DNA from: Candidatus Thermoplasmatota archaeon | Lineage (GTDB): Archaea; Thermoplasmatota; SW-10-69-26; JACQPN01; JAJPHT01 | Direction of reading: 5' to 3' | NCBI GenBank assembly: GCA_035540375.1 | Contig: DATLGO010000050.1 | Coordinates: forward strand, 1 to 64,000 | Length of the DNA stretch: 64,000 nt | Shown here: positions 1 to 64,000 of the stretch, in pieces | Layout of the letters: each line of letters starts with the position of its first letter | How positions within the stretch are numbered: position 1 is the stretch's first letter | Made by a program: the position numbers and the translations under genes | The notes under the pieces: generated by a model | Databases searched by the model: none | What the model was told of the DNA's origin: nothing | What the model saw: only the letters and a program-made list of their open reading frames with translations

Positions 1-131
1 ATGCTGGACTGGGCGCTCGCGGCGCCCGCGAGGGCGAGCATGCCGACGAGCAGCACCGCGAGCGCGGTGAAAGGCCGGAGGAACCGGCGGGCGTTCGACT
101 TCAGGCCGTGGATCGTGTTGTTCGCAACCAT
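1..131 (-). CDS. Secreted or membrane protein, N-terminal fragment (runs off left edge)
   Basis: The reverse strand opens with ATG at 131 and stays open to the window edge, giving 43 visible residues. They form a classic export signal: a basic stretch (KSNARRFLRP), a hydrophobic core of leucine, valine and alanine, and an AGAASA-like cleavage region followed by QSS. Nothing of the mature protein is in the window, so no function can be assigned. The next gene (196-678) is on the same strand and also encodes an exported protein, so the two may be co-expressed. Confidence 0.6.
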   Translation of the reverse strand, partial: MVANNTIHGLKSNARRFLRPFTALAVLLVGMLALAGAASAQSS

Positions 132-195
132 GTGCGTCACCAGGCTAACCTCGCCTCGGGGGGTGATAAGCAACCTGGATGCGGGTGTGAAACGC

Positions 196-678
196 CTACG
201 GCAGCGCGACGAACGGCGCGTAGGAGAAGGTGGCGGCGGCCCGGTTGTCTTCCGGCCGCGCGTCGCCCGCGCGCGGCTCCATCGTGACCGTCACGCGATA
301 CTGGTCGGCGGGCATCGGCGTGAGGCCCGCGCAGAACGGAGCGAGGTCGGCCTGTCCGCAGAAGCCCGAGAAGTCGCGCGTGAACGTCGCGCGCGCGCCG
401 GGGGCGAGGCGATGGGGGTTGCCCCAGGAGCACACCTCGCGTCCGAGGGCCGCGCCCACCGGGGTCGTCGCGCGCACGCAGGCGTGGAGCTGCGCGTCCA
501 CCGACCCTCCGCCCGTGTTGACGGCCTCCACCGTCACGCGCAGATAGGGGCTCGCGAAGCCCGCGGGACCGACCGAGAGGGCGGTCACGACGAGGTCGTG
601 CGGTCCGCCCGCCGCGTGCGCGGGGGCGACGAGCGCCGCCGCGATCGCAAGGATGACGGCGAGCGGGCGCGCGTGCAC
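196..678 (-). CDS. Small secreted protein with CARDB-like beta-sandwich
   Basis: 160 residues. Residues 1-23 are a signal peptide (hydrophobic core, then AHA-A cleavage). The rest is beta-rich and cell-adhesion/CARDB-like: it opens with DLVVTALSVGP, has a central T-V-E-A-V-N-T-G strand motif, and ends with an EDNRAAATFSY strand, the usual layout of these immunoglobulin-like domains. Four cysteines (two around residues 67-83 and two near 110-118) could form disulfides outside the cell. A TATA-like box (701-709) lies about 27 bp before the ATG, fitting a leaderless transcript. The binding partner is unknown. Confidence 0.72.
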   Translation of the reverse strand: MHARPLAVILAIAAALVAPAHAAGGPHDLVVTALSVGPAGFASPYLRVTVEAVNTGGGSVDAQLHACVRATTPVGAALGREVCSWGNPHRLAPGARATFTRDFSGFCGQADLAPFCAGLTPMPADQYRVTVTMEPRAGDARPEDNRAAATFSYAPFVALP

Positions 679-700
679 GCGTCCGCGTGGGCTTCACGCC

Positions 701-709
701 CTATAAGCA
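701..709 (-). promoter_or_regulatory. TATA-like box for the 196-678 gene
   Basis: The minus strand reads GCTTATAG centred about 27 bp before the ATG at 678, the spacing seen before many unit-first genes here. It is the only A/T-rich run in a GC-rich intergenic stretch. Confidence 0.5.
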
Positions 710-1060
710 TAGGCCTGTCCGCGCGGGAGGGGGCGGCCCGGACCTTGGCACGGTCGGCGAGCCTTCCCCGGAGCATGGGGAGCATGAGGTCGGCTCGGGC
801 GCGTGTGACGGACGCGCCCATCGGGTCGCGCGCCGCTCCCGGCGGCACGGGCACGGCACCCATCCTGCGGAGGGGTCATAAGCGTTGAGCCAGGGGGCCC
901 GGACGTGTGGTTTTCCCCTGGAAAAGGGGGAGAGAACGGGCGATCCGGAAGTCCCGGGAAAACCCCTGCGAGCCCGGACCGGGGGCCGGGCGGAGGGCGC
1001 TGCCGCGGGTCATCCGCGATCGATTCCCGCGACGCTCCGGGCTCGGGGCGGGCTGGGAAA
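710..1060. other. Intergenic stretch without a convincing gene
   Basis: About 350 bp between the divergent 678 gene and secG. Open frames here are low-complexity, arginine-rich readings of GC-rich DNA with no start context or domain. There is a 7-bp perfect hairpin (CCAGGGG at 890-896 with CCCCTGG at 915-921) just downstream of a TATA-like TCATAAGC (876-883). This could be a small RNA or leader, but nothing identifies it. No tRNA cloverleaf was found by eye. Confidence 0.35.
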
Positions 1061-1070
1061 GCTTAAAAAG
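1061..1070 (+). promoter_or_regulatory. TATA-like box for the secG operon
   Basis: GCTTAAAAAG is centred about 36 bp before the secG ATG (1102). That places transcription start roughly 10 nt before the start codon, a very short leader. It is the only A/T-rich tract in the preceding 300 bp. Confidence 0.6.
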
Positions 1071-1101
1071 GGCAACGGACCCTAACGGGGCCCGAGGGCC
1101 T

Positions 1102-1269
1102 ATGGCGAAGGAACAGAAGGGCGCTGGATTCCAGCAGGCGGCCGGTCTCATCCGCTATTTCGATGCGGAAGAGGAGACGGCCATCCACATCGACCCGCGC
1201 ATCGTCCTCGGGCTCGCCCTCGGCACGGCCTTCCTCGTCCTCTTCCTCCACTGGTACGCGCCGGTCTGA
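1102..1269 (+). CDS. secG: Preprotein translocase subunit SecG / Sec61-beta
   Basis: 55 residues, the normal size for archaeal Sec61-beta. The cytosolic N-terminus has the family pattern G-F-Q-Q-A-A-G-L-I-R-Y-F-D-A-E-E followed by I-x-I-D-P-R. A single C-terminal transmembrane helix (about residues 33-50) is followed by only a few residues, so the protein is tail-anchored. It forms the SecYEG-type translocon with SecY and SecE in the cytoplasmic membrane. It is first in a co-directional run with the amidohydrolase (9-bp gap) and the methyltransferase. Longer upstream readings of this frame are rejected because they start before the TATA-like box. Confidence 0.92.
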   Translation: MAKEQKGAGFQQAAGLIRYFDAEEETAIHIDPRIVLGLALGTAFLVLFLHWYAPV

Positions 1270-1278
1270 GGAGGCGTA

Positions 1279-2337
1279 TTGACGCTTCTTGCCGGCTCGA
1301 TCCGGGGTCCTGACGGATTCTTCGAGGGTTGGCTCCGCGTCGACGACGGCCGCATCGCGCGGGTGGGCCGCGGCCCGCCGCCCTCGACCCCCGACCTCCG
1401 GGGCGTCGTCGTGCCGCGGCCGCTCAACGCCCACACCCACGTCGGGGACCACGTCGCGCGCGGGCTCGCCCCCGCGGGCGCGACGCTCGCCGACCTTTTC
1501 GAGCCTCCGCACGGCCTCAAGCACCGCGTCCTCGCCTCGACGCCGCCCGAGGCCCTGGTCGAGGGGATGCGCCGCGCCATCTCGGAGCTCGCCGCAAGCG
1601 GCGCGCGCGCCGCGCTCGACTTCCGCGAGGGCGGCGCGGACGGCGTCGCCCTCCTCGCGAAGGCCCGCGCACCGGACGCGCCGCGCGTCCTCGCGTTCGC
1701 GCGCCCGCCGCCTGGATCGGCCCCGGGCGATCGCCGCGCGATCCGCGAAGCCCTCGCCGAATCCGACGGGCTCGGCCTCTCCGCGCTGCGCGACGTGGGG
1801 ATCGAGGCGGCGCGCGCGATGGCCGAGGAGGCGCGCGCGGCGCGCCAGCCCGTGGCGCTCCATTTCAGCGAAGCCGAGCGGGAAAGCGTCGAAGCGGCGC
1901 TCGACCTCCGTCCCGCCTTCGTCGTCCACGGCTCGCACATGACCCGGGACGATCTCGCGCGTCTCGCGGACGACGGCGTGCCGCTCGTCGTCTGCCCTCG
2001 CTCCAATCTGCGCCTCGCGAAGCTCGTCGACCTCGCGACCGCGCGCGGGGCCGGCGTCAGGATCCATCTCGGCACCGACAACGCGATGCTGCAGACGCTT
2101 TCACCTTGGGAGGAAGCCCGGACGCTCCGCGACGCCGGCGTCGCGGTCGATCTCGCGCTCGAGGCGCTTCTCGGTCCCGCGACGGGATTCGTCCTTGCGG
2201 GCATCGATGTGACGCCGGTCGAGGAGGACGCGCCCGCCCACCTCGCGGTTCTCGCCCCGCAGGGGACCGATCCACGCGCGGCCATGCTCGGACCATCCCC
2301 GCCCGTGCTCCTTGGCGTCGTCGGCGAACATCCATGA
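1279..2337 (+). CDS. Amidohydrolase-superfamily protein
   Basis: 352 residues from a TTG start preceded by GGAGG (1270-1274). Near residue 50 the protein has the metal-binding pattern LNAHTHVGDH of metallo-dependent hydrolases. Further conserved points are LHFSEAE (second metal histidine), VVHGSHM and a LGTDNA motif with the catalytic aspartate. The layout resembles the cytosine-deaminase/chlorohydrolase branch, which hydrolyses or deaminates small heterocycles; the substrate cannot be read from the sequence. The N-terminal beta-sandwich strands (GSIRGPDGFFEGWLRVDDGR) match the composite domain of that branch. It sits between secG and a UbiE-type methyltransferase. Confidence 0.8.
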   Translation: MTLLAGSIRGPDGFFEGWLRVDDGRIARVGRGPPPSTPDLRGVVVPRPLNAHTHVGDHVARGLAPAGATLADLFEPPHGLKHRVLASTPPEALVEGMRRAISELAASGARAALDFREGGADGVALLAKARAPDAPRVLAFARPPPGSAPGDRRAIREALAESDGLGLSALRDVGIEAARAMAEEARAARQPVALHFSEAERESVEAALDLRPAFVVHGSHMTRDDLARLADDGVPLVVCPRSNLRLAKLVDLATARGAGVRIHLGTDNAMLQTLSPWEEARTLRDAGVAVDLALEALLGPATGFVLAGIDVTPVEEDAPAHLAVLAPQGTDPRAAMLGPSPPVLLGVVGEHP

Positions 2338-2359
2338 GGGAGGTCGGCGCTTCCGCCGC

Positions 2360-3082
2360 GTGAGCCGCCCGGACGACGCGTCTCTCGCGACCTTCGAGGA
2401 CAAGACGCAGAAGGAGACGTTCGTCCGCGGAACGTTCGACGCGATCGCGCCGCGCTACGACCTCTTGAACCGCGTGATGTCCATGAGCCTCGACCGCTCG
2501 TGGAGACGCGCGGCCGCCGCGCTCGTCGAGCCTCGGGCGGATGGAACGTATCTCGACGTGGGCTGTGGCACCGGGGACCTCGCCCTCGCCGTGCTCCGCC
2601 GAGCCCCCGGCGCCCGCGTCGTGGGCGTGGACCTCGCGCGCGCGATGCTCGTCGAGGCTCGCCGCAAGGCGCCCGCGCTCGAGACGGCGCACGCCTCCGC
2701 CCTCGCGCTTCCGTTCCCGGACCGATCGATGGACGGGGCGCTCGATGCGTTCGTCCTCCGGAACCTCGCGGATCTCGACGCCTTCTTCCAAGAGGCCCGT
2801 CGCGTCCTGAAGCCAGGCGCGCGTCTGGTCAACCTGGAGATCGGTCGTCCTCGCGGGCGCGTCTTCGGCCCCCTCTACCGATTCTACTTCTACCGCGTGA
2901 TGCCGCGTTTCGGTCGCGCGCTTTCGGGGAACTCGACCGCGTACCAGTATCTCGCGGACTCGGTCAAGGTGGTGGAGACGCCGGAGGCCATCGCGGAGCG
3001 CATGCGCCGCGCGGGCTTCGCGGACGTGCGCGTGAGGAGCTTCATGCGCGGCGCCGTCGCGGCCATCCACGGCCGGGCGTGA
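2360..3082 (+). CDS. UbiE/MenG-family quinone methyltransferase
   Basis: About 240 residues with the class I SAM-binding motif LDVGCGTGDLALAV and the next acidic strand VVGVDLA. Family features of UbiE/MenG are present: F-D-A-I-A-P-R-Y-D-L-L-N-R near the N-terminus and FVLRNLADL in the middle. These enzymes C-methylate the quinone ring in menaquinone or ubiquinone synthesis, so a respiratory quinone is implied. I prefer the GTG at 2360 because the ATG at 2312 lies inside the amidohydrolase gene; a start at 2312 would add 16 residues. The gene ends directly against the convergent membrane protein at 3083. Confidence 0.85.
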   Translation: MSRPDDASLATFEDKTQKETFVRGTFDAIAPRYDLLNRVMSMSLDRSWRRAAAALVEPRADGTYLDVGCGTGDLALAVLRRAPGARVVGVDLARAMLVEARRKAPALETAHASALALPFPDRSMDGALDAFVLRNLADLDAFFQEARRVLKPGARLVNLEIGRPRGRVFGPLYRFYFYRVMPRFGRALSGNSTAYQYLADSVKVVETPEAIAERMRRAGFADVRVRSFMRGAVAAIHGRA

Positions 3083-3955
3083 TCACGCGGGCGCGGCGCC
3101 CGCGGACGGCGCGGGCGCGGGTTCGGCGAGGGGCTCGTCGGGCTTGAACGACAAGTAGACCCGCAGGACGAAGAGCGCGAGCGCGGTACCGATGGGCGCG
3201 TAGAGGAACGTCGCCGCGAGAAGGCCTGGACCCTCGCCGACGGCCCGCTGAAGCGGGCCGAGGAGGACGCTCGCTCCGCCGGTCGCAAGAAGGAGGAAAA
3301 GGAGCATGACGAGCGAGGTGCCGAGATGGTCGGCGACGAGGCGCACGCTCCCGCGGATCGCCGCGACGGGGCCCGATCCTTCCTTCACGATGATGCACGG
3401 CGCGAAGATGACGAGGAACTCGACGAGGAAGGCGCCGAGCGCGTAGTTCGTGAAGTAAGGCGTCCGGGGCGCCGCGAACAGGACGAAGATGGCGAGGCCC
3501 GCGAGGAGGAGGCGGTACACGAGGAACGCGCGGAAATGCCGACGCGCCCCTTCCGCGAAAACGTCGACGAACGAGGCGACCGGCGCGTCGGCGCGGTCTT
3601 CGTAGACGCGCATGAGGAGGGCGATGAAACCGCCCTCGGCGTAGGCGGTCACGATCACCATGAGCGCAAGGAAGGCGAGCGCAGGGGCGATCCCTGCGTC
3701 GCGGAGGAAGGCGAGCGTCGCCGCATTGTGGACGTCCGCGACGGAAGGCATCGCCTCCGGGATGGCGTAGGGAAACGTGGTGAGGCGATAGCCGCCGGGA
3801 AGCATCGCGGCGTCCCCGAAGGCGCCGAACACGAGGAGGGCGACGACGAGGCCCACGAGGTCGAAGAGCGCGACGGCGACGGCGGGGAACGGACGTCGAA
3901 GCACGGCATCGAGGCTCGACCCGAGCATCTCGCCGACGCCGAGCGCGCGTTCCAT
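3083..3955 (-). CDS. Polytopic membrane protein of unknown function
   Basis: 290 residues with about six hydrophobic segments (roughly residues 25-45, 90-112, 155-175, 185-205, 225-245 and 250-275) and a proline/alanine-rich cytosolic tail. The segment I-I-V-K-E-G-S-G-P-V-A-A-I-R-G-S after the fourth helix resembles the loop in archaeal DUF4013/DUF7544-like glycerophosphodiester-type membrane proteins, but I cannot name a family firmly. It starts 1 bp after the stop of the [2Fe-2S] protein gene, so the two are translationally linked. No catalytic motif is visible. Confidence 0.75.
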   Translation of the reverse strand: MERALGVGEMLGSSLDAVLRRPFPAVAVALFDLVGLVVALLVFGAFGDAAMLPGGYRLTTFPYAIPEAMPSVADVHNAATLAFLRDAGIAPALAFLALMVIVTAYAEGGFIALLMRVYEDRADAPVASFVDVFAEGARRHFRAFLVYRLLLAGLAIFVLFAAPRTPYFTNYALGAFLVEFLVIFAPCIIVKEGSGPVAAIRGSVRLVADHLGTSLVMLLFLLLATGGASVLLGPLQRAVGEGPGLLAATFLYAPIGTALALFVLRVYLSFKPDEPLAEPAPAPSAGAAPA

Positions 3956-3956
3956 G

Positions 3957-4337
3957 CTATTCCTTGCTCTTCTTCTTGCGATCTTCCTCGACGATCCAAG
4001 GGAGCTTGTTGTTGCCCTTGCGCGCGGGCCGGAACCGGTACGGCTCGACGGCGCGACCAGCCTTCACGTGCTCCTCGAGGATGCGCCTCGCGCCCTCCTC
4101 GTCCACCCCGGCGTACCAGACGCCTTCGGGGTAGACGACGAGGTTGGGCCCGTGGCCGCACTGGTTCAGGCATCCGGCCGCGTTCACGCGGACCTCGTCA
4201 CGGAGCCCGGCTTCCTTCACCCCGTCCTTGAGGATCGCCCGAATCGCGTCCACGGGTCCGTCCTTGCGGCACCATGGGCCTGCCGTGCACACGAAGACGT
4301 GGCGTTCGTAGGGTCGTTCGAGCCCCTCGTCACCCAT
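3957..4337 (-). CDS. Thioredoxin-like [2Fe-2S] ferredoxin
   Basis: 126 residues. The four cluster-binding cysteines of the thioredoxin-like ferredoxin/NuoE fold are visible: C in FVCTAGPWC (two cysteines, near residues 17 and 23) and C in NAAGCLNQCG (near 56 and 60), followed by the typical GPNLVVYPEGVWY strand. These small proteins carry electrons in the cytosol; the partner is unknown. The C-terminus is lysine-rich. An A/T-rich AAAAGCTAAG about 27 bp before the ATG is a likely promoter element. The membrane protein at 3083 follows directly. Confidence 0.88.
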   Translation of the reverse strand: MGDEGLERPYERHVFVCTAGPWCRKDGPVDAIRAILKDGVKEAGLRDEVRVNAAGCLNQCGHGPNLVVYPEGVWYAGVDEEGARRILEEHVKAGRAVEPYRFRPARKGNNKLPWIVEEDRKKKSKE

Positions 4338-4362
4338 CGTTCGCGGGACGTCGGTCGGTGGC

Positions 4363-6117
4363 TTAGCTTTTCGGCTCCTTTCCGTCGGCTTCTCCGTTCC
4401 CCGCGGGAAGCGTGAACCGGAACGTCGCGCCCCCGCCCGGCCGACCTTCCGCCCAGACGCGCCCGCCGTGGCGGCGGATGATGCGTTCGACCGTCGCGAG
4501 ACCCACGCCCGTCCCGGGGAACTCGCTTGCGGGATGGAGCCGCGAGAAGGCCTTGAAGAGGAGCGGCGCCTGCGAGGCCTCGAATCCGACGCCGTTGTCC
4601 ATCACGTGGTAGACGCGCTCGCCGCCGGTCTCCGTCGCGCCCACGGCGATGCGCGCCGAGGATACCCGGCCCGTGTACTTCCACGCGTTTTCGATGAGGT
4701 TCTCCATGACCGCGCGAAGGAGGACGGGGTCTCCTCTGGCCGGCAACCGCCGCGGTATCGCGACTTCCACGACACGCCCGGGCTCTCGCGCGCGCAGATC
4801 CGCGACCACGTCCCGCGCGATGTCGGCGAGGTCGATGTCCTTGCGATGGAGCTCGGTCCGCGTGACGCGGGAAAGCTCGAGGAGATCATCGACGAGCAGG
4901 CTCATCCGCGACTCTTCGGCAAGGATCCGGTCGACGAGCTCGAGCGCTTCGTCGTCGAGCGACTCCGTGTGCTCCTCGCGGAGGATGCGCGCCATGTATT
5001 CGATGCCGCGCAAGGGCGCGCGCAGGTCGTGGCTCACCGAATAGGAGAAGGTGTCGAGCTCCTCGAGGGCCGCTTTGAGATCCCGGTTCGCGGCCGCAAG
5101 CGCGCGCGTGCGCTGCCGCACGTGCTCCTCGAGCGCTTCGTTGAGCCGCCGAAGCCTTGCCTCGGCAAGGTGGCTCGTCGTCACGTCCTCGTGGGATGCG
5201 ACAATCGTTCGCTGTCCCGAGGTGTCCCGGACGCCCTGCGCGTGGAGGACGAACCAGCGCTCCGCGTCGGGGCTGTGGCATGGGTACTCGTAGGTCCATC
5301 GCTCTCGCCTCCCGTCGAGGATCTCGCGGATTCCCTGGGCGACGACCCGCGCGTCCTCGCTTCCATCGCCGGTGGCCTCCTCGCAAAGCGCGACATAATC
5401 CACGCCGATCCCGTAGTTCGGAAGCGCAAGTCCGTTCTCGTCGCCGAACCGCCGCCACGCGACGTTCACCGCGGCAATCCTCCCGTGACCGTCGAGAACG
5501 GCGATGTTGAGCGGGACCGCGTCCAGGGATGCCTGGAGCAGGCGATCGGCGACGGCTAGATCCGTCTTGTTCTCCTCGTCCTGGAGCACGAAGACCGCCG
5601 CGCGGTCTCCGTCGCGCTCGACCGAGACGCCCGTGACGGTGACCGTGGCCGTTTTCCCTCCCGGGCGTCGGACGACGTCGCCGAACGAGCGCGCGAATTT
5701 CTCGCCTTCGAGGATGCGCGCCGCGGCGCATTGGTCGCGCGGATGGTCCTCCGCCGTTGCCCTGGGACGGTGGAGGAGCGCGAGAAGCGATCGACCCTTC
5801 TCGTTCTCGCTGGCGGGGAGGAGTTTCACCGCGGCGTCGTTCATCTGCTCGACGAAACCCGCGGCGTCCGTGACGACGACCGCGAAAGGCAACGACGCGA
5901 ACAGGGCCTCCTTCAGGCGATATCGGCGTGTCAGGTCGTCGATGAGGGTGAGGGCGCGATCCGGGTCGCCATCGGTGAGCGCGGTCCGGGCGCGGTCGAT
6001 CATTTCGACATCGCCTGACGTCGGCCGGACGGTCGGGGGCTCCTCGAGGGGCCGCTTGGAATGCACCTCGTGTTCCTCCTCGCGGACCCGTGGGGCCGCG
6101 ATCGGGCCATGTTTCAT
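4363..6117 (-). CDS. Cytosolic PAS-domain sensor histidine kinase
   Basis: 584 residues with no transmembrane segment, so it should sense an internal signal. Two PAS domains lie at about 65-180 and 190-315, joined to a coiled coil (315-350). A HisKA dimerisation domain follows with phospho-acceptor His363 in SYSVSHDLRAPLRG. The HATPase domain has the N box MENLIENAWK (481-490), DNGVGF (507-512) and GTGVGLAT (535-542). The PAS2-coiled-coil-HisKA order resembles phytochrome-like and bacteriophytochrome-derived kinases. No response regulator is adjacent; the neighbour at 6149 is a thioredoxin. Archaeal kinases of this type are often orphan and were probably acquired from bacteria. Confidence 0.9.
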   Translation of the reverse strand: MKHGPIAAPRVREEEHEVHSKRPLEEPPTVRPTSGDVEMIDRARTALTDGDPDRALTLIDDLTRRYRLKEALFASLPFAVVVTDAAGFVEQMNDAAVKLLPASENEKGRSLLALLHRPRATAEDHPRDQCAAARILEGEKFARSFGDVVRRPGGKTATVTVTGVSVERDGDRAAVFVLQDEENKTDLAVADRLLQASLDAVPLNIAVLDGHGRIAAVNVAWRRFGDENGLALPNYGIGVDYVALCEEATGDGSEDARVVAQGIREILDGRRERWTYEYPCHSPDAERWFVLHAQGVRDTSGQRTIVASHEDVTTSHLAEARLRRLNEALEEHVRQRTRALAAANRDLKAALEELDTFSYSVSHDLRAPLRGIEYMARILREEHTESLDDEALELVDRILAEESRMSLLVDDLLELSRVTRTELHRKDIDLADIARDVVADLRAREPGRVVEVAIPRRLPARGDPVLLRAVMENLIENAWKYTGRVSSARIAVGATETGGERVYHVMDNGVGFEASQAPLLFKAFSRLHPASEFPGTGVGLATVERIIRRHGGRVWAEGRPGGGATFRFTLPAGNGEADGKEPKS

Positions 6118-6148
6118 GCGGCTCGTGCTTTAGTATTCTGGACGGGCT

Positions 6149-6526
6149 TCAGGCGGAGGCGGCTTCGAACACCTGGGTGAGAACGCGGACGAGCTCGGGC
6201 CAGCTGCGGTCGCCCGACCATCGTTCGGCCTCCCCTTTTCGGCGGGCGAACAGCGCTCGCCGTTCGCGCACCACGACGGTGGTGGGAACGCTCTTGACGC
6301 CGTAGCGGCGCGCCACCTCCGGGACCGTGTCCACGTCGACGGTCACAAACGTGAACCGGAGATCGGGGAAGCTGCGGCGCATCTCGCGGGCGGCCCTCAG
6401 GAACTTTGGCGTGTACGAGCGGCAGGGGGCGCACCAGGTGGCGCTGAAGTCGATGACCACGACGTCGTGCTCCCGGAGAAGGGCGTCGAAGTCGGTCTCG
6501 GTCGGATTCTCGACCACCGTCGCCAC
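6149..6526 (-). CDS. Thioredoxin-family protein
   Basis: 125 residues with the thioredoxin active site WCAPC (near residues 31-35) after V-V-I-D-F-S-A-T, and the cis-proline motif V-K-S-V-P-T-T. The length matches a single thioredoxin domain with no signal peptide, so it acts as a cytosolic disulfide reductase or exchange protein. The A-R-R-K-G-E-A-E-R-W extension in the C-terminal half is somewhat longer than in E. coli thioredoxin. It is divergent from 6592 and apparently shares a symmetric TATA-like site (6552-6558) with it. Confidence 0.9.
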   Translation of the reverse strand: MATVVENPTETDFDALLREHDVVVIDFSATWCAPCRSYTPKFLRAAREMRRSFPDLRFTFVTVDVDTVPEVARRYGVKSVPTTVVVRERRALFARRKGEAERWSGDRSWPELVRVLTQVFEAASA

Positions 6527-6551
6527 GGGTCCCCGTGTGCCCGTCCTCCGA

Positions 6552-6558
6552 CATATAG
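6552..6558. promoter_or_regulatory. Shared TATA-like site for divergent genes 6526(-) and 6592(+)
   Basis: CATATAG is nearly self-complementary. It is the only A/T-rich run in the 65-bp gap between the divergent starts, about 29 bp before the thioredoxin start and about 37 bp before the 6592 start. A single site may direct pre-initiation complexes in both directions. Confidence 0.5.
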
Positions 6559-6591
6559 CCTTGCCGCAACCGATCGTGATCCGTCCCTTTC

Positions 6592-7032
6592 ATGACCACC
6601 TCGGGCGTTCGGCGCGTCATGCTGTCCCGTCGCCGCTCGGGCCGGGCCGCGATCGCGCTCGGCGTCATCGGCCTCGCGCTGCTTGCGCCCCTCGTGGTCC
6701 ACGCGATCCAGTCCTCCCTTGCGGGAGCGGGCCGTCTTGCCACGTGGCAGGTCGTCGCAAGCGCGCTCGGCGCCGTCCTGGGGATCCTCGGGGGAGCGAC
6801 GCTTCCGCGCACGGCGCGCGGCGCCATCCTCGTTGCCGCCGGGGGCGTGATCCCGATCCTCTTCCTCGCGCCCCTCGTCGCGTCCTCCTTCGCGTCGCTC
6901 GGTTCCTGGGAGAGTCTCGCCTTCGTCGCCGTCCACTTCTGGGCCTTCGGCCTCCTCTACGTCGGGGTGTCCGCGGCCCGGGGCCTCAGGCTCGAGGCCC
7001 GCGAGAAGCCGCTCCACTGGCATTCGCCGTGA
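6592..7032 (+). CDS. Small four-helix membrane protein, paralogue of 8082-8471
   Basis: 146 residues with a basic N-terminus (VMLSRRRSGR) and four hydrophobic segments at about 18-40, 50-70, 77-98 and 108-128. It resembles the product of 8082-8471 over the first two helices: R-R-x-x-R-x-x-I-A-L-G-x-I-G-L in both, and a glycine-rich L-G-x-L-G-G / L-V-G-G turn before the third helix. The two appear to be paralogues flanking an opposing membrane gene. No functional motif is seen. Confidence 0.65.
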   Translation: MTTSGVRRVMLSRRRSGRAAIALGVIGLALLAPLVVHAIQSSLAGAGRLATWQVVASALGAVLGILGGATLPRTARGAILVAAGGVIPILFLAPLVASSFASLGSWESLAFVAVHFWAFGLLYVGVSAARGLRLEAREKPLHWHSP

Positions 7033-7035
7033 GAC

Positions 7036-7998
7036 CTACTCGGGAACGGGCGTCTCGGGGGCGGTCGGCCCGCGGGATCGCCTGAAGCCCCCGGCGAGCG
7101 TCGTCGCGAGGGCCCAGTCGGCGGCGTGCAGCGCGAGGGCCATGACGGGGCCCGCGATGATGCCGTCCGCGAGGCCGTCGCCTCCGATCACGAGGTAGCC
7201 GCCGACGGCCGCGGTCGCCGCGACGACGTCGGGCGCGAACAGGATGTGGAGCGCGTCGCCGCCCACGAGGAGCCCCAGGAAGCTTCCCGCGAAGGCCGTC
7301 CGGAAGCCGTCCGCGGCGCGGTTCGTGCGGACGCGGACGTGACGGGCCGCGAGGAGGGCGGCCGCGACGACGAATCCCAGGTGCACGACGACGCCCCGGC
7401 CCGGGACGAGCGTGCTCGCGAAGTAGGCGACGACGACGAGCGCGCCCGCCGAGAGGAACGCGACGCCCTTCCGGGGGAGGAAAATGAGCGACGCGCCGAG
7501 GAAGACAAGCGAAAGCCAGGTCATCTCGACGCCCGTCGCGAGCGGGAAATGCGCGTTGAAGGGATCCGTGGGCCCCGCGCCCAGGGGAACGCGAGCGCCG
7601 TCGGCCGCCACGCGGTACACCGCGAGGGAGGCGAATTCCGCCGGGAGGCCCGCTCGGCGCTCGGCGTGGTCCACCACGGCATACCATTCTCCCGCGCGCG
7701 GGACGGAGAAGCGCACGTCGAACGACCGCACGTCGGCCCGCTCGAGGTGCGGTTTGAAAACCTTGCCCTCGCGAAACCTCTGGAATCCCTCGGCATCGAG
7801 GACGAGGAGACGCACCTCGGGGCCCGCCTGGACGCGACCGGTCGCGGCGAAGTTCTCCCCGGGGGCGTCCGCCCGCACGGTGAAGTAGAGGAAATGGCCG
7901 GGTTCGAGCACCCGGACCGGCGCGGCCTGCGCGACCGCGGGGCCGGCGACGAGCGTCGCGAGGAGGAGGGCGAGGAGCAGCCGTGCGCCGGCGCGCAT
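7036..7998 (-). CDS. Secreted-domain/multi-helix membrane protein
   Basis: 320 residues: a cleavable signal (1-23), an extracytoplasmic beta domain (about 25-160), then five or six hydrophobic helices (about 165-305). The external domain has the pattern of lectin-like or PPC-like modules: a strand FLYFTVRAD, then VRLLVLDAEGFQRFREG, then FSVPRAGEWYAVVDH. The same overall order (signal, external 'F-D-V...F...P...Y-V-L-V-I-D-N' domain, membrane domain) is found in the cassette protein at 53465-54790. A TATA-like GGATAAGC lies at 8023-8031, 29 bp upstream. Function unknown; possibly an envelope sensor or transporter accessory. Confidence 0.75.
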   Translation of the reverse strand: MRAGARLLLALLLATLVAGPAVAQAAPVRVLEPGHFLYFTVRADAPGENFAATGRVQAGPEVRLLVLDAEGFQRFREGKVFKPHLERADVRSFDVRFSVPRAGEWYAVVDHAERRAGLPAEFASLAVYRVAADGARVPLGAGPTDPFNAHFPLATGVEMTWLSLVFLGASLIFLPRKGVAFLSAGALVVVAYFASTLVPGRGVVVHLGFVVAAALLAARHVRVRTNRAADGFRTAFAGSFLGLLVGGDALHILFAPDVVAATAAVGGYLVIGGDGLADGIIAGPVMALALHAADWALATTLAGGFRRSRGPTAPETPVPE

Positions 7999-8081
7999 GG
8001 CCCCCCGTTCTCTCCCCGGGGCGGGATAAGCTGCGTGGGCCTCCCGAAGAGTACCTGTTCCCCTTCGCCCATAACCGAAGC

Positions 8082-8471
8082 GTGGACCCCCGTCGCCGCG
8101 CCCGCATCGGCATCGCCCTCGGCATCATCGGCCTCCTCGCCTTCCCGGCCGTCAACGCCCTCATCCTCTCGGGAGGCGTCTACACGCTGCTCGTCGGCCG
8201 CCTCGGGTCGAACACGCTTGCGAACGTGACGCTCGTCCTGTTCCTCGTCGCGCCGCTTGCGGGTCTCGTCGGCGGCGTCGTGACGCTTCGCGGAGGCCGC
8301 GGCGGGTCCTATTTCCGGGCGGCCGGCATCCTCGGATCGCTCGCGATGCTCATCGTCGTCGTCTCCGTTCTCGGGAGCGGAACGCCGAGCGACGTCACGC
8401 TCAAGATCCTCGTCGCGAGCTTCTGGGCGCCCGCCCTCCTCGCGCTCGGCCTATCGCGGAAGGCCCGCTGA
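8082..8471 (+). CDS. Small four-helix membrane protein, paralogue of 6592-7032
   Basis: 129 residues from a GTG start: V-D-P-R-R-R-A-R-I-G-I-A-L-G-I-I-G. Four hydrophobic segments follow, ending with a short basic tail (LGLSRKAR). The first helix and the glycine-rich G-L-V-G-G-V-V turn match the protein at 6592. I chose the GTG because the frame upstream of it (from 7983) reads through the promoter of the divergent gene. The 3' end overlaps the XPD helicase gene by 21 bp in convergent orientation. Confidence 0.6.
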   Translation: MDPRRRARIGIALGIIGLLAFPAVNALILSGGVYTLLVGRLGSNTLANVTLVLFLVAPLAGLVGGVVTLRGGRGGSYFRAAGILGSLAMLIVVVSVLGSGTPSDVTLKILVASFWAPALLALGLSRKAR

Positions 8472-10631
8472 GGGGCGCCAGAAGCCTCGCACCTCGGCCA
8501 GGAGATCGCGGGCGACCCGCGGCTCGAACCCGTCGGGATACGCGTCCCGGTATGAGCCCCACGCGAACCGCTTGTCCATGAGCACGACGACGCCCCGGTC
8601 CCCGGGGCCACGGATGAGACGACCCGCGGCCTGGAGAACGCGGGACATCGTGGGATAGACGTAGGCGTAATTGCGGCCGTTGGCCTTCCCGAACTTCTGC
8701 TCGTAGTACGCGATGAGGCTCTGCACCTCGAGCGTGGGCGCCGCGAACGGCAGACCCACCACGACGACGCCTTTGAGGAGGTTGTTCTCGTAATCGTAGC
8801 CCTCGCTGAGGCTCCCTCCTTGGACGCCCATGAGAAGCGCGTCCGCGGGATCGTCGCGCAGGCGCGCGACGAGCGCCTGCTTCTCGCTCTTCCCGAGCTC
8901 CCGCGCCTCGACGACGAGGGGCTTCGCGAGCTTGTCGCCGATGCGAAGGCGGACCTCTTCGAGGATGCCGTAGCTCGGGAAGAACGCGGCGACGTTGCCC
9001 GGGATCGCGTCCGCGACGCCCGCGAGGCGCGTGGCGATGCGGTCGTACATCTCGGGCGAGCGCTCCTGGTAGGACGTCGTCACGTCGCCGTCCACGAGGA
9101 CGAGGCGGTTCTCGCGGGGAAACGGCGAGCGGTACGCCTTGAGGACCGCGCGCGCGTCCCCGAGCCCGAGAACGTCGCGCGTCATCTCCATGGGATGGAG
9201 CGTTCCGCTCATGATCACGGAGGCGTGGACGCCCTCGAACACGGGACGCGCCAGCACCGACGGATCGAGCACGAGATACTGCAGCGTCGGAGCGGGGTCG
9301 CGTTTCCACACGCGCGCGAGGCCGCGGCGCTCGATGCGCCAGTTCGCGAGGAACTCGCGCAGGGTGTCGATGCCCCGCGGCCCTTCCTTCTTCTCCTTCT
9401 CGTACGCGGCGCCGGCGGCCTCGAGCTCGTCGACGAGCCCGTCGTAGTCGACGCCCGCGAGCGAGAGGCCCCGCACGCGCCCGAGGTGCTTGGAGACGCG
9501 TTCCATGAACTCGTCGCGCGGAACGAGCCGCTCGGCGCCGGCGAATCCCCGCTTCTCGTCCGCGAAGGCCATGAGGACGTCGTTCCCGACCTTCTTCGGC
9601 GCCTCCGCGAGGTCCGGCAGCAGGTCCTTGAGCGATTCGACGAGGCGCGCGACGCGCGAGGCGTCGATGTCCATGAGCTCGTCGATCGCGTTCGCGATCG
9701 CGTGCTCGTTCAGCTCGAGCGTGAGATGGTCGCGGATGCGATCGGGCAGGTTGTGCGCCTCGTCGACGACGAGGATCACGTCCGAGAGATCGATCTTGAG
9801 GCGCTCCGCGATGCCCGATCTCAGGTCGCTGAAGAAGTAGTTGTAGTCGCACACGACGACGTGCGCCTGCGCGGCGACGTCGAGGGCGGCCTGGTGGGGA
9901 CATACCTCCATGTCCGTCGCGACGATCACCGCGTGCTCGACGTGGTGGATGTCCTTCTTGAGAAGCTTCACGGCCGCGCCGTTGGGATTCTCCCAGTAGC
10001 GGCACTCGCCGCTCACCTGCTGGCGATGGCAGAATTCCGAGAACCGGCGCGAGAACATCTCGCGGGCCTCGCGGCGGGGGCACATGTCCTGCTTGCCGAT
10101 GACGTCGCTCACGACGAAGGGGACGCCGGACTTGCGGCGCATGTCCTTCAGCGTGTCGACCGCGAGGCGATGCTGGGACTGCTTGGAGGTGAGGAAGAAC
10201 ACGCGCTTGCGGTGCTTCAACGCGTACGCGACGAGCGGCGCGAGCGTGGAGACGGTCTTCCCGAGGCCCGTCGGCGCCATCGCGACGAGATGCCCGCCGC
10301 GCTCGGCCGTCTCCTTCACGTCGGCGATGAGCGCGCGCTGCCCTTCTCGGACGCTCGCGTAGGGAAAGAGGTCGAGGCCTGCGGGGACCTCGAGGGTCGC
10401 GGGCGCCATCGGCTCCCTCGGCTGCGGTTCGCGACGCGCCGGCGCCGCCGCGCGCGGAAGCGCGGCCTGCCGGGCCCGCGCGGGCCGCGCGACGGGCATC
10501 GCGCCCTCGCAGCGGGGACACACCGCGTGGTCGCTCCCGGCCCGACGTTTGAGGAGCCCCTTGCACGTCGGGCAGAACACGCTGCCCCCAACCGGGGGAT
10601 CCGGCATAAAGGACGCGGGGGGAGTGGGCAC
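8451..10631 (-). CDS. xpd: XPD/Rad3-family DNA helicase with N-terminal zinc ribbon
   Basis: 726 residues. Superfamily 2 helicase motifs are clear: Walker A in APTGLGKTVS, the DEAH box in LVVDEAHNLPD, and motif VI in VLQAAGRLIRGPGDRG. Between motifs I and II are four spaced cysteines (in MCPRREA, EFCHR, GECRYW and EVCPHQ), matching the XPD iron-sulfur cluster. The N-terminus carries an extra CPTC/CPRC zinc ribbon (Cys20, 23, 38, 41) not found in standard XPD. The enzyme should unwind DNA 5'-3' in repair or transcription-linked processes. Two YkgJ genes lie just upstream on the same strand. Confidence 0.92.
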   Translation of the reverse strand: MPTPPASFMPDPPVGGSVFCPTCKGLLKRRAGSDHAVCPRCEGAMPVARPARARQAALPRAAAPARREPQPREPMAPATLEVPAGLDLFPYASVREGQRALIADVKETAERGGHLVAMAPTGLGKTVSTLAPLVAYALKHRKRVFFLTSKQSQHRLAVDTLKDMRRKSGVPFVVSDVIGKQDMCPRREAREMFSRRFSEFCHRQQVSGECRYWENPNGAAVKLLKKDIHHVEHAVIVATDMEVCPHQAALDVAAQAHVVVCDYNYFFSDLRSGIAERLKIDLSDVILVVDEAHNLPDRIRDHLTLELNEHAIANAIDELMDIDASRVARLVESLKDLLPDLAEAPKKVGNDVLMAFADEKRGFAGAERLVPRDEFMERVSKHLGRVRGLSLAGVDYDGLVDELEAAGAAYEKEKKEGPRGIDTLREFLANWRIERRGLARVWKRDPAPTLQYLVLDPSVLARPVFEGVHASVIMSGTLHPMEMTRDVLGLGDARAVLKAYRSPFPRENRLVLVDGDVTTSYQERSPEMYDRIATRLAGVADAIPGNVAAFFPSYGILEEVRLRIGDKLAKPLVVEARELGKSEKQALVARLRDDPADALLMGVQGGSLSEGYDYENNLLKGVVVVGLPFAAPTLEVQSLIAYYEQKFGKANGRNYAYVYPTMSRVLQAAGRLIRGPGDRGVVVLMDKRFAWGSYRDAYPDGFEPRVARDLLAEVRGFWRPSAGLPR

Positions 10632-10673
10632 GCGCGCCGAACGTGGCGCGGCGCCTTCAGGCGTCTCCCGAGG

Positions 10674-11399
10674 TCACCCGCCGACGGCGGCCACGCGCGC
10701 CGCGAGGTCCGCGGGCGAGAACGGGCCGCCGCGCGAAAGCCGGTCGACGAGGTCCACGACCGGGCCCTTCCGGACGCGGTCGAGCGCGGCGTCGCGGTCG
10801 AGGCCGCGCACGAGCGCGAGATCGCGCGTCGTTTCGAGGAACCTGAGCACGTCCCGCACGACCGCCGGGATGCGGGCCGCGACCTCGGCCGCAGCGAAGG
10901 AATCCGTGTAGGTCGCGGCGAATCCCGCCCGGTCCGCGGCGTCGGGCGCGAACGCGTCCGGGCACTTCGCGGACCAGGCGGCCGCGGTGCCTCGAATGAG
11001 CACGGGATACGCCCGACAGACGGCGGGCCGTTCCTCGTAGGCGCCGCAGAGCACGACGGTGCCGTCCTCGCGCGGACGCACGGGCGGCGGGAACTCGGAG
11101 GCAATGCGCGAGACGTGGAGCGGGCACGCGCGCGTCGCGAGCTCCCAGACGAGGACGATCACCTGCTCGCGATCGATCGCGACGAGCGAAGGGACGAAGG
11201 CAATCGGGACGCCGCGACGTTCGGCGGCGTCCATCATGCGTCCCCGCTCCCAGCTCCAGACCGGGAGCCCCGCCCTCGTGGGGAGACCGTAGAGGCCGAA
11301 AGGCGCGAGCGTGTCGAAGGAATCGGGCCACGCAGGCGCGTCGCGCTCCTCCAGGTTGAGGCAGCACTTGCCGCAAAGCGTGCACGCGAACGCCGTCAC
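10674..11399 (-). CDS. YkgJ-family cysteine-cluster protein (second of a tandem pair)
   Basis: 241 residues from a GTG that overlaps the upstream YkgJ stop (GTGA at 11396-11399). The N-terminal FACTLCGKCCLNLE and later cysteines in ACPLH, VLCGAYEERPAVCRAYP form the YkgJ/UPF0153 cluster, which probably binds zinc or an iron-sulfur centre. The family's biochemical role is not settled. The C-terminal half is helical without motifs. Coupling to the paralogue upstream suggests the two act together. Alternative starts further upstream would lie inside the first gene. Confidence 0.82.
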   Translation of the reverse strand: MTAFACTLCGKCCLNLEERDAPAWPDSFDTLAPFGLYGLPTRAGLPVWSWERGRMMDAAERRGVPIAFVPSLVAIDREQVIVLVWELATRACPLHVSRIASEFPPPVRPREDGTVVLCGAYEERPAVCRAYPVLIRGTAAAWSAKCPDAFAPDAADRAGFAATYTDSFAAAEVAARIPAVVRDVLRFLETTRDLALVRGLDRDAALDRVRKGPVVDLVDRLSRGGPFSPADLAARVAAVGG

Positions 11400-12037
11400 G
11401 CGCGAGCCTCCTCGAGGTCGGCCGCGTCCACGAGGCGGCCCGAGGCGAGCGCGCGCGCGAGCGCTTCGCGCGGGAGCGCATGGCGCGGCGCGACGAGGCC
11501 GCGCGCCTCGAGGCGCTGGAGGCGCTCGACGGCCTCGGCGGGCGCGCGCCTCGCGGCGATGGCCGCGGGCATGCACGCGGCGTACGCCTTCGGCCAGTCG
11601 CCGTTTCCCGGCTCGAAGGCCGCGTCGCACGAGGCGCTCGCGGTCCAGCCGCCCCTGCTGTGCCGGAGCGGATACGCGCGGCACGCGGTGGGCCTGCGGT
11701 CGTAGATGCCGCAGCGATTGTCCTCGCCGACGAAGGGGCAGACGTCGTGCTCCGCCTCCCACGCGAAGGCCACGAGGCCCAGACGCTCGTCGAGGGCCGC
11801 GAGCGAGGGGCGGAAGGCGAGCCCGAACCCCCGGCGCTTCGCCTCCGCGAGCATGACGCGCCGTTCCTCGCTCCACACGGCGAGGCCTCCGCGCGACGGC
11901 AGGAGGTAGAGCCCGAAGGGGGCGAGGTCGTCGAAGGCCGCCGGCCAACGGGGGTCGGGGAGGTCGACGAGGTGACGGCAGCAATGGCCGCATCCGTTGC
12001 ACGCGAAGCGCGCTCCGGCCGTCCCGACGGGGATCAC
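11396..12037 (-). CDS. YkgJ-family cysteine-cluster protein (first of a tandem pair)
   Basis: 213 residues. The cysteine cluster FACNGCGHCCRHLVDLP near the N-terminus, HDVCPFVGEDNRCGIYDRRP and TACRAYP in the middle are diagnostic of the YkgJ family. It shares 'DLAPFGLYLLPSRGGLAVW' with DTLAPFGLYGLPTRAG in the downstream gene, so the two arose by tandem duplication. A third family member lies at 21272-21964. Function is unknown; the proteins are cytosolic. Confidence 0.82.
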   Translation of the reverse strand: MIPVGTAGARFACNGCGHCCRHLVDLPDPRWPAAFDDLAPFGLYLLPSRGGLAVWSEERRVMLAEAKRRGFGLAFRPSLAALDERLGLVAFAWEAEHDVCPFVGEDNRCGIYDRRPTACRAYPLRHSRGGWTASASCDAAFEPGNGDWPKAYAACMPAAIAARRAPAEAVERLQRLEARGLVAPRHALPREALARALASGRLVDAADLEEARA

Positions 12038-12060
12038 GTCCGCTCATCGGGCGGTCGCGC

Positions 12061-12627
12061 TCAAGTAGGTTTCGAGCCCGCGAGGAATCCCGCGAAAGCG
12101 TCGAGCGCGCGGCCGCGGTGGCTCAGCCGGTTCTTCGTTTCGGTGGGAAGCTCCGCGAACGTGAGCGACTGGCCCTGGGGCACGAAGACCGGGTCGAAAC
12201 CGAATCCGAGGCCTCCGTCGCGGGCCGTCTCCGCGATCACGCCCTTCGAGATGCCCGTGAAATAGCGCTCGCCCGCTTCAGGCGACCAATATCCGATCAC
12301 GGCCTCGAATCGCGCGGTGCGGTCCGGCGCGCCTTCGAGGAGCTTCAGGATGCCCGGGACGCCGATGGTCTTGAGCGCGTGCGCGCTGTAGACGCCCGGG
12401 AATCCCTTGAGCGCGTCGACGAAAAGCCCCGCGTCGTCGACGAAGAACGGCTCGTCCACGATCTTCCGGGCCGCGGCCACTTTGCCGCGCGCGACCTCCT
12501 CGAGCGTATCGGCCTGGAGTTCCGGGAGGTCGAGGGTCCGCATCACGCACGCGTGGCCAAGGCGCGCAAGCAGGGCCGAGGCTTCGCGGTGCTTGCCCGC
12601 GTTCCCGGTGACGAAGTGGATCCGCAC
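12061..12627 (-). CDS. rdgB: XTP/dITP pyrophosphatase (RdgB/HAM1)
   Basis: 188 residues, normal for the family. Visible motifs are FVTGNAGKHREA (nucleotide-binding N-terminus), VDDAGLFVDALKGFPGVYSA (catalytic aspartates), GLGFGFDPVFVP and NRLSHRGRA. The enzyme hydrolyses non-canonical purine triphosphates such as XTP and dITP, keeping them out of DNA and RNA. It starts at a GTG 1 bp after the stop of Kae1-Bud32 and so is the last gene of the TiaS/Kae1-Bud32/RdgB operon. The family arrangement of RdgB beside Kae1 recurs in other archaea. Confidence 0.95.
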   Translation of the reverse strand: MRIHFVTGNAGKHREASALLARLGHACVMRTLDLPELQADTLEEVARGKVAAARKIVDEPFFVDDAGLFVDALKGFPGVYSAHALKTIGVPGILKLLEGAPDRTARFEAVIGYWSPEAGERYFTGISKGVIAETARDGGLGFGFDPVFVPQGQSLTFAELPTETKNRLSHRGRALDAFAGFLAGSKPT

Positions 12628-12628
12628 C

Positions 12629-14269
12629 TCACGTCCCCCGGTAGCGTCCCCTGCGCGCGATCTCCTCCACCTTCTCCTCGACCGCCCTCGTGCCGCCCCC
12701 CGCGCGGTAGCCGTCGAGGACCCGGGCGAAGGCGTCGGGGATGTCGGCGTGGGTCGCCGTGAGTCCCTCCATGAGGACGTGGAGGTCCACGCCCTTCGCC
12801 TCGTCCTCGTCCGTGGGGGACGCGAGGCCGAAGTCGATGAGCGCGAGCGCGCCGTCGGGCTGGACGAGCACGTTCGAGGTCGTGAGGTCGCCGTGGACGA
12901 GATGCGAGGCGTGGAGCCTCGCGCACGCCTCGCCGAGCGCGCGCAGGAGCCCCTCGGCGCGCGCGGGCTCGCGGTGGAGCGTCTCCTTGAGCTGCTCGCC
13001 TTCCAGGCGCTCCAGCACGAGGAGCGATTCGGCCTCGTGCAGGTCGTACACGAGCGGCGTGCGCACGCCCGCGCGACGCGCGCCCACGAGCGCGCGCGCC
13101 TCCGCGCGGGTCCGGGCCGCGCGCAGGCTGCGGTCCAGGAGCGCGTGTCGGTATGGCTTCGGCGATCGGCGCTTCGTGATCGCCGCGCGCTCGATGAGGC
13201 GCGTCGCGGCGACGACGGCTTCGGCGCCGTGGTAGGCCCCGTCCACCGCGCCGAGGAAGACCCTCCGCTCGGGGCCGCGCCAGCTCACGGCGATGTCGTC
13301 GGTCCGCTGGCGCTGGTCCACGATCGTCTCGCTGAGATCCTTCGCGGCGTGCGCGCGCTGCATGTATCCCTGATGCGCGATCATCGCGCCGTTGTCGATG
13401 AGGAGACCCTTCGCGGGTCGGTACGCCTTGGCTCCGCGCGCCTCGGCCATCTCGCGCGTCATCTGGAAGAGGCGCTCGTTGCACGCGACGCCGCCGCCGA
13501 GCACCACCTCGTGCTTCTCGGTGTGGGCGAGGGCGCGCTCCGTGACCTCGGTGAGCATCGCGAAGGTCGTCTCCTGGATGGAGAAGCATACGTCCGCCAT
13601 CGATTCGCCCTTCGCGAGGTGGGCGCGCGCGGCGGTGAGGATGCCGCTGAAGGCCATGTCCATTCCGCGGATGCTGTAGGGGAGCTCGAGAAGCTTCGAG
13701 CCGCCCTTCGCGATCTTCTCGATCTCCGGCCCGCCCGGAAAGGGAATGCCCTCCTCGCGCGCGAACTTGTCGAGCATGTTGCCGACGCCGACGTCGAGCG
13801 TCTCGCCGAAGACGCGGTAGCGACCCTCGGTGTAGGCGATGATCTGCGTGTTGCCGCCCGAGGCGTAGAGCAGCACGGGGTCGTCGGCGGGCGTGACCGC
13901 GCGGCCGATCTCGAGGTGCGCGACGCAGTGGTTCACGCCGACGAGCGGTTTCCCGGCGGCGATCGCGAACGCGCGCGCGGCGGTCGCGGCCGTCCGCAGG
14001 CACGGGCCGAGGCCCGGGCCCTGGCTGAAGGCGACAAGGTCGATGTCGCGCGCCGCAAGCCCCGCGGTCGCAAGGGCCTTCTCGAGGATGGCGCCCGCGA
14101 CGTCCGCGTGGTGGTTTGCCGCCTCGCGTGGGTGGATGCCCCCCGACTCGGGGCGGAACATGTCGAGCGCGGAGGCGAGGATCTTCGGATCCCGGCCGTC
14201 CTCCCGCGTCTCCTCGACGATGCCCACGCCGAACGTGTGGGCGGTTCCTTCGATCCCGAGGACCTTCAT
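12629..14269 (-). CDS. kae1-bud32: Kae1-Bud32 fusion, KEOPS complex (tRNA t6A synthesis)
   Basis: 546 residues. Residues 1 to about 330 are Kae1, the threonylcarbamoyl transferase: M-K-V-L-G-I-E-G-T-A-H-T-F-G start, metal histidines in NHCVAHLEIG, and the ASKH nucleotide motifs YASGGNTQ and VLGGGVACN. From about residue 345 the protein is Bud32, an atypical small kinase/ATPase with VHGDLTTSNVLV and LIDFGLAS. The complex installs t6A at tRNA position 37. A fused form is typical of several euryarchaeal lineages. The start ATG overlaps the TiaS stop (ATGA at 14266-14269). Confidence 0.96.
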   Translation of the reverse strand: MKVLGIEGTAHTFGVGIVEETREDGRDPKILASALDMFRPESGGIHPREAANHHADVAGAILEKALATAGLAARDIDLVAFSQGPGLGPCLRTAATAARAFAIAAGKPLVGVNHCVAHLEIGRAVTPADDPVLLYASGGNTQIIAYTEGRYRVFGETLDVGVGNMLDKFAREEGIPFPGGPEIEKIAKGGSKLLELPYSIRGMDMAFSGILTAARAHLAKGESMADVCFSIQETTFAMLTEVTERALAHTEKHEVVLGGGVACNERLFQMTREMAEARGAKAYRPAKGLLIDNGAMIAHQGYMQRAHAAKDLSETIVDQRQRTDDIAVSWRGPERRVFLGAVDGAYHGAEAVVAATRLIERAAITKRRSPKPYRHALLDRSLRAARTRAEARALVGARRAGVRTPLVYDLHEAESLLVLERLEGEQLKETLHREPARAEGLLRALGEACARLHASHLVHGDLTTSNVLVQPDGALALIDFGLASPTDEDEAKGVDLHVLMEGLTATHADIPDAFARVLDGYRAGGGTRAVEEKVEEIARRGRYRGT

Positions 14270-15633
14270 CGGGCCTGCATGGCGGGTTCTGCTGAAAGGG
14301 GTTGCGGCGACCTCCCCAGGCGCCTGAGCGGCATCGCGAGGTGGCGTCGCGCCCTGGCGGGCGCCTCGTGCCACCCGAGCGGGACCCGGCGGGGCTCGTC
14401 CGACCACGTCGCCGCCTCCTCGCCCGCCTTGGCCCCGCATCCCTTGCACCGGTGGCCCGCCCCGCGCCCGGCGCTGTGCATGCTGCGGTCGCAGGCGCTG
14501 CACCGCGGGTTCGCGACCTTGACGCGCCGCGGGGCGAGCGCGTCGATGCGCAGCTTCTCGAGGCCGAGCGTGAGCCCGTTGTCGGGCGCCGCATGGAGTC
14601 CTCCGCAGGCGATAAGCGCGTCCCCCGGCCGGAGCGCCATGACGATGTCGCGGAGCGCGCGCGTCGGCGCGTAGGCGGCGAGCGTGACCCGGGCCCCCTC
14701 GTCGCCGAAGGCCACAAAGGCGTGGCCGCCGGCGCGCCACGGCTCGCCGAGGACTCGTCCCGGCATCCGCGCGCTCGCGAGCGCGCGGGCTTCGGACGGT
14801 CGGAGGTCGACGAGGTGCTCGTCGGTCGCCTGGTTGGTCTCGAAGAGCGTCCACTCGGCGAAAGATTCGCCCACGAGCGTCGCGAGCGCGCGGGGGAGCG
14901 CGTCGGGATCGTCGCCCCTCAAGCCCGCGAGGACGGGACACGGCGACGAGGGCACGCACACCACCTCGTCGTTCACGTCGTCGTAGGAATCGAACGTGCT
15001 CGGGAAGGCGCGTCCGATCGCGGCGACGGAGGCCTCCGACACGTCGCGGGGCGATCCCCAGCGCGGCTTCGCGCGGTACGCGATGGCCTCGAAGGTGCGG
15101 TCGAGCGGCGTCCAGGCAAGGGCCGCCGCGGCGCCGATGAGTCCGCGTCCTCCCTTGAGTCCCGAGTACCGGGCCCCGGCGGCTTCGAGCGCCGCGCGCG
15201 CGTCGCCGAGCGGCACGATGTCCGTGACGGCGCGCTCGTAGAACGCGCGCGGCGGCCGCGCGCGCGAGACGACCCAGCCCGGCTCCGTGCCCTCGGCGTC
15301 GGTCCGGGCCCATTCGGCGAGGACCGCGCCGAGCCGCTCGAACGCCTCGTCGGGATCCACGGGGTCGTCGGGGGCGGCGCGCGCGTAGGCATGTCGCCTG
15401 CCGGCGGGAAGCGAGGCCGCGACCGCGATCGGGTCGCCCGCGCCGCGGCCGAGTGCGAGCGCGAGCGCGGCGTTGCCGCGCGTCTTCCACGGAACGTTCG
15501 GGTTCAGGCGCACGAGGCGCGGAAGGCCGACGGGATCGCATTCGGGGAAGGCTTCGAGGACGCGGTTCACGAGGAACGTGCTGCACATCCCGTCGCGCGC
15601 GTCGGTGTCGTCGAACGCGAGGTGGAAGGGCAC
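14266..15633 (-). CDS. tiaS: tRNA(Ile2) 2-agmatinylcytidine synthetase TiaS
   Basis: 455 residues. It begins H-L-A-F-D-D-T-D, the signature of the archaeal TiaS N-terminal domain, and has YSGLKGGRGLIGAAAAL in the middle of the catalytic region. It ends with a zinc ribbon (two CxxC pairs in RCSACDRS and HRCKGCGAK). TiaS couples agmatine to cytidine 34 of the isoleucine tRNA that reads AUA, an archaea-specific modification. The start is a GTG about 28 bp after a TATA-like CGATAAAG (15657-15664). It is first in the operon with Kae1-Bud32 and RdgB. Confidence 0.95.
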   Translation of the reverse strand: MPFHLAFDDTDARDGMCSTFLVNRVLEAFPECDPVGLPRLVRLNPNVPWKTRGNAALALALGRGAGDPIAVAASLPAGRRHAYARAAPDDPVDPDEAFERLGAVLAEWARTDAEGTEPGWVVSRARPPRAFYERAVTDIVPLGDARAALEAAGARYSGLKGGRGLIGAAAALAWTPLDRTFEAIAYRAKPRWGSPRDVSEASVAAIGRAFPSTFDSYDDVNDEVVCVPSSPCPVLAGLRGDDPDALPRALATLVGESFAEWTLFETNQATDEHLVDLRPSEARALASARMPGRVLGEPWRAGGHAFVAFGDEGARVTLAAYAPTRALRDIVMALRPGDALIACGGLHAAPDNGLTLGLEKLRIDALAPRRVKVANPRCSACDRSMHSAGRGAGHRCKGCGAKAGEEAATWSDEPRRVPLGWHEAPARARRHLAMPLRRLGRSPQPLSAEPAMQAR

Positions 15634-15656
15634 GCGGCGACGAGGGCCGGGATGGA

Positions 15657-15664
15657 CGATAAAG
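15657..15664 (-). promoter_or_regulatory. TATA-like box for the tiaS operon
   Basis: Minus strand CTTTATCG, centred about 28 bp before the tiaS GTG at 15633. Located in the 80-bp gap to the upstream secreted-protein gene. Confidence 0.5.
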
Positions 15665-15715
15665 GAGAGGAGAAAAGGGGTCGGGCCCGGCGGCGCGCCG
15701 GGCCCTGGCGATCGC

Positions 15716-17251
15716 TCAGTGCTCGTGGCCGGCGTCGTCGACGTCGTCGGCGACTTCCTCGAGGATCGCGCGGTCGTACGTCAGGGAGTGGATCGAGACC
15801 TCCCCGAGCGCGACGAGGCCGTCGATCGTGAGCGTCCAGGCGCCGGCGATCATGGCCTCGGGGTTGACCCGGGTGTGGCTGTAGCCGTCCTCGCCCCAGA
15901 CCTGGAAGCCCGAGTCCTGCCAGGCGGCTTCACCGGCTTCGCTCGCGAAGCGGGCCGAGAGGCCGGTGGTCGTGCCGGGATTCGTGAGCGTCATGCGGAT
16001 CGCGAGCGGCGGCGTGGGCATCTTGAAATCGTACTTCTCGTGCACGCCGAGCGGGGACTGCAGACGCGCGGTGCGGTTGACGCTCTCCACGAGGCTCAGG
16101 TTGCGCCAGGCGAGGATGGGCATCGCGCCGCCGTCGAGCGTCGCGAGGACGTCCGTCGCGTGCTCGGCAACGTAGACGACGTATTCGCCCGAGCGCTCGA
16201 CCGCGATCTCGGCGACCGCGTCCTTCTCGGCGAGGTCGCCCGCGGCGATGAACTCGTCGAGGGGCCCGTACACGACGAAGCTCGCGCCGTTGAAGCGGTG
16301 CTTGTAACCCGAGGGTCCCCAGGGGTAGGCCTGGCCGTGCTTTCCGCTGCCCTGACCTTCTTCGAGCGGGCGCGAGAGCGTGAGCGTCGAGACGCCCTCG
16401 GGGACGTCGATCGCGACCGCGGTGCCGCGGGCGATCGTGACGCCTTCGAGGACGACGACGTCGGGCTTCACCTCGATGGGCGTCGCGACCGGCTCGATGA
16501 CGACGCGCTTCACCGAGAGCGTCGTGAGGTAGAGGATGCCGTCGAAGCGATCCGCGGACGCGGTGACGTCGACCGCGCCCGCCGCGAGGTTCGCGGGGTT
16601 GATGGTGCGCTCGCCCGAGGCGCCCATGACGAGGCCGGGGCCGTGCGAGGTGCCCGACTCGCCGCGGATCGTGACCGCGGGACCCGAGGCCGTGACGGCT
16701 TCGGCGACCAGGTTCTCGACGGCGCCCTCGTAGAGGATCGTCATGAAGACCGGCTGGGCCTTGAGGTTCACCGTCAGGATCTTCGAGAACGCGCCGCCCT
16801 CGTCGGCGGTCGCGATGCGGTGGTCCTGGCGGTGGACGAAGGCCTTCTGGAGCTTGAGCGTGCCCGGCGCCTCCTCGGAGCGGAGGCGGAAGGAGAGCGA
16901 GCCCTCCTTCACGTCGTACACGTAGACGATGTACGCGCCCGCGACGGGCTCCACGATGTTCGCCGCCGAGACGGCGTTCGAGAGCTCGTAATAGCCGACG
17001 CGCGCGTCGGTCGGGTCGAGCACGGAGAACCTCGCCGCCGCGGCGTCGCCGGTCGGCGTGAGGAAGACCTCGAGCGCTTCGGCTCCCGGGGGCACCGGGA
17101 CGAGGTAGCCGGCCCCGGCCGTCGCGCGGCCTTCGTATTCGAACCACTCGGCGCCGAGGGCCGTGCCGGCGAAGACGAAGCCGGCGAAGCCCGCGAGGAC
17201 GGTGGCCACGGCCACCAAGGTTACCTTCGATCGCTGCATGGAGCGGATCAC
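15716..17251 (-). CDS. Large secreted surface protein with repeated beta domains
   Basis: 511 residues: a signal peptide (hydrophobic stretch about residues 9-33 ending in T-A-L-G-A), then a wholly beta-rich external portion. Two halves each contain a 'Y-I-V-Y-V-Y-D' or 'Y-V-V-Y-V-A-E-H' strand with preceding V-P-P-G-A-E / V-P-E-G-V-S turns, suggesting repeated PPC-like or jelly-roll domains. The C-terminus is acidic and histidine-tipped (DDVDDAGHEH) without a membrane anchor. The GTG at 17251 lies 26 bp from a TATA-like CATATAGG (17274-17281); an ATG at 17239 is the alternative. Role unknown, probably cell envelope. Confidence 0.75.
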   Translation of the reverse strand: MIRSMQRSKVTLVAVATVLAGFAGFVFAGTALGAEWFEYEGRATAGAGYLVPVPPGAEALEVFLTPTGDAAAARFSVLDPTDARVGYYELSNAVSAANIVEPVAGAYIVYVYDVKEGSLSFRLRSEEAPGTLKLQKAFVHRQDHRIATADEGGAFSKILTVNLKAQPVFMTILYEGAVENLVAEAVTASGPAVTIRGESGTSHGPGLVMGASGERTINPANLAAGAVDVTASADRFDGILYLTTLSVKRVVIEPVATPIEVKPDVVVLEGVTIARGTAVAIDVPEGVSTLTLSRPLEEGQGSGKHGQAYPWGPSGYKHRFNGASFVVYGPLDEFIAAGDLAEKDAVAEIAVERSGEYVVYVAEHATDVLATLDGGAMPILAWRNLSLVESVNRTARLQSPLGVHEKYDFKMPTPPLAIRMTLTNPGTTTGLSARFASEAGEAAWQDSGFQVWGEDGYSHTRVNPEAMIAGAWTLTIDGLVALGEVSIHSLTYDRAILEEVADDVDDAGHEH

Positions 17252-17273
17252 CGACCCGCGAGCCGGGGGTGCG

Positions 17274-17281
17274 CATATAGG
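17274..17281 (-). promoter_or_regulatory. TATA-like box for the 15716-17251 gene
   Basis: Minus strand CCTATATG, centred 26 bp before the GTG at 17251. This supports the GTG as a leaderless start, or the ATG at 17239 with a 12-nt leader. Confidence 0.55.
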
Positions 17282-17399
17282 GAGATTGGACGGCTCCTTG
17301 AATTCTCGAACCCGGCGTTGTCGCGATTCAAGGCCGCGACCACAAACCCTAAGGAGGGTTCAGGCGGCTTCAAGAAGGGAAAGTGGAGGCTCGCCACCG

Positions 17400-18521
17400 A
17401 TGAAGAACGCCGGAATTCTCGTTCTCGCCGCCATGCTCGTCGCCGCCCCTCTCGCCTCCGCGGCCTCCCCGGGCGAAGCGACCGACGCCGTCGAGGACCG
17501 GCTGGACCTCGGGTGGCTCTTCGGGTGGTTCGGCTTCTCGGCCCCGCCCGAGAACCTCCCCGTCTTCGTCACGGTTCCCCGCGCGGAGGACGTCCTCGCG
17601 ACCGCCGACGTCCCCAACGAGCCGCGGTTCATGATCTTCGAGTCGAAACAGGATCCCCCCGCCGCGCGCGAAACGTCCCCCGAACCCGCGCGCGAGGAGC
17701 CGCGCCGAGCGCGCGCGCCCCTCGCCGCGCCCCCCGACGCCGCGATCGTCGTCGAGGCCGTGCGCGAGGCGCCCGGCGCGGCGACCCATCCGATCATCCG
17801 CGCCCTCGACGCCGTCGCCGGGCTCGCGCGCGACGTCGGTCGTCTCCTCGGGATCGTCCCCGCGGAGGAGGCGCGCGACCTCGAAGCCGCCTCGACGCCC
17901 GTTGCGGGCGTTCCGGTGCGCGAAGCGCCCGGAGCCGCCGTCGGCGAGGCCGCGGCCCTCGCGGGCCTCGCGATCGTCGCGGTCGCCGGAGCCGCGGCCG
18001 CCGCGAAGGGTTCAGGGGCCTCCGGCCTCCGGCGCCTCATCGCGCTCCTCGCGTTCACGCGCCTCGGCAAGGAGGACGTCCTCGGCCACGCGGCCCGCGA
18101 CGCGCTCTATGCGCGCGTGAAGGCCCGGCCCGGCCTCTCGCTCCACGATCTCGTCACGGGCTCCGAGGTCGGCCGCACCGCGGTCCAATACCACCTCGAC
18201 GTCCTCGAGCGCGAAGGCCTCGTCGTCTCGAAGCGCGCCGGTCGCGTCCGCGTTTATCACGCGGCGGGCCAGCGCGTCGACGAGGCGGCCGCCGCCATCC
18301 TCGACCACGCGACCACCCGGACCATGGCGCAGGTCATCGCGCGCGAACCGGGCGTCGACCAGCGCGGCCTCGCGGAGCGGCTCGCCATCTCCACGAGCCT
18401 CGCCCACTGGCACCTCGCCCGCCTCGAACGCATGAAGGTGGTCGCGAAGGTCCGCGACGGCCGCCGTGTCCGCTATTATCCTGGCGAGGGTTTCGCGGCG
18501 CTCTCGCATCTCGTTCAGTGA
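17400..18521 (+). CDS. Membrane-anchored transcription regulator with tandem winged helices
   Basis: 373 residues. Residues 1-20 look like a signal, and residues about 25-175 form a proline- and alanine-rich external region. A hydrophobic A-A-A-L-A-G-L-A-I-V-A-V-A-G stretch (about 182-200) crosses the membrane. The C-terminal 170 residues hold two winged helix-turn-helix domains: LYARVKARPGLSLHDLV...TAVQYHLDVLEREGLV, and REPGVDQRGLAERLAISTSLAHWHLARLERMKVV. The topology suggests direct signalling from outside the cell to DNA. Start: ATG at 17400 with GGAGG about 11 nt upstream. The 3' end overlaps the convergent acetyltransferase by 7 bp. Confidence 0.82.
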   Translation: MKNAGILVLAAMLVAAPLASAASPGEATDAVEDRLDLGWLFGWFGFSAPPENLPVFVTVPRAEDVLATADVPNEPRFMIFESKQDPPAARETSPEPAREEPRRARAPLAAPPDAAIVVEAVREAPGAATHPIIRALDAVAGLARDVGRLLGIVPAEEARDLEAASTPVAGVPVREAPGAAVGEAAALAGLAIVAVAGAAAAAKGSGASGLRRLIALLAFTRLGKEDVLGHAARDALYARVKARPGLSLHDLVTGSEVGRTAVQYHLDVLEREGLVVSKRAGRVRVYHAAGQRVDEAAAAILDHATTRTMAQVIAREPGVDQRGLAERLAISTSLAHWHLARLERMKVVAKVRDGRRVRYYPGEGFAALSHLVQ

Positions 18522-19321
18522 TAGGTCCGGGGCGCGAGCAGCCTCCACGAATAGGCCCGCTCGAAACCGAGCGAGCGGTAGAGCGCCTCCGCGTAGGCGT
18601 CGCGGGTCACCTGGAGCGTCAGCAGGCCGCCCCCGGACTCCTCTTGGTCCCGGATGATGCGACGCAGGATGGCGGTCGCGACGCCGCGACGACGGGCGGA
18701 GGGTTTCGTGCCCATGTTGTAGACGCCGCCCACGTCTTCGGATCGCGAGAGCAGGCCGCACCCCACGACTTCGCCGTCGAGCTCCGCCACGTAGGCGCGG
18801 CCGCCCGACTCGACCCAGCCCGCGGTGATGTCGAGAAGCCCCGGGAAGAAACCGCGCGACATCCCGAACGTTTCGAGCGTCACGTTGAGGAAGAGCGGCA
18901 GCTCGCGCGCCTCCAACTCGCGCACGCGGAGGTCGCCGGGCGCCGCCCGCGGCCGCGCGCGAGGCTGCATCGCGGGGTCGTGCACCATCACGCTCAGCTC
19001 CGAGAGGAGCCGGAAACGGCCGAGGCGGCTTTCGAGGTCGGAGGGCCTCGTGAACGGCGTGACGTGCACGCACCACGGCAGGCCGCGCTCGCGGAAGAGG
19101 TCGTGCGCGTCCTCGACCATCTCCCCGATCCGCGCCGGCGGGACGTCGATGGACGCGACGCGGTTCATCGACGGGCTCGCGAGGCCCGCGAAGCCGACGA
19201 GCGTGTAGCCGTCCCGTCGCCGCTCGAAGTGGCGGGCGGAGCCCTGGGCGAGGAGCGCAAGGTAGGCCGACTCCAGCGTGTCGTGGAGACCCCGCAATCC
19301 CCCGTCGGTGACGACGGTCAC
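18515..19321 (-). CDS. GNAT-family N-acetyltransferase
   Basis: About 268 residues. The acetyl-CoA site lies in the C-terminal half: GGVYNMGTKPSARRRGVATA carries the R-x-x-G-x-A/G motif, followed by VTRDAYAEALYRSLGFERAY. The N-terminal half looks like a second, degenerate GNAT-like domain, as in tandem-GNAT proteins. Substrate unknown. I favour the GTG at 19321 because a TATA-like ATGTATCC lies about 22 bp upstream; a TTG at 19363 would add 14 residues but would sit before that box. It is divergent from the methyltransferase at 19384. Confidence 0.78.
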   Translation of the reverse strand: MTVVTDGGLRGLHDTLESAYLALLAQGSARHFERRRDGYTLVGFAGLASPSMNRVASIDVPPARIGEMVEDAHDLFRERGLPWCVHVTPFTRPSDLESRLGRFRLLSELSVMVHDPAMQPRARPRAAPGDLRVRELEARELPLFLNVTLETFGMSRGFFPGLLDITAGWVESGGRAYVAELDGEVVGCGLLSRSEDVGGVYNMGTKPSARRRGVATAILRRIIRDQEESGGGLLTLQVTRDAYAEALYRSLGFERAYSWRLLAPRTYH

Positions 19322-19383
19322 GGCCTTGCACTGGGCGGACGGGATACATGTTGGTTTCTCCAAGGATCGGCCGAGGCGCCGTC

Positions 19384-20289
19384 ATGTTAAGGACGGTCGG
19401 CGCCTTCCCCAGCAGCGTGGCGGCGACGACAGAGCGGTATCGGGGCGACGCGGAACGGCTGGAGGCGCGCCGACGCGCCTATCTCGATCCCGCGTTCCTC
19501 GCCTCGCTCCCTGCGCGCGCTGGCCTCTCCCCGGGAGACCGCGTGCTCGACCTCGGCACGGGCGGCGGCTTCCTCGCCCGGGCCCTCGCGCGTTCGATTC
19601 CGCTCCGCGTGACGGGTCTCGATCTCGACGCGGGGGCGCTCGCCTGGGCCGCGCGCGCGGTCGCGGACGAGGGCCACCGCTGGATGGACCATGTGCAGGG
19701 GGACGCGACGCGCTTGCCGGTGAAGCCGGGGCGCTTCGACGCCGTCGTGTGCCTCACCCTCCTCTGCGTCGTGCCCGACCCTGCCGCCGTCGTCCGCGCC
19801 GCGCGCGAGGCGCTCAAGCCGGGTGGACGCTTCCTCGCGATCGAGTGGTCCGGGGTGGGCTCCTTCTCGGATCCCGCGGACCGGGAGCACGAGGTCCTCG
19901 CGCGCGAGGCCGCCGCCGCGTGGGTGCGCGGGTTCGACGCGGCGCACGGCGCCCGTCACCACCTCGGCGGCGACGTTCCGGCGCTCGCCCTCGATGCGGC
20001 CCTCGACGACGTGCGCGTCGGAGGCCACCTCGCCGTGTTCTCGCCGGCCGACCGATCGCGTCCCCTCGCGGATCGCGTGGAGGCGGTGCGCAACGAGCGC
20101 GCGGAGATCGGCCCCTCGCTCGAGCGCCGGCTTTCGACGGGCGGGATGCCCGAGGAGCGCATCGCGCGCTATGTCGCGAAGCGCTCGGCGGCGCTCGACG
20201 CGCTCCTTGCGGACCCCACGGAGGCGCGCTTCGCGCGCGCCGCGTGGGTGCAGACGCTTCCGATGACGGTGGTCTCCGCGAAGCGCTAG
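19384..20289 (+). CDS. Class I SAM-dependent methyltransferase
   Basis: About 301 residues. Motif I is VLDLGTGGGFLARALA and the acidic second strand is VTGLDLDAGAL. FDAVVCLTLLCVVPDP and ALKPGGRFLAIEW are typical of the UbiE/BioC-like class. A helical C-terminal extension of about 120 residues (after residue 170) distinguishes it. The substrate is unknown. The ATG at 19384 avoids overlap with the divergent gene; an ATG at 19348 is the alternative. The final 4 bp overlap the convergent HAD phosphatase gene. Confidence 0.82.
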   Translation: MLRTVGAFPSSVAATTERYRGDAERLEARRRAYLDPAFLASLPARAGLSPGDRVLDLGTGGGFLARALARSIPLRVTGLDLDAGALAWAARAVADEGHRWMDHVQGDATRLPVKPGRFDAVVCLTLLCVVPDPAAVVRAAREALKPGGRFLAIEWSGVGSFSDPADREHEVLAREAAAAWVRGFDAAHGARHHLGGDVPALALDAALDDVRVGGHLAVFSPADRSRPLADRVEAVRNERAEIGPSLERRLSTGGMPEERIARYVAKRSAALDALLADPTEARFARAAWVQTLPMTVVSAKR

Positions 20290-21074
20290 GCCCGATCCGC
20301 CTCGAGGAGATGCGCAAGCACCTCGCGCAGGTCCTTTCCCTCCACGACGCGCGTCGCGGCCTTGCGCACGCCGTAGTCCGCGGGGTTCACCGCGACGGAG
20401 AACGAGGCCTCGGCGAACATCGGCGCGTCCCACACGCTGTTTCCGACCGCCGCGACGCGTTCCTTCGGAACGCCCAGCTTCGAGAGGACCTCGCGCGTCG
20501 GGCGGCCCTTGTCGCGGATCTCGACGAAGCAGATGCCCTTGCCCGCGACGCGTCCGGCGTCGTCGAGCGCGAGGCCGTTCGCGACGTACATGTCCATGCC
20601 GAGGTCGACCGCGACCCGGTGCGCGAGGACGTCGAGCCCGCCGCTCATGATGCCCGTCGCGATGCCGCGGGCGTGGAGCGCGTCCATGCATTCCTTCGCG
20701 CCGGGCATGAGCTCGGCCGTCGCGAGGATCGACTCGATCTCCTCGACGTGGATCTCGCGCCCGCCGAGCTTCCAGAGTTCGATGTCGGAGCGCATGAATT
20801 CATGGTCGTCGATCTCGCCGCGCGAGTAACGCTCCCAGTTCGCGGCGTTCGAAACGCCGAGCGCATGATGGATCATCTCCCAGCTCGACAGCTTGTCCAC
20901 GAGCGTCCCGTCCATGTCGAAGAGGACGAGCTCGAATCGCCCGCGGCGGTCGGGATGGATCTCGTCGCGCGGGGGCCGGCGGTGCGTGGACACCATCTGG
21001 AGCCAGCCGTTCGCGAGGTCGATCGCTTCGCGACGGGAACGGTGCGTCGGCGTCGGCATGGGATTGTGGCGCAT
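20286..21074 (-). CDS. HAD-superfamily phosphatase (SerB-like)
   Basis: 262 residues. HAD motif I is VLFDMDGTLVD (near residue 50), motif II is GIMSGGLDVLAHRVA, and the C-terminal motif is AAVGNSVWDAPMF. The whole resembles phosphoserine phosphatase SerB, which makes serine from phosphoserine. The last motif reads G-N-S-x-x-D where SerB usually has G-D-G-x-x-D, so either the substrate differs or one acidic residue is replaced. About 45 N-terminal residues precede the domain; a later ATG at residue 6 is also possible. No signal peptide. Confidence 0.82.
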   Translation of the reverse strand: MRHNPMPTPTHRSRREAIDLANGWLQMVSTHRRPPRDEIHPDRRGRFELVLFDMDGTLVDKLSSWEMIHHALGVSNAANWERYSRGEIDDHEFMRSDIELWKLGGREIHVEEIESILATAELMPGAKECMDALHARGIATGIMSGGLDVLAHRVAVDLGMDMYVANGLALDDAGRVAGKGICFVEIRDKGRPTREVLSKLGVPKERVAAVGNSVWDAPMFAEASFSVAVNPADYGVRKAATRVVEGKDLREVLAHLLEADRA

Positions 21075-21152
21075 CGGGCGGCAAGCGACTTAACGTTTCG
21101 CGGGACGAAAGTGTCTTGCATCCGAAGGCCGAACACGGGGACGGGGTCGCGC

Positions 21153-21320
21153 GTGGTGGACACATCCGTATGGGAGATCCGTTGCAGCGATTGCGCGTGG
21201 CGCGCGCCGCTCTTGAGCGAGCAGCAGGAGCGGGCCACGACACGCTGTCCGAAATGCGGCTCGACGTACCTTTACGAGCTGCCGATGTCGGACGAGCCCC
21301 TTCCCGGCCGCTTCCACTGA
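21153..21320 (+). CDS. Small zinc-ribbon protein
   Basis: 55 residues from a GTG (V-V-D-T-S-V-W-E-I-R). Two pairs, CSDC and CPKC, spaced about 18 residues apart form a rubredoxin-like zinc ribbon, followed by GSTYLYELPM. It is divergent from the HAD gene and overlaps the 3' end of the convergent YkgJ gene by 49 bp, which lowers confidence. Such mini-ribbons usually bind nucleic acid or a protein partner. Confidence 0.55.
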   Translation: MVDTSVWEIRCSDCAWRAPLLSEQQERATTRCPKCGSTYLYELPMSDEPLPGRFH

Positions 21321-21964
21321 GCGGCGTACGCCTCCTTCTCCCCGGCGAATCGGGTCAGGTCCTCCTCGAACGCCTGCGCGAGCGCGAGGGCCGCGTCGCC
21401 CGCCTCGCGCTCCACCTCGGCGATGCGGTCCGTCGCGATCGGGCAGCGCCCCTCGTGCCCCCGGTCGACGAGGAGCCTGAGGGGTCGCCCGAGGACCTGT
21501 CCGCGCGTGCCGGCGGGTGACGGTCGCTCCCGAGGGTCGAAGGCGCCGTCGTCTCCGGCCATTTCGTAATAGAAGGGGAAGAGGCGGCACATGAGGGGTT
21601 TCGACGCGTGGACGCCGCAGCCGCCCGCGGCGTCGAGGAAGACGCACGCCCCGTCCTCGCGCTTGAGGAGCTGCGGAACGCGACCGTCCGCGAGGGCGAC
21701 CCGCGTGAAGAGAAGATTTCCCTCGCCGAAGGCCTCGCGCTCCCACGCGGGAAGCGGCGCGAGGCGCGCGAACGACGCGCGCGCTCGGCCGGTCGCGCGC
21801 TCGAGCCGCTCGACGTCGCGCGGCGTCACGAAGACCGTCCACGGCATCCTGCAGCACGCGCCCCCGCAAGGGCCGCACTCGCGGAAGTCGACGCGGCGGC
21901 CGAGGGCCGCGAGCGTGGCGTCGTCCGGGAGGGTCACGAACGTTCCGAGGCGGCGAGGCGTCAA
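21272..21964 (-). CDS. YkgJ-family cysteine-cluster protein
   Basis: 230 residues with the YkgJ pattern: ECGPCGGACCRMPW near the N-terminus, then DGACVFLDAAGGCGVHASKP and LMCRLFPFYYE. The cysteines probably bind a metal or iron-sulfur centre. It is the third member of the family in this window (others at 10674-11399 and 11396-12037) and more divergent. The C-terminal 80 residues are helical with no motif. The SRPBCC-domain gene lies 16 bp upstream on the same strand. Confidence 0.8.
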   Translation of the reverse strand: MTPRRLGTFVTLPDDATLAALGRRVDFRECGPCGGACCRMPWTVFVTPRDVERLERATGRARASFARLAPLPAWEREAFGEGNLLFTRVALADGRVPQLLKREDGACVFLDAAGGCGVHASKPLMCRLFPFYYEMAGDDGAFDPRERPSPAGTRGQVLGRPLRLLVDRGHEGRCPIATDRIAEVEREAGDAALALAQAFEEDLTRFAGEKEAYAAQWKRPGRGSSDIGSS

Positions 21965-21980
21965 GAAGGTGCCGGAGGCG

Positions 21981-22394
21981 TCACTTGACGGGCCGCCCCT
22001 CGAGGTGCGCCTTCAGGCTCTTCAGGAAGGCCTCCCAACCCCAGGCGAAGCGATCCATCCATTCCTCCTTACCCTCGAAGCCCTCGTGGCGCAACGCGAC
22101 ACGCGTGCCGTTGCGCTCCGTCGAGATCGACCACGTGACCCGGCCCCACCAGGGCGGATTGTAGTCGGTCACGATCTGCGTGGGCGTGATCTCGCGGTAG
22201 GTGGCCGTCACGGAGCCCTCGGGCCCGTTGAAGGCGAGCTGGCCGCCCACGCGGAAATCGACCCGCGCGTCGTCAAAGTACCAGATCCGCAGGCGCTCCT
22301 CGTTGCGGAAGGCGTCGTAGACCTCGTCGGGGGGAGCCCGGATGAGGATCGACCGCGCCACCGCTGAACCTGTCGTCCCCGTGCTCCTTCTCAT
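21981..22394 (-). CDS. SRPBCC/AHSA1-domain protein
   Basis: 137 residues. S-I-L-I-R-A-P-P-D-E-V-Y-D-A-F at the start, then R-I-W-Y-F-D-D-A-R-V-D-F-R-V-G-G and the C-terminal WGWEAFLKSLKAHLEG helix are typical of the AHSA1 branch of the START-like fold. These proteins bind hydrophobic ligands or assist chaperones; the ligand cannot be told. A TATA-like GGATAATGG (22425-22433) lies about 35 bp upstream of the ATG, giving a short leader. The YkgJ gene follows after 16 bp and may be co-transcribed. Confidence 0.88.
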   Translation of the reverse strand: MRRSTGTTGSAVARSILIRAPPDEVYDAFRNEERLRIWYFDDARVDFRVGGQLAFNGPEGSVTATYREITPTQIVTDYNPPWWGRVTWSISTERNGTRVALRHEGFEGKEEWMDRFAWGWEAFLKSLKAHLEGRPVK

Positions 22395-22439
22395 GCTGAC
22401 CCGGGGCGGCTTCGGCCCGGGCGGGGATAATGGTTTCTC

Positions 22440-22637
22440 CTAAGATCGGCGCTTCGAGCCCGCGAGCTTGACGGGAAGCACGAACTTCTCGTCCTGCAGC
22501 ATGGTCGAGATGATGGCGCGCTTGAACTGGCCGTTGATCTGGTAGAAATCGCACGTGAGCTTGCCCGGAGGAAGGATCCGATGCTGCGTGCATCGTCCCA
22601 TCCAGTGCAGGCAGTTTCCGCAATCGGCCTGGAGCAT
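22440..22637 (-). CDS. Four-cysteine mini-protein
   Basis: 65 residues. Cysteines in A-D-C-G-N-C-L-H-W-M-G-R-C and LTCDFY give a CX2C...C...C set that could hold an iron-sulfur cluster or zinc. The C-terminal half (FKRAIISTMLQDEKFVLPV) is a plain helix-strand segment. A TATA-like GCTTATCAAG (22666-22675) sits about 33 bp before the ATG, which supports expression. I do not recognise the family. Confidence 0.6.
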   Translation of the reverse strand: MLQADCGNCLHWMGRCTQHRILPPGKLTCDFYQINGQFKRAIISTMLQDEKFVLPVKLAGSKRRS

Positions 22638-22775
22638 CCGTACCCGGGAGCGAGAGGCCGCCCCGGCTTATCAAGCACGCGATGCGGTGCCGCCCTTCGC
22701 TCAGGCTGTTATCCTTGACGGCCGGGACGGGGTAGGCGCAAGCGATTTTCACGCCCGCGTCCCACGCACCTCCGC

Positions 22776-23099
22776 ATGGCGGAGCGACGCAAGTCAAAGC
22801 GCCCGATGACCCTCAGCGAGGCCGGCCGGAAGGGCGGGCAGGCCGTGAAGCGCAAGTATGGCGCCGGCTTCTACCAGAAGATCGGCAAGAAGGGCGGCGA
22901 GAAGGGCGGACAGGTCCGCAAGCGCGAGCTGGGTCCCGAAGGGTACCGCAAGCTCGGCCACAAGGGCGGCGCCGCCGTGGTCGACAAGTACGGTCCCGAG
23001 CACATGTCCAAGATCGGACGCAAGGGCGGCCACAAGGGCGGCGAGGCCCGCGTGGCGCAGTCGCGCGCGGCGGAGCGGACGACGCGTCGCCGACGCTGA
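22776..23099 (+). CDS. KGG-repeat basic protein
   Basis: 107 residues, very rich in lysine, arginine and glycine. The K-G-G unit occurs six times (for example EAGRKGGQAV, IGKKGGEKGGQV, LGHKGGAAV, IGRKGGHKGGEA), separated by Y-G-A/P-G/E-x-Y/M-x-K-I-G linkers. This is the pattern of the bacterial KGG/Con-10 stress-protein repeats. No signal peptide. It probably binds nucleic acid or acts as a flexible stress protein; this is inference from composition. Start ATG at 22776. Confidence 0.8.
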   Translation: MAERRKSKRPMTLSEAGRKGGQAVKRKYGAGFYQKIGKKGGEKGGQVRKRELGPEGYRKLGHKGGAAVVDKYGPEHMSKIGRKGGHKGGEARVAQSRAAERTTRRRR

Positions 23100-23139
23100 C
23101 GACCGGAAGCCTTTGGGCGGGGTCGCGCATGCGGGATCG

Positions 23140-23505
23140 ATGGCTCCGTGCCCCGCGTGCCTCACGCCCCACCCGCAGCATTTCGTCGTCAAGGCCCGCA
23201 CGGACAAGCCGTGGCGCGGCAAGAGCTTCGACGCCGACGCGGCGGTGGGAGAGGCGGGCATCGCCATGATGCGCGCCCTCGACCTCGACCCCGCGAATCG
23301 CGCCGCCTTCCTCGATTTCGCCACCCACGTGCACGTCCGGGCCGTCCCCGGGGAGGCCGCCCCCGCGCGCCTCGGGACCGACCGATGGGACATCCACGTG
23401 GGCGTCTCCGGCACGATCCCGGCCGCCCTCGTCCCGAAGCTCCGGGAGGCGGCCCTCGCGGCCGTCCGGGGGAGCCGGGGCTTCGTCTCGGCCGAGCCCG
23501 CTTGA
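23140..23505 (+). CDS. Conserved-looking hypothetical protein with N-terminal CPxC
   Basis: 121 residues beginning MAPCPACLTPHPQHFVVKAR. The CPAC pair and following histidines could bind a metal. The rest (RAAFLDFATHVHVRAVPG, WDIHVGVSGTIPAAL) reads as a compact alpha/beta domain I do not recognise. Reading frame and residue balance look protein-like, unlike the arginine-rich alternative frames. No signal peptide. It stands 40 bp downstream of the KGG gene on the same strand. Confidence 0.55.
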   Translation: MAPCPACLTPHPQHFVVKARTDKPWRGKSFDADAAVGEAGIAMMRALDLDPANRAAFLDFATHVHVRAVPGEAAPARLGTDRWDIHVGVSGTIPAALVPKLREAALAAVRGSRGFVSAEPA

Positions 23506-23605
23506 GGTTCCCAAGTCCCCTTTTCCCCTCGTCACCTGGTCGCCAGGTCACCAGGGCGCCTTTGGGAGGGTCCTTGTCGGGGACGATCCGAACCCGTGCG
23601 ATCCC

Positions 23606-24136
23606 ATGGTGGCCGGACGTACCCCTCTCATCGCAGCGGCCGTGGTGGCCTTCCTCGCCGCGACGGGCCTCCTCACCGCGCTCATCCAGCCGTCCGACGG
23701 CGAAGTCGAGGTCACGCTCGATGCGAACCTCGGCTCCTCCTCGGGCCACGCGCTCTTCTCGGGCCTCGGACCCGTCTCGATCCAGGTCTCGCGCTCCTCC
23801 GTGGGCTTCGGCTCCGTGAACCCGGGCGAGCGCTCGGCGGTGGTCGAGGTGCAGGTCTCGAACGTGGGCGTGCTCCCCGTCGAGATCCGCGTCGAGGTCG
23901 GCGACCTCGTCTCCTCCGCCACCGGCGCCTCGATCCCGGCCGAGCGCGTCAAGGTCTCGACGAGGGCCCCGGCCGCCGACGGATCGGCGCCCGCGCTCGG
24001 CTCGCTCGCGATCCAACCCGGCGCGTCGACGACGCTCCGCCTCTGGCTCGACACGCCTCGCGGCACGGCGCAGTACATCCCCGCCGGCGACTATTCGGGC
24101 CCCATCACGATCGTCGCGAAGGGGGTGGACGCGTGA
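23606..24136 (+). CDS. Secreted surface protein, operon gene 1
   Basis: 176 residues with an N-terminal hydrophobic signal or anchor (IAAAVVAFLAATGLLTALI, about 8-26). The rest is a beta-sandwich: VEVQVSNVGVLPVEIRVEVG is the typical strand pair of DUF/CARDB-like domains, and TAQYIPAGDYSGPITI is repeated almost exactly near the C-terminus of the next protein (EQYIPAADYTGSITL). It is first of three genes overlapping by 4 bp. Probably an envelope component. Confidence 0.75.
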   Translation: MVAGRTPLIAAAVVAFLAATGLLTALIQPSDGEVEVTLDANLGSSSGHALFSGLGPVSIQVSRSSVGFGSVNPGERSAVVEVQVSNVGVLPVEIRVEVGDLVSSATGASIPAERVKVSTRAPAADGSAPALGSLAIQPGASTTLRLWLDTPRGTAQYIPAGDYSGPITIVAKGVDA

Positions 24137-24990
24137 GCCGTCTCCCCCTGATCCTCTGCGTTCTCCTCGGCCTCGCCGTCGTTCCGCACATCGCGGGCGC
24201 GGAGAACATCGACGCGCGCGCAGGCGTCCAGAACGTCGCGCCCCGCCTCCTCGAGGTCGGATTGGGCGATCTCGACGACGATGACGACGACGAGGGCGAC
24301 CAGGTCGACCCCTCGCCGGGCGAGGCCCGCAAGATCGAGGTCTGGGCGCGGGCCCAGGACGACAACGGCTGGAAGGACTTCGCGTCCGCGAGCTTCGTCG
24401 TCAAGGCCCCGAGCGGCGCGACCGTCGCCTCGGAGGTCGAGAAGGACGGCAAGGACAAGTCCGGTCGGACGCTCCGGTTCGAGACGGAGGTGGAGCTGCC
24501 GGAGAAGCCCGAGGCGGGTCTCTACAACTACGACGTGGAAGTCGTGGACGTGCACGGCGCGAAGAGCAAAAAGTCGGGCTCGTTCCTCGTGACCGAGATC
24601 GTCGCCTACGCGATCGACGGCAAGAGCGTGGTCTTCGCGAGCGGTCCGCTCGCGCCCGGCTCGTCGACGCGCGGCAACCCAGCCTCGCTCGCGATCCGCA
24701 ACACGGGCAACGTCCCGCTCCACCTCCAGATCTCGGGCACGGATCTCACCGCCGTCGGCTTCGACGCGAAGATCGCATCGGAGCGCATCCGCTACGCGCC
24801 GATCGCGAGCCTCTCGGGCGAGCGCGGCCTTCCCAAGGGCCCGTTCGTGGACACGTCCTTCCTCATCCCGGTCGGCGGGGCCGCGAAGCCAATCTATTTC
24901 GCGATCGACGTTCCGACGGGCGACGAACAGTACATCCCGGCCGCCGATTACACCGGCAGCATCACGCTCGGGGTGGTGGTCGCCCGATGA
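24133..24990 (+). CDS. Secreted surface protein, operon gene 2
   Basis: 285 residues from a GTG overlapping the previous stop (GTGA). Signal peptide about 1-22. An acidic stretch (LDDDDDDEGD) near residues 47-56 could bind calcium. Two beta-sandwich domains follow: one with GLYNYDVEVVDVHG and a second with ASLAIRNTGNVPLHLQISGTD. The C-terminal YIPAADYTGSI motif is shared with gene 1. No membrane anchor is visible. The operon arrangement suggests the three proteins assemble together outside the cell. Confidence 0.75.
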   Translation: MSRLPLILCVLLGLAVVPHIAGAENIDARAGVQNVAPRLLEVGLGDLDDDDDDEGDQVDPSPGEARKIEVWARAQDDNGWKDFASASFVVKAPSGATVASEVEKDGKDKSGRTLRFETEVELPEKPEAGLYNYDVEVVDVHGAKSKKSGSFLVTEIVAYAIDGKSVVFASGPLAPGSSTRGNPASLAIRNTGNVPLHLQISGTDLTAVGFDAKIASERIRYAPIASLSGERGLPKGPFVDTSFLIPVGGAAKPIYFAIDVPTGDEQYIPAADYTGSITLGVVVAR

Positions 24991-26249
24991 AGGCCCTCAT
25001 CGCCGCGCTTCTCGCGGCCCTCGTTGCGGCGCCCCTCGTGGCCCCGTTCGCGTCCGCCCAGGACACGGCCGGCGGCGGCGGTTTCGCGATCTCGCCCGCC
25101 GAGCTGCGCGTCCCGAACGCGCTCTTGCGCGGCGGATACTACGAGGCGACGATGCGCCTCCAGAACTCGCACGATCACGCGGTGACGATCACGCCGTCCG
25201 GCGCGGGCGCGATCGCGTCGTGGATCCGGACCGACCCCGCGGAGCCCTTCTCGATGGCGCCCGCCACGTCGCGCACGCTCCGCGTCATGGTAACGGTCCC
25301 CGAGGACGCCGCGAACGGCCCCTACGAGGGCGCCGTCCGCATCGACATCTCGGGGCACGGCGCGCCGACGGAGACGGGCAGCGTCGCGAGCGTCAACATG
25401 GCCTTCGCGCCCGCGGTCAAGCTCTCGGTGTCCGGCGACCAGGTCCGCCGCCTCGCGTTCGAGCGCGCCCGCGTTCTCGACGCGGAGGCCGGCCAGCCCG
25501 TGACCTTCGTGTTCGACGTCGTCAACACCGGCAACGTCCGGGCCGCGCCCTCGTTCGCCGTCGCGATCGAGGACGCCGAGGGACGCAAGGTCCACGAGGA
25601 GACCCTCAAGGGCCTCGAGATCGCGCCCGGCGTCCGATCGGCCATCGCGCTCAAGACCTCGCGCGGCCTCGCCGTCGGCGCCCACGAGGCGACCGCGGCC
25701 CTCGTCGCGGACGGCGAGCCCCGCCCCCGCGAAGGGCTGGCCTTCGAGATCCACCCCGCCGGGACCCTCTCCCGATCGGAAGGCAAATCGGGACAGCTGG
25801 CGGGGCTCTCCGCCGACGCGCGGCCGCGGGCGGGCTCGCTCGTCAAGGTCACGGGCGTGTTCGCGAGCGATTCGACGCGCGCGATCGACGCCGCGCGCCT
25901 CGTGGGTGAGGTCAGCCGCGACGGCGCGCGCGTGGCGCTCCTCGCGGGCGACGGGCTCGCCGTGCTTCCGGGCACGTCGCGCCCGCTCGACGCCTACTGG
26001 ACGCCGACCGAACCCGGCGTGTACCGCGTCAAGGTGTGGGCGACCTACGACGGCCTCGAAACCGAAGCGCGGGAGATCGATCTCATCGTCGAGCCTCCCG
26101 CGGGCGGCAAGGTCCCCCCGACGGGCGCGGGCACGACGGACGCCTCGGGCGCTTCCGCGCAGAAGCCGAAGGGCATCCCCGGCCCGGGCGCGCTCGCGAT
26201 CCTCGGCCTCGCGGGCGCCGCGGCGTGGGCGATCCGGCGACGGGCGTGA
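24987..26249 (+). CDS. Surface protein with C-terminal PGPG/anchor tail, operon gene 3
   Basis: 420 residues; ATG overlaps the previous stop (ATGA). Signal peptide 1-24 (ends F-A-S-A-Q). Successive beta-sandwich domains follow, for example RLQNSHDHAVTITP, DVVNTGNVRAAPSFAVAIED and VYRVKVWATYDGLE. A T/A/S-rich linker precedes IPGPGALAILGLAGAAAW and a basic IRRRA end. This tail resembles the PGF-CTERM type processed by archaeosortases, but with PGPG in place of PGF. It is likely the membrane-attached scaffold for genes 1 and 2. Confidence 0.8.
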   Translation: MKALIAALLAALVAAPLVAPFASAQDTAGGGGFAISPAELRVPNALLRGGYYEATMRLQNSHDHAVTITPSGAGAIASWIRTDPAEPFSMAPATSRTLRVMVTVPEDAANGPYEGAVRIDISGHGAPTETGSVASVNMAFAPAVKLSVSGDQVRRLAFERARVLDAEAGQPVTFVFDVVNTGNVRAAPSFAVAIEDAEGRKVHEETLKGLEIAPGVRSAIALKTSRGLAVGAHEATAALVADGEPRPREGLAFEIHPAGTLSRSEGKSGQLAGLSADARPRAGSLVKVTGVFASDSTRAIDAARLVGEVSRDGARVALLAGDGLAVLPGTSRPLDAYWTPTEPGVYRVKVWATYDGLETEAREIDLIVEPPAGGKVPPTGAGTTDASGASAQKPKGIPGPGALAILGLAGAAAWAIRRRA

Positions 26250-26828
26250 TCAGGGGCGGGCGGACTCGCGCGCGAGGGCGTCGAGAAAACGCTCGCTCGG
26301 AAAAAGGCCCCGACCGCGCCACCGTCGCGCTTTCAGGTAACGACCCTCGTCGAGGCGCGACACGTGGTAATAGACGACCCGTTGCGAGAGCGCGAGCTGC
26401 TCCGTCAGCGCGCGCACGGAGATGCCGGGCGTATCCGCGATGGCGCGAGCGACGCGCGCCCCCGTGCCGTGGCGGGGGAAGGCGACCTCGTGCCTCGGCG
26501 GCACGCCGGCCGCCGCGTCGTACACGTATCGGCGGCGCCCGACGTTCACTGAGCGCACGAGCCGCGCCGCGCGGAGCGTTTCCAGGTGGAGGTAGAGGCT
26601 CGCCCATCCCACGCCGGATTCCCGCTGCAATTCGCTCAGGCCCAGTCCCGGCTTGCGGCGCACGCACGCGAGGATCCGGAGCGCGGCCTCGGAGGGCGCC
26701 GCGGGGCGGACCGCTCGAGCGAGGGCGCCCAGGAAGGGCGCGGCGACAAGGGTTCCCGGCAGGATGTCGAGGGGAAGCATGGGACCACGGCCGCGGGGCA
26801 GCGGATGGTCGCCCGGTACCCGGTGCAT
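26250..26828 (-). CDS. Transcription regulator with two winged-helix domains
   Basis: 192 residues. The N-terminal part has a hydrophobic segment (LPGTLVAAPFLGALARAV, about 23-40) that may tether it to the membrane. Two winged helices follow: ILACVRRKPGLGLSELQRESGVG...YLHLETLRAARLV, then AIADTPGISVRALTEQLALSQRVVYYHVSRLDEG. They resemble the C-terminal half of 17400-18521. A TATA-like CTTAATTC (26847-26854) lies 22 bp before the ATG. An inverted repeat just beyond (26858-26877) could be an operator. It is convergent with the surface operon, whose stop is adjacent. Confidence 0.75.
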   Translation of the reverse strand: MHRVPGDHPLPRGRGPMLPLDILPGTLVAAPFLGALARAVRPAAPSEAALRILACVRRKPGLGLSELQRESGVGWASLYLHLETLRAARLVRSVNVGRRRYVYDAAAGVPPRHEVAFPRHGTGARVARAIADTPGISVRALTEQLALSQRVVYYHVSRLDEGRYLKARRWRGRGLFPSERFLDALARESARP

Positions 26829-26857
26829 GCTCTTGACGATTGTGGAGAATTAAGTTG

Positions 26858-26877
26858 CAAGGCGTGCATTCGCCTTG
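26858..26877. promoter_or_regulatory. Inverted repeat, possible operator
   Basis: CAAGGCG (26858-26864) and CGCCTTG (26871-26877) are perfect 7-bp arms around TGCATT. The repeat lies directly upstream of the TATA-like box of the winged-helix regulator at 26250-26828, in the unusually A/T-rich gap 26840-26900. Autoregulation is a reasonable guess. Confidence 0.4.
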
Positions 26878-26887
26878 TTATTTTACA

Positions 26888-27597
26888 TCATTCCTCCAAC
26901 GCGACGTCAACTTTTCCCGCCCCGGTTCTCGCGACCGCTTCGTCCGCGAGGCGTTCGGCGAGCCGAGCCGTCGACGTCCTCGACGAGCCGCTCGGGAGGG
27001 TTGTAGGCCACGCGCAGGGGCAGGCCGAGATCCGCGACGAGCGTCGCGACCCCGGGGCCCGGATGGGCGGCGACGTGCAGCGCGATCGCGCGCCGGGCGC
27101 GACGCAGCGGCTGGGGCGGACGGGGGCCTTTGCGGGGGACCCCGCGTCCTTCACGACCGGGTGGAGCTCCTCGCGCCGCCCCTCGGACAGGGATCACGTG
27201 TCCCTCGCCCTCGAGGACCGCGAGATGATGGTCGAGGGAGCCCCAACCCCCAAGGAGAAGCCGCGCGAGCTCGCTGACGGCGATGCCCGGCGATTCCAGG
27301 ATCAGGGCGAGGAGGGCGCCGCCTGCGGCGTCCCCTCCGCGTTCCGCCCGAAGACGGCGCGGCGTCCACGAGGAACCACGCCACGAGGCTCGCGAGACCG
27401 GGAAAGCCGCGCCGCAGGATCCCCACGCATCCTCGAAAACTTGGCGCGCCACGGAGGCCCTGCGGGCGCGCGCCGCCCTGGAACCCGGGGTGGGCCGGAC
27501 AGGAGAAACCAGCGCCCCGGGCTCCACGGAGGGGATCCGTGGATCCAGCCTCGGATGCGCGGTTCACCGCATGAAACCTGGCCAAAGGGACGAACAT
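26888..27597 (-). pseudogene. Probable frameshifted winged-helix regulator
   Basis: Minus-strand reading gives recognisable pieces of a regulator like 26250-26828, but in different frames. A hydrophobic segment GFPGLASLVAWFLVDAAP appears in one frame (upstream of about 27340). A winged helix with PGIAVSELARLLL and SLDHHLAVLEGEGHVIP follows in a second frame. After the wing, RREELHPVVKDAGSP reads in yet another frame before AIALHVAAHPGPGVATLVADLG returns to the second. A continuous 206-residue frame (26907-27527) does exist, but its ends look noncoding. Decay or sequencing errors both fit. Confidence 0.45.
27476..27529. repeat. Structured hairpin element, copy 1
   Basis: A 7-bp perfect stem (CCCGGGG 27484-27490 with CCCCGGG 27515-27521) closes a 24-nt loop (27491-27514) that contains GGGCCGGACAGGAGAAACC. 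Outside an A.C mismatch the stem continues (27479-27482 with 27523-27526). The loop is shared with copy 2 at 29685-29741 apart from one extra A, while the stem sequence differs but still pairs. No known RNA family was recognised. Confidence 0.6.
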
Positions 27598-27626
27598 CCC
27601 CCGTTTCCCGGCGGGTCAGCGAGGTC

Positions 27627-28019
27627 TCACGGCGGGGGCACACACTCGACCGCAAGCAGGAACGGGGGAATCTCGCCGAGCCTCAGCTCGACGTGGATGC
27701 AGTTCGTCGCGGCCACCGCATCGCCTTCCGCCCCGTCGATCACGGCGGAGACCGCGTAACCGGCATAGACGTGGTTCGTCACATGCAGGTTGGCGGGCGT
27801 CTCCTCGATGAGCGTCCGGGCGCCGCTCGAAGAAACACCGTAGACGCGGTAAGCCTCGGCGCCCACCACGGGATCCCACACGAGCGCGACCGTGCCCGCC
27901 TCACCGACCGCGAACGAACGGACCCAATCGGGAACGTCGTTCGGATCGGCCGTGGCGTTCAACGGGACGACGAGGGCGATGGTCAGGGCGCACGCGAGCC
28001 AGCTCGAAATTCGAAGCAT
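27627..28019 (-). CDS. Small secreted protein with fibronectin-III-like domain
   Basis: About 130 residues from ATG 28019 (MLRISSWLACALTIALVV). Signal peptide about 1-24, then a compact domain: TVALVWDPVVGAEAYRVYG is the hallmark first half of a fibronectin type III fold, and VTNHVYAGYAVSAVIDG supplies the last strands. One cysteine lies near the signal and two in the tail. An upstream ATG at 28049 would overlap the start of the divergent gene. It probably binds a surface partner; it is divergent from the TPR-tailed membrane protein at 28069. Confidence 0.65.
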   Translation of the reverse strand: MLRISSWLACALTIALVVPLNATADPNDVPDWVRSFAVGEAGTVALVWDPVVGAEAYRVYGVSSSGARTLIEETPANLHVTNHVYAGYAVSAVIDGAEGDAVAATNCIHVELRLGEIPPFLLAVECVPPP

Positions 28020-28068
28020 CGCACCCTCATCGCGCTTACAGCTCATCATGACCGCCGTTGTTTGTCAC

Positions 28069-29583
28069 ATGGTCCCTCCATCAGGCTCTTGGGGGGTGGA
28101 GGCCATTGGAGGCTCGTTGGCACGACCCAGCGAGCTTCTCCGAGCGATCGCAGCCCTGGTCCTCCTCAGCGCTCCGTCCGTGGCGGCCACCGCCACGACC
28201 GGGGAGTTCGGCATCGCCGGCCCCGCGACGTTCGAGGGGCCCGCGACGCTCGGGGGGCCCCTCCTCGCGGCGTATGGCCGTCCCGAGCCGCAGGCGCTCC
28301 TCCTCCAGGCCGCGCGCGCCACCCTTTCGGTCTCCGTCTACGAAGCCACCTACGTCGATGCCGGAGCCGGGACGAGCACGACGCCCGAGAAGCGGACGTT
28401 GGCCTTCGAGGTCGCCCATGTGACCCTCGTCGGCGCGCGAGAGGGTTATCTCGCGATCCTTCCGAAGGACGGCACCCGGGGGACCCTCACGGGCGACGCG
28501 CTCCGCTTCGAAGCGAAGGACCGCACCACCTTCGGCGCCGCGGTCGTCGGACAACCCGCCGACGAGCGGACCCGGATCTTCTCGCACACCGTCAGCACGC
28601 CGCACCTGCTCGCGAACGATTTCGAGGCCTCCATCGGCCCCCGCTTCGCGCTCAAGCTCTACGGCCCCACCCTGATCGTGGAGACGCCCGAGGGGCGGGA
28701 GGAATTCGCCACGGGCCGATTCCCGGACCCCATGCTCCCCCGCGCCGCCACCGGGCGCGACGTCTGGCTCGTGGCCGAGGTCGCGGCCGAAGCCTCGATC
28801 GGCCGTGGCGCCGACCTCGCGCTCGCGCTCGGCCCCTCCCACGTCCGCTGGTCGGACGCCGTCGATTTCCTCGCCGCGCACGGCCAGCTCCAGGCCGATG
28901 GCCTCCACCCGCTCGAGCGTCCGGGGCGCGTGCGCCTCGAAGGCGACTTCGAGGGCCGCGTCGAGCCGGCGCCGCCGAGCGCGGCCACGCTGACCTTCGC
29001 GGGCGATCTCCGACGCGCCGTGTATCCGACGGGGGTCGTCGCCACGGGGCAGACGGGGCCGATCGTCCCGCCGGCAGGCGACCTCCTGCTTCCGGGCCTC
29101 GGCGTCCTCGCCCTCGGGGCCGTCGGGGCGCTCGCCGTCCGCGCGCTGCGCGGCCGGCGGGTCCGCTCCGCGCGCGCCGACGCCGCGCGCATGACGCCCG
29201 AGGATTGCCTCGCGGAGCACGCGCGCGCCGTCGAAGCCGAGGACTGGTCCGCGGCCCTCGCGTGGACGCGTCGGGCGCGCCGCCTCGCGCCCGCGAGCGC
29301 GCGACTCGCGCACGACGAAGCCTTCGCGCTCGAGCAGCTGGATCGCCTCGACGCCGCGTTCGAGACCTATGCGGAAGCCGCCGCGATGGGCACCGACGGT
29401 TTCGCGGATTTCGGCGCCGCGCGGTGCGCGGCGCGGCTCGGACGGCCTCGCGACGAGATCGTCACGTGGCTCGCGCGCGCCCTCGAAGCCGATCCGGGGC
29501 TCTCGATCGACGTCCTCGCCGACCCGGACCTCGCGCCGCTCGCGCGCGACCCGCGGCTCGCGGATCGGTTCCGTCGCGACTGA
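28069..29583 (+). CDS. Membrane protein with external domain and cytosolic TPR-like tail (paralogue A)
   Basis: About 504 residues. A hydrophobic signal segment (AIAALVLLSAPSVAA, about 26-40) is followed by a 300-residue beta-rich external domain (LALKLYGPTLIVETPEGREE, ATGRDVWLVAEV). A transmembrane helix (LLLPGLGVLALGAVGALAV) leads to a basic RGRRVRSARAD stop. The C-terminal 130 residues are helical repeats like TPRs (EDWSAALAWTRRARRLAPAS, AFETYAEAAAMG). Paralogue B at 30127-31425 has the same plan. An earlier ATG at 28048 is possible. It may transmit a surface signal to a cytosolic partner. Confidence 0.75.
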   Translation: MVPPSGSWGVEAIGGSLARPSELLRAIAALVLLSAPSVAATATTGEFGIAGPATFEGPATLGGPLLAAYGRPEPQALLLQAARATLSVSVYEATYVDAGAGTSTTPEKRTLAFEVAHVTLVGAREGYLAILPKDGTRGTLTGDALRFEAKDRTTFGAAVVGQPADERTRIFSHTVSTPHLLANDFEASIGPRFALKLYGPTLIVETPEGREEFATGRFPDPMLPRAATGRDVWLVAEVAAEASIGRGADLALALGPSHVRWSDAVDFLAAHGQLQADGLHPLERPGRVRLEGDFEGRVEPAPPSAATLTFAGDLRRAVYPTGVVATGQTGPIVPPAGDLLLPGLGVLALGAVGALAVRALRGRRVRSARADAARMTPEDCLAEHARAVEAEDWSAALAWTRRARRLAPASARLAHDEAFALEQLDRLDAAFETYAEAAAMGTDGFADFGAARCAARLGRPRDEIVTWLARALEADPGLSIDVLADPDLAPLARDPRLADRFRRD

Positions 29584-30126
29584 CGGCGAGGCCCCTCGTG
29601 CCCGGCGAATTCACAATGCTTCTCCAAAAGGGCCATCCCTCGCGAAGCCCATGGACGGGCCCGTCTGCCGCGGCGGACCGACCGCCTCGGGGGGTCGGGG
29701 TGGGCCGGACAGGAGAAACCGCGCCCCGACGCCCCCCGAGGAGGGTTTCGAAAAGACGGGCCGGATTTACATGGAATCTCCAATGAGATGAAAGGCTGCG
29801 GGAGCAATCCCGCTTGTCGCGGCGTTTATCGCCCGCCGCGGCGTCAACTCGCGGAGTCCGGGCGTGCCGACCTGCGCGCTCCGGCTCCAAGAGTCTTTCA
29901 CAGGGACTCACGAAACCATCAGGCGAATGTCTTGAGGAAAAATGTCGGTCTTGAGGGCTCCGCGTCGACGCGTAGCCTTGGGCCTGCGGCGCCGTACCTT
30001 GGGCGCCGTTCCCCACGGCCGACCTCATGCGGTGTTGTGACGCCATCCTGCCCAATGTTGGGACCCTTTGGAAATTCACATGTTCTCTCCAGAATTGTCA
30101 AGGCGTCGCCCGCGCTCCCTTCCGTG
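29584..30126. other. Noncoding gap between the paralogous membrane genes
   Basis: About 540 bp with no convincing gene; open frames on both strands lack domains and start context. It contains the second copy of the structured hairpin (29685-29741). It also contains two A/T-rich clusters with similar wording (near 29609-29627 and 30072-30092, each containing ATTCACA...CTCCA) that could be promoter elements. Confidence 0.5.
29685..29741. repeat. Structured hairpin element, copy 2
   Basis: Stem GTCGGGG (29694-29700) pairs perfectly with CCCCGAC (29724-29730) around a 23-nt loop (29701-29723) that matches copy 1 apart from one missing A. A G.G mismatch is followed by four more pairs (29689-29692 with 29732-29735). 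Then, past a 2-nt bulge, CCTC (29685-29688) pairs with GAGG (29738-29741). Relative to copy 1 at least four pairs changed on both sides, indicating selection on structure. Confidence 0.6.
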
Positions 30127-31425
30127 ATGGTGGCGAGGCGGGAGTCGATGACGGTCCTTCTCGCAATGTTCCTCTCGGCGACGTCGGTAACGGCGGCTGT
30201 CGCACACGAGGGGAGTTCGTTGGCCGAGGACCGACAGTCCCTCAGCGGCCCCGTTGAAATCGATGGATTGTGGCTTGCGTCCTTACTTTTCACGGACGGA
30301 TCCGAAGGCCGAATCCTGGATGTCCATTTCGACGCGATCCGCGTCACCGTCTATGAACGCCCTTTCCTCGAGGCGCACGGCGTCGATGCGAGTGTCCGGC
30401 AGTTCCAAGAGAATTTCTCCTTCGGACCCGGGATGGTTCAGGCGCAGGGTCACAAGCCCGGCCTGCTCGGCATCATTCCGGCCTCGCGAACCATGGCCTC
30501 GATCAAGCATGAATCTCCATCCTTGGAAAGGCGCGAACGCGGTCACCTGGGTTCAAACGGCACGAGGGAATCCATTCCCGACAACGCGCCTGCCTTCGGC
30601 ATGACCATCGACGAGCCCCACTCCCTGATCAAAGGGGGCGTTCTCAACGGCACTTCCCTCTGGCGCATGAAGGTCTATGGCCCGAGGGTCATCGTCGAAT
30701 CGGAAGGCGATGTCGTCGTGTTCACGACAGGGAGAGAATATGAGCGCGTCGGTCGGGCGCTCACAGCCGGGCGCGACGTCTGGCTCGTCATCGAGGCCGA
30801 AGGACGAGTGGTCGTCAGAAGTCACGCCGCCCTCACGACCGCCCTGTCGAATCCCTGGATCTCTTGGAGCCCGGAGATCGCCGCGGCCGAGCCCCACGTT
30901 GTCGTCGCGGAGCGTCCCGATTTCCTGCTCCCGGGCCTCACCATCCTCGCCGTCGCCTTCGCGGGCGCCGTCGCGCTGCACGCTCGATTCACGCGCGATC
31001 GGGAACCCTCGGGGCGCGTGCCGACCTCGAGCCTCACTCCCGAAACGTGCCTTGCGGAAGCCTCGCACGCGGCGACCGCGGGCCAATGGGGCCGGGCGCT
31101 CGAATGGACGCAGCGCAGCCGCCGGCTCGCGCCAAAAAGCGCGCGCCTCGCGCTCGACGAGGCCTTCGCGCTCAAGCAGCTTGGCGACGTGGACGGCGCG
31201 ATCGAGGCCTACGGCGAGGCGGCCGCGCTCGGCGACGACGGCGTGGCCGAGTTCAGCGCCGCGCGCCTCGCGGCCTTCGCGGATCGGCCGGCCGTGGTCG
31301 TCGCGATCTGGCTCGAACGCGCCGTCGCGCGGGACCCGGGCTTCGCGGACGAAGCGCGGCTCGATCCGGACCTCGCGCGGTACGCCGGCGACCCCCGGGT
31401 CGCGCGGATCATCGGATCCGGCTGA
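30127..31425 (+). CDS. Membrane protein with external domain and cytosolic TPR-like tail (paralogue B)
   Basis: 432 residues. Signal about 1-25 (MTVLLAMFLSATSVTAA). The external domain has MKVYGPRVIVESEGDVVVF and LTAGRDVWLVIEAEG, matching paralogue A. A membrane helix (LLPGLTILAVAFAGAVAL) precedes a basic RFTRDREPSGR stop. The tail WGRALEWTQRSRRLAPKSAR, VDGAIEAYGEAAALG is TPR-like and close to A. Codon use is less GC-biased in the external part than in the tail, suggesting recombination between the halves. An ATG at 30148 is an alternative start. Confidence 0.75.
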   Translation: MVARRESMTVLLAMFLSATSVTAAVAHEGSSLAEDRQSLSGPVEIDGLWLASLLFTDGSEGRILDVHFDAIRVTVYERPFLEAHGVDASVRQFQENFSFGPGMVQAQGHKPGLLGIIPASRTMASIKHESPSLERRERGHLGSNGTRESIPDNAPAFGMTIDEPHSLIKGGVLNGTSLWRMKVYGPRVIVESEGDVVVFTTGREYERVGRALTAGRDVWLVIEAEGRVVVRSHAALTTALSNPWISWSPEIAAAEPHVVVAERPDFLLPGLTILAVAFAGAVALHARFTRDREPSGRVPTSSLTPETCLAEASHAATAGQWGRALEWTQRSRRLAPKSARLALDEAFALKQLGDVDGAIEAYGEAAALGDDGVAEFSAARLAAFADRPAVVVAIWLERAVARDPGFADEARLDPDLARYAGDPRVARIIGSG

Positions 31426-31428
31426 GGC

Positions 31429-32604
31429 CTACATCCCGCCCGGCAGCCCGAGCTGGCGCGCGATCACGATGTGCTGAATCTCCGAGGTCCCCTCGTAGAT
31501 GGTCGTGACCTTCGCGTCGCGCATGTAGCGCTCGACGGGATAGTCCGTCGTGTAGCCGTTGCCGCCGTGGATCTGCACCGCGGTGATGGCGGCGCGCTGC
31601 GCGACCTCGGTCGCGTAGAGCTTCGCCATCGCGGCTTCCTTCGTGAAGGGTCGGCCCATGTCCTTGAGGTACGCCGCGCGCTGCACGAGAAAGCGGGCCG
31701 CGTCGACCTGCGTCGCCATGTCGGCGATGTAGAACTGGATGGCCTGGAAGGCGCCGATCGGCTTCCCGAATTGCTCGCGCTCCTTCGCATAGGCGAGGCT
31801 CGATTCGAGGCACGCGCGGGCGATGCCGAGGCCCTGCGCGCCGATGCCGATGCGCGAGGCGTCGAGCGCCTTCATTGCGAGCTTGAACCCGTCGCCCTCC
31901 TTCCCGAGGAGGTTCTCGGCGGGCACGCGGGCGTTGTCGAGGACGATCTCGCTCGTGACGCTCGCGCGGATGCCCATCTTGTGCTCGACGCTCGTCGGCT
32001 TGAAGCCGGGCGTCTTCGAAGGCTCCACCACGAACGCGCTCAGGCCGCGGTTGCCGGCCTTCGGATCCGTGCGCGCCATCACGATGACGTGGCCCGCGTG
32101 GTGGCCGTTCGTGCACCACGTCTTCGTGCCGTTCAGGACGTAGTGGTCTCCGTCGCGCACCGCGGTCGTCGCGAGGCCGCCCGGGTCGGACCCGGCGCCC
32201 GGCTCGCTCAGCGCGAACGCGCCGATGCGCTCGCCCGAGGCGAGCTTCGGGAGGAACCGCGACATCTGCTCGGGCGACCCCGCGTCCACGACCGGGTGGA
32301 CCGCGACGGAGGTGTGCACGCCGTAGGTGACGCCGACCGCCGCGTCCCAGCGCGAGAGCTCCTCCATGATGAGCGCGTAGGTGCGCGCGTCGAGGCCCGC
32401 GCCGCCGTATTCGACGGGCGTGACCGGGCCCAGAAGGCCGAGGCCGGCCATCTTCTTCAGGATGTCGTGCGGAAACTCGGCCGTCTCGTCGCGACGCTTC
32501 GCGGTGGGGCCGACTTCGCGCTCGCAGAACTCGCGGACGGTCTTGACGATCAGCTCCTGCTCCTCCGAGAGGTCGAAGGCGTAGCCGTCGCGGGCGCCGG
32601 TCAT
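31429..32604 (-). CDS. acd: Acyl-CoA dehydrogenase
   Basis: 391 residues, full length. Signature segments are [16 protein letters not shown] (FAD/substrate binding), [16 protein letters not shown], and [19 protein letters not shown]. The C-terminal IYEGTSEIQ carries the catalytic glutamate expected for short/medium-chain and branched-chain members. It oxidises acyl-CoA to enoyl-CoA with transfer to an electron-transfer flavoprotein, not found here. A TATA-like GTTACATAACC (32625-32635) is 26 bp from the ATG. With the carboxylase genes nearby it points to fatty-acid or branched-chain amino-acid oxidation. Confidence 0.95.
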
Positions 32605-32624
32605 GAGGCGCCCAGAGGGGGGCC

Positions 32625-32635
32625 GTTACATAACC
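32625..32635 (-). promoter_or_regulatory. TATA-like box for acd
   Basis: Minus strand GGTTATGTAAC, centred 26 bp before the ATG at 32604, giving a leaderless transcript. Confidence 0.55.
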
Positions 32636-32659
32636 TTAACCGGAGGGCGGCGCGCGGTC

Positions 32660-33031
32660 TCACCGCTTCCAGGCGCCGTCCGGGAGCGCGGTGTACACCG
32701 CGTCCACCTCGGCCTCCTCGTAGGCGGCCTCGTCGTCGACGAACGCCCCGGAGGCGGCCTCGATGCGGTCCGCGCGCAGGAGCCAGTAGTGGGTGCGCCA
32801 CTCCTGACCGTTCCAGAGCAGCGTCTCCTCGCTCCTCGTGGTGAGCAGGCCGTGGGCCTGGAGGAGATAGAACATCTGGCGCTCCTCCGGCTCGAGGAGG
32901 TTGTCGATCACCTGCGACTCGAATCCGAAGAGGTCGAGCACCTGCTCCGCCTGGCTTGCCGCCGACTCGCGAGGTATGCGCAGCCGCTCCGCGATCGCGC
33001 CCGCGAGCGACTCCAACGTCAGGATCCCCAT
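32660..33031 (-). CDS. DUF6015-like archaeal protein
   Basis: 123 residues. I recall this pattern (SAASQAEQVLDLFGFESQVIDNLLEPEERQMFYLLQAHGLL, then EETLLWNGQEWRTHYWLL, as separate blocks) from DUF6015 proteins of Thermoplasmata. It looks like a helical N-terminal region plus a winged-helix-like half, with no catalytic residues and an acidic C-terminus. It is cytosolic. Role unknown; its presence supports the taxonomic assignment. It stands between acd and the biotin carrier on the same strand. Confidence 0.8.
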   Translation of the reverse strand: MGILTLESLAGAIAERLRIPRESAASQAEQVLDLFGFESQVIDNLLEPEERQMFYLLQAHGLLTTRSEETLLWNGQEWRTHYWLLRADRIEAASGAFVDDEAAYEEAEVDAVYTALPDGAWKR

Positions 33032-33112
33032 AGCATCCCACCTGCCACCCGGGGAGTCGGCGAGTGTGCTACTTGGCGTTTTCGATTTGCATCGGCGACG
33101 GCGACTCGCGCC

Positions 33113-33601
33113 TCACTCGATCGTGGCGATGATGTCCTTGGACTCGACGCTCTGGCCGAGCTTGACGTGGATCTCCTTCACGACGCCCTCGACGGGAGAA
33201 GGGATCTCGTTCTGCATCTTCATCGCCTCGAGGACCGCGACGACCTGGCCGGCCTTGATCGCGTCGCCCGCCGCGACCTTGATCGCGACGATCTTCCCCG
33301 GCATCGGCGGCTTCACGCGGCCGCCGCGCTTGCCGCCCGCGCCCGCTGCGTGGTTGCCGGGGACGCCGCCGGGGCGGAAGTCCTCGACGCGCACCTCGGC
33401 CGCGCGGCCGTCGACCGCGATGCGGTCGCCGTCGGCTCCGATCACGAAGGTCTGACCGCCGACGGTGGCCTTGACGCCGCCCTGGAAGGGCTCGGTCCTG
33501 ACCTCGAAGATCTCGCCGTCCACCTCGACCTTCACGACGTCCGCGGTCTTGGCGACGTAGAGGTCGAACGTCTTTCCGTCGACCGTGAGCGTGACGTGCA
33601 T
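33113..33601 (-). CDS. Biotin carrier subunit of an acyl-CoA carboxylase
   Basis: 162 residues. The C-terminal 70 residues form a biotinyl domain: KPPMPGKIVAIKVAAGDAI and VVAVLEAMKMQNEI with the biotinylated lysine in EAMKM. The N-terminal half (HVTLTVDGKTFDLYVAK) is the beta-barrel found in propionyl-CoA carboxylase carriers and decarboxylases. The ATG overlaps the biotin-carboxylase stop by 1 bp. It carries carboxybiotin between the biotin carboxylase and the carboxyltransferase (41129-42679). Confidence 0.93.
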   Translation of the reverse strand: MHVTLTVDGKTFDLYVAKTADVVKVEVDGEIFEVRTEPFQGGVKATVGGQTFVIGADGDRIAVDGRAAEVRVEDFRPGGVPGNHAAGAGGKRGGRVKPPMPGKIVAIKVAAGDAIKAGQVVAVLEAMKMQNEIPSPVEGVVKEIHVKLGQSVESKDIIATIE

Positions 33602-35133
33602 CAGAGTCCCCTCCGCGCGGCGAGGGCCCAGGGGGAGACCGCGGGTTCGGTCGCGGCGGGAGCGCGCGCCGAGGCGCCCTGGCGGTGGTGGTAGCCGCGG
33701 ATGCCGCCGCCGGGGAGGCGCTCGAGCGCCGCGGCGATCGCGGCCGCGCGCCGGCGCTCGGCGGACTCGAGGTCCTTCGCCTCCTTCTCGAGGCGCTCGA
33801 CGATGCCGCGGTGGCCGATGAAGCCCGTCGAGAGGTCGCCCTTCAGGAACGCCTCGTCGCGGACGACCATCTTGTGGAACGGGATGTTGGTGATCGGACC
33901 TTCGAGGACGAACTCGTCGAGGGCGCGGCGCATGCGGTCGATGCACTCCGCGCGGTTCGAGCCGTGGGAGAGGAGCTTCACCGCGAGGCTGTCGTAGAAC
34001 GACGGGATGGTGAAGCCCTCGTAGAGACCGGAATCGACGCGCACGCCGGGGCCGCCCGGGGTCGCGTAGCGCGTGACCTTGCCGGGGGATGGCGCGAAGC
34101 CGTGGTACGGGTCCTCCGCGTTGATGCGGACCTCGAGGGCGTGGCCGCGGAGGACGATGTCCTCCTGCTTGTACGGAAGCGGCATGCCGGAGGCGACGCG
34201 GATCATGGTCTTCACGAGATCGACGCCCGTGATGAGCTCCGTCACCGGGTGCTCGACCTGGAGGCGCGTGTTCATCTCCATGAAATAGAACTGGCCGTCC
34301 TTGTAGAGGAACTCCATCGTGCCCGCGCCCGAGTAGCCCACGGACTTGGCGAGCTTCGCGACGCGTCCGCCCATGTCGGCGCGCATGGCGGCCGTCATGA
34401 CGGGCGAGGGGCCCTCCTCGAGGAGCTTCTGGTTGCGGCGCTGGATCGAGCACTCGCGCTCGCCGAGATGGATGACGTGGCCGTGCTCGTCGCCGATGAT
34501 CTGGAATTCGATGTGGCGGGGGTCCTCGATGAACTTCTCGATGAAGACCTCGTCGGAGCCGAAGGCGGAAGCCGCCTGCGCGGAGGCGTCGGCCACGGCC
34601 TTCTCGAGCTCGTCCATGCGGCGCACGATGCGCATGCCCATGCCGCCGCCGCCGTGCACCGCCTTCACGATGACCGGAAGGCCGATGCGCTCGACGACGT
34701 CCTTCGCGTCGGAGGGGTCGACGGGACCGTCGCTTGCGGGGGCGACGGGGACGCCCGCGCGGATGGCGTTGCGCTTCGCGCTGACCTTGTCCCCCATGGC
34801 CTCCATCGCCTTCGCGCTGGGGCCGATGAACTTGATGCCCGCCTTCGTGACCTTGTCCGCGAAGGTCGCGTTCTCGGAGAGGAAGCCATAGCCGGGGTGG
34901 ATGCCCTCGGCGCCCGTCGCGAGCGCCGCCTCCACGATGCGGTCCTGGACGAGGTAGCTCTCGCGGCTCGGGCCGGCCCCGATGTGGACGGCCTCGTCGG
35001 CCATCCTCACGTGGAGCGCTTCCCGGTCCGCGTCCGAGTACACGGCGACGGTCTTGACCCCGAGCTCCCGGCACGCGCGGATGACGCGGACCGAGATCTC
35101 ACCGCGGTTGGCGATGAGGATCTTGCGGAACAC
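33601..35133 (-). CDS. Biotin carboxylase subunit of acetyl/propionyl-CoA carboxylase
   Basis: 510 residues. It opens FRKILIANRGEISVRVIRA, the standard biotin carboxylase start. The ATP-grasp loop AVHGGGGMGMRIV, HIEFQIIGDEHG, EMNTRLQVEHPVTE (metal/catalytic residues) and GHALEVRINAEDP are all present. Using ATP and bicarbonate it carboxylates biotin on the adjacent carrier. The last 60 residues are an alanine-rich extension. Together with the carboxyltransferase it probably makes methylmalonyl-CoA from propionyl-CoA or malonyl-CoA from acetyl-CoA; sequence alone does not decide. Confidence 0.95.
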   Translation of the reverse strand: MFRKILIANRGEISVRVIRACRELGVKTVAVYSDADREALHVRMADEAVHIGAGPSRESYLVQDRIVEAALATGAEGIHPGYGFLSENATFADKVTKAGIKFIGPSAKAMEAMGDKVSAKRNAIRAGVPVAPASDGPVDPSDAKDVVERIGLPVIVKAVHGGGGMGMRIVRRMDELEKAVADASAQAASAFGSDEVFIEKFIEDPRHIEFQIIGDEHGHVIHLGERECSIQRRNQKLLEEGPSPVMTAAMRADMGGRVAKLAKSVGYSGAGTMEFLYKDGQFYFMEMNTRLQVEHPVTELITGVDLVKTMIRVASGMPLPYKQEDIVLRGHALEVRINAEDPYHGFAPSPGKVTRYATPGGPGVRVDSGLYEGFTIPSFYDSLAVKLLSHGSNRAECIDRMRRALDEFVLEGPITNIPFHKMVVRDEAFLKGDLSTGFIGHRGIVERLEKEAKDLESAERRRAAAIAAALERLPGGGIRGYHHRQGASARAPAATEPAVSPWALAARRGL

Positions 35134-35199
35134 GCGCCGACGACGTGACGGGCAGATAAAAAGGCTTCTCCCCCGGCCGCGGACGGCGGGCCGTCGCCT

Positions 35200-36660
35200 T
35201 CAAGGCTCCACCGGGGGCGCGGGGGCGACCGGCGCGGTCTCGGCCCCCCGCTTGGCCCGCGCCGCGCGCAGCGCGCTCGCCCGGATTCCGTACACCGCGT
35301 AGAGGACGAGGCCCACGCCCATCCAGGCCGCGAACCCGTAATGGATGAGCGGACCGAACGTGGCCATGAGATAGAGACAGGCCCCCACGCCCGCAAGCGG
35401 CACCCAGGGCGACCCCGGGCAGCGGAACGCGCGCGGCGCGTCGGGCTCGGTGCGCCGGAGGACGACGACCGCGAGGCAGACAATGGCGAAGAAGAAGAGC
35501 GTCGCCTCGTTCGTGAGCATGATGAGGAAGTCGAGCGGGAGCGCCGCCGCCGAGACCGCGACGATCGCGCCGAGGATGAGCGTCGTGCGGTTGGGCGTCG
35601 CGTGCTTCGCGGAGACGGCCGCGAGCCACGAGGGGAGGAGCCCGTCGCGCGCGATCGCGAGCACGATGCGCGTCGTCGCGAGCTGGAAGACGAGGAGCAC
35701 CGAGAGCGTCGCGAGGAGGCCGCCCACGTTCAGGATGACGGCCGCCCATCCGAGGTCCGCGTACCGCAGCGCGAAGGCGAGGGGCTCGCCGCTCCTCAGA
35801 AGCTCCGACGGCGCCATGCCGGTGAGCACGAGCGCCGCGGCGACGAAGAGCACCACGACGATCGCGAGCGACGCGAGGATGCCGAGCGGGACGTTGCGGC
35901 CGGGATTGCGCGTCTCCTCGGCGGCCGTCGAGACGGCGTCGAAGCCGAGGAAGGCGAAGAACGCGAGGCCGGCACCCGCGACGATGCCTTCGACACCCTT
36001 GGGCGCGAAGGAGGTGTAGTTCGCGGTATCGATCGCGGTCGCGCCGAGGACGATGAAGAGGAGGAGCGTGCCGATCTTCATCACGACCAGCGCGGAGTTC
36101 CAGGAAGCGCTCTCCTTGACGGGCCTCAGGAGGAGGATGGTGACGAGGCCGACGACGAGCGCCGCGGGCACATCCACGAGGCCGCCCGCCCCGGGCGTCG
36201 CGGTCCAGGTCTGAGGCAGGGCCATACCGAAGGCCTCGGATAGACCGGACAGGTTGTCGCTGAAGCCGCTCGCGATGGCCGCGTTCCCGACGCCGTAGCT
36301 CGCGATGAGCGCCCACGCGACGAGCCACCCCACGAGCTCGCCCATCGAGGCGAAGGCGTACGTGTAGGCGCTGCCGCCGAGCGGCATGAGCGTCGCGAGC
36401 TCCGCGTACGCGAGGGCGACGAGGACGCTCACGAGCGCGGCGACGACGAAGGAGAGCGCGACGCCGGGGCCCGCGTAGTCCGCCGCGACAAGGCCGGTCA
36501 CCGTGAAGACGCCGACGCCCACCATGGCGCCCACGCCGAGCGCGGTGAGGTCCCACGCGCCGAGCGTGCGCCGCAGCTCCGTGCCTTCGGCCTTGGCCCG
36601 CAGCTCCGCGAGGGGCGTTCGGACGCCATAGCGCTCCCGGACCGCGGACCAGAGACCCAC
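35200..36660 (-). CDS. APC-superfamily amino-acid permease
   Basis: 486 residues with about twelve hydrophobic helices. The first helix has LGVGAMVGVGVFTVTG, the substrate-binding G-x-G-V-F motif of the APC family, and helix 6 has FFAFLGFDAVSTAAEETRNP. These resemble cationic amino-acid transporters (CAT/YfnA-like). The substrate is unknown. I prefer the GTG at 36660, 32 bp from the TATA-like site at 36688-36696; an ATG at 36702 would place that site inside the coding region. Divergent from the PH-domain operon. Confidence 0.9.
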   Translation of the reverse strand: MGLWSAVRERYGVRTPLAELRAKAEGTELRRTLGAWDLTALGVGAMVGVGVFTVTGLVAADYAGPGVALSFVVAALVSVLVALAYAELATLMPLGGSAYTYAFASMGELVGWLVAWALIASYGVGNAAIASGFSDNLSGLSEAFGMALPQTWTATPGAGGLVDVPAALVVGLVTILLLRPVKESASWNSALVVMKIGTLLLFIVLGATAIDTANYTSFAPKGVEGIVAGAGLAFFAFLGFDAVSTAAEETRNPGRNVPLGILASLAIVVVLFVAAALVLTGMAPSELLRSGEPLAFALRYADLGWAAVILNVGGLLATLSVLLVFQLATTRIVLAIARDGLLPSWLAAVSAKHATPNRTTLILGAIVAVSAAALPLDFLIMLTNEATLFFFAIVCLAVVVLRRTEPDAPRAFRCPGSPWVPLAGVGACLYLMATFGPLIHYGFAAWMGVGLVLYAVYGIRASALRAARAKRGAETAPVAPAPPVEP

Positions 36661-36687
36661 GTCGATCGCACCGCGATGGGCTCGGGG

Positions 36688-36696
36688 GTATAAAAC
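36688..36696. promoter_or_regulatory. TATA-like box between divergent permease and PH-domain operon
   Basis: GTATAAAAC is centred 29 bp before the ATG at 36721 (+) and 32 bp before the GTG at 36660 (-). It is the only A/T-rich run in the gap and may serve both genes. Confidence 0.6.
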
Positions 36697-36720
36697 GGCC
36701 ATCCGCGCGTCGCGGCGCGG

Positions 36721-37905
36721 ATGCCTTTTTCGACGCGACGTGGCTTCCCCGCCGTGGCCCTCGTCCCGACGCCGCCCTGGTTCTACCTCCGTCCCGACGA
36801 AACCGTGATCGCGCGCGGGAAGCCCGAGCCCGGTTGGTTCGGCGTCCTCGCCGTTCCCCCCGTCGCCGTCGGCCTCGCGCTCGTCGCCGTCCTCCTCTAC
36901 GGGCACGGCTTCCTCGGGACGCTCCAACCCCGCGCGGCGCGCGAGGTCGCGCCCTTCGTCGCGCCCGCCCTCGGGCTCGTCGTCGGCGCCGTCGCCGCGG
37001 CCGTAGTCCGCGCGTGGTTCCTCGTGCGGACGTCCGAATACGTGATCACCGACGCGCGCGTCTACAGCCGCGTCGGGCGCCTCTGGACGCGCGTCCACTT
37101 CACGACGCACGACAAGGTCACGGACCTCTGGTACGGTCGGAACGTCCTCGACCGCGTCTTCGGCACGTCGACGCTCGTCCTCATGACCGCGGGCGGGGAC
37201 GTCGCGATCCGCGGCGTCGCGGACGCGCTCGCCGTGAAGGAACACGCGGAGGCGGCGCGCGAACGATTCATCGCGAAGCTCCTCGAACGCGTCCCCGCGA
37301 CGGCCCGCGCCGCGCCCCGGCCCGTCGCCCGCGCGACGCCCGACGTCGCCGCCTCGCCCGCGCCGGCCGCGGCTCTCCCGCCGCTCACGTCCGCGCCCGC
37401 GGGCGCGCGGCCGGACTACGTCCAGCAGGGCGACCGCGTCCTCTGGAGCGGCAAGCCCACGCTGCGCGTCGCGGCCGAGGGCGCCATCGCGCCGTTCCTG
37501 CTGTTCGCCGCCTGGGCATTCTCCATGGTCGCCTCGACGGGCGGGAATTTTGGACCTCCGCCGATCCTCTTCGTCGCCGTACCCGTCATCGCCGTGGTCG
37601 TCGTCGGCGTCCGCCTGCTCGCGCTCAAGAGGATGGAGTTCGTCGTGACCGACCGCCGCGTGTACGTGCGCCACGGCATCGTGGGCACCGTCGTCGCGCA
37701 GCTCACGTACGACAAGATCACCGACATCGTGTACGGCCGCGACATCCCGGGGCGCATCCTCGGCTATGGCTCGCTCACGATCAACACGGCGGGAAGCGTC
37801 GGGGCGCCCGCGAAGATGATCGGACTTTTCGACGCGATCGCCGTGAAGGAGATCATCGAATCCGCCCGCGCCCGCGCCGTCGACGGTCCGGAGGCCGAGG
37901 CGTGA
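36721..37905 (+). CDS. Membrane protein with two bacterial PH (bPH2) domains
   Basis: 394 residues made of two similar halves. Each half has a short N-terminal segment, two transmembrane helices and a PH-like YdbS/DUF304 domain. Half 1 has SEYVITDARVYSRVG and FTTHDKVTDLWYGRNVLDR; half 2 has MEFVVTDRRVYVRHG and LTYDKITDIVYGRDIPGR. A proline/alanine linker (about 195-230) joins them. Such proteins are thought to act in membrane homeostasis. The stop overlaps the GTG of the next PH-domain gene by 4 bp. Confidence 0.85.
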   Translation: MPFSTRRGFPAVALVPTPPWFYLRPDETVIARGKPEPGWFGVLAVPPVAVGLALVAVLLYGHGFLGTLQPRAAREVAPFVAPALGLVVGAVAAAVVRAWFLVRTSEYVITDARVYSRVGRLWTRVHFTTHDKVTDLWYGRNVLDRVFGTSTLVLMTAGGDVAIRGVADALAVKEHAEAARERFIAKLLERVPATARAAPRPVARATPDVAASPAPAAALPPLTSAPAGARPDYVQQGDRVLWSGKPTLRVAAEGAIAPFLLFAAWAFSMVASTGGNFGPPPILFVAVPVIAVVVVGVRLLALKRMEFVVTDRRVYVRHGIVGTVVAQLTYDKITDIVYGRDIPGRILGYGSLTINTAGSVGAPAKMIGLFDAIAVKEIIESARARAVDGPEAEA

Positions 37906-38429
37906 CGCTCGACGACCTCGCTGTCGCGCACGTGCGGCCCGGAGAGCGCATCCGGTGGGTCGCGCGCCCGTCGCTCCTCGGCCTCGCGCCGATCCTCCTC
38001 GGCGGCGCGGCCGCGACGCTCGGCGGGTGGATCGGACCCTTCCTGGTGTTCGGCGCCGAGCCCGAGGCCTTCGGCCTCGCGACGTTCGCGATGCTCATCG
38101 TCTTCGGCTTCCTCCCCGCCGTCGGCAAGCGCGTGCTCGCCCTCGTCTTCTCGCGCTACGTCGTGACCGAGGAGCGCGTGTACGCCATCACCTCGTTCGT
38201 GAGCGTGAACGTGCAGAGCGTCCCCCTTTCGCGCCTTTCGCGCGTCACCGTCAGCCAGGGTCCGATCCTCAACTGGTTCGACCTTTGGACCGCGACCATC
38301 TCGGCTTATGGCGAAGCGGGGACCACCATCGTCATCCCCGCCTTCCGCGACGGCGGCCGCCTTCTCGCGGAGACAAGCGACGGCATCGAGCGCGGCGCGA
38401 ACGTGGCGTGGATCGTGAAGGGCGACTAG
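37902..38429 (+). CDS. PH-domain (YdbS-like) membrane protein
   Basis: 175 residues from a GTG overlapping the previous stop. Two hydrophobic helices (about 22-45 and 52-78) precede a bPH2 domain: SRYVVTEERVYAITSF, LSRVTVSQGPILNWFDLWT. The partner gene upstream has the same domain twice, so the operon encodes three PH modules. Role unknown, membrane-associated. The 3' end overlaps the convergent DUF1294 gene by 4 bp. Confidence 0.82.
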   Translation: MTLDDLAVAHVRPGERIRWVARPSLLGLAPILLGGAAATLGGWIGPFLVFGAEPEAFGLATFAMLIVFGFLPAVGKRVLALVFSRYVVTEERVYAITSFVSVNVQSVPLSRLSRVTVSQGPILNWFDLWTATISAYGEAGTTIVIPAFRDGGRLLAETSDGIERGANVAWIVKGD

Positions 38430-38695
38430 ATCGCGTCGAGCGCGAGGAGCAGCGCGCCCTGCAACGCGACGACGCCGAGAAGCGCCGTCACGAACGACAT
38501 CTTGCGCGTCTTGTGCCGGAGCACCACCATGCCCACGGCGACGCCCGGCGATCCCCCCGCAAGCGCGAGGGCGAGAAGCACCCGCTCCGGCACGCGCGCG
38601 GCGCGGCGACGCGCCCTGATCTTGTCGAACGCCATCGCCGCGAACGCGACGACGCTCGCGAGGGCGACCCACGCGGAGGCCCAGGGCGGAATCAC
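38426..38695 (-). CDS. Small DUF1294 membrane protein
   Basis: 89 residues from a GTG overlapping the stop of the upstream acetyltransferase (GTGA, 38692-38695). Family features are AFAAMAFDKIRARRRAARVPE after the first helix, then LAGGSPGVAVGMVVLRHKTRK. Two or three helices. In other organisms DUF1294 is fused to cold-shock domains or stands alone; function unknown. Confidence 0.82.
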   Translation of the reverse strand: MIPPWASAWVALASVVAFAAMAFDKIRARRRAARVPERVLLALALAGGSPGVAVGMVVLRHKTRKMSFVTALLGVVALQGALLLALDAI

Positions 38696-39675
38696 GGCTC
38701 GAGCCGCCCCCCGAGGACGATGCGGAAACGCAAGGCGGCCTCCGCGAGGAGCGTGTCGCCGTCCGAGAGGGTGGCGCGCACCCACGCGTCGCGCCCTTCG
38801 GTGCGCTCGACGCCCGCGCGCGCCACGAGGGCGCGTCCCGGCCGCGCCGGCGCGCGATACGTCACCCGTAGGTCCGCGAGGAGCCCCGTCTCTCCCGTCG
38901 CGGCCCAGAGCGCCCACACGCCGACGTCGTCGAGCGCCGTCGCCACGAGGCCGCCGTGCACGATGCCGGGCGGGCCGACGTGGTCCGGAGCGAACGCGAC
39001 GTCGGCGACGACGGCGTCGCCTTCGCGGCGCGGGCGCAGGCCGAGGCCGCGCGTGGCGCGGGGCGAGCACGCAAAGCATGCGTTCCCGGGTTCGTCGAAC
39101 GGGAGCGGCACGCTGGCCTCGCGGGCGCGCGCGGCCTCGCGTCGCCACTCGGGCGCGGTGATCCCGAACACGATCTCGTCGGCGCGGGTCCCGTCGTCGA
39201 GCCGGCGGTGTTCGCGCAGCCGCCCTTCCTCCCGGAAGCCGAGACCGCGGAAGAGGCGGATCGCGCGGTCGTTGTAGGCGAACGTCCGGGCGATGACGTG
39301 GTGGAGCTTCATCTCGTCGAACGCGAGCGCGAGAAGCTGCGTCACGGTCTCGCGTCCGACGCCGCGCCCGCGGCCTTTCGATTCGAGGACGATGCCGACT
39401 TCCGCGGTTCCGCTCACCTCCTCGATGTCGCGGAGCCCCGCCTGCCCGACGAGCGCGCCGTCGACCTCGACGCCAAGGAGCACGTAACGCTCGTGGAGCG
39501 CGTGCTGGATCGCGTCGAGCACCGCGCCGCGGTCCATGCGCTCGTGGCCCGTGAGCGCGAGGTGGCGGATCTCCGGATCGCTCCACCACGCGGCGACCTG
39601 GTCGGCGTCGGCGGCTTCGAGGACGCGCAGCCGCACGGCGGGTTCCTGCATGGCGGCCGCGAGCGCGCTCCTCAC
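38692..39675 (-). CDS. GNAT acetyltransferase fused to a hotdog thioesterase
   Basis: 327 residues with two domains. Residues about 10-175 are a RimJ/RimL-type GNAT: VGIVLESKGRGRGVGRETVT carries the acetyl-CoA motif, and TFAYNDRAIRLFRGLGFREEG follows. Residues about 190-327 are a PaaI-type hotdog fold with GPPGIVHGGLVATALDD (the HGG segment) and DLRVTYRAPARPG. The fusion links acyl-CoA use with acyl-thioester hydrolysis in one cytosolic protein. A start at the ATG nine codons in is possible. It overlaps the DUF1294 gene by 4 bp. Confidence 0.85.
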   Translation of the reverse strand: MRSALAAAMQEPAVRLRVLEAADADQVAAWWSDPEIRHLALTGHERMDRGAVLDAIQHALHERYVLLGVEVDGALVGQAGLRDIEEVSGTAEVGIVLESKGRGRGVGRETVTQLLALAFDEMKLHHVIARTFAYNDRAIRLFRGLGFREEGRLREHRRLDDGTRADEIVFGITAPEWRREAARAREASVPLPFDEPGNACFACSPRATRGLGLRPRREGDAVVADVAFAPDHVGPPGIVHGGLVATALDDVGVWALWAATGETGLLADLRVTYRAPARPGRALVARAGVERTEGRDAWVRATLSDGDTLLAEAALRFRIVLGGRLEP

Positions 39676-39739
39676 GCTTGAGGGAATCGTCGATCATCGA
39701 TCCAATCCGCTTATCCCCCCGGGCGGCGGCGCGCCCCGC

Positions 39740-40501
39740 ATGCACGCCCGCTTTGCGGTCGCCCTCGCCGTCGTCACGCTCGTCGCCGCCGCTTTTGCGG
39801 CCTCCGCCGTTCCCGCCGCGGACGAGCGCGAGAGCATCGGCCTCCTGGGTCAGGTCACGATGAAGAAGAACACGCGTCCGCTCGCGAACGGCAACGCCAC
39901 CGTCGAGGCGGACGTCACGGTGAACGGCGCCGCCGCGCGCGACGCGGGCGCGCGGTTCGTGCTCGTGAGCGTCGGGTCGGACGGGAGCCACGGAGCGCCC
40001 GCCCCGGCGCCCGGCGGGAACGGGACGGGGAACGGGACCGGCGGCAACGCGACGAATCCGCCCGCGGCGAAATTCCAACCCATCATCAAGGACGGTCACC
40101 TCCGCGTCGCGAACGATCCGCGCACCGCCTACCTTGCGAAGGAAGGCGCCGGGACGAAGCGCCTCAACTTCTGGTACGAAGCCGCGCGGCTCGACGGCGT
40201 CATGGTCATCAAGGTCGTGGCGAACACGACCGCCGGGACGACGCCCGCCGACGTCGAGGTGATGATCATGGCCTTCAACGGCACCTACGGCCCGATCATG
40301 GGCGCCGACGGGAGGCCCCTCGTCGTGCAGTCGTTCACGACGCTCGGCGCGCGCGAGGCGACCCCGCCCCCGTCGAACGGCACGGGCGGGCCCGCCCCGA
40401 ACGAGACGGTCGACGGCGATGGCGCCCCGACGTCCGCCCTCGGGCTCGTCGGCGTCGCGCTCGCGGTCGTCGCCGTCGCCGCGGTCGCGCGACGCCGATG
40501 A
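39740..40501 (+). CDS. Secreted protein with C-terminal anchor
   Basis: 253 residues. Signal 1-26 (ends A-S-A-V-P-A-A-D). The middle has N-G-T-G-N-G-T repeats, several N-x-T sites suggesting N-glycosylation, and a beta region LNFWYEAARLDGVMVIKVVA. The end is a T/P/G/N-rich stalk and APTSALGLVGVALAVVAV plus RRR, a typical archaeal surface anchor. A TATA-like CGCTTATCC (39709-39716) lies 28 bp before the ATG. Function unknown. Confidence 0.78.
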   Translation: MHARFAVALAVVTLVAAAFAASAVPAADERESIGLLGQVTMKKNTRPLANGNATVEADVTVNGAAARDAGARFVLVSVGSDGSHGAPAPAPGGNGTGNGTGGNATNPPAAKFQPIIKDGHLRVANDPRTAYLAKEGAGTKRLNFWYEAARLDGVMVIKVVANTTAGTTPADVEVMIMAFNGTYGPIMGADGRPLVVQSFTTLGAREATPPPSNGTGGPAPNETVDGDGAPTSALGLVGVALAVVAVAAVARRR

Positions 40502-40537
40502 GCATGGCTTGAAACGGCCGCCCGGCGATGTCGGGCC

Positions 40538-41128
40538 GTGCTCCGTTTCGCCGCGCCGGTCCTGTTCGCCCTCGCGCTCGCGGGTTGCCTCGCCGCCGAG
40601 GACGCCCCGCTCGCGCCTTTGCCCGACAGCGGCATCTTCGTCGCGATGGCGTGGGCGTGCGGGACGCAGCCGCACCCGATGGGCGACCTGGTCGTCGTGG
40701 ACGCGGACGGGGCGCTCCGCCACGTCGCGATCGAGGCGTCGGACGCGCCCTTGCGCGCGCCGAACCTCTCGATGCCGAGCGAGGAAGCCGCCCGCGTCGT
40801 CACGGAGGCCGTCGCGACAGGGCTCGCCATCGGCACCTATCACGAGCGCTGGCTCCACGCGAACGGAACGATCATCCACGCCGAGCGGGTCCCGCTCGAC
40901 GCCTCCGCGTTCGAGCGCCTGCGCGGGCTCGTCGCAGCCGCGAGCTTCGCCGATCTCGCGCGCGAATACGACGGCGACACGCTCATCGCCGACGGTTGCT
41001 CCTACGGCTACGCGGCGTGGATTCATGGAGGCTATCGCGCGGTGGGGGCCATCGACGATGGCGGTCCCGCCGCGCTCGACGACCTCCGGGCGTGGCTTCT
41101 CGCCCGGCACGGGCGCGAAGCCTGGTGA
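40538..41128 (+). CDS. Putative lipoprotein
   Basis: 196 residues from GTG. The N-terminus (LRFAAPVLFALALAGCLAAE) ends in the lipobox LAGC, so Cys17 may be lipidated. The remaining domain (VVVDADGALRHVAIEA, GTYHERWLHANGTIIHAE) is beta/alpha and unrecognised; two further cysteines (in AWACGTQ and DGCSYGY) could pair. Sits between a secreted protein and the convergent carboxyltransferase, whose stop is adjacent. Confidence 0.7.
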   Translation: MLRFAAPVLFALALAGCLAAEDAPLAPLPDSGIFVAMAWACGTQPHPMGDLVVVDADGALRHVAIEASDAPLRAPNLSMPSEEAARVVTEAVATGLAIGTYHERWLHANGTIIHAERVPLDASAFERLRGLVAAASFADLAREYDGDTLIADGCSYGYAAWIHGGYRAVGAIDDGGPAALDDLRAWLLARHGREAW

Positions 41129-42679
41129 TCAGAGCGGGATGTTGCCGTGCTTGCGCGGCGGGCGCTCGACGCGCTTCGAAGCGAGGCTCTGGAGCGCGTC
41201 GATGAGGACGGCGCGCGTGTCCTGCGGCTCGATCACATCGTCGATGTAGCCCTTCTCGGCGGCCACGTACGGGTTCGCGAACGTCTCGCGGTACTGCCGG
41301 ACGAGCTCGGCGCGCTTCGCGGCGGGGTCCTTCGCCTCGGCGAGCTCCTTCCGGTAGAGGATGTTGACCGCGCCCTCGGGGCCCATGACCGCGATCTCGG
41401 CCGTGGGCCACGCGACGTTGTAGTCGGAGCGCACGTGCTTCGAGCACATGACGTCGTACGCGCCGCCGTAGGCCTTGCGCGTGATGACGGTGAGCTTCGG
41501 CACCGTCGCCTCGCAGTACGCGTAAAGGAGCTTCGCGCCCTGGCGGATGATGCCGCCGTACTCCTGGCTCGTGCCCGGGAGGAAGCCGGGGACGTCCACG
41601 AACGTGACGAGCGGGATGTTGAACGCGTCGCAGAAGCGCACGAAGCGCCCGGCCTTCACGGAAGCGTCGATGTCGAGCACGCCCGCGAGGACCTTCGGCT
41701 GGTTCCCGACGACGCCGATCGACTTGCCGCCGAGGCGCGCGAAGCCGACGACGATGTTCTTCGCGTAGTGCGGCTGGACCTCGAGGAAGGATTCCCTGTC
41801 GCAGACGCGCGCGATGACGTCCTTGATGTCGTACGGGAGGTCCGGCGAATCCGGAACGATGCGCGCGAGGTCCGCGTCGCGGCGGTCCGCGGGGTCCGTC
41901 GTCGCGACGGCGGGCGAGGGCTCGAGATTGTTCGAGGGGATGTACGAGAGGAGCTTGCGGACGAGGAAGAGCGCGTCCTCCTCCGAATCGCAAGCGAAGT
42001 GCGCGACGCCCGACGTCTCGTTGTGCGTGTTCGCGCCGCCGAGGGTCTCGAAGTCGACCTCCTCGTGCGTGACGCTCTTGATCACCTCGGGCCCGGTGAT
42101 GAACATGTGGCTCGTGCCCTTCACCATCACGATGAAGTCGGTGATCGCGGGCGAGTAGACCGCGCCGCCCGCGCACGGGCCCATGATGACGCTGATCTGG
42201 GGCACGACGCCCGAGGCCTGCTCGTTGCGCCAGAAGATCTCCGCGTAGCCGCCAAGCGAGTCCACGCCTTCCTGGATGCGCGCGCCGCCCGAGTCGTTGA
42301 GGCCCACGACGGGCGCGCCGTTCTGCACCGCGAGGTCCATGATCTTCGTGATCTTCCCGGCGTACGCGAGACCGAGCGATCCGCCGAAGACGGTGAAGTC
42401 CTGCGCAAAGACGTATGTGAGGCGGCCGTCCACGCGGCCCCATCCCGTCACGACGCCGTCGCCGAGGGGCTTGTTCTTCTCCATCCCGAAGCGCGACACC
42501 TGGTGCACGACGAATGGATCGAGTTCCCGGAACGTGCCGGGATCGAGGAACGCCTCGATGCGCTCGCGCGCGGTGAGCTTGCCCGCCGCGTGCTGCTTCG
42601 CGATGCGGTCCGCCCCGCCGCCGAGCCGGGCCTTCTCCTTGAGCTTGCGGAGCCCTTCGATGCGGTCCTCGACGCTCAC
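41129..42679 (-). CDS. Acyl-CoA carboxylase carboxyltransferase subunit
   Basis: 516 residues, the normal size for PccB/MmdA. It has the N-half [19 protein letters not shown] (oxyanion hole), [19 protein letters not shown], and in the C-half [29 protein letters not shown] and [17 protein letters not shown]. It moves the carboxyl group from carboxybiotin (carrier at 33113-33601) to the acyl-CoA. Similarity to propionyl- and methylmalonyl-CoA enzymes is strong, substrate unproven. I chose the GTG at 42679 by length; upstream readings are arginine-rich and noncoding in look. Confidence 0.94.
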
Positions 42680-42830
42680 GCCGCGGCGAAGCGGGTCGGC
42701 TTCCTTGAAGGTTGTGCGGGGACGGCGCCTCCGCGGCCGCAAAAGGGCCCGTCCGACCGCGCAAACCCCAGCCCCTCGCGAAGAAACTCTTATGACGGGG
42801 ACGACGGCTTGCCGCCCGGGGTTTCCCCTC

Positions 42831-43046
42831 ATGTCCATGTCCCCCCACGAGCAGAAGGTGTACGACGCGCTGAAGAAGGCCGCCGCGACCAAGCCCGAGG
42901 CCGCGAAGAAGGTCGACGACATCGCGAAGCTCGTGGCGCCGATGGGCAAGGGCCAGGTCTCGGCCGCGGTCGCGTCGCTCAAGCAGAAGGGCTTCCTCGA
43001 CCTCGGCGGCGCCGCCCGCGCGAACGCGTACTACGTCAAGAAGTGA
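42831..43046 (+). CDS. Small winged-helix DNA-binding protein
   Basis: 71 residues: [42 protein letters not shown] and [13 protein letters not shown] form one complete winged helix, and lysine content is high. The protein has no other domain, so it may be a chromatin-like or small regulator. A TATA-like CTCTTATGAC (42787-42796) puts the transcription start about 14 nt before the ATG at 42831; a second ATG lies 6 nt later. Divergent from the carboxyltransferase. Confidence 0.8.
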
Positions 43047-43052
43047 TTTTCC

Positions 43053-44222
43053 TCACCCGGCGGCGAGCCTGACGAGAAGGCCCGCCGCCGCGGCCCCCGC
43101 GACCACCGCGGGGATCGGCACGTGACGCGCGAGCGCGAGCGCCGCGCCGAGGGCGATCGCGACGGTGGGGATGTCGACGAGGCCCGCGCGCGCGATGGGG
43201 ACGATCGAGACCGCGATGAGTCCGATCACGGCCGCGGTGACGCCCATGAGGAACGCGTGGAGCCGCGGCGCGTGGACGATCCGCTCGAAGAACGCGTGCC
43301 CCACGAGCGTGAACGCGAACGCCGGCGCGAAGATGAGGACCGTCGCCAGAAGGGCGCCTGCGGGGCCCGCCGCAAGGTAGCCGACGAACGTCCCCACGGC
43401 GACGAGCGGTCCCGGGACGAGGCTCGTGATCGCGAGCGCGTCGAGGAACTGCGCCTGCGTGATCCACCCGTGCTCCTCGACCGCGCCCGCCTGGAGGAAC
43501 GGGATCGCGGTGTACGCGCCGCCGAACGTGAGGAGGCCGACCTTCGCCGAGAGGACGGCGAGCGCGAGGAGGCCCGAAGCGCCGAGCGCGGGGAACGCGA
43601 GGCTCGCGAGGCCGAGCGGCGCGAACGCGAACGACCGCGCTGAGCGGACCGCGGTCGCGGCTAGGGCCGCGAGCCCGCCCGCGGCCATGATGCCGACGAG
43701 ACCGACCGCGGGCGCAAGCAGGCTCGCGAGGATCGCTCCGACCGCGATCGCGGCGAGGAGCGCGGAATCCACGGTGCGGCGCGCGAGACGGTAGACGGCG
43801 AAGCCGACGAGCGCGGCGACGGCGGGGCGCACGCCGTAGAGCAAGCGGTGCACGTGGTCCGACACGCCCGCGATGGAGAGGTAGGCCGCCGCGAGGAGCG
43901 TCACGAGGACCACGCCGGGCAGCATGAACCCGAGGCCCGCGAGGAAGCCGCCGAGGCGGCCCCGCTTCACCATGCCGAAGTAGACCGCGAGCTCGTGCGC
44001 CTCGGGGCCCGGCAGCGCCTGGTAGAGCGCGAGGGTTTTGCGGAACCGATCCTCCGTGATCCAGCCGTCGCGCTCCACGAGTTCGCGGTGCATGAGGCCG
44101 ATCTGCGCGACGGGCCCGCCCCACGCGAGGAAGCCGTAGCGGAGGAAACGCAGGAACACGTAGCGCGCGCTCGGGTCGGAGGGGTTGCCCGGCCCGAAGG
44201 GGGACGGCTCGCGCGGGGTCAC
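43053..44222 (-). CDS. chrA: Chromate transporter (two-domain ChrA)
   Basis: 389 residues composed of two CHR domains. Domain 1 has FLAWGGPVAQIGLMHRELVE and ALYQALPGPEAHELAVYFG; domain 2 has LTFGGAYTAIPFLQAGAVEE and ALAITSLVPGPLVAVGTFVG. Ten to twelve hydrophobic helices. Long-chain ChrA exports chromate across the membrane, giving resistance. It is convergent with the small winged-helix gene. Confidence 0.93.
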   Translation of the reverse strand: MTPREPSPFGPGNPSDPSARYVFLRFLRYGFLAWGGPVAQIGLMHRELVERDGWITEDRFRKTLALYQALPGPEAHELAVYFGMVKRGRLGGFLAGLGFMLPGVVLVTLLAAAYLSIAGVSDHVHRLLYGVRPAVAALVGFAVYRLARRTVDSALLAAIAVGAILASLLAPAVGLVGIMAAGGLAALAATAVRSARSFAFAPLGLASLAFPALGASGLLALAVLSAKVGLLTFGGAYTAIPFLQAGAVEEHGWITQAQFLDALAITSLVPGPLVAVGTFVGYLAAGPAGALLATVLIFAPAFAFTLVGHAFFERIVHAPRLHAFLMGVTAAVIGLIAVSIVPIARAGLVDIPTVAIALGAALALARHVPIPAVVAGAAAAGLLVRLAAG

Positions 44223-44286
44223 GGACCCGAAGCCGACCCCCGCGGCTTAAGGGGGCGCGCGGGAGTGCGGGGACGTCCGGAAAAGG

Positions 44287-44296
44287 CTATTATAAG
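44287..44296 (+). promoter_or_regulatory. TATA-like box for the 44317 toxin-antitoxin pair
   Basis: CTATTATAAG centred 26 bp before the GTG at 44317, leaderless spacing. The following GTTGTAAGTTGTAAC contains a direct repeat of TTGTAA that may bind the antitoxin. Confidence 0.6.
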
Positions 44297-44316
44297 AGAG
44301 TGTTGTAAGTTGTAAC

Positions 44317-44511
44317 GTGTCCACGATCGCGATCGACGACGAGGCCCACCGGCGCCTGGTTCATCTGAAGGAGGACTGGGGCGTCGCGAGCCTCAACGAA
44401 GTCGTGAAGCGGCTCCTCGACCAGGCGGACGGAATCCCCACGTCCATGTTCGGGGTCGACCCCCAACTCCCGCGCCTCGACCGCAAGACGCGCGACGCGA
44501 TGTGGGACTGA
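44317..44511 (+). CDS. VapB-type antitoxin
   Basis: 64 residues from GTG. TIAIDDEAHRRLVHLKEDW and SLNEVVKRLLDQAD make a ribbon-helix-helix DNA-binding domain; the C-terminal tail (QLPRLDRKTRDAMWD) should wrap the PIN toxin. The stop overlaps the toxin ATG by 1 bp, usual for VapBC operons. Antitoxins of this type repress their own promoter. Confidence 0.82.
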   Translation: MSTIAIDDEAHRRLVHLKEDWGVASLNEVVKRLLDQADGIPTSMFGVDPQLPRLDRKTRDAMWD

Positions 44512-44894
44512 TGGACGTCCTCGACACGTGGGCATGGGTGGAATACTTCCAAGGCAGCCGGGCGGGAGCGCGGTTGCGGCCGCTCATCGAGAAGGGCGAC
44601 GTCGCGACGTGCGTCCTGACCTTTGCCGAACTGTCGGACCTGCACGCCCGCGCCGATCGCCCCGGGCTCGAGGCGCGGCTTGCGTTCATCGCGCGACGAG
44701 GCCCCGTCCTCGATGTCACGCGGGAGGCGGCCCAGCGCGCCGGCCTGACAAAATGGGCCCAGCGCGCCGCTCGGCAATCGCTCGGTCTGGGCGACGCAAT
44801 CATCTACGAGGTGGCCCGCGAGAACGGATGCGATCTCGTCACGGGCGACGAGGGCTTCCGCGGCCTCGACGGCGTCCGTTTCGTGAAGGCCTGA
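44511..44894 (+). CDS. VapC-type PIN-domain ribonuclease toxin
   Basis: 127 residues. PIN acidic residues: VLDTWAWVEYF (first Asp), TFAELSDLH (Glu), LGLGDAIIYEVA (Asp) and LVTGDEGFRGL (Asp). It should cleave RNA when not bound by the upstream antitoxin. It begins at the ATG shared with the antitoxin stop. It is convergent with the ferritin gene, with stops adjacent. Confidence 0.88.
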   Translation: MDVLDTWAWVEYFQGSRAGARLRPLIEKGDVATCVLTFAELSDLHARADRPGLEARLAFIARRGPVLDVTREAAQRAGLTKWAQRAARQSLGLGDAIIYEVARENGCDLVTGDEGFRGLDGVRFVKA

Positions 44895-45407
44895 TCACTC
44901 GGCCTTCGACCGCGCGCCCAGCTCCTTGTCCACCATGAGGAGCGCCGAGCGCGAATCGCCCGCCATGTTGAGCATGTCCACGATGCGAGAGGCCGTCTTC
45001 TCCTCCTCGATCTGCTCCGTGAGGAAGGCCTGCAGGAACGCGTGCGAGACGTAGTCCTTCTCGGCCATCGCGAGTTCGTAGAGCCGCACGATGTTCTCCG
45101 TGACCTTCTGCTCGTTCGCGTGCGCCTCCTCGAACGCGCGAAGCGGCGAGGTCCATTCCTTCGCGGGCGCGGGGAGCGCGCCGAGGACGACGCGGCCGTT
45201 GCGGTCATGGACGAAATCGTAGAAGCGCATCGCGTGGCCGAGCTCCTCCTGGGCCTGCATGCGCATCCACGTCGCGGCGCCGGGGAGCTTGGCCGTCTCG
45301 AGGTACGCCGCCATCGCGAGGTACGTGTAGCTGGAGGCCAGCTCGTCCTTGAGCTGGGCGTTGAGGGCGTCCTGGATCTTCGGGGGAAGCTCGGCGGTTC
45401 GGGCCAT
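44895..45407 (-). CDS. ftn: Ferritin
   Basis: 170 residues. Ferroxidase motifs: LNAQLKDELASSYTYLAMAAY (Glu), WMRMQAQEELGHAMRFYDFV (Glu-x-x-His), and later FLTEQIEEEKTASRIVD. The protein is a four-helix bundle that oxidises and stores iron in 24-mers. I chose ATG 45407, preceded by GAGGTGA; an in-frame ATG at 45425 would add six residues. No haem-ligand check possible by eye. Confidence 0.93.
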   Translation of the reverse strand: MARTAELPPKIQDALNAQLKDELASSYTYLAMAAYLETAKLPGAATWMRMQAQEELGHAMRFYDFVHDRNGRVVLGALPAPAKEWTSPLRAFEEAHANEQKVTENIVRLYELAMAEKDYVSHAFLQAFLTEQIEEEKTASRIVDMLNMAGDSRSALLMVDKELGARSKAE

Positions 45408-45458
45408 GTCGTCACCTCGCGCCAAGTCGGGCGCGGGTCGAGCATGCGGGCCGGCGGG

Positions 45459-45821
45459 TCAAGAGGGTTTCGCCTTGCGTGCGCGCGCGAGTCTTGCGCG
45501 ACTGAGCGCCCCCGTGACGACGAAAGCCAGAGCGGGCGCGACAAGGAGCGCGAGGACGGCCGCAACCCCGCCATCGGGAACGATGCCCGCGAGGTGCGCC
45601 CCGGCCGCGGCCCCCGCAAGCCCCCCTGCGAGCGGCCAGAACCGGAAGCGCTCCGCGCGCCAGTGCGCCTCGACCCACGGGTGGTTCTCGCCGCCGAAGA
45701 CGACGTGGAGGTGCCCCGCGTGCTCGCGCTCGCGCCGGAGCGCGCGCCCGTGCCAGACGGCGGCGCCGAGCATCGCGGCGAGGGCGACGAGCGCGGAGGC
45801 GGCGAGCGCGATCGGATCCAT
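45459..45821 (-). CDS. Small membrane protein
   Basis: 120 residues. A first hydrophobic helix (LAASALVALAAMLGAAVW) is followed by a polar segment with histidines (REHAGHLHVVFGGENHPWV) and two more helices, then a basic tail (RARLARARKAKPS). I do not recognise the family. It lies between ferritin and a larger membrane protein on the same strand. Confidence 0.6.
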   Translation of the reverse strand: MDPIALAASALVALAAMLGAAVWHGRALRREREHAGHLHVVFGGENHPWVEAHWRAERFRFWPLAGGLAGAAAGAHLAGIVPDGGVAAVLALLVAPALAFVVTGALSRARLARARKAKPS

Positions 45822-45858
45822 GCAGGGCGAGCGGAATCGGCGCGTTTCGCCCTTCCGG

Positions 45859-47154
45859 TCAGGCCGCGACCGCGACCGGCGGCGCGAGCCGTCGGCGGAT
45901 GTCGCCCTCGAGCGCCTCGTGGTCGGCGAGCGTGAGGCCCAACTCCTCGCGCAGGCCCGCGAGGACGGCGGCCTCGCGCCGGTCGACCGTGCCGTCGCGG
46001 AGGATGCCCTCGAGCGCCGCGCGGTAGATTTCCATCCGGCGGAAGCTCAGGTACGCCGCGCTCTCCTGCACCCTCGGCATCGCGCGCTCGCTCACGCGCT
46101 CGGCCGCCCGCTGGAGCGGCGTGAGCGCGAAGAGCGCGACGCCCGCGACGACGGCGCCGCCCACCGCGCCGAATACGGAGCCGACGTGCTGCTCGATGAG
46201 CTGCTGCACGACGAGCAGGATGACGAGGCCGGCCCCCGCGAGGGTGCCGCTGCGGATGCCCCACTTGACCTTGAGGTCCACGTCGAGGATCTGGTACTTC
46301 AGCACGCCGTAACCAAGGATGGGGAGGATGAGGCCGTCGATGAGCAGGTGCGTCGTGACGCCGTTCACGTGGTGGCCCGCCACCGCGACGAGGATCTGAA
46401 GGACGGAGATCGGGATGAACGCGACGACGCCGAGCACGAGGAACCGGTCCTCACGGGTCTCCTCGCGCGGCCGGGTGAGCATCCGGCGGACGCTCACGCC
46501 GGCGACGCTCACGCCGGCAACGACGCAGGCGGCGTAGAGGAACGTCAAAGCCGTGGGGACCGCGGGGTACGCATCGCGGAACAGGTTCGTCGTCGCGTGC
46601 GCGAGGATGCCGACGCCGTCGTGGATGTTGAAGAACAGGTACGCGAGGAGCACGAACAGGAACTGCCCCTTGTGCGGCCCGGGCGCGGCGCGCGCCCACT
46701 TCGCGCCGAGCGCGATGGCGCCGAGGAGGTAGGCCGCCGGGATGATGAACGAGACGACGTTCAGCATCGGCGTCGCGGGCGAGAGGTCGGCGTTCATCAC
46801 AAGCGGCGTCGCGACGACGAGGGCGGCGAGCGTGACCGCGATGGGGATGAAGGCCCACGCGACGCGCCACGCTGCTTTCGCGTGGAGGACGCGCGCCGGG
46901 TACGCGATGGCGAACGCGAGCGTCGCGCACATGAGCGTCCCGTAGGTGAGCTGGAACGCGGTGAAGTAGAACGGAGGATAGCCGCCCGCGAGCGGAAAGC
47001 CCCCGTGCGCCGCCATGATGAGGCCGGGGCCGCCGATGGCCATCGCGAGGAGGACGGTCGAAGCCCCGCGCGCGCCGCGCGCGAGGAGAAAGATTGCGAG
47101 ACCCACGAGGAGGAGCCCCTGGACGAAGAGGAGCCCGTCGAGCCAACCCGCCAC
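45859..47154 (-). CDS. Polytopic membrane protein with TerB-like cytosolic tail
   Basis: 431 residues. About seven helices fill residues 5-250, followed by two more (about 265-330). The first half resembles the sensor module of membrane histidine kinases (KYQILDVDLKVKWGIRSG is shared with that class), but no kinase domain follows. The C-terminal 90 residues (RMEIYRAALEGILRDGTVDR, REEAVLAGLREELGLT) are helical, of the sort seen in TerB-like tails. It may be a sensor feeding an unlinked partner. Function inferred only. Confidence 0.7.
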   Translation of the reverse strand: MAGWLDGLLFVQGLLLVGLAIFLLARGARGASTVLLAMAIGGPGLIMAAHGGFPLAGGYPPFYFTAFQLTYGTLMCATLAFAIAYPARVLHAKAAWRVAWAFIPIAVTLAALVVATPLVMNADLSPATPMLNVVSFIIPAAYLLGAIALGAKWARAAPGPHKGQFLFVLLAYLFFNIHDGVGILAHATTNLFRDAYPAVPTALTFLYAACVVAGVSVAGVSVRRMLTRPREETREDRFLVLGVVAFIPISVLQILVAVAGHHVNGVTTHLLIDGLILPILGYGVLKYQILDVDLKVKWGIRSGTLAGAGLVILLVVQQLIEQHVGSVFGAVGGAVVAGVALFALTPLQRAAERVSERAMPRVQESAAYLSFRRMEIYRAALEGILRDGTVDRREAAVLAGLREELGLTLADHEALEGDIRRRLAPPVAVAA

Positions 47155-47261
47155 GAATCGGGAAAAACCGGACCTGACATGGATGTATCGGCGCCCAGGG
47201 TCCCGGGGTCCCTGGGGCCCTCGCCCTTTCCTTGATGGCCCCGGGGCGGAGAATGGGCCGC

Positions 47262-47927
47262 ATGGCTGCGTCCCGCCCGAAGCTCGCGTTCGCGCTCGCC
47301 GCCGGCCTCGGGGCGCTCGCGCTCGTCGCCGCGGCGCTCCACTTCTACGCGGCGCCGCCGACCTCGAAGGTCGTGCTGTGCCCCTTCGAGGACGCGGGCT
47401 GCGCGAGCCCGCGCGACGCGGGCTGGGAAGGACAATCCGTCGCCGGCATCGCGCTCGGTCGGCTCAAGGTCGAGGGCGACGAGCACTTCCGCTTCGTGAC
47501 GCCGGTTGCGGAGTTCCGCGAAGGCGAATACACGATCGACGCGGCAAACCGCACAATTTCCATGCTCGCGTTCCCCGGCGCGCTTCCGCCCTCGTATGTC
47601 AGCGCGCTCGAGATCGTGAAGGAGGGGGAACCGCGCCGCCTCGCGGTCTTCTCGGGCGTCGCCTGGATGACGACCGCCCCCCGCTGGAGCGAGACGCTTC
47701 CGAAGGCGCCCTTCGACCTCGCGCTCTCGCCGGACCTCCTGCGCCTCGGCCGCCATCAGGCCGCCTGCACGACCGAGATCCTCGAAGGTCCCGAGGCTCA
47801 AACGACCTTCTCGGGCATCGGCGCGATCATCTCGGGGCACCGCGCGCGCCTCGGCGGCGATGGGGCAGACTGCCCAACCGCGACGATCGCGCTCGAGAGC
47901 CTCGGGTCGTTCGCGGCGCTGCGCTAA
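47262..47927 (+). CDS. Membrane-anchored extracellular protein
   Basis: About 221 residues. An N-terminal signal anchor (LAFALAAGLGALALVAAALH) is followed by an external region with three cysteine pairs (VLCPFEDAGCASP, QAACTTEI, GADCPTAT). Disulfides are therefore likely. ATGs at 47232, 47253 and 47262 are all possible; I chose the last, with GGAG about 10 nt upstream. No family recognised. It is convergent with the CocE-type hydrolase (4-bp overlap). Confidence 0.6.
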   Translation: MAASRPKLAFALAAGLGALALVAAALHFYAAPPTSKVVLCPFEDAGCASPRDAGWEGQSVAGIALGRLKVEGDEHFRFVTPVAEFREGEYTIDAANRTISMLAFPGALPPSYVSALEIVKEGEPRRLAVFSGVAWMTTAPRWSETLPKAPFDLALSPDLLRLGRHQAACTTEILEGPEAQTTFSGIGAIISGHRARLGGDGADCPTATIALESLGSFAALR

Positions 47928-49732
47928 CGCGGCGTGTCGAAGAATGCTTCGTCCGCGCGATCGAAGACCGCGAGCGTGAGCGTGCTGTCCCGGCCCCCGT
48001 GCGCGAGGAGCACCGGCGCGGCCGCGGGCGAGGCGCGGTAGTGGTTGAGGATCGTCCCGTAGCCGCTCGTGTCGAACCCGATCGCGAGGCGCGCGCCGGC
48101 CGGCACGACGACGTCGGCGGGTTCGAGCTGCATCCGCAGGAGCAGGCGCTGGCCCGGGCTCACAAGGCTCGGCTCGTCGCCGCCCGCGGCGAAGCGGATG
48201 TCCATCTGCCCGACGCTCACGCGCGTCGCGTCGGTCCCGTTCACGACGTAAAGGCGCGCCGTGACATGGCCCGCGGCGCCGGTCGGGACGACGGTGACGT
48301 GCGCGAGCGGCGCCCCCGCGAAGCGCCACGTCGCGTTTGCGACCTCTGTGGAGAAGAAAGCGCAGCGCCGGCATTCCGGGGCAAGCGTCTCCAAGGCGGC
48401 CTCTGCCGGACCGACCGCGGGCGGGAGGAGCGCGCGGGCGGGATCCGTCGCAAGCGGCGTCAGGGAGGATCGCGGATCGGGCTCGGACGCGAGGCCGTCG
48501 CCTCCCGTGAGATAGTAGGTGACGGGCGTCGCGTCGCGCGGGGGCCACGCCTCCTCCGCGCGCCAGCGGCCCGTCTGGTCCGCGACCTCGACCGGCGGGC
48601 CGCGCGTCGCCGTCGCGTCGTCCTTGAGGTGGAGGTCGAACCAATGCGCGAGCTTCTCGGCCCAGTCCCATCGGAGGGTCGGATTGTCGTTCGTCTGGTC
48701 GGGATGCGTGTGGCCCCATTGGCCGTAGACGCGCTTCACGTCGAAGCCCTTCGTCGCGAGCATGCCGTACCAGGGCTCGACGAGCCGGATGTGCGCGACG
48801 TCGTCGCGGAACCCGTGGACGCCGAGGATGCTGCCGTTCCACGAGGCCTCGACGCGCGGCCTCAGGTCGCGCTCGACCCAGTATCCGCTCGCCCCGCGTC
48901 CGCCCGTCGCGAACGTCGCGAGGCCGGGGCCGAGATGCTCGGCGGCTTCGGGGCAGACGGCCGACGGCGATGGGGCGCGGGGCGGGCCGCGCACCTGGAA
49001 GAAGTGCGTGTTCGTCGCCGCCCAGGCATTGAACACGGGATTCAGGAGGAAGGTCGAGGCGGCGACCGTGCCGTTGCGCACGAAGAAGGAGTAGTGGTCC
49101 GGCTCGGCGCCGATGAGCACCATCGTGCGCAGGTGCGGGTTCCCCGCGGCCGCCACCTGGAGCTGCGCGACCGCGTCGAACGAGAGGCCGATGGTGCCGA
49201 CCGCGCCCGTGGACCACGGCTCGCTCGCGAGCCACGTCACGGCCTGGTCGAGGTCGGCGCGCGTCGCCTCGCCGTAGATGTCCCAGCAGCCGCCGGACCC
49301 GCTCGACCCGCGCGCCGCGACGAAGGCCACTGCGTAGCCGCGCGGCACGAGGTTCTCCACGAGGAAATCGGAGCGGGTGTTCCACACGTTGTCGCGGAGC
49401 GTCCCCTCGCGCACCTCGGGGAGATACACGGAGAGGTGCGCGACGACCGGCACGCGCGTCCCCTCCGGGACGTCGGGCCGCACGAGGCCCACGCGGATGT
49501 CGACGCCGTCGCGCGCGCTTTTCAGCACCTCGACCGCGTCCGGGAGGATCGCGTGGGGCCCCGGCGCGAGGACGCGCGAGAAGTCGCCCGTCGTCGCGTA
49601 GACCCCGGGCGGGACCGCGGGGCCGGGCCCGGGAGCCTCGGCGGGCCCGACCTGCGCGGGCGTCGCGGCGAGGCAGCCCGCCGCAAGGAGCGCGGCTGCG
49701 AGGGCGAGGACGCCGGGCGCGGACGGGGCCAT
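47924..49732 (-). CDS. Exported CocE/NonD-family hydrolase (X-Pro dipeptidyl-peptidase-like)
   Basis: 602 residues. The N-terminus is a lipoprotein signal with LLAAGCLA. The alpha/beta hydrolase core has the nucleophile in GTIGLSFDAVAQLQ (GLSFD in place of the usual GxSYxG), then a late histidine in VYGQWGHTHPDQ. The C-terminal half is the beta jelly-roll (VTARLYVVNGTDATRVSVG, LRMQLEPADVVVPAG) found in PepX and cocaine esterase. It should hydrolyse peptides or esters outside the cell. The altered nucleophile elbow may affect substrate choice. Confidence 0.87.
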   Translation of the reverse strand: MAPSAPGVLALAAALLAAGCLAATPAQVGPAEAPGPGPAVPPGVYATTGDFSRVLAPGPHAILPDAVEVLKSARDGVDIRVGLVRPDVPEGTRVPVVAHLSVYLPEVREGTLRDNVWNTRSDFLVENLVPRGYAVAFVAARGSSGSGGCWDIYGEATRADLDQAVTWLASEPWSTGAVGTIGLSFDAVAQLQVAAAGNPHLRTMVLIGAEPDHYSFFVRNGTVAASTFLLNPVFNAWAATNTHFFQVRGPPRAPSPSAVCPEAAEHLGPGLATFATGGRGASGYWVERDLRPRVEASWNGSILGVHGFRDDVAHIRLVEPWYGMLATKGFDVKRVYGQWGHTHPDQTNDNPTLRWDWAEKLAHWFDLHLKDDATATRGPPVEVADQTGRWRAEEAWPPRDATPVTYYLTGGDGLASEPDPRSSLTPLATDPARALLPPAVGPAEAALETLAPECRRCAFFSTEVANATWRFAGAPLAHVTVVPTGAAGHVTARLYVVNGTDATRVSVGQMDIRFAAGGDEPSLVSPGQRLLLRMQLEPADVVVPAGARLAIGFDTSGYGTILNHYRASPAAAPVLLAHGGRDSTLTLAVFDRADEAFFDTPR

Positions 49733-49778
49733 CAGGGGCTCGACGGCTTCGGGCCACTTGAAGGATCGCGTCGGGGCC

Positions 49779-50390
49779 TCACCGGAAGCCCGGGACGGCG
49801 GGGGCGAGCCGCGCGAGCCGGTCGTCGATGAGCGCGAGGAGTTCCGGCAGGAGCGCGTCGGCCTGGGCCTGCGTCCAGCGGTGCTCGTCGATCGCCTCCG
49901 AGGCGGGGTTCACGAGATCGGAGGCATCCTCCGTCTCCTGCTCCTCGAAGTACGTCAGCGTGAGCGCGGTCGGCTTGATCCAGTGCGGCACGCGCGCAGG
50001 GAGCTCGTACGTCGCGCCCTCGCGGTGGACGTCCGTGTGCCGCGCGAGCGTGTAGGCGCGGCCGCCGTGGAAGCGGTCGCCGTCGGGCGATTCGACCGCG
50101 CGGTACGTGTAGTGCTCCATGGCGCCCGCGAGCACGGTGCCGCGGATCCAGCCCGCGTGGAAGTGGATCGTGCCCCAGAAGCGGTCGCTGTACGAGCACC
50201 AGTCCGGATGGAAGACGTGGATGTTGCGCCACACGCCGTCGACGCGCGGGAGGCCCCACTTCAGCATGTCGCCGTACTCGTCCATCGAGGCCATGCCCCG
50301 CTCGACGAGGACGCGGCGCGCCTCGACGAAGAGCTCCGCGAGGCGCGCGGGGGGCGTTGGGCGTTCGGTGACGGGGTGGAATTCGAGCAT
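49779..50390 (-). CDS. Cupin-like protein
   Basis: 203 residues. W-G-T-I-H-F-H-A-G-W-I-R-G-T-V-L-A-G (first histidine pair) and ELPARVPHWIKP (later histidine) are laid out like the metal-binding motifs of cupins, with 'F' and 'Y' strands between. Related folds include cysteine dioxygenase-like enzymes; the substrate is unknown. I chose ATG 50390; a further ATG at 50459 would cross the TATA-like ATGATC at 50425-50434. C-terminal helices may dimerise. Confidence 0.7.
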   Translation of the reverse strand: MLEFHPVTERPTPPARLAELFVEARRVLVERGMASMDEYGDMLKWGLPRVDGVWRNIHVFHPDWCSYSDRFWGTIHFHAGWIRGTVLAGAMEHYTYRAVESPDGDRFHGGRAYTLARHTDVHREGATYELPARVPHWIKPTALTLTYFEEQETEDASDLVNPASEAIDEHRWTQAQADALLPELLALIDDRLARLAPAVPGFR

Positions 50391-50670
50391 GGGCGACTCG
50401 ACCGGTTCTCGGAGGCGCCGCCCGATCATAGCCTTGTCTATGGCGCGGCAGCGAGCCAAGCCGAGGAGGCGGAGGTCGGCATGGGCGGGACGCCCTCGAG
50501 GGGGTCTTTCGAGGTGAGCCGCAGCGCGCGTTCAGCGCATTGCCGCCTCTTCGACCGCCTCCAGGCGTTCGTGCGACCGGTGCACGTCGATGCGGAGCGA
50601 GCGCCCACGATGGAGATGGGGTCGCGCTTCGCCGCGGGCGTGGACCGGCCGCCCGCGCTCGTCGTTCCCC

Positions 50671-51039
50671 TCACTTCCGCCCCGCGATGAACGCGACCCC
50701 GTCGATCTTCCGGAACGCCTTGTCGCCGGTCACGAAGGGCACGTCGCGTTCGCGCGCCATCGCGTAGCCGAGCGCGTCCGCGTAGCTGAACCCGGCCTTG
50801 GGGTGGGCGCGCTTGAAGCGGCTAGCGGCCAGGACGTCCGCGTCCGTCGCTTCGACCGCGAGGGATCGCAGGTCGCGGTAGACGGCATTCGCGGTGGCTT
50901 CGTCGCGAAGGCGCGCGAGCTGGACGTGGAGCTCGTAGAGGTGATACAGGCTCGTCGCGGCGTCCTCGAGCACGCCTCGGTAGTCGGGGTTGCCGTTGAG
51001 GATCTCCACGATCGCATACGTGTCGAGGAAGCGCCTCAC
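50671..51039 (-). CDS. VapC-type PIN-domain toxin
   Basis: 122 residues from a GTG overlapping the antitoxin stop (GTGA). PIN residues: FLDTYAIVEIL (Asp), LHVQLARLRDEATAN (Glu), SYADALGYAMA (Asp), FVTGDKAFRKI (Asp). It should be an RNase inhibited by the AbrB-type protein upstream. The pair lies just left of the attC array. Confidence 0.87.
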   Translation of the reverse strand: MRRFLDTYAIVEILNGNPDYRGVLEDAATSLYHLYELHVQLARLRDEATANAVYRDLRSLAVEATDADVLAASRFKRAHPKAGFSYADALGYAMARERDVPFVTGDKAFRKIDGVAFIAGRK

Positions 51040-51260
51040 TCGGCATCCTCCGCGCGGATCGCGTCCTTGACGGCCTGCGCGTCGAGCTTCTTGTTCTTGA
51101 ACAGCCCGAAGAGGTCCTCCAGGCGTCGCGCCTTGCGGACCTCGAGGATCACCTCATCGCCCTCACGGAGGCCCTCGGCCTTGAGCGCCTCGGGGGGAAT
51201 CACGGCGGCGAGGCTCGAGCCCCAGCGGCGGACGGTGGACCGTGTTTCAACCATCATCAC
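51036..51260 (-). CDS. AbrB/MazE-type antitoxin
   Basis: 74 residues. VRRWGSSLAAVIPPEALKAEGLREGDEVILEVRK (split as WGSSLAAVIPPEAL and GLREGDEVILEVRK) is the swapped-hairpin AbrB fold. The C-terminal part (LFGLFKNKKLDAQAVKD) should contact the PIN toxin. GTG 51260, ATG 51257 and ATG 51254 are all in frame. A TATA-like box (51279-51286) and a perfect palindrome (51262-51278) lie directly upstream, fitting autorepression. Confidence 0.88.
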   Translation of the reverse strand: MMMVETRSTVRRWGSSLAAVIPPEALKAEGLREGDEVILEVRKARRLEDLFGLFKNKKLDAQAVKDAIRAEDAE

Positions 51261-51261
51261 A

Positions 51262-51278
51262 TGAGATGTCTCATCTCA
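51262..51278 (-). promoter_or_regulatory. Perfect palindrome, probable antitoxin operator
   Basis: TGAGATG (51262-51268), TCT, CATCTCA (51272-51278): 7-bp perfect arms. It lies between the TATA-like CATATATG (51279-51286) and the antitoxin start, where a bound repressor would block initiation. Confidence 0.65.
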
Positions 51279-51287
51279 CATATATGA

Positions 51288-51654
51288 ATGTCCACCGGAA
51301 GAGGCACCGGACGCCGTCGAGGGCATTACGGATCAGCGGGCTCGTCCGTGTGGCCGCTGCCCCAGGGGTTGCCGGTAGCTAGGAGGGAGGCACTGAACGC
51401 CTCCTTCTACCTGGAGCCCGAGCCTTTCCTCTCGACGGCCAAGTGGGAGAACGCTTCCGCGTCGCTCGGCGTCAAGGACGAGGGAAGCGGGTGACGCGTG
51501 ACGGCGCCGAACCGCGCAAGCCACCCGAGACAGGATCTCTCGGTCCGAAGGCTGAAACGCCTCAGGCGGGCGAGGCGGGTCATCGCCGCGGCTCATCAGG
51601 CGCCTCATTCGTCCGTGCTGCCGCGCCGATCTCTATGTCTGCCGTTCGGTGGGC
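51288..51654. other. Gap without a convincing gene, left edge of the attC array
   Basis: About 370 bp between the AbrB antitoxin promoter and the first attC-like site. Frames on both strands are proline/arginine-rich with no domain. It could be a decayed end cassette, but no core site was found inside it. Confidence 0.35.
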
Positions 51655-51726
51655 GTCTGACGACGGAGTTAAGTCGCCGCGAAGGCGGTCCAGCGCCCGA
51701 GCGGTTAGCTGAACGACTTGCTAGAC
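51655..51726 (-). repeat. attC-like site 1 (degenerate)
   Basis: Ends GTCTGAC (51655-51661) and GCTAGAC (51720-51726). Each differs by one base from the ideal AAC/GTT triplet. The left half (CTGACGACGGAGTTAAG) resembles attC sites of bacterial cassettes, and the right half (GAACGACTTGCTAGAC) matches the aadA-type end. Probably inactive; it terminates the array. Confidence 0.55.
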
Positions 51727-51831
51727 CCCATGCCTTCTCTCCTGTCCTTCGGGTCGAGTCCTGGGTCGGCCAGGCCGTCGGGAGCTTGGCTTCGCGGTGG
51801 GCTTCCTCACCTTCTGGGGCCCCCCGAAAGA

Positions 51832-51840
51832 CTTATTATG
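51832..51840 (+). promoter_or_regulatory. TATA-like box for the inverted toxin-antitoxin cassette
   Basis: CTTATTATG, 24 bp before the ATG at 51860. A perfect palindrome GTTAC-GAGAT-GTAAC (51845-51859) fills the space up to the ATG and is a probable operator. Confidence 0.6.
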
Positions 51841-51859
51841 ATGCGTTACGAGATGTAAC

Positions 51860-52102
51860 ATGGAGTTACTCGACATGCCCAAGGCGGTCATCCACCTCTC
51901 CGACCGGGCGAACCGGGTGGTCAACGTCGTCAAGGCCAAGGAAGGCCTGAAGGGAAAATCCGAGGCCGTGGAGCGCATCGTCGAGGCCTACGAGGAATAC
52001 ATCCTGGACCCGAACTTCCGCCCTGAATTCGTGGACGAAGTCGAGAAGACCCGGAAGGGACGGTTCCGCAAGGTGAACAAGCTCGGCGACCTCCTCGAGT
52101 GA
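51860..52102 (+). CDS. Antitoxin (DUF2683/RelB-like)
   Basis: 80 residues. IHLSDRANRVVNVVKAKEGL and KSEAVERIVEAYEEYIL form a ribbon-helix-helix domain; the tail FVDEVEKTRKGRFRKVN matches archaeal RelB/DUF2683 antitoxins. It runs opposite to the other cassette genes, as toxin-antitoxin cassettes with their own promoter can. The TATA-like box and palindrome directly upstream suggest autoregulation. An internal ATG at 51875 is an alternative start. Confidence 0.8.
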   Translation: MELLDMPKAVIHLSDRANRVVNVVKAKEGLKGKSEAVERIVEAYEEYILDPNFRPEFVDEVEKTRKGRFRKVNKLGDLLE

Positions 52103-52374
52103 AGATGGCGTGGCAGTTGGAGGTCTCGCCGCACTTCGAGCGCGACTATCGGAAGCTCTGCAAGAAGGATGCGGTCCTTCGAAAGGCCGTGGACAACAAG
52201 GTTGCCCAGATCCTGGAACAGCCTCTCCACTACAAGCCTCTTCGGGGTCCGCTGAAAGGCGTACGGCGCGTTCACGTCGCAAGCTCCTTCGTCCTCCTCT
52301 TCGAGCCGAATGAACCGACCGGAACCGTCCGCCTTCTGCGACTCGCGCATCATGACGAAGTCTATGAGACATGA
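52099..52374 (+). CDS. RelE/YoeB-type mRNA interferase toxin
   Basis: 91 residues from a GTG that overlaps the antitoxin stop; an ATG two codons in (52105) is also possible. EVSPHFERDYRKLCKKD, KPLRGPLKGVRRVHVASSF and VLLFEPNEPTGTVRLLRLAHHDEVYET (read as separate blocks) are typical of the ParE/RelE fold, with the basic and histidine residues near the C-terminus expected for ribosome-dependent mRNA cleavage. The toxin makes loss of the cassette costly, a recognised array-stabilising role. Confidence 0.87.
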   Translation: MKMAWQLEVSPHFERDYRKLCKKDAVLRKAVDNKVAQILEQPLHYKPLRGPLKGVRRVHVASSFVLLFEPNEPTGTVRLLRLAHHDEVYET

Positions 52375-52392
52375 TCGCGGGGCGGCGGGCGC

Positions 52393-52473
52393 GGATAACG
52401 ATCGCGCTCAGCGGCCCGAAGCGAGCGGGCGAAGGCTGCTCGCGAAGGGTCCGTCTTCAGCGCACGGTTGGGC
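52393..52473 (-). repeat. attC-like site 2
   Basis: Ends GGATAAC (52393-52399) and GTTGGGC (52467-52473). GCGCT...AGCGC and CCC...GGG inner arms pair with small bulges; at 81 bp it is the longest in the array. It closes the methyltransferase cassette, 21 bp after the stop. Confidence 0.65.
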
Positions 52474-52494
52474 AGGCTACTCATGCCTTTTCGT

Positions 52495-53304
52495 CTATGC
52501 CCGCGCAAGCAGAACGTGCGTGCGCATCGGGTACCTGAGTTCACCGTTGGCCACGTAAGGCTCGAGCATCGCGCTCACGTCCTTGAGAAACGCGTCGCGC
52601 CCATGCTCGGGCAGAAGCGCCACAGCGTGCCGAGTGGAGGGTGAACCCAGGGTCATGCCGTCGATGAACGATTGGATGGACGCGAAGTGAGAGACTCCGT
52701 CCTCAGTGCGAAGTTCGATCGCGGAGAACCCCGCACGCGTCGCCGCGTCACGGATATCCTCCGGGTCGGCAAACCAACAGGCCCGCCTCGCCGCCGAAGC
52801 GTCGACCCCCTGACGTTCCAGGGCTCTAACCACGGCGTCATGACCTTTGTTGTCTTCGAGCGGTCCCCAGATGCTTGCCGCGAGCCGACCCGACGGCTTG
52901 AGCACGCGGTGGATCTCGGCGAGACCGGCCTGACGATCCGGAATGAACTGGAGGCCCTGGAGGCAAAGACAGAGATCGAACGTGGCGCTGTCGAAGGGCA
53001 TCTTGAGCGCGCTTGCGCAGTGCCACTCCATCGGAATATCGAAGCCCTGCGCCATTTTTCGTGCCACCTCGACGACGCCCGGATCGATGTCCAGGCCCAC
53101 CACCTTCCCTGCCGGGCCAACGCCGCGCGCGGCCACCCTTGCCCCAACACCCGTGCCACAGGCCACGTCCAGCACGCTTTCTCCCCGTTGCGGGGCGGCC
53201 AACCCCACCACACGTTCTGTCCAGTGAGCGAACATCCCCGGGACCATGTGTTTCTCGTACGCCTCGGCAGCCGTCGTGTCGATCGGGTGGTTTGCTTGGG
53301 ACAT
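52495..53304 (-). CDS. SAM-dependent methyltransferase (cassette gene)
   Basis: 269 residues. Motif I VLDVACGTGVGARVAAR, second strand VVGLDIDPGVVEVARK, and FDLCLCLQGLQFIPDRQ with EIHRVLKPSGRLAASIW identify a UbiE-like class I methyltransferase. The long C-terminal region (SFIDGMTLGSPSTRHAVALL) resembles enzymes acting on small molecules in bacteria. Substrate unknown. The codon use is less GC3-biased than in core genes here, fitting recent arrival. It lies between attC-like sites 2 and 3. Confidence 0.87.
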   Translation of the reverse strand: MSQANHPIDTTAAEAYEKHMVPGMFAHWTERVVGLAAPQRGESVLDVACGTGVGARVAARGVGPAGKVVGLDIDPGVVEVARKMAQGFDIPMEWHCASALKMPFDSATFDLCLCLQGLQFIPDRQAGLAEIHRVLKPSGRLAASIWGPLEDNKGHDAVVRALERQGVDASAARRACWFADPEDIRDAATRAGFSAIELRTEDGVSHFASIQSFIDGMTLGSPSTRHAVALLPEHGRDAFLKDVSAMLEPYVANGELRYPMRTHVLLARA

Positions 53305-53345
53305 CTTCGGTATACCTCCCTTCTCGCGAGTTGCTTGGACGGACT

Positions 53346-53408
53346 GCTTAACGACTGAGCTAAGCCGCTCGACCGGTGGGAGAGGTCGGCTTTAGCGATT
53401 TGTTAGAA
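53346..53408 (-). repeat. attC-like site 3
   Basis: Ends GCTTAAC (53346-53352) and GTTAGAA (53402-53408); 63 bp. On the minus strand the crossover core reads GTTAAGC, a perfect GTTRRRY. Inner arms GCTAAGCCG and CGGCTTTAGC pair with one bulged T. It follows the stop of the 53465 gene by 56 bp. Confidence 0.85.
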
Positions 53409-53464
53409 CGCGCGGTGTATTCTCATAGGCCTCCACCGGCGAGGAGCGACCATCGACTGGCCCG

Positions 53465-54790
53465 TCAGTCGGTGAGCTCAATGGTGTCACCAACCGCTCG
53501 GGCGTTTTCCGCCCAAGCAATCACACGGATTGCACCCCACGCGGCATCCAACCCCACCACGCGCCCAGGCTGATCCATCGAGTGGGTGACTTCGTGTCCG
53601 GGAGGGAGTTCTTCGACGAGAAGACCTTCCTCAATCGCTGTATCGGGCAGGCCGTGACCGTGGAAGGTGGCGCTTATCTGTACGTTTCGGGCGGCCTGTT
53701 CTCCCCTGTTGACGATCTTCAAGAAGAGGGTGCCGTCGTGGGTGTCGCCTTGGAGGCTGGATTCGACGGGGAGCTTGGTATGGCTCGTTCCGAGACGACC
53801 CCAAAAAAGGAACGTCGCGACGGCGATGACGGGCGCGATGATGAGGAGATCTCCCCATCCAGCGCCTCCGAAGACTCCGATGCTCCCTGTGTAGTAGTAG
53901 TCCTCGACGTGCTCGGTGTGGTGCATGATTTCAGTCAGGACATCGACTCCCACCAGACTGGCGAAGTAAGTCACCGAGAACACGGCGGCCACCGAGACCA
54001 TCGTGTTGGCCGTGCGCTTGTAGGTCAGATATCCGTAGATGGCGGCCGGGATGGTCAGCCAGCGCGCGTCGAGGAGGAAACCGACACCCGGCACCACGAT
54101 GGTGAATGCGGCCCCAACGATGGTTAGGACGATCAAGGACAGCCACCAGTGGCCCTGTTCCTCTTCGTCCACGTGCGCAATCCCGGTTGACGCGAGCGCG
54201 ATGAAGAAGAAAATTAGGGTAGGTCCGGCGACTGCAACGCCTGTCACGAGGGGTACCTCCCAGTAATCTTGGCGAAGGAACAAGGTCCGAAGGAAGTCGT
54301 CCAAGCCTCCCGCCGTTCCGTCCGGCGTGAGCGGGATGTACCCCGACCGGACCGTCACATATCCACTCCCCGGAGCACCACCTGACGGGCTGGCGGAGTT
54401 GTCAATAACGAGAACGTAGGGTTGGTTCGCGGGAACTCTGAAGATGTGGCGGAGGGAGGTTTTCTGGAGGAAGCTCTCGGTCGGAAAGTACCGACTTGAA
54501 GCTCCTTGGTAAGCCTCGTATTGGATCTGGCTGAGGAGGAAGATGTCGATCGGACCGCTGGCCTGGATGAGGAAGTCGTAGCGGGTAACCCCCGAGGCGT
54601 CATCTAACTCATAGAACAGGTGAACACCCGGCTCAAGGGTCCGCCCCTCAGTCTCCGGGACGTAGATGTCAGATTGCGCACTCGCCATAGGCAGCGCCAG
54701 CATCACGGACGCGAACGTCATACTGATGAGCAGCAGTCTCACGATGGACGCACGTCCATCCCGTGTCTTATACCGAGCCATTCGGTCCAC
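53465..54790 (-). CDS. Exported-domain/multi-helix membrane protein (cassette gene)
   Basis: 441 residues: signal (about 18-38), external beta domain (about 40-165), then five to six helices (about 175-330) and a soluble C-terminal domain (about 345-441). The external part has YDFLIQASGPIDIFLLSQ, then F-R-V-P-A-N-Q-P-Y-V-L-V-I-D-N-S, matching in plan the chromosomal 7036-7998 protein. The C-terminal LFLKIVNRGEQAARNVQ...GLLVEELPPGHEV is an external CARDB-like fold. It looks like an archaeal lineage gene captured as a cassette. An ATG three codons in (54781) is possible. Confidence 0.78.
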   Translation of the reverse strand: MDRMARYKTRDGRASIVRLLLISMTFASVMLALPMASAQSDIYVPETEGRTLEPGVHLFYELDDASGVTRYDFLIQASGPIDIFLLSQIQYEAYQGASSRYFPTESFLQKTSLRHIFRVPANQPYVLVIDNSASPSGGAPGSGYVTVRSGYIPLTPDGTAGGLDDFLRTLFLRQDYWEVPLVTGVAVAGPTLIFFFIALASTGIAHVDEEEQGHWWLSLIVLTIVGAAFTIVVPGVGFLLDARWLTIPAAIYGYLTYKRTANTMVSVAAVFSVTYFASLVGVDVLTEIMHHTEHVEDYYYTGSIGVFGGAGWGDLLIIAPVIAVATFLFWGRLGTSHTKLPVESSLQGDTHDGTLFLKIVNRGEQAARNVQISATFHGHGLPDTAIEEGLLVEELPPGHEVTHSMDQPGRVVGLDAAWGAIRVIAWAENARAVGDTIELTD

Positions 54791-54851
54791 CCTCTTGCAC
54801 CCTTAGCAGCGCCCAACCGCCTCGGCCTGAACTGCACACGGTTGCAGCGCG

Positions 54852-54911
54852 TTCTAACGACTGAGCTCACCCGCGCCGCGAAGCGGCGTCGGGTGGAGCA
54901 ATTTGTTGGGC
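54852..54911 (-). repeat. attC-like site 4
   Basis: Ends TTCTAAC (54852-54858) and GTTGGGC (54905-54911); 60 bp. Arms CACCCG/CGGGTG and CGCCGC/GCGGCG pair perfectly around a GAA tip, with a single extrahelical T between them on the plus strand. That bulged T is the strand-selection hallmark of folded attC sites. The C-terminal 14 codons of the ATPase lie inside it. Confidence 0.9.
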
Positions 54912-56123
54912 GGCGTGGGCGGCCCACTTGAGAAAGAACGCGAAGAAAGGGTCGGTGATGTGCAGCTTCTGCTCGTCCGTGTCCCAGTCAAGAACGGGGG
55001 TTGAGGCCTCGTCGCTCGCGGCAATCTCCGCCATCCGTTCCAGCACCCTCGTCACCTCATGGGCCTGCGGGATATTATCTGCGAGAATCTCCCGAATCGC
55101 TGCGCGGAGGGTTTCATACTCAACCTTCGCCAGGCCGGGTGCGACCTTCGCCAATCCTAGCAGCACAACCTCGTAGATGTCTGCAGTGCCGCCGGCCTTC
55201 AGGGGCCGGTCCATTCTATCTGACCGCTGTCGGGGTCCCCGCGACAGTTTATCATAGATCACGCGGCCCGTTCCTTCTGCGACCTCGCGGAAGAGTTTGT
55301 CGTTAACGTGACCAACCGGCAAGGGATCTTTGGAAGTTTCCTCAATCCCATTTTCTCGCGCCAACTCTCGGCAAAACTCCTGCATGAGGTGCGGACTGCT
55401 GTAGGCCTCGCCAGCTAGTCTCAATGCGACTTCAGGAGCCACCTTCACGTTGAGGAGGGGGAAACCCAATTGGGGAATCTGGTGGAGCTCCTCCGTGGAC
55501 CAAGATGGGACATCAATCGTTTCAATCCGGCCTGTGATTTCCCGTTCGACTTTCACTGCGTCATAGCGGCGGTGGGGGATTGCAATCAAGACCACTGGGA
55601 TCCCCTCGAAAACTAGGGGCTTGAGGGCCCGAACGACCGCTCCTTGGACGTCTCGACTGAGATAGTGGAAATCGTCAATCACCAGGGGTGTCCGAGTCCG
55701 ACGGAGCTGAGCGATGGCGGCAGGACGTGGAGCGAGGGCCCGGGACCGCGTCTCAGACCTTCCCCGAGCGTGTGTCATGGCGCCGCTGGCTTCGGCCTCT
55801 ACCTTCGCCACCAGTGGGACTCCTGCATGGCCGGAAACGCTTCCTGAAAACGTCCCCTCGGTGGATCGGCTAGCCTCAGCCGAGACCTCGGTGTAGCCGG
55901 CGATAGAATCCACTACCAAGGACCAAAGATCCTCCTCAACCTTCACCGATCCAGCATCAATCCAGATGGCCTGGTCACGTGGGAAAACCTTGGTAGTGAG
56001 AACGGTCTTCCCGGACTTGGTCGAACCGGTCACTGCGACCAGTTTGCACAGATTGTCTTTGACAGCGGCCAGCCGTTTTTCAAGATGAAGGGCGGAACGG
56101 GGCACGTACGTTAATTGCGGCAA
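54867..56123 (-). CDS. AAA/STAND-like ATPase (cassette gene)
   Basis: 418 residues. Walker A is VTGSTKSGKTVLTT (near residue 35), Walker B is PLVIDDFHYLS (near 155), and the C-terminal DEQKLHITDPFFAFFLKWA is the helical/winged part seen in ATPases of conflict and archaeal ATPase families. The middle (about 75-130) is an unusual low-complexity insertion. It may be a single-gene antiviral or regulatory ATPase; this is inference from family and context. Its last codons extend into attC-like site 4. Confidence 0.82.
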   Translation of the reverse strand: MPQLTYVPRSALHLEKRLAAVKDNLCKLVAVTGSTKSGKTVLTTKVFPRDQAIWIDAGSVKVEEDLWSLVVDSIAGYTEVSAEASRSTEGTFSGSVSGHAGVPLVAKVEAEASGAMTHARGRSETRSRALAPRPAAIAQLRRTRTPLVIDDFHYLSRDVQGAVVRALKPLVFEGIPVVLIAIPHRRYDAVKVEREITGRIETIDVPSWSTEELHQIPQLGFPLLNVKVAPEVALRLAGEAYSSPHLMQEFCRELARENGIEETSKDPLPVGHVNDKLFREVAEGTGRVIYDKLSRGPRQRSDRMDRPLKAGGTADIYEVVLLGLAKVAPGLAKVEYETLRAAIREILADNIPQAHEVTRVLERMAEIAASDEASTPVLDWDTDEQKLHITDPFFAFFLKWAAHAAQQIAPPDAASRRG

Positions 56124-56298
56124 GCCGCCCGGTACGAATACGCTGGTCGTCCGGTAGGATATCCTCCAATGTCCTCACGATCTCGGTCGGTCAAGCGCCC
56201 AAAGTGGGCACCCCGAGCAATCCATGCGACGTTGTTAGGCCGTTTATTTGTTTGCGGTCCTTGGCCCTCTTCGACGCCACCCCCGCGTGGGGTATGAC

Positions 56299-56358
56299 GC
56301 CCAACGACCGAATTGAGCCGCGCCGCAAGGCCACCTCGGCGCGAATGAATGGTTATCC
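56299..56358 (-). repeat. attC-like site 5
   Basis: Ends GCCCAAC (56299-56305) and GTTATCC (56352-56358); 60 bp. On the minus strand the crossover core is GTTGGGC, a perfect GTTRRRY. Inner CGCGCCG and CGGCGCG pair. It follows the PIN toxin stop by 23 bp. A lone core-like GTTAGGC at 56234-56240 may mark a lost small cassette. Confidence 0.82.
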
Positions 56359-56381
56359 CGCACCTCCGTCGCGGCAGGGCT

Positions 56382-56795
56382 CTATGGCTCCTTGAGGAAA
56401 TTCTTCAAGAAGCTTGCCGCAGTCATGATTTGGATGCCCTCGTAGTTGCCCACTTCGAGGAGGGCTTTGTCGCCGCTGACGATGTAGGAGGCCCTTCCGT
56501 CGATCGCCGCGCTTACGATCATGTCGTCGTCAGGATCACGCGGCACGATCCCGGGCCGTTCGCGCGCGTCAACGATCTCGGCTACCTCGGCCACAACCCC
56601 AACAACGCGCAAGGCCTCCGCCGAGCTGAGCTTGAACTTCGGTCGACGCAGGACGCTCCCAAGTTCTTCGAGAATCCGGGGCGAGGTTACCAAAATGGCG
56701 TGGCCCGCGAGGCACCGGCGGAGGAATTGATGTGGTGGCCCGTTGGCGATGAACGCGCTGATGAGCACGTTGGTGTCGGCGACCACCCGCAGCAT
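56382..56795 (-). CDS. PIN-domain toxin (COG1569-like, cassette gene)
   Basis: 137 residues. RVVADTNVLISAFI supplies the first PIN aspartate, SPRILEELGSVLRR the glutamate, DPDDDMIVSAAIDG the next aspartates and VSGDKALLEV the last. This PIN_3-type ribonuclease is commonly paired with AbrB or RHH antitoxins; here the AbrB gene lies 9 bp upstream. The pair forms one cassette between attC-like sites 5 and 6. Confidence 0.88.
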   Translation of the reverse strand: MLRVVADTNVLISAFIANGPPHQFLRRCLAGHAILVTSPRILEELGSVLRRPKFKLSSAEALRVVGVVAEVAEIVDARERPGIVPRDPDDDMIVSAAIDGRASYIVSGDKALLEVGNYEGIQIMTAASFLKNFLKEP

Positions 56796-56804
56796 GGTCT
56801 TCGC

Positions 56805-57089
56805 CTACTTCCGGCGCGAACGCTGGGCGCGGTGCGCCTTGACCTCGGCGTCGACATCGCCCTCGGTCAGGCCCGACGTCCGCTCCCGAATATCAGCGAA
56901 CGTCCGCTCGAACTCCCGCTCGAGGTCCGGGAGAGCGAGGCGCTTCAGAATGATGGTGTCGCCTTGACCCAGCACGACGAACTTGGCGCGCTCCCCGAGC
57001 CCGAGGCGGTCCCGGATGGCCTTCGGGATGACGACTTGCCCCTTCTCCCCCATCGTGGTCACCTCGACCTCGTCTACGGCTTCGGGCAT
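56805..57089 (-). CDS. AbrB-type antitoxin (cassette gene)
   Basis: 94 residues from ATG 57089. VEVTTMGEKGQVVIPKAIRD and GLGERAKFVVLGQGDTIIL form the AbrB DNA-binding hairpin; the C-terminus (FADIRERTSGLTEGDVDAEV) is helical and basic at the end. The longer frame to 57146 crosses the palindrome, so I take 57089. A TATA-like box at 57121-57130 and a perfect 8-bp inverted repeat at 57091-57108 lie directly upstream. Confidence 0.85.
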   Translation of the reverse strand: MPEAVDEVEVTTMGEKGQVVIPKAIRDRLGLGERAKFVVLGQGDTIILKRLALPDLEREFERTFADIRERTSGLTEGDVDAEVKAHRAQRSRRK

Positions 57090-57090
57090 T

Positions 57091-57108
57091 TTTCCTACCC
57101 GTAGGAAA
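57091..57108 (-). promoter_or_regulatory. Perfect palindrome, probable operator of the AbrB/PIN cassette
   Basis: TTTCCTAC (57091-57098), CC, GTAGGAAA (57101-57108). Placed between the TATA-like GTAAAAATAG (57121-57130) and ATG 57089, overlapping the expected transcription start. Confidence 0.65.
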
Positions 57109-57228
57109 GTTGTTCCACGAGTAAAAATAGCTTTCGGCCAGGCCAACCGGATGCAGCGACGCCGGACAGGATCGACGCTAGACAGGTGAGCCGATACGCG
57201 ATAGGCGCACGCTGAGCGTCAAATCGCG

Positions 57229-57299
57229 GGATAACGACGAATGTCAGCCGCCCGAGGCGCGCGAAGCCGCCGTGACTCAGCTAGACCGCCTTGTTAGCT
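57229..57299 (-). repeat. attC-like site 6
   Basis: Ends GGATAAC (57229-57235) and GTTAGCT (57293-57299); 71 bp. Inner arms around GCCGCC...GGCG and GTCA...TGAC pair with bulges. The HNH stop codon (57298-57300) falls in its end. Confidence 0.7.
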
Positions 57300-57759
57300 A
57301 GCCGCCGTTCTTCAGCCGGTTCCATGCGTCGTCGATGACCCGCGCTACGGTTTCGACCTCCCGCCGCCATGCCGCCCTTTGCTCCTCGGTGACCGGCGGG
57401 GTCACAGGCTCGTGGAGCGCCACCCAATTCTCGATTCGGTCCAGCCGTGACGCAAGGATTTCTTGTTGGGCGGCTGATTTGATCTCGACGAACCGACGCC
57501 AATCCATGTCTCTCTTCTCGTGCTCGTTGCATTTCGGGCACGCCGCCACCCTGTTGCTGATGTGATTGAAGCCGCCAACATCTACGGGGACAAGGTGGTC
57601 TGCATGCCATCGGCCACCCAGAGCGCCCTCGCAATAGGCGCAGCGGTTGTCAAAGAACGCCGCCATGGAAAGCCGCTGCTCCTTGCTGATGTCTGGTTCC
57701 AACGCTGCCCAGAGGACCCGGCGAGAGATGTTCTTAACCCATGCTGGATGGAGTGGCAT
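57298..57759 (-). CDS. HNH endonuclease (cassette gene)
   Basis: 153 residues. Zinc ligands and active-site residues are visible in NRCAYCEGALGGRWHADHLV (CxxC, then H-x-D-H), VGGFNHISNRVAACPKCNEH (N, CxxC). Such single-domain HNH nucleases cut DNA and are frequent integron and defence genes. ATG 57759 stands 10 bp from the end of attC-like site 7 with GAGG just upstream, an arrangement typical of a cassette start. The C-terminal helices (VETVARVIDDAWNRL) are of unknown role. Confidence 0.87.
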   Translation of the reverse strand: MPLHPAWVKNISRRVLWAALEPDISKEQRLSMAAFFDNRCAYCEGALGGRWHADHLVPVDVGGFNHISNRVAACPKCNEHEKRDMDWRRFVEIKSAAQQEILASRLDRIENWVALHEPVTPPVTEEQRAAWRREVETVARVIDDAWNRLKNGG

Positions 57760-57768
57760 CGTATCCTC

Positions 57769-57828
57769 GGCGAAGGATTGAGCTAACGCGCCGAGCGAAG
57801 CGAGGTCGCGTTGAGCGATTTGTTAGTC
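57769..57828 (-). repeat. attC-like site 7 (crossover core altered)
   Basis: 60 bp ending GGCGAAG (57769-57775) and GTTAGTC (57822-57828). Inner GAGCTAACGCG pairs with CGCGTTGAGC, and GAGCGAAGCGAGG forms the tip. On the minus strand the crossover core reads CTTCGCC, with C for the essential G, so it may be locked. The stop codon of 57823-58158 falls in its other end. Confidence 0.6.
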
Positions 57829-58158
57829 AGCAGCCGTGTCGCTCTCAGGCAGGGGGTTGCGGGAGACGAGCCCCCATAGTGGCTGGCCATCCTCGGAGGC
57901 CCGTGCCCCAATATCAAGTAGAAGGCGTTTCGTCGTTTCCTCGTCCGCTCCAATAACGTGCATTAGGGTGTCGAGCCTGCGCCATTGGAACTTCTTGGAT
58001 TGCAGCAGTTTCTTTAGCAAGTCTTTGCGAGGCTTGTCTCGCCGTTCCTCCGCCTTGTTCGCAAGATGGGCACGCAACCATTCCACGGAAACGGTTGCAA
58101 CCGAACCCACGATTGCCCCCCCAACTCCGATCAAGGCAATGAGCACGTTCTCGTTCAT
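57823..58158 (-). CDS. Small one-pass membrane protein (cassette gene)
   Basis: 111 residues. One N-terminal helix (NVLIALIGVGGAIVGSVATV), then a charged coiled-coil-like region (HLANKAEERRDKPRKDLLKK) and a cytosolic domain (DTLMHVIGADEETTKRLLLDIGA). Proteins of this plan are common in bacterial genomes; the function is not known. The codon use is less GC-rich than core genes here. It lies between attC-like sites 7 and 8. Confidence 0.72.
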   Translation of the reverse strand: MNENVLIALIGVGGAIVGSVATVSVEWLRAHLANKAEERRDKPRKDLLKKLLQSKKFQWRRLDTLMHVIGADEETTKRLLLDIGARASEDGQPLWGLVSRNPLPESDTAAD

Positions 58159-58302
58159 ACAACTCTCCCCAATTGCACCTTCATAGCGGTGCCGCTGGAC
58201 CGAATGGCGGCGACGAACTCAAAGGTTGCGAGGCCCGAACCCGCATTCGTCGATCCGGACGCCCGATAACGCAAGGGTGCAACCCAAAGGCCTTCAGCGG
58301 CT

Positions 58303-58362
58303 GACTAACGACTGAATTGACCCGCGCGGCGCAGCCGCGTCGGGTCGAATGAATTGTTAGGC
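58303..58362 (-). repeat. attC-like site 8
   Basis: Ends GACTAAC (58303-58309) and GTTAGGC (58356-58362); 60 bp. Arms GACCCG/CGGGTC and CGCGGC/GCCGCG pair perfectly around a GCA tip, with a single extrahelical T as in site 4. Best-preserved site beside site 4; it is the upstream limit of the clear array. Confidence 0.9.
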
Positions 58363-58530
58363 CCCCATAGAGCATGCCATCCGAGGCAGATAACCGGATT
58401 CACGCCGCCTCCGCACGTCCCTTTCGGGAGACGCTCCATGGGAGCGAGGTGCGCGTCGAAATAAGGGCCACGCCGCGCCGCTTCATTTCTCGGGACGCGA
58501 AAAATGGTCGCCGTACTAACGAGGGGGCGC

Positions 58531-60489
58531 CTAGCTACCGTTGCCGTCGACAGGTTGCTCTTCGGCATCAGCAAGCCATTCCGAAGGCAGGAGACCCTTC
58601 GCGCCCGTCCAACGGTCGAGGACGTTCCGTTTGAAGCTTTCTGCCTTGAGCTCCGCGTGCTCGAGGATGATGATCTGCGGTCCTTTCGGAGCCTCTGCAA
58701 ATTCCGCGAGAACATCCACGATCTTTGTGATCGGTCTTGTTTCTGCATCTTCGCGGGGATTTTCGGGCGACCACTCCACCTCGGGAGGGAACCAAGCTTG
58801 GCTCGGCTGATCGATCATGATGAGCGCGGGAACTGGTGAGTCGTGCTCGCGGAAGTAGGTGTGGAGGCCGACCACCGAGATTACATGGTAGCCGACCCAA
58901 TTCGCTGCGCTCCCGATTTCGCGCAAGGGGGTCCATCGCTTGTCCGAAGGCGAATCGTTCACCTCGACCTGGAGCGTGTTCACATTGAGTCTTGTAGGTG
59001 CGCCCCGATACTCGACGTTGATCCGCTCGGTGAGATCCGTCATCGTGTGACTGATCTTGGTAAGGGCCTGGGAGAGCTTTGACGCCGTCGCTTCGACTCC
59101 GACGGACTCTTCGAGTTCCTTGATTCGCCGCACGAGCTCATCGTACTCGGAATCCGGGGGTGCGAGGGAAGGGCGCATGGCCGCGACGTACTCCTTCACC
59201 CGACCCCTGAGTTCAGCACGAGCCACAACCTGACCGCGCAGGGTCGGGTGTGCAATGTCTCGGAGCGCAGCCTCTCGTCTGGCGCGAGCGTCCGACGCCT
59301 TCCGGCTGTGCGTCTGGAGCTGCTGTCTCAGGCTTTCGCGTTCGGTTTCGAGGTGAGATCGCAGGCGTGTGGGTGCGCTCTGTGTTGCCTCGAGGGCGAC
59401 GACTGTGTGACGCAGCGTCTGTTCGATCTGATCGGCCTGCACGTGGCCGTCGCCGCAAAGCGGGCATATTGGCGCGTCCGTGGGTTCGGGAAGCAAGTCC
59501 TTGAATCGAAGACGTGTAAGCTGTTGAGCCGTAGTTTCGTGACTCTGCTCGCTCACTGTCAAGAAGCGATCAATATCATCGAGCTGCGCGCGGACTAGGT
59601 TCATGTTCATCCGCGCAGTCTCCTCTTCCGCCTCGAATTCCGTCAGATCGACGTTCGCCGCAGGGGGAAGAGCCTCGGCCCCGGATGGAATTGCGGAAAG
59701 GATGCGAATCAGCTCACCAAGGTCTCCAGGCTCGGGCCGTCCCGGGAGGAGTTCGAGTGCGACAGCCTGACTCCACAGGGAACGACCGCGCTCCCAACCC
59801 TGCAAGCCAAGACGTTCCTGCTCTTTTCGTTCCCGGTCAATCTGATTCCGACGCACGCGAAGCGCGCGAAGTTCGCGGACTTTCGTGAATTCGGCTTCTG
59901 TTGTGATCCGGAGAAAGTATGGCAGCGCGTCTGCGACAGCCCGCTTTCTGAAGGAATGGTCTAGCCCGGGGAAGAGTTGTTCGGGGTTGTCAATGATGTT
60001 CTGAGGTTGAAAGAGGAATGGCGTGCAGTGACGGATGTTAGGTGGATAGCGCTTTTCAGCGTCAGAGTCTAGGTCGTTCGTGATTATAGGCAGCGCGGCG
60101 ATCTGGGTAAATGCTGAAAGCTTGTCTTTTGCAAAGTCCTTCGTCCACTCAGTCTTGGGGGGCTGTGAGGGGAACGGGGTCTCGCGCCGCTCGAGCATGT
60201 AGACTGTGGACGGGACGTCTGCACCCTCCTCCGGCAACGCCCGAACAATGGCGAGTTGGCTTTCGCCATTTGTAAGGCGAACGCCCACGTGCGAGACTCG
60301 TGTGCGGATCCCCTTTGGGACGTCACAAACATCGCTTAGTAGGCAGTAGTCTACGATTCGGATGAGCGCGCTTTTCCCTCGGCCGCTTTCCCCGGTGATG
60401 ATATTGAGGCCGTCGGTGCGGAACTCGAGGGTGTGTCGCTCCCCCGTCCGCCGGCGATAGATTGCGATGCTATGGAGGCGCCAACTCAT
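58531..60489 (-). CDS. ABC-3C system ATPase (DUF3732, Rad50-like)
   Basis: 652 residues. The P-loop is IITGESGRGKSALIRIVDYC (near residues 31-50), a long coiled coil holds a CPLCGDG zinc-hook-like motif near residues 340-345, and VPALIMIDQPSQAWFPPE near the C-terminus is the Walker B/D-loop region of SMC/Rad50-type ATPases. DUF3732 is the ATPase of ABC-three-component systems predicted to act in phage or plasmid conflict. It overlaps the middle-component gene by 4 bp (ATGA, 60486-60489). Confidence 0.9.
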   Translation of the reverse strand: MSWRLHSIAIYRRRTGERHTLEFRTDGLNIITGESGRGKSALIRIVDYCLLSDVCDVPKGIRTRVSHVGVRLTNGESQLAIVRALPEEGADVPSTVYMLERRETPFPSQPPKTEWTKDFAKDKLSAFTQIAALPIITNDLDSDAEKRYPPNIRHCTPFLFQPQNIIDNPEQLFPGLDHSFRKRAVADALPYFLRITTEAEFTKVRELRALRVRRNQIDRERKEQERLGLQGWERGRSLWSQAVALELLPGRPEPGDLGELIRILSAIPSGAEALPPAANVDLTEFEAEEETARMNMNLVRAQLDDIDRFLTVSEQSHETTAQQLTRLRFKDLLPEPTDAPICPLCGDGHVQADQIEQTLRHTVVALEATQSAPTRLRSHLETERESLRQQLQTHSRKASDARARREAALRDIAHPTLRGQVVARAELRGRVKEYVAAMRPSLAPPDSEYDELVRRIKELEESVGVEATASKLSQALTKISHTMTDLTERINVEYRGAPTRLNVNTLQVEVNDSPSDKRWTPLREIGSAANWVGYHVISVVGLHTYFREHDSPVPALIMIDQPSQAWFPPEVEWSPENPREDAETRPITKIVDVLAEFAEAPKGPQIIILEHAELKAESFKRNVLDRWTGAKGLLPSEWLADAEEQPVDGNGS

Positions 60490-60959
60490 TCCGTCACTTC
60501 CAGGTTGAAGAGGTTCGGTATCGTCTCTTCGGGTTCCTTTCCAAGGAACCTGCCGAACTTGTCCGCGATGTCATAGATCTCGCGGTATTCGTCGAGCTCC
60601 GACGGTCGAAGCTTGCCGGACGCAGAGATTCTCCCTTCCTGCAAGACCAAGATGCCACGCGAGATACCGAGGCGGAGGGCGGGCCAGAAGTACTTCACGT
60701 TCGACCGCAGCGCTTCCGCATTCTGGGCCTGCCATTGTGGGTGGTTCTCGAACAAGTTAGTCAGCTTAGCGTTCCACGCCTTGGGGATCTGGTCGCGAAC
60801 TGACTTTGAGGCGAGGTAGGGGATAGAGAGGATAGCCCAGGGAATCGGGATGCCACGTCCTTGTTTGCGGGAGTATCCTTTCGCCACCGCGTGGATCACG
60901 ACCGCCGCGAAGGCGGGGTTCTTGTGTGCGTACCGGTCCAATGCGACTCCTTCTTCCAT
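60486..60959 (-). CDS. ABC-3C system middle component
   Basis: 157 residues. Beginning with NPAFAAVVIHAVAKGYSRK and GIPIPWAILSIPYLASKSVRD, then LTNLFENHPQWQAQNAEALR, it fits the 'three component ABC system middle component' family that links the ATPase to the effector. A helical/winged fold is likely, with no catalytic site visible. It starts 1 bp after the stop of the upstream gene and overlaps the ATPase gene, so the three are one unit. Confidence 0.87.
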   Translation of the reverse strand: MEEGVALDRYAHKNPAFAAVVIHAVAKGYSRKQGRGIPIPWAILSIPYLASKSVRDQIPKAWNAKLTNLFENHPQWQAQNAEALRSNVKYFWPALRLGISRGILVLQEGRISASGKLRPSELDEYREIYDIADKFGRFLGKEPEETIPNLFNLEVTE

Positions 60960-62159
60960 CTATTCATCTCCGAGGAGTTCGCGGTACCGCGGATGCCAGC
61001 CAACGAGTCGGCGCTGCGATAACACGTGGTAGTTGCCGGCGATCATCTCTGGGTCAGAGTCATCGGGGCCGAGGCGGCCGCGTGCGCGGAGGCATTGGTA
61101 GTAAACCCGCTTTCCTCCGCGAATCTCATCGGTCTCGCCTGCGTGTTCACCCTTCGCGGAGTTCCATTGGAGGAGGAGTTGACGCTCAAACTGGTCCACA
61201 CGGTCCTCACCGAGCAGCCCCTCGTTCAGCCAGTACTTCCGGTGGCGGTTGGCCTCGGCATACGTGCTGATGGCGCTGACTAGCTCGTCGCGCTCTGTCT
61301 TGATCAAGTTGAGTTGTCTTAGGTAGGTGGCGTTCGTGCTCAGCTCTGCCTCAAAATCGATGGCGTCTGGAGGCAGTCGCGGCAGGGAGACAATCGTGAA
61401 CTTGTCTCGCAGGAGACCAAGCTTCTGCCGACATTCGGCCACCGTGATGAAGCATCCGGTGGGCGAGATTCTCTCCCGAATTTTCATCTCCACCCAGCCA
61501 ACGAGTTCCTCTGCGGCTTCCGTGACGGCGCGCTCGTGGAAGCTCCTGGCGAGAAGGCGCTGGACGATCTCTTCCCGCGCCCGGTTGATAGATGGTTGTC
61601 CGGCCTCCACTCTGAGTGCGGCGACGATGCGACGGCGCTGGTCGTCCGTTGCCTCGGTCCATCTCTTGCACGCAGGCGCGTTTTCTACCGAGGGATTCAG
61701 ACATGCTCCATGCAGGGCAATGAGCAGGGCCTCCCGCTCGGCCTCCGTGGTGGAGGCTAGAGTGAATGGCTCGAAGACACTGCCCGGTTCGATATCGTTC
61801 GTCGATGAAAGGACGAACTTGGTCATCGCTGTTGTGGATGGGTCGTCAAGAAGGTCGAGCCAGACCGGTGCGCTGCCCCACCATGCTCGCGACCTGACGG
61901 TAATCCTCCCGTCGTTTAGAGAATGCTTATTTTGGATCGACGTGCAGCAGATTCCGGACGAGGTGAGGACGACGACGTCGTTATTGACCTCCAAACCTAC
62001 CTGCGCATGAGCATCGGTTTCGTCGAGGAGAACGCAGAGCATACGCTGGTTCTGCCAGAGCGTTCCCGCCGATGGGCCTGCGGCACCATGGTTCGTGGTC
62101 ACGAGTTGACATGCAAAGGTTCCACGGTTCTTAGTACTGCCGCTGTGCACTTCTGCCAT
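60960..62159 (-). CDS. ABC-3C system C-terminal-domain protein (effector component)
   Basis: About 399 residues. The N-terminal region (AHAQVGLEVNNDVVVLTSS, then CCTSIQNKHSLNDGRI) resembles the nuclease-like N-terminal module with a Q-x-K motif found in these systems. The rest is helical (REEIVQRLLARSFHERAV, DELVSAISTYAEANRHRKYW) and corresponds to the ABC-3C C-terminal domain. It should be the component that senses or damages invading DNA or RNA. ATG 62159 is chosen; a GTG at 62174 adds five residues. First gene of the operon. Confidence 0.8.
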   Translation of the reverse strand: MAEVHSGSTKNRGTFACQLVTTNHGAAGPSAGTLWQNQRMLCVLLDETDAHAQVGLEVNNDVVVLTSSGICCTSIQNKHSLNDGRITVRSRAWWGSAPVWLDLLDDPSTTAMTKFVLSSTNDIEPGSVFEPFTLASTTEAEREALLIALHGACLNPSVENAPACKRWTEATDDQRRRIVAALRVEAGQPSINRAREEIVQRLLARSFHERAVTEAAEELVGWVEMKIRERISPTGCFITVAECRQKLGLLRDKFTIVSLPRLPPDAIDFEAELSTNATYLRQLNLIKTERDELVSAISTYAEANRHRKYWLNEGLLGEDRVDQFERQLLLQWNSAKGEHAGETDEIRGGKRVYYQCLRARGRLGPDDSDPEMIAGNYHVLSQRRLVGWHPRYRELLGDE

Positions 62160-62194
62160 CGGACAGATTTCCACGGCGAGTGCAAGTGCGCCGC

Positions 62195-62252
62195 GTGGAA
62201 CTTCTGGAGCTTATCCGGGCCCCCGACCGTCGATCTTTAGACGCTGTTAGAC
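62195..62252 (-). repeat. Possible degenerate attC-like remnant
   Basis: 58-bp span ending GTGGAAC (62195-62201) and GTTAGAC (62246-62252). The right end resembles site 3 (GTCG..CTTTAG), but inner arms pair poorly, so this is only a candidate. If real, the ABC-3C operon would be inside the array. Confidence 0.25.
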
Positions 62253-62866
62253 ATGCTACCGGTTTTCGACTGGCTTGGGATTCGCTGTTGTCCCCTTGTC
62301 GTCCGAAATGTCCGTCGCGGGATGCACGTCGGGGACGTATGGGGGCGTCCCTCCTGCCGCACGCCAAGGCGTGGACGGTGCCTCGGGGGCCTAACTTCTC
62401 GTTCACCTGTTTTTCCACCCATCGGCCGCGGGCCCTACCCGCAAGCGTCTCGGGTCGCCTTACAGCGAGCCATCGCCCACGCGGGCTATCAAGTCGATCC
62501 CGGGTTCACTTTCAGTGATTTCTGGACGGGCATTATCTGGACCGCGTGATCCTCCGCTCCTCATATGTCCGAGGCTTGGCGCATGCCTTCGCGCTTTTTC
62601 TTCAGGCGCCCGGCGTGGTCGAGCCTGTCCGGGCGAGGCAGTTTCTCTTCAGGCCCGGCAAAGTCATGGGCGTCGGTTGATTCGACGCCCGGCGGGTCGA
62701 CGACGCTCTCCGACCCCTCCTGGGCGAGATTGATCGGAGCGAGGATGCGCGTGCGGCAGGTTGAGGAGGCGCGCAGCCTCAGGAATCCCCCTCCCGGCCC
62801 ACCGGATGGCGACCGCCTGGAAAGGGCCGACCGGCCCCCCTCGACGCTCAGCCCCGTGTGGCCGCT
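62253..62866. other. Gap without a convincing gene before the thermosome
   Basis: About 610 bp. One plus-strand frame ends (62460-62549) with the protein-like stretch VALQRAIAHAGYQVDPGFTF and stops at 62549, which may be the truncated tail of a gene displaced by the island. No integrase, tRNA or attI-like signal was seen. Confidence 0.35.
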
Positions 62867-62871
62867 ATCTT

Positions 62872-62880
62872 CTTATAGAA
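62872..62880 (+). promoter_or_regulatory. TATA-like box for the thermosome gene
   Basis: CTTATAGAA, centred 37 bp before ATG 62913, giving a short leader that contains AAGGTGTGA as a ribosome-binding site. Confidence 0.6.
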
Positions 62881-62912
62881 GCATTGGAATGCCTCGCGCC
62901 AAGGTGTGACCC

Positions 62913-64000
62913 ATGATGGGCAACCAACCGATCATCCTCCTCAAGGAAGGCACGAAGCGCGAGCGCGGTCGCGGCGCGCAAGCCAACAACATCATGGCGG
63001 CCCGCGCGGTCGCCGACGCGGTCCGCTCGACGCTCGGGCCCCGCGGCATGGACAAGATGCTCGTCGACTCGATGGGCGACGTCGTCATCACGAACGACGG
63101 CGTGACGATCCTCAAGGAGATCGACATCGAGCACCCCGCGGCGAAGATGATCGTCGAGGTCGCGAAGACGCAGGACCAGGAGTGCGGCGACGGCACGACG
63201 AGCGCGGTCGTCATCGCGGGCGAGCTCCTGAAGCGCGCCGAGGAGCTCCTCGACGACGTCCACCCGACGCTCATCAACCGCGGCTTCCGCCTCGCGAACG
63301 AGAAGGCGATCGAGATCCTGAACGGCCTCGCGACGTCGATCGACGGCTCGAACGACAAGCCCCTCATGACGATCGCGCAGACCGCGATGACGGGCAAGTC
63401 GGCCGGCTTCAACCGCGAGCTCCTCGCGACGATCTCCGTCAAGGCCGTCAAGGCGGTCGCGGAGACCGAGGGCAAGAAGCGCGACGTCGACACGGACAAC
63501 ATCCAGGTCACGAAGAAGATCGGCGGCTCCGTCGACGACACGCAGCTCATCCAGGGCCTCATCATCGACAAGGAGCGCGTCAACCCCGCGATGGCCGCGT
63601 CCGTCAAGAACGCAAAGATCGCGCTCCTCGACCTCAGCCTCGAGATCGAGAAGCCCGAGGTCGACACGAAGATCAAGATCCGCGACCCCACGCAGCTCCA
63701 GGCCTTCCTCGACGAGGAAGAGCGCGAGCTGCGCGAGATGGTCGACAAGGTCGCGAAGACGGGCGCGAACGTCCTCTTCTGCCAGAAGGGCATCGACGAC
63801 CTCGCCCAGCACTTCCTCGCGAAGAAGGGCATCTACGCGGTCCGCCGCGTCAAGAAGTCCGACATGGAGAAGCTCGAGAAGGCCACGGGCGCGCGCCTCG
63901 TGAGCAACCTCGACGACCTCGCGAAGGACGACCTCGGCACGTGCGGCCTCGTGGAGGAGCGCAAGATCGGCGACGAGTCCATGACGTTCGTCACCGAGTG
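62913..64000 (+). CDS. ths: Thermosome (group II chaperonin) subunit, partial
   Basis: 362 complete codons are visible; the gene runs off the right edge (full length is about 540). Signature segments: [50 protein letters not shown] (ATP hydrolysis), and [14 protein letters not shown]. Group II chaperonins form double rings that fold proteins in the archaeal cytosol. A double ATG (62913, 62916) follows the ribosome-binding site. Its codon use is strongly G/C-ending, in contrast to the island just upstream. Confidence 0.97.

Follow-up and report, generated by a model that had tools for sequence, protein, structure and literature searches.

Two hairpins with a nearly identical loop and covarying stems lie 2.2 kb apart, in direct orientation, within one gene cluster of a Candidatus Thermoplasmatota archaeon. 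To judge from its sequence, this fixed-loop pair looks like a real structure that is kept by covariation at two noncoding places. The window is the whole stretch of DNA that was analysed, 64 kb (64,000 nucleotides) in length.

The shared loop and its stems

The two copies, with their coordinates rechecked in the window, and the block that they have in common are as follows.

27476–27529, hairpin copy 1: four outer pairs, a 1x1 mismatch, a perfect 7-bp stem and a 24-nt loop
29685–29741, hairpin copy 2: outer stem interrupted by a 2-nt bulge, a 1x1 mismatch, a perfect 7-bp stem and a 23-nt loop
27486–27519 (+), shared block in copy 1: CGGGGTGGGCCGGACAGGAGAAACCAGCGCCCCG
29696–29728 (+), shared block in copy 2: as CGGGGTGGGCCGGACAGGAGAAACCAGCGCCCCG minus one A

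The shared block is identical at 33 of 34 nt and reads CGGGGTGGGCCGGACAGGAGAAACC[A]GCGCCCCG. The sole difference is one A, which is extra in copy 1. In a local blastn comparison, the two hairpin regions match with E=6e-11 and the flanks of the blocks are non-homologous. The longer spacers around the copies score no better than shuffles (41/200). Holding a 5-bp closing stem of its own (CGGGG/CCCCG), the block lies within inner 7-bp stems that are perfect in both copies, CCCGGGG/CCCCGGG in copy 1 and GTCGGGG/CCCCGAC in copy 2. These differ at two of seven pairs (C-G to G-C and C-G to U-A). Outward from the block, copy 1 pairs C-G, C-G, mismatch A.C, A-U, G-C, G-C and U-A, and copy 2 pairs U-A, G-C, mismatch G.G, G-C, G-C, G-C and G-C. 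Each copy forms six pairs over the seven positions next to the block. The one position left unpaired, the 1x1 mismatch, is A.C in copy 1 and G.G in copy 2 and falls at the identical step; of the four pairs past it, two are changed (A-U/G-C and U-A/G-C). Over the whole stem, four pairs are compensatory, changed on both sides. A preliminary description of this DNA had reported hairpins at these coordinates with a common loop differing by one A, perfect 7-bp stems, an equivalent 1x1 mismatch and further outer pairing, and all of this is borne out. Its count of "four or more" compensatory pairs is correct once the outer pairs are included; the inner seven contribute two. Both hairpins are outside called genes, in agreement with the noncoding position that it gave them.

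Chance could place a short duplicated stretch between pairing bases in a G+C-rich genome. The G+C content is 69%, and similar-shaped hairpins occur at about 10 places in the 64 kb, mostly in coding DNA. The shared loop, rather than the hairpin shape, is what sets the pair apart. Against chance stand the match between the two regions (E=6e-11) and the pairing past the block. At random window sites, six of seven positions pair with P=0.0039 per copy; for both copies P is about 1.5e-5, an uncorrected value for a pattern that was picked after the data were seen. The inner-stem shuffle test is not significant (126/500), and with n=2 sequences formal covariation tests are powerless. We regard chance as an unlikely origin.

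Folded as RNA in isolation, copy 1 has a z-score against shuffles of -4.35 on the minus strand and -1.80 on the plus strand. Copy 2 reaches -3.70 on the plus strand and -2.89 on the minus strand, the plus strand being slightly better. The better-folding strand differs between the copies, minus for copy 1 and plus for copy 2; on the minus strand, the A.C mismatch of copy 1 turns into G.U. An intrinsic terminator scan, covering loops of 3–8 nt only, gave none at either hairpin, and a T run directly after the stem is absent at both.

Without the loop, both sites read as near-perfect palindromes centred on GGGG/CCCC. A 25-nt piece might therefore have been inserted or copied into the centre of two such pre-existing palindromes, the stems being the target and the loop the insert. 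Such an event would account at once for the identical loop and the unrelated stems, but a free copy of the insert is absent elsewhere in the host genome, no empty site was seen, and it does not predict that the mismatches of the two stems coincide in position. To our knowledge, there is no element with an insert of about 25 nt, and we consider this origin unlikely.

The gene cluster and motif M

The hairpins are embedded in a cluster of regulators and membrane proteins, in which a 16-nt motif (motif M, TYACATGNNNYCTCCA) also recurs.

26250–26828 (-), regulator R1: two winged-helix domains, HTH_HVO_0163_N and HTH_20
26907–27527 (-), R2: a diverged or decayed R1 relative, frame open
27627–28049 (-), small secreted FN3-like protein: its gene stops 97 nt from copy 1
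28069–29583 (+), gene A: signal peptide, transmembrane segment and TPR tail
30127–31425 (+), gene B: paralogue of gene A, with 50% identity over the tail and 27% over the outer part
26883–26898 (+), motif M with 1 mismatch (TTACATCATTCCTCCA): 55 nt upstream of R1
28065–28080 (+), motif M, exact: in the gap that separates gene A from the divergent FN3-like gene
29611–29626 (+), motif M with 2 mismatches (TCACAATGCTTCTCCA): 58 nt before hairpin copy 2
29767–29782 (+), motif M, exact: 25 nt past the end of hairpin copy 2
30076–30091 (+), motif M, exact: 35 nt upstream of the gene B ATG

The order is R1 (-), R2 (-), hairpin 1, FN3-like (-), A (+), hairpin 2 and B (+). Gene A may start at a TTG at about 28117, and its stop codon is 101 nt before copy 2. 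The alignment of R2 covers both wHTH domains and shows no frameshift, and the true start of R2 is probably at about 27452, just past copy 1. The hairpins had been placed near a decayed regulator; the place holds, but the frame 26907–27527 (-) is open and has both domains, and R2 may be better termed diverged. The copies had also been placed upstream of the paralogous membrane genes. This is loosely true of copy 2. Between copy 1 and gene A the antisense gene 27627–28049 (-) intervenes, so copy 1 is unlikely to be the leader of gene A. A 3'-end element was considered and rejected. Both copies lie about 100 nt past a stop codon, and the orientation of the loop relative to the gene is opposite at the two stops, which a strand-specific 3' element does not fit.

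In a small tree, genes A and B group with each other as closest relatives (support 88/81); they differ by about 2 changes per site, placing their duplication far back. One hairpin precedes each gene, and the pair could date from the tandem duplication behind A and B, as a relic of an ancestral hairpin whose loop was kept by selection or gene conversion. This is improbable, however, given that the spacers are non-homologous, that no trace of an FN3 gene precedes gene B, and that the hairpin is absent both from the paralogous cluster on host contig C87 and from the whole related genome G001 (seven homologous matches). A recent duplication of a longer stretch, or neutral drift, is disfavoured by a block identical at 33 of 34 nt between unrelated flanks and by paralogues separated by about 2 changes per site.

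The copies are direct repeats with inverted arms around the FN3-like gene and gene A, an arrangement that would suit recombination sites (attL/attR-like) bounding a 2.2-kb cassette. Strand exchange inside the loop would give each hairpin the 3' arm of the other, leaving arms that no longer pair. Each copy pairs internally, which argues against recombination through the loop, and none of the open frames lying between the two copies was recognised as a recombinase gene. With arms that pair within each copy and are not exchanged between copies, this reading was rejected as highly improbable.

The C87 cluster has the identical order of regulator (-), FN3-like (-) and TPR membrane protein (+). It carries a hairpin of its own (L042 7524–7587) with a 15-bp perfect stem and a 34-nt loop unrelated to the loop described here. 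That hairpin lies 8 nt past the stop of the gene A paralogue, and its loop holds a small palindrome (GAGGCCATGGCCTC). The set of a two-wHTH regulator and a small secreted FN3-like protein recurs at window 26250–31425, at L022 and at L043 14332–15319, with an adjacent TPR-tailed membrane protein at two of these three places. The regulator/FN3-like/TPR set looks like a lineage-specific module. Elsewhere in the assembly, window 1–141 and positions 1–141 of L052 (C70) are identical over 141 bases at their contig starts, a repeat that probably broke the assembly.

All five motif M sites in the cluster are intergenic and on the plus strand. The pattern was taken from the three exact sites; those at 26883 and 29611 are independent of that choice. 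With up to two mismatches, five of the six matches in the window fall in 26883–30091. With up to one mismatch, four sites are observed against 0.07 expected in 64 kb, and the remaining host genome has only three more. The sites stand shortly before R1, A and B, and two of them flank hairpin copy 2. The motif probably serves a small local regulon around R1, A and B as its operator or promoter. Its resemblance to the minus-strand loop is weak (TGGTTTCTCC vs ATGGNNYCTCCA). In G001, 12 one-mismatch matches were found, several of them as TCACAGGAAWYCTCCA (for example C30:30420, C34:67451, C40:35755, C41:13842 and C45:66876), where a reversed control gave none. These are perhaps a related promoter or operator.

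Searches for further copies

The host assembly comprises 3.13 Mb in 110 contigs and is 97% complete. Its HVO_0163-type wHTH domains, and an aIF5B-like protein in L049, suggest that the genome is archaeal. The exact shared 18-mer has only two occurrences in the assembly, both of them in these hairpins. A covariance model built on the 39-nt core of the two copies found no third copy in 7 genomes of the class and 390 of the phylum. The weak matches (E of 1–10 in the class, and one with E=0.06 among the 390 phylum genomes) are at chance level. Rfam yielded no family at gathering thresholds for either hairpin, in line with the earlier statement that no known RNA family was recognised; the best match below threshold was mir-3155, at 21.5 bits against a cut-off of 70, which is at the level of chance. 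Exact 19-mer matches among 84,980 species genomes (Acetatifactor, Omnitrophota and a proteobacterium) are stemless and at chance expectation. IMG/VR, phages and plasmids gave no convincing relative of the hairpin; their exact and near matches are chance or resemble coding sequence, and such stems are absent at the viral 16-mer matches. Phylum matches with three mismatches (GGGCGGCCCGTACAGGAGAACCC and similar) are mostly not hairpins, and most of them we take to be antisense of AAA+ Walker-A coding sequence.

Among the genomes searched, the hairpin is thus restricted to one locus of one genome. The earlier description had proposed a conserved RNA or DNA structure. As an RNA family it is not supported: neither the host genome nor the 7 class genomes nor the 390 phylum genomes yielded a third copy or a homologue, and the hairpin is absent at the paralogous TPR clusters. 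The lack of a third copy is one half of the outcome that the earlier description had named as refuting.

The host genome (G000) also contains a multicopy intergenic element of three hairpins, the middle of which has 22 copies. Its order is CACTCCGTG-[variable stem, TGCG tip]-CACTYCGTG, CCAGAGRRGGGG..CCCCYYCTCTGG, usually followed by CAGGGGCTCCGCCCCTGG and CCCGCGTTTCTT. Examples are L064 1430–1610, L067 1430–1610, L065 1445–1610 and L061 1440–1610, and the element is also found on the window's own contig, outside the window (C50:77044–77078). One copy of the middle hairpin occurs in another family of the order (G003), and none in 5 other class members; a reversed control pattern gave none. The stems differ between copies yet pair. 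The copies that were read have the same sense as the preceding gene, several of them shortly past the stop (aIF5B-like, glutamine synthetase-like and others), and an Rfam match is absent. This element is a candidate for a new 3'-end RNA element or hairpin repeat, and it is a richer and better lead than the two-copy hairpin.

What the hairpin pair may be

A fixed loop on compensating stems points to selection on a folded strand. The arms differ in sequence, which argues against a protein that reads them as duplex DNA. RNA is the more usual substrate for such selection, and both isolated hairpins fold below shuffles. Our preference, a tentative one, is that the hairpins are a local RNA element carried in short noncoding transcripts. 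These may be sibling small RNAs or leader/antisense RNAs; the best fit is with sibling RNAs that stand alone, and a DNA hairpin repeat is a close second. In the proposed mechanism, the stem could drift in sequence while pairing persists, and it would display a loop of about 24 nt that stays fixed. The putative transcripts would be made inside the cluster described above (both wHTH regulators, the FN3-like protein and both TPR membrane proteins), which would regulate itself; by pairing or by binding a protein, the surface of the loop would tune the expression of these genes. Selection at the RNA level, a transcript and a regulatory role are all things that we infer.

Several findings count against RNA. 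The pair consists of two sequences in one genome, no relative carries the hairpin, and hairpins of similar size also occur in coding DNA here. On the minus strand, copy 1 has the FN3-like gene and R2 on either side, but copy 2 would be antisense, with a plus-strand gene on each side of it. On the plus strand, copy 2 is between A and B, and copy 1 follows no plus-strand gene, with an antisense gene standing before A. A conventional host transcript for both copies is offered by neither strand.

This lack of a strand that suits both copies speaks for a DNA-level hairpin repeat (REP- or MITE-like), in which the loop and inner stem were copied between places. Replication template switching would then mend mispaired stems, giving compensatory changes without selection. 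Two direct copies 2.2 kb apart would fit, and the host genome has a second family of hairpins, dispersed in 22 copies, in which the stems vary and certain segments are fixed. Nevertheless, there are two copies only, in one cluster, and comparable short intergenic repeats are few in the 450 kb examined. A copied hairpin should also bring its stem, and the outer stems share nothing past the block. We rank a DNA repeat as possible, close behind the local RNA element.

Known systems resemble the pair in part. Sibling small RNAs (e.g., LhrC and OmrA/OmrB) come as several copies near one another, in which an exposed loop or segment is conserved and the stems drift. Conserved loop and drifting stems are found in both hairpins here; unlike those RNAs, these are only two copies, in one genome. 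Hairpins of the CsrB/RsmZ type carry ACAGGA loops, and the plus-strand loop here contains ACAGGAG, in two hairpins only, 2.2 kb apart. A Csr/Rsm regulatory RNA was considered on this account and rejected, as CsrA was not found in the host genome by a PF02599 search that was positive in 3 control genomes. In integron attC sites the end boxes are kept and the loop varies, the structure being kept on a variable stem sequence. The hairpins here likewise keep their structure on a variable stem; in reverse of attC, the loop is fixed, and an integrase was not recognised. REP palindromes have been reported across bacteria and archaea (PMC12306157). Like them, the hairpins here are intergenic G+C-rich palindromes; unlike REP sequences, which have many copies and conserved stems, they have two copies, a conserved loop and a variable stem.

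The hairpin pair is at present a well-observed curiosity of one genome, with family status unsupported and a function that we infer. If the copies are DNA repeats, stems can covary without RNA selection, a caution for structure claims that rest on two copies. It is doubtful, but conceivable, that they are a new pair of lineage-specific sibling regulatory RNAs with an invariant loop of about 24 nt, set in a self-regulated membrane-protein cluster with its own operator motif in an uncultivated archaeal lineage. As RNAs, they would be a rare instance of sibling regulators in an archaeal lineage of which little is known, and a set of targets as well as a candidate operator would lie close by.

Follow-up and report, generated by a model that had tools for sequence, protein, structure and literature searches.

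An array of integron gene cassettes, mobile units of the sort through which bacteria exchange antibiotic-resistance genes, occupies positions 51655-62395 of the window, the whole 64,000-nucleotide stretch under analysis, and with its about eight cassettes it lies in the interior of one assembled contig of 84,902 bp. We consider it very probable that this is a sedentary array of the CALIN type, accompanied by a decayed intI remnant, in the chromosome of an archaeon with high GC content. The CALIN definition calls for two or more attC sites that a model recognises, with under 4 kb between them, and here the largest spacing between adjacent sites is 1.4 kb; it also calls for imperfect inverted repeats with extrahelical bases in the recombining strand and a common polarity, all of which were observed. 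No further arrays were found in the 3.13-Mb genome.

The attC sites

A covariance model (R1) was trained on seven bacterial class 1 attCs only, all taken from plasmid records (aadB, aadA2, qacF, catB3, sat2, aacA4 and dfrB10). This model matched sites 8 (58303-58362, E 3.4e-16), 4 (54852-54911, E 6.5e-11), 5 (56299-56358, E 9.1e-8), 3 (53346-53408, E 2.9e-6) and 7 (57769-57828, E 1.1e-5) on the minus strand, at the coordinates noted earlier from the sequence, and gave weak matches on the same strand to site 1 (51655-51726, E 0.045) and site 6 (57229-57299, E 0.18); its best match outside the sites across the 64 kb had an E-value of 1.7. Positive controls outside the training set, including the OXA-1 and VIM-1 attCs, were recovered with scores comparable to those of the window sites. 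A second model (R2), in which the strong window sites were included in training and sites 1, 2 and 6 were left out, returned these three at E 0.0097, 0.054 (site 2, exact coordinates 52393-52473, minus strand) and 0.0019, values which are rough because a few rows of the training alignment are duplicates or antisense; all eight sites were the top minus-strand matches of this model. Sites 1, 2 and 6 are weak when taken singly, site 2 being the weakest of the eight, and no Rfam family matched the attCs. The initial annotation of eight sites alternating with units of one or two genes is borne out.

Folding of the plus strand confirmed the bulged T that had been described in sites 4 and 8, each of which forms two arms, and added a bulged G. 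Both sites align end to end with the attCs of the aadB, sat2, qacF and catB3 cassettes at about 78-86% identity (BLASTN), site 4, which overlaps the stop codon of cassette 4, being ~80% identical to the aadB attC and site 8, the strongest and the attI-proximal one, reaching 86% identity with plasmid attCs. When the 60-bp sites were aligned with class 1 attCs, 94% of the pairs of the L helix were kept and seven pairs were changed on both sides, a covariation signal that vanishes when the partners are shifted by 1-3 columns.

Of the AAC/GTT cores, attributed earlier to all sites, both are intact in only six of the eight; site 1, at the distal end of the array, is degenerate (AGC/GTC), and site 7 carries a mutated R' core (CTT for GTT). 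The HNH cassette next to site 7 (57298-57759) has no matching 5' border there, and with the GTT core of the site gone (57769-57828) this region looks like a deletion scar. All sites share one polarity, the attC top strand being the minus strand, as had been claimed; the same claim placed the cassettes on the minus strand and fails for one toxin-antitoxin pair (51860-52374), which is on the plus strand. An opposite polarity for site 2, raised because of this plus-strand neighbor, was rejected since the model matches the minus strand only; by eye, the arm that holds the extra bases is the same one in site 2 as elsewhere in the array. The identity of the attC sites, their polarity and the cassette logic are supported by the independent models, the alignments with bacterial attCs, the covariation and the circular-border test described below.

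Cassette borders and contents

When a cassette is excised as a circle, its R'' core is paired with the R' core from the start of the same cassette, and in the array that R' belongs to the next site. We accordingly took the R'' flank of each cassette i and compared it with the reverse-complemented R' flank of site i+1. Five of the eight cassettes (3, 4, 5, 7 and 8) showed border complementarity, of 12, 8, 10, 10 and 11 bp respectively; class 1 arrays used as controls gave 12, 9, 12 and 13 bp, and the borders of cassettes 1, 2 and 6 are decayed or rearranged. The agreement between physical neighbors within one site is much poorer (a sum of 50 matches against 68; P about 2e-4 by permutation, to be read with caution, as the border at 62395 was located by a core-motif search beyond the array and then entered into the permutation).

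This last border, the 5' border of cassette 8 at the array/attI junction, has the core GTTAGGC at 62389-62395 on the minus strand, its sole occurrence on that strand of the whole contig, with 11 bp complementary to the R'' of site 8. The partner sequence, GTTAGGCCCCC, lies at 62395, 220 bp upstream of the gene for an LmuA-like protein. This makes cassette 8 a 4.1-kb unit with three genes, at about 58.30-62.39 kb, and the array reaches from 51655 to 62395, an extent which had been set too short in the initial annotation.

The cassette contents were assigned by protein-family searches. Cassette 1 carries an antitoxin-like protein (DUF2683; PF10884, below cut-off) and a ParE-type toxin (PF05016), inverted relative to the array (51860-52374, plus strand); all other cassette genes are on the minus strand. 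Cassette 2 (52495-53304) encodes a SAM-dependent methyltransferase (PF13649, E 9e-23), with relatives in haloarchaeal and bacterial plasmids by tblastn, and cassette 3 (53465-54790, 12-bp border match) a membrane or exported protein, as judged by eye, whose best relative is in an archaeon of the same family (E 4e-36), no relatives being found in the plasmid collection. Cassette 4 (54867-56123) encodes an AAA ATPase of the candidate defence family PDC-S59 (PADLOC, E 2e-31), whose relatives in the plasmid collection are bacterial, the best one in Niallia at 33%. A PIN-domain toxin with a MazE/AbrB-type antitoxin (PF13470, PF04014) makes up cassette 5 (56382-57146), cassette 6 (57298-57759) encodes the HNH endonuclease (PF01844), and cassette 7 (57823-58158, 10-bp circular border match) a small protein with no Pfam match.

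The three genes of cassette 8 encode an LmuB-like ATPase (58531-60489; DUF3732 and AAA_23 by Pfam; PADLOC LmuB, E 3e-88), an LmuC-like middle component, MC3 (60486-60959; PF20131, E 7e-14; weak PADLOC LmuC match, E 1.7e-4), and an LmuA-like effector with the CTD7 domain of ABC-3C (60960-62174; PADLOC LmuA, E 6e-32; PF20283). By homology to LmuA, LmuB and LmuC, this cassette is a complete three-gene operon of the Lamassu type II kind with a predicted antiviral role. Toward its N-terminus, the LmuA-like protein (60963-62174, minus strand) contains GLEVNNDVVV...QNKH, by eye like an E-x-x-D ... QxK nuclease motif.

Integrase remnant, host and alternative explanations

At 51386-51571 on the minus strand we detected a remnant of about 62 codons corresponding to the N-terminal, SAM-like part of an integron integrase, with one in-frame TAG (TIGR02249, E 8.2e-4), the one match of the genome to the integron-integrase model. 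Within NCBIfam, integron-integrase models alone matched it; compared with IntI1 it scored 92, against a maximum of 55 in 2000 shuffles, and tblastn against 72,556 plasmids gave two matches, both of them unannotated intI genes or pieces beside cassettes. A Pseudoalteromonas plasmid, NZ_CP077771.1 (near 611368-612291), carries an intact integron integrase (TIGR02249 over cut-off) which small genes adjoin and which has no entry in the gene table of the plasmid collection. Directly left of the remnant lies a PIN/AbrB toxin-antitoxin pair (50671-51260, minus strand) with a GC content of 0.68, nearer that of the host; the pair may once have been a cassette or may belong to the host. The CALIN label of the initial annotation stands, with no intact intI above cut-off in the 3.13-Mb genome (97% complete, not closed), where the same search recovered the IntI of the control records; its claim that the integrase is lacking has to be amended for the decayed N-terminal piece.

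With sites, polarity, borders, remnant and flanks observed, we infer the order of insertion, the position of attI and the source of the integrase as follows. An integron integrase would have inserted the cassettes one by one, by recombination between a folded single-stranded attC, the recombining strand being the plus strand with its extrahelical T and G, and a double-stranded attI near 62.4 kb. The Lamassu type II-like operon, adjoining attI, would be the newest cassette, and the degenerate attC at 51.7 kb would mark the oldest. The integrase would have been lost afterwards, leaving its N-terminal fragment, and the cassettes today would therefore need an integrase provided in trans in order to move. 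From the attC polarity and the border of cassette 8, a putative attI is expected, by position only, at 62396-62520 on the minus strand; around 62.4 kb no attI was recognised by sequence and no intI adjoins. The position of the remnant counts against this scheme: lying at the attC-distal end, it is not next to the predicted attI, and its 5' end points toward the array. An inversion could be the reason, or a second integron that has since vanished.

The array could alternatively be part of a complete, active archaeal integron with ongoing capture, its intact intI lying elsewhere or in an assembly gap. Six sites with both cores and five cassettes with perfect borders of 8-12 bp do suggest recent insertion, and the genome is not closed at its 97% completeness, but no integron integrase above cut-off was found either in this genome, by a search that recovered the control IntI, or in 390 genomes of the phylum, and we regard such an active system as unlikely.

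The host context of the sedentary array was evaluated from its flanking genes. On the right, a thermosome gene (archaeal chaperonin; TIGR02339, 787.9 bits against a cut-off of 671) begins at 62913 on the plus strand, 0.5 kb past the array border, and runs through the end of the window at 64000 to contig position 64574; its product is 76% identical to that of a same-family genome (G037), and in a tree the gene groups with others of its order and class, close to Thermoplasmatota, which is probably the phylum of the host. On the left, a Rad3/XPD-type helicase of the host lineage (8451-10631, minus strand; TIGR00604, just over cut-off) is 61% identical to its counterpart in the same genome. A location in the archaeal chromosome is supported, as far as gene content can tell, by these host-lineage genes on both sides within a single 84.9-kb contig, and the archaeal flanks proposed from the first reading were in this way substantiated. 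Just upstream of the thermosome gene and outside the array border, the truncated archaeal RNase P RNA family (RF02357) matches positions 62736-62900 (plus strand) over its full length but weakly, at 21.9 bits against a gathering score of 60. The parts of the contig that were scanned hold no tRNA gene and so give no sign of a tRNA-borne island.

GC content is 0.60-0.61 in the island compared with 0.71 in the flanks. This drop inside the array, together with the resemblance of the attCs to gammaproteobacterial class 1 sites and the fact that no relative was found with the island at this place, would suit a real but bacterial array joined to archaeal contig ends by an assembly or binning chimera. 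Nevertheless, such a chimera would require two false joins, at about 51.3 and 62.4 kb, since the array is interior to the contig with host-lineage genes on both sides; moreover, the best relative of cassette 3 is in a same-family archaeon and attC arrays occur in another genome of the phylum, and we judge this explanation quite improbable. Empty sites were sought in relatives and none was found: the thermosome gene of G037 starts a contig, and the relatives of the same order are not syntenic here.

Among the 390 genomes of the phylum, two others had attC matches. One of them (G076) carries a larger set than ours, at least 13 attC sites over three contigs, near contig ends (C6, 57.9-66.6 kb; C36, 1.2-4.4 kb; C8, 64.6-66.2 kb; loci L150, L151 and L154), with no match to the integron-integrase model in that genome.

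Finally, hairpins are plentiful in high-GC sequence and three sites are individually weak, but a reading of the sites as chance palindromes or terminator-like repeats between genes was rejected, with next to no probability left to it, in view of independent-model E-values down to 3e-16, the shared polarity, the near-identity to known attCs and the circular borders, and for the five strong sites it is refuted by R1, R2 and those borders.

Comparison with known integrons and defence systems

Integron arrays in archaea are already known, and the present locus is an unusually well delimited and firmly anchored one. Ghaly et al. 2022 (PMC9668308) described integrons in 75 archaeal MAGs, mostly CALINs, in which toxin-antitoxin and phage-resistance cassettes were common and proteins with signal peptides enriched; recombination of archaeal attCs was tested in E. 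coli, and in ~7% of the MAGs the contig with the integron also bore an archaeal marker. Our array resembles those integrons in its cluster of attCs with no intact intI, in an attC structure compatible with class 1 and in its toxin-antitoxin and defence-like cassettes, and differs from them in having host-lineage genes on both sides, a decayed piece of intI and a three-gene Lamassu-like cassette.

The evidence for archaeal integrons has so far come almost entirely from MAG contigs with no archaeal markers, whereas here a fully delimited array lies between host-lineage genes, with a decayed integrase beside it and a complete predicted antiviral operon as a single cassette. The locus makes testable both the capture of cassettes by archaea themselves and the transfer of defence systems between domains by integrons. 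On the evidence of the array, the earlier statement that bacterial-style gene capture reaches this lineage can be retained as history. It is conceivable, though on balance doubtful, that this archaeal lineage captured cassettes of both bacterial and archaeal origin in its own chromosome through integron recombination, including cassette 3, built from a gene of the lineage, and a whole Lamassu operon; if this were true, integrons would carry antiviral systems of several genes from one domain to another, and may also build cassettes from archaeal genes.

With the attCs of class 1 resistance cassettes (aadB, sat2, qacF, catB3) the sites share R and L boxes, an extrahelical T and G and a length of 60 bp, at 78-86% identity over 53-60 bp, and the plus strand of sites 4 and 8, with its bulged T and G, corresponds to the bottom strand of the class 1 attCs; unlike class 1 integrons, the array has other cassette contents and no intact integrase. 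Defence cassettes are also known from Vibrio integrons (Darracq et al. 2025 and Getz et al., as far as the review PMC12409362 relates them). Going by that account, our array is similar to the sedentary chromosomal integrons of Vibrio, which serve as defence biobanks, in its enrichment in defence-like and toxin-antitoxin cassettes, and dissimilar in its size (eight cassettes against about 180), its archaeal host, its missing integrase and its large multi-gene defence cassette.

Our search of the freely accessible literature found no report of a Lamassu operon as an archaeal integron cassette. Cassette 8 is like the Lamassu type II and DdmABC (ABC-3C) systems in its predicted SMC-like DUF3732 ATPase, its small MC3 protein and its effector with an ABC-3C C-terminal domain; unlike those systems, this predicted defence operon is carried by a cassette of an integron array within an archaeal chromosome.
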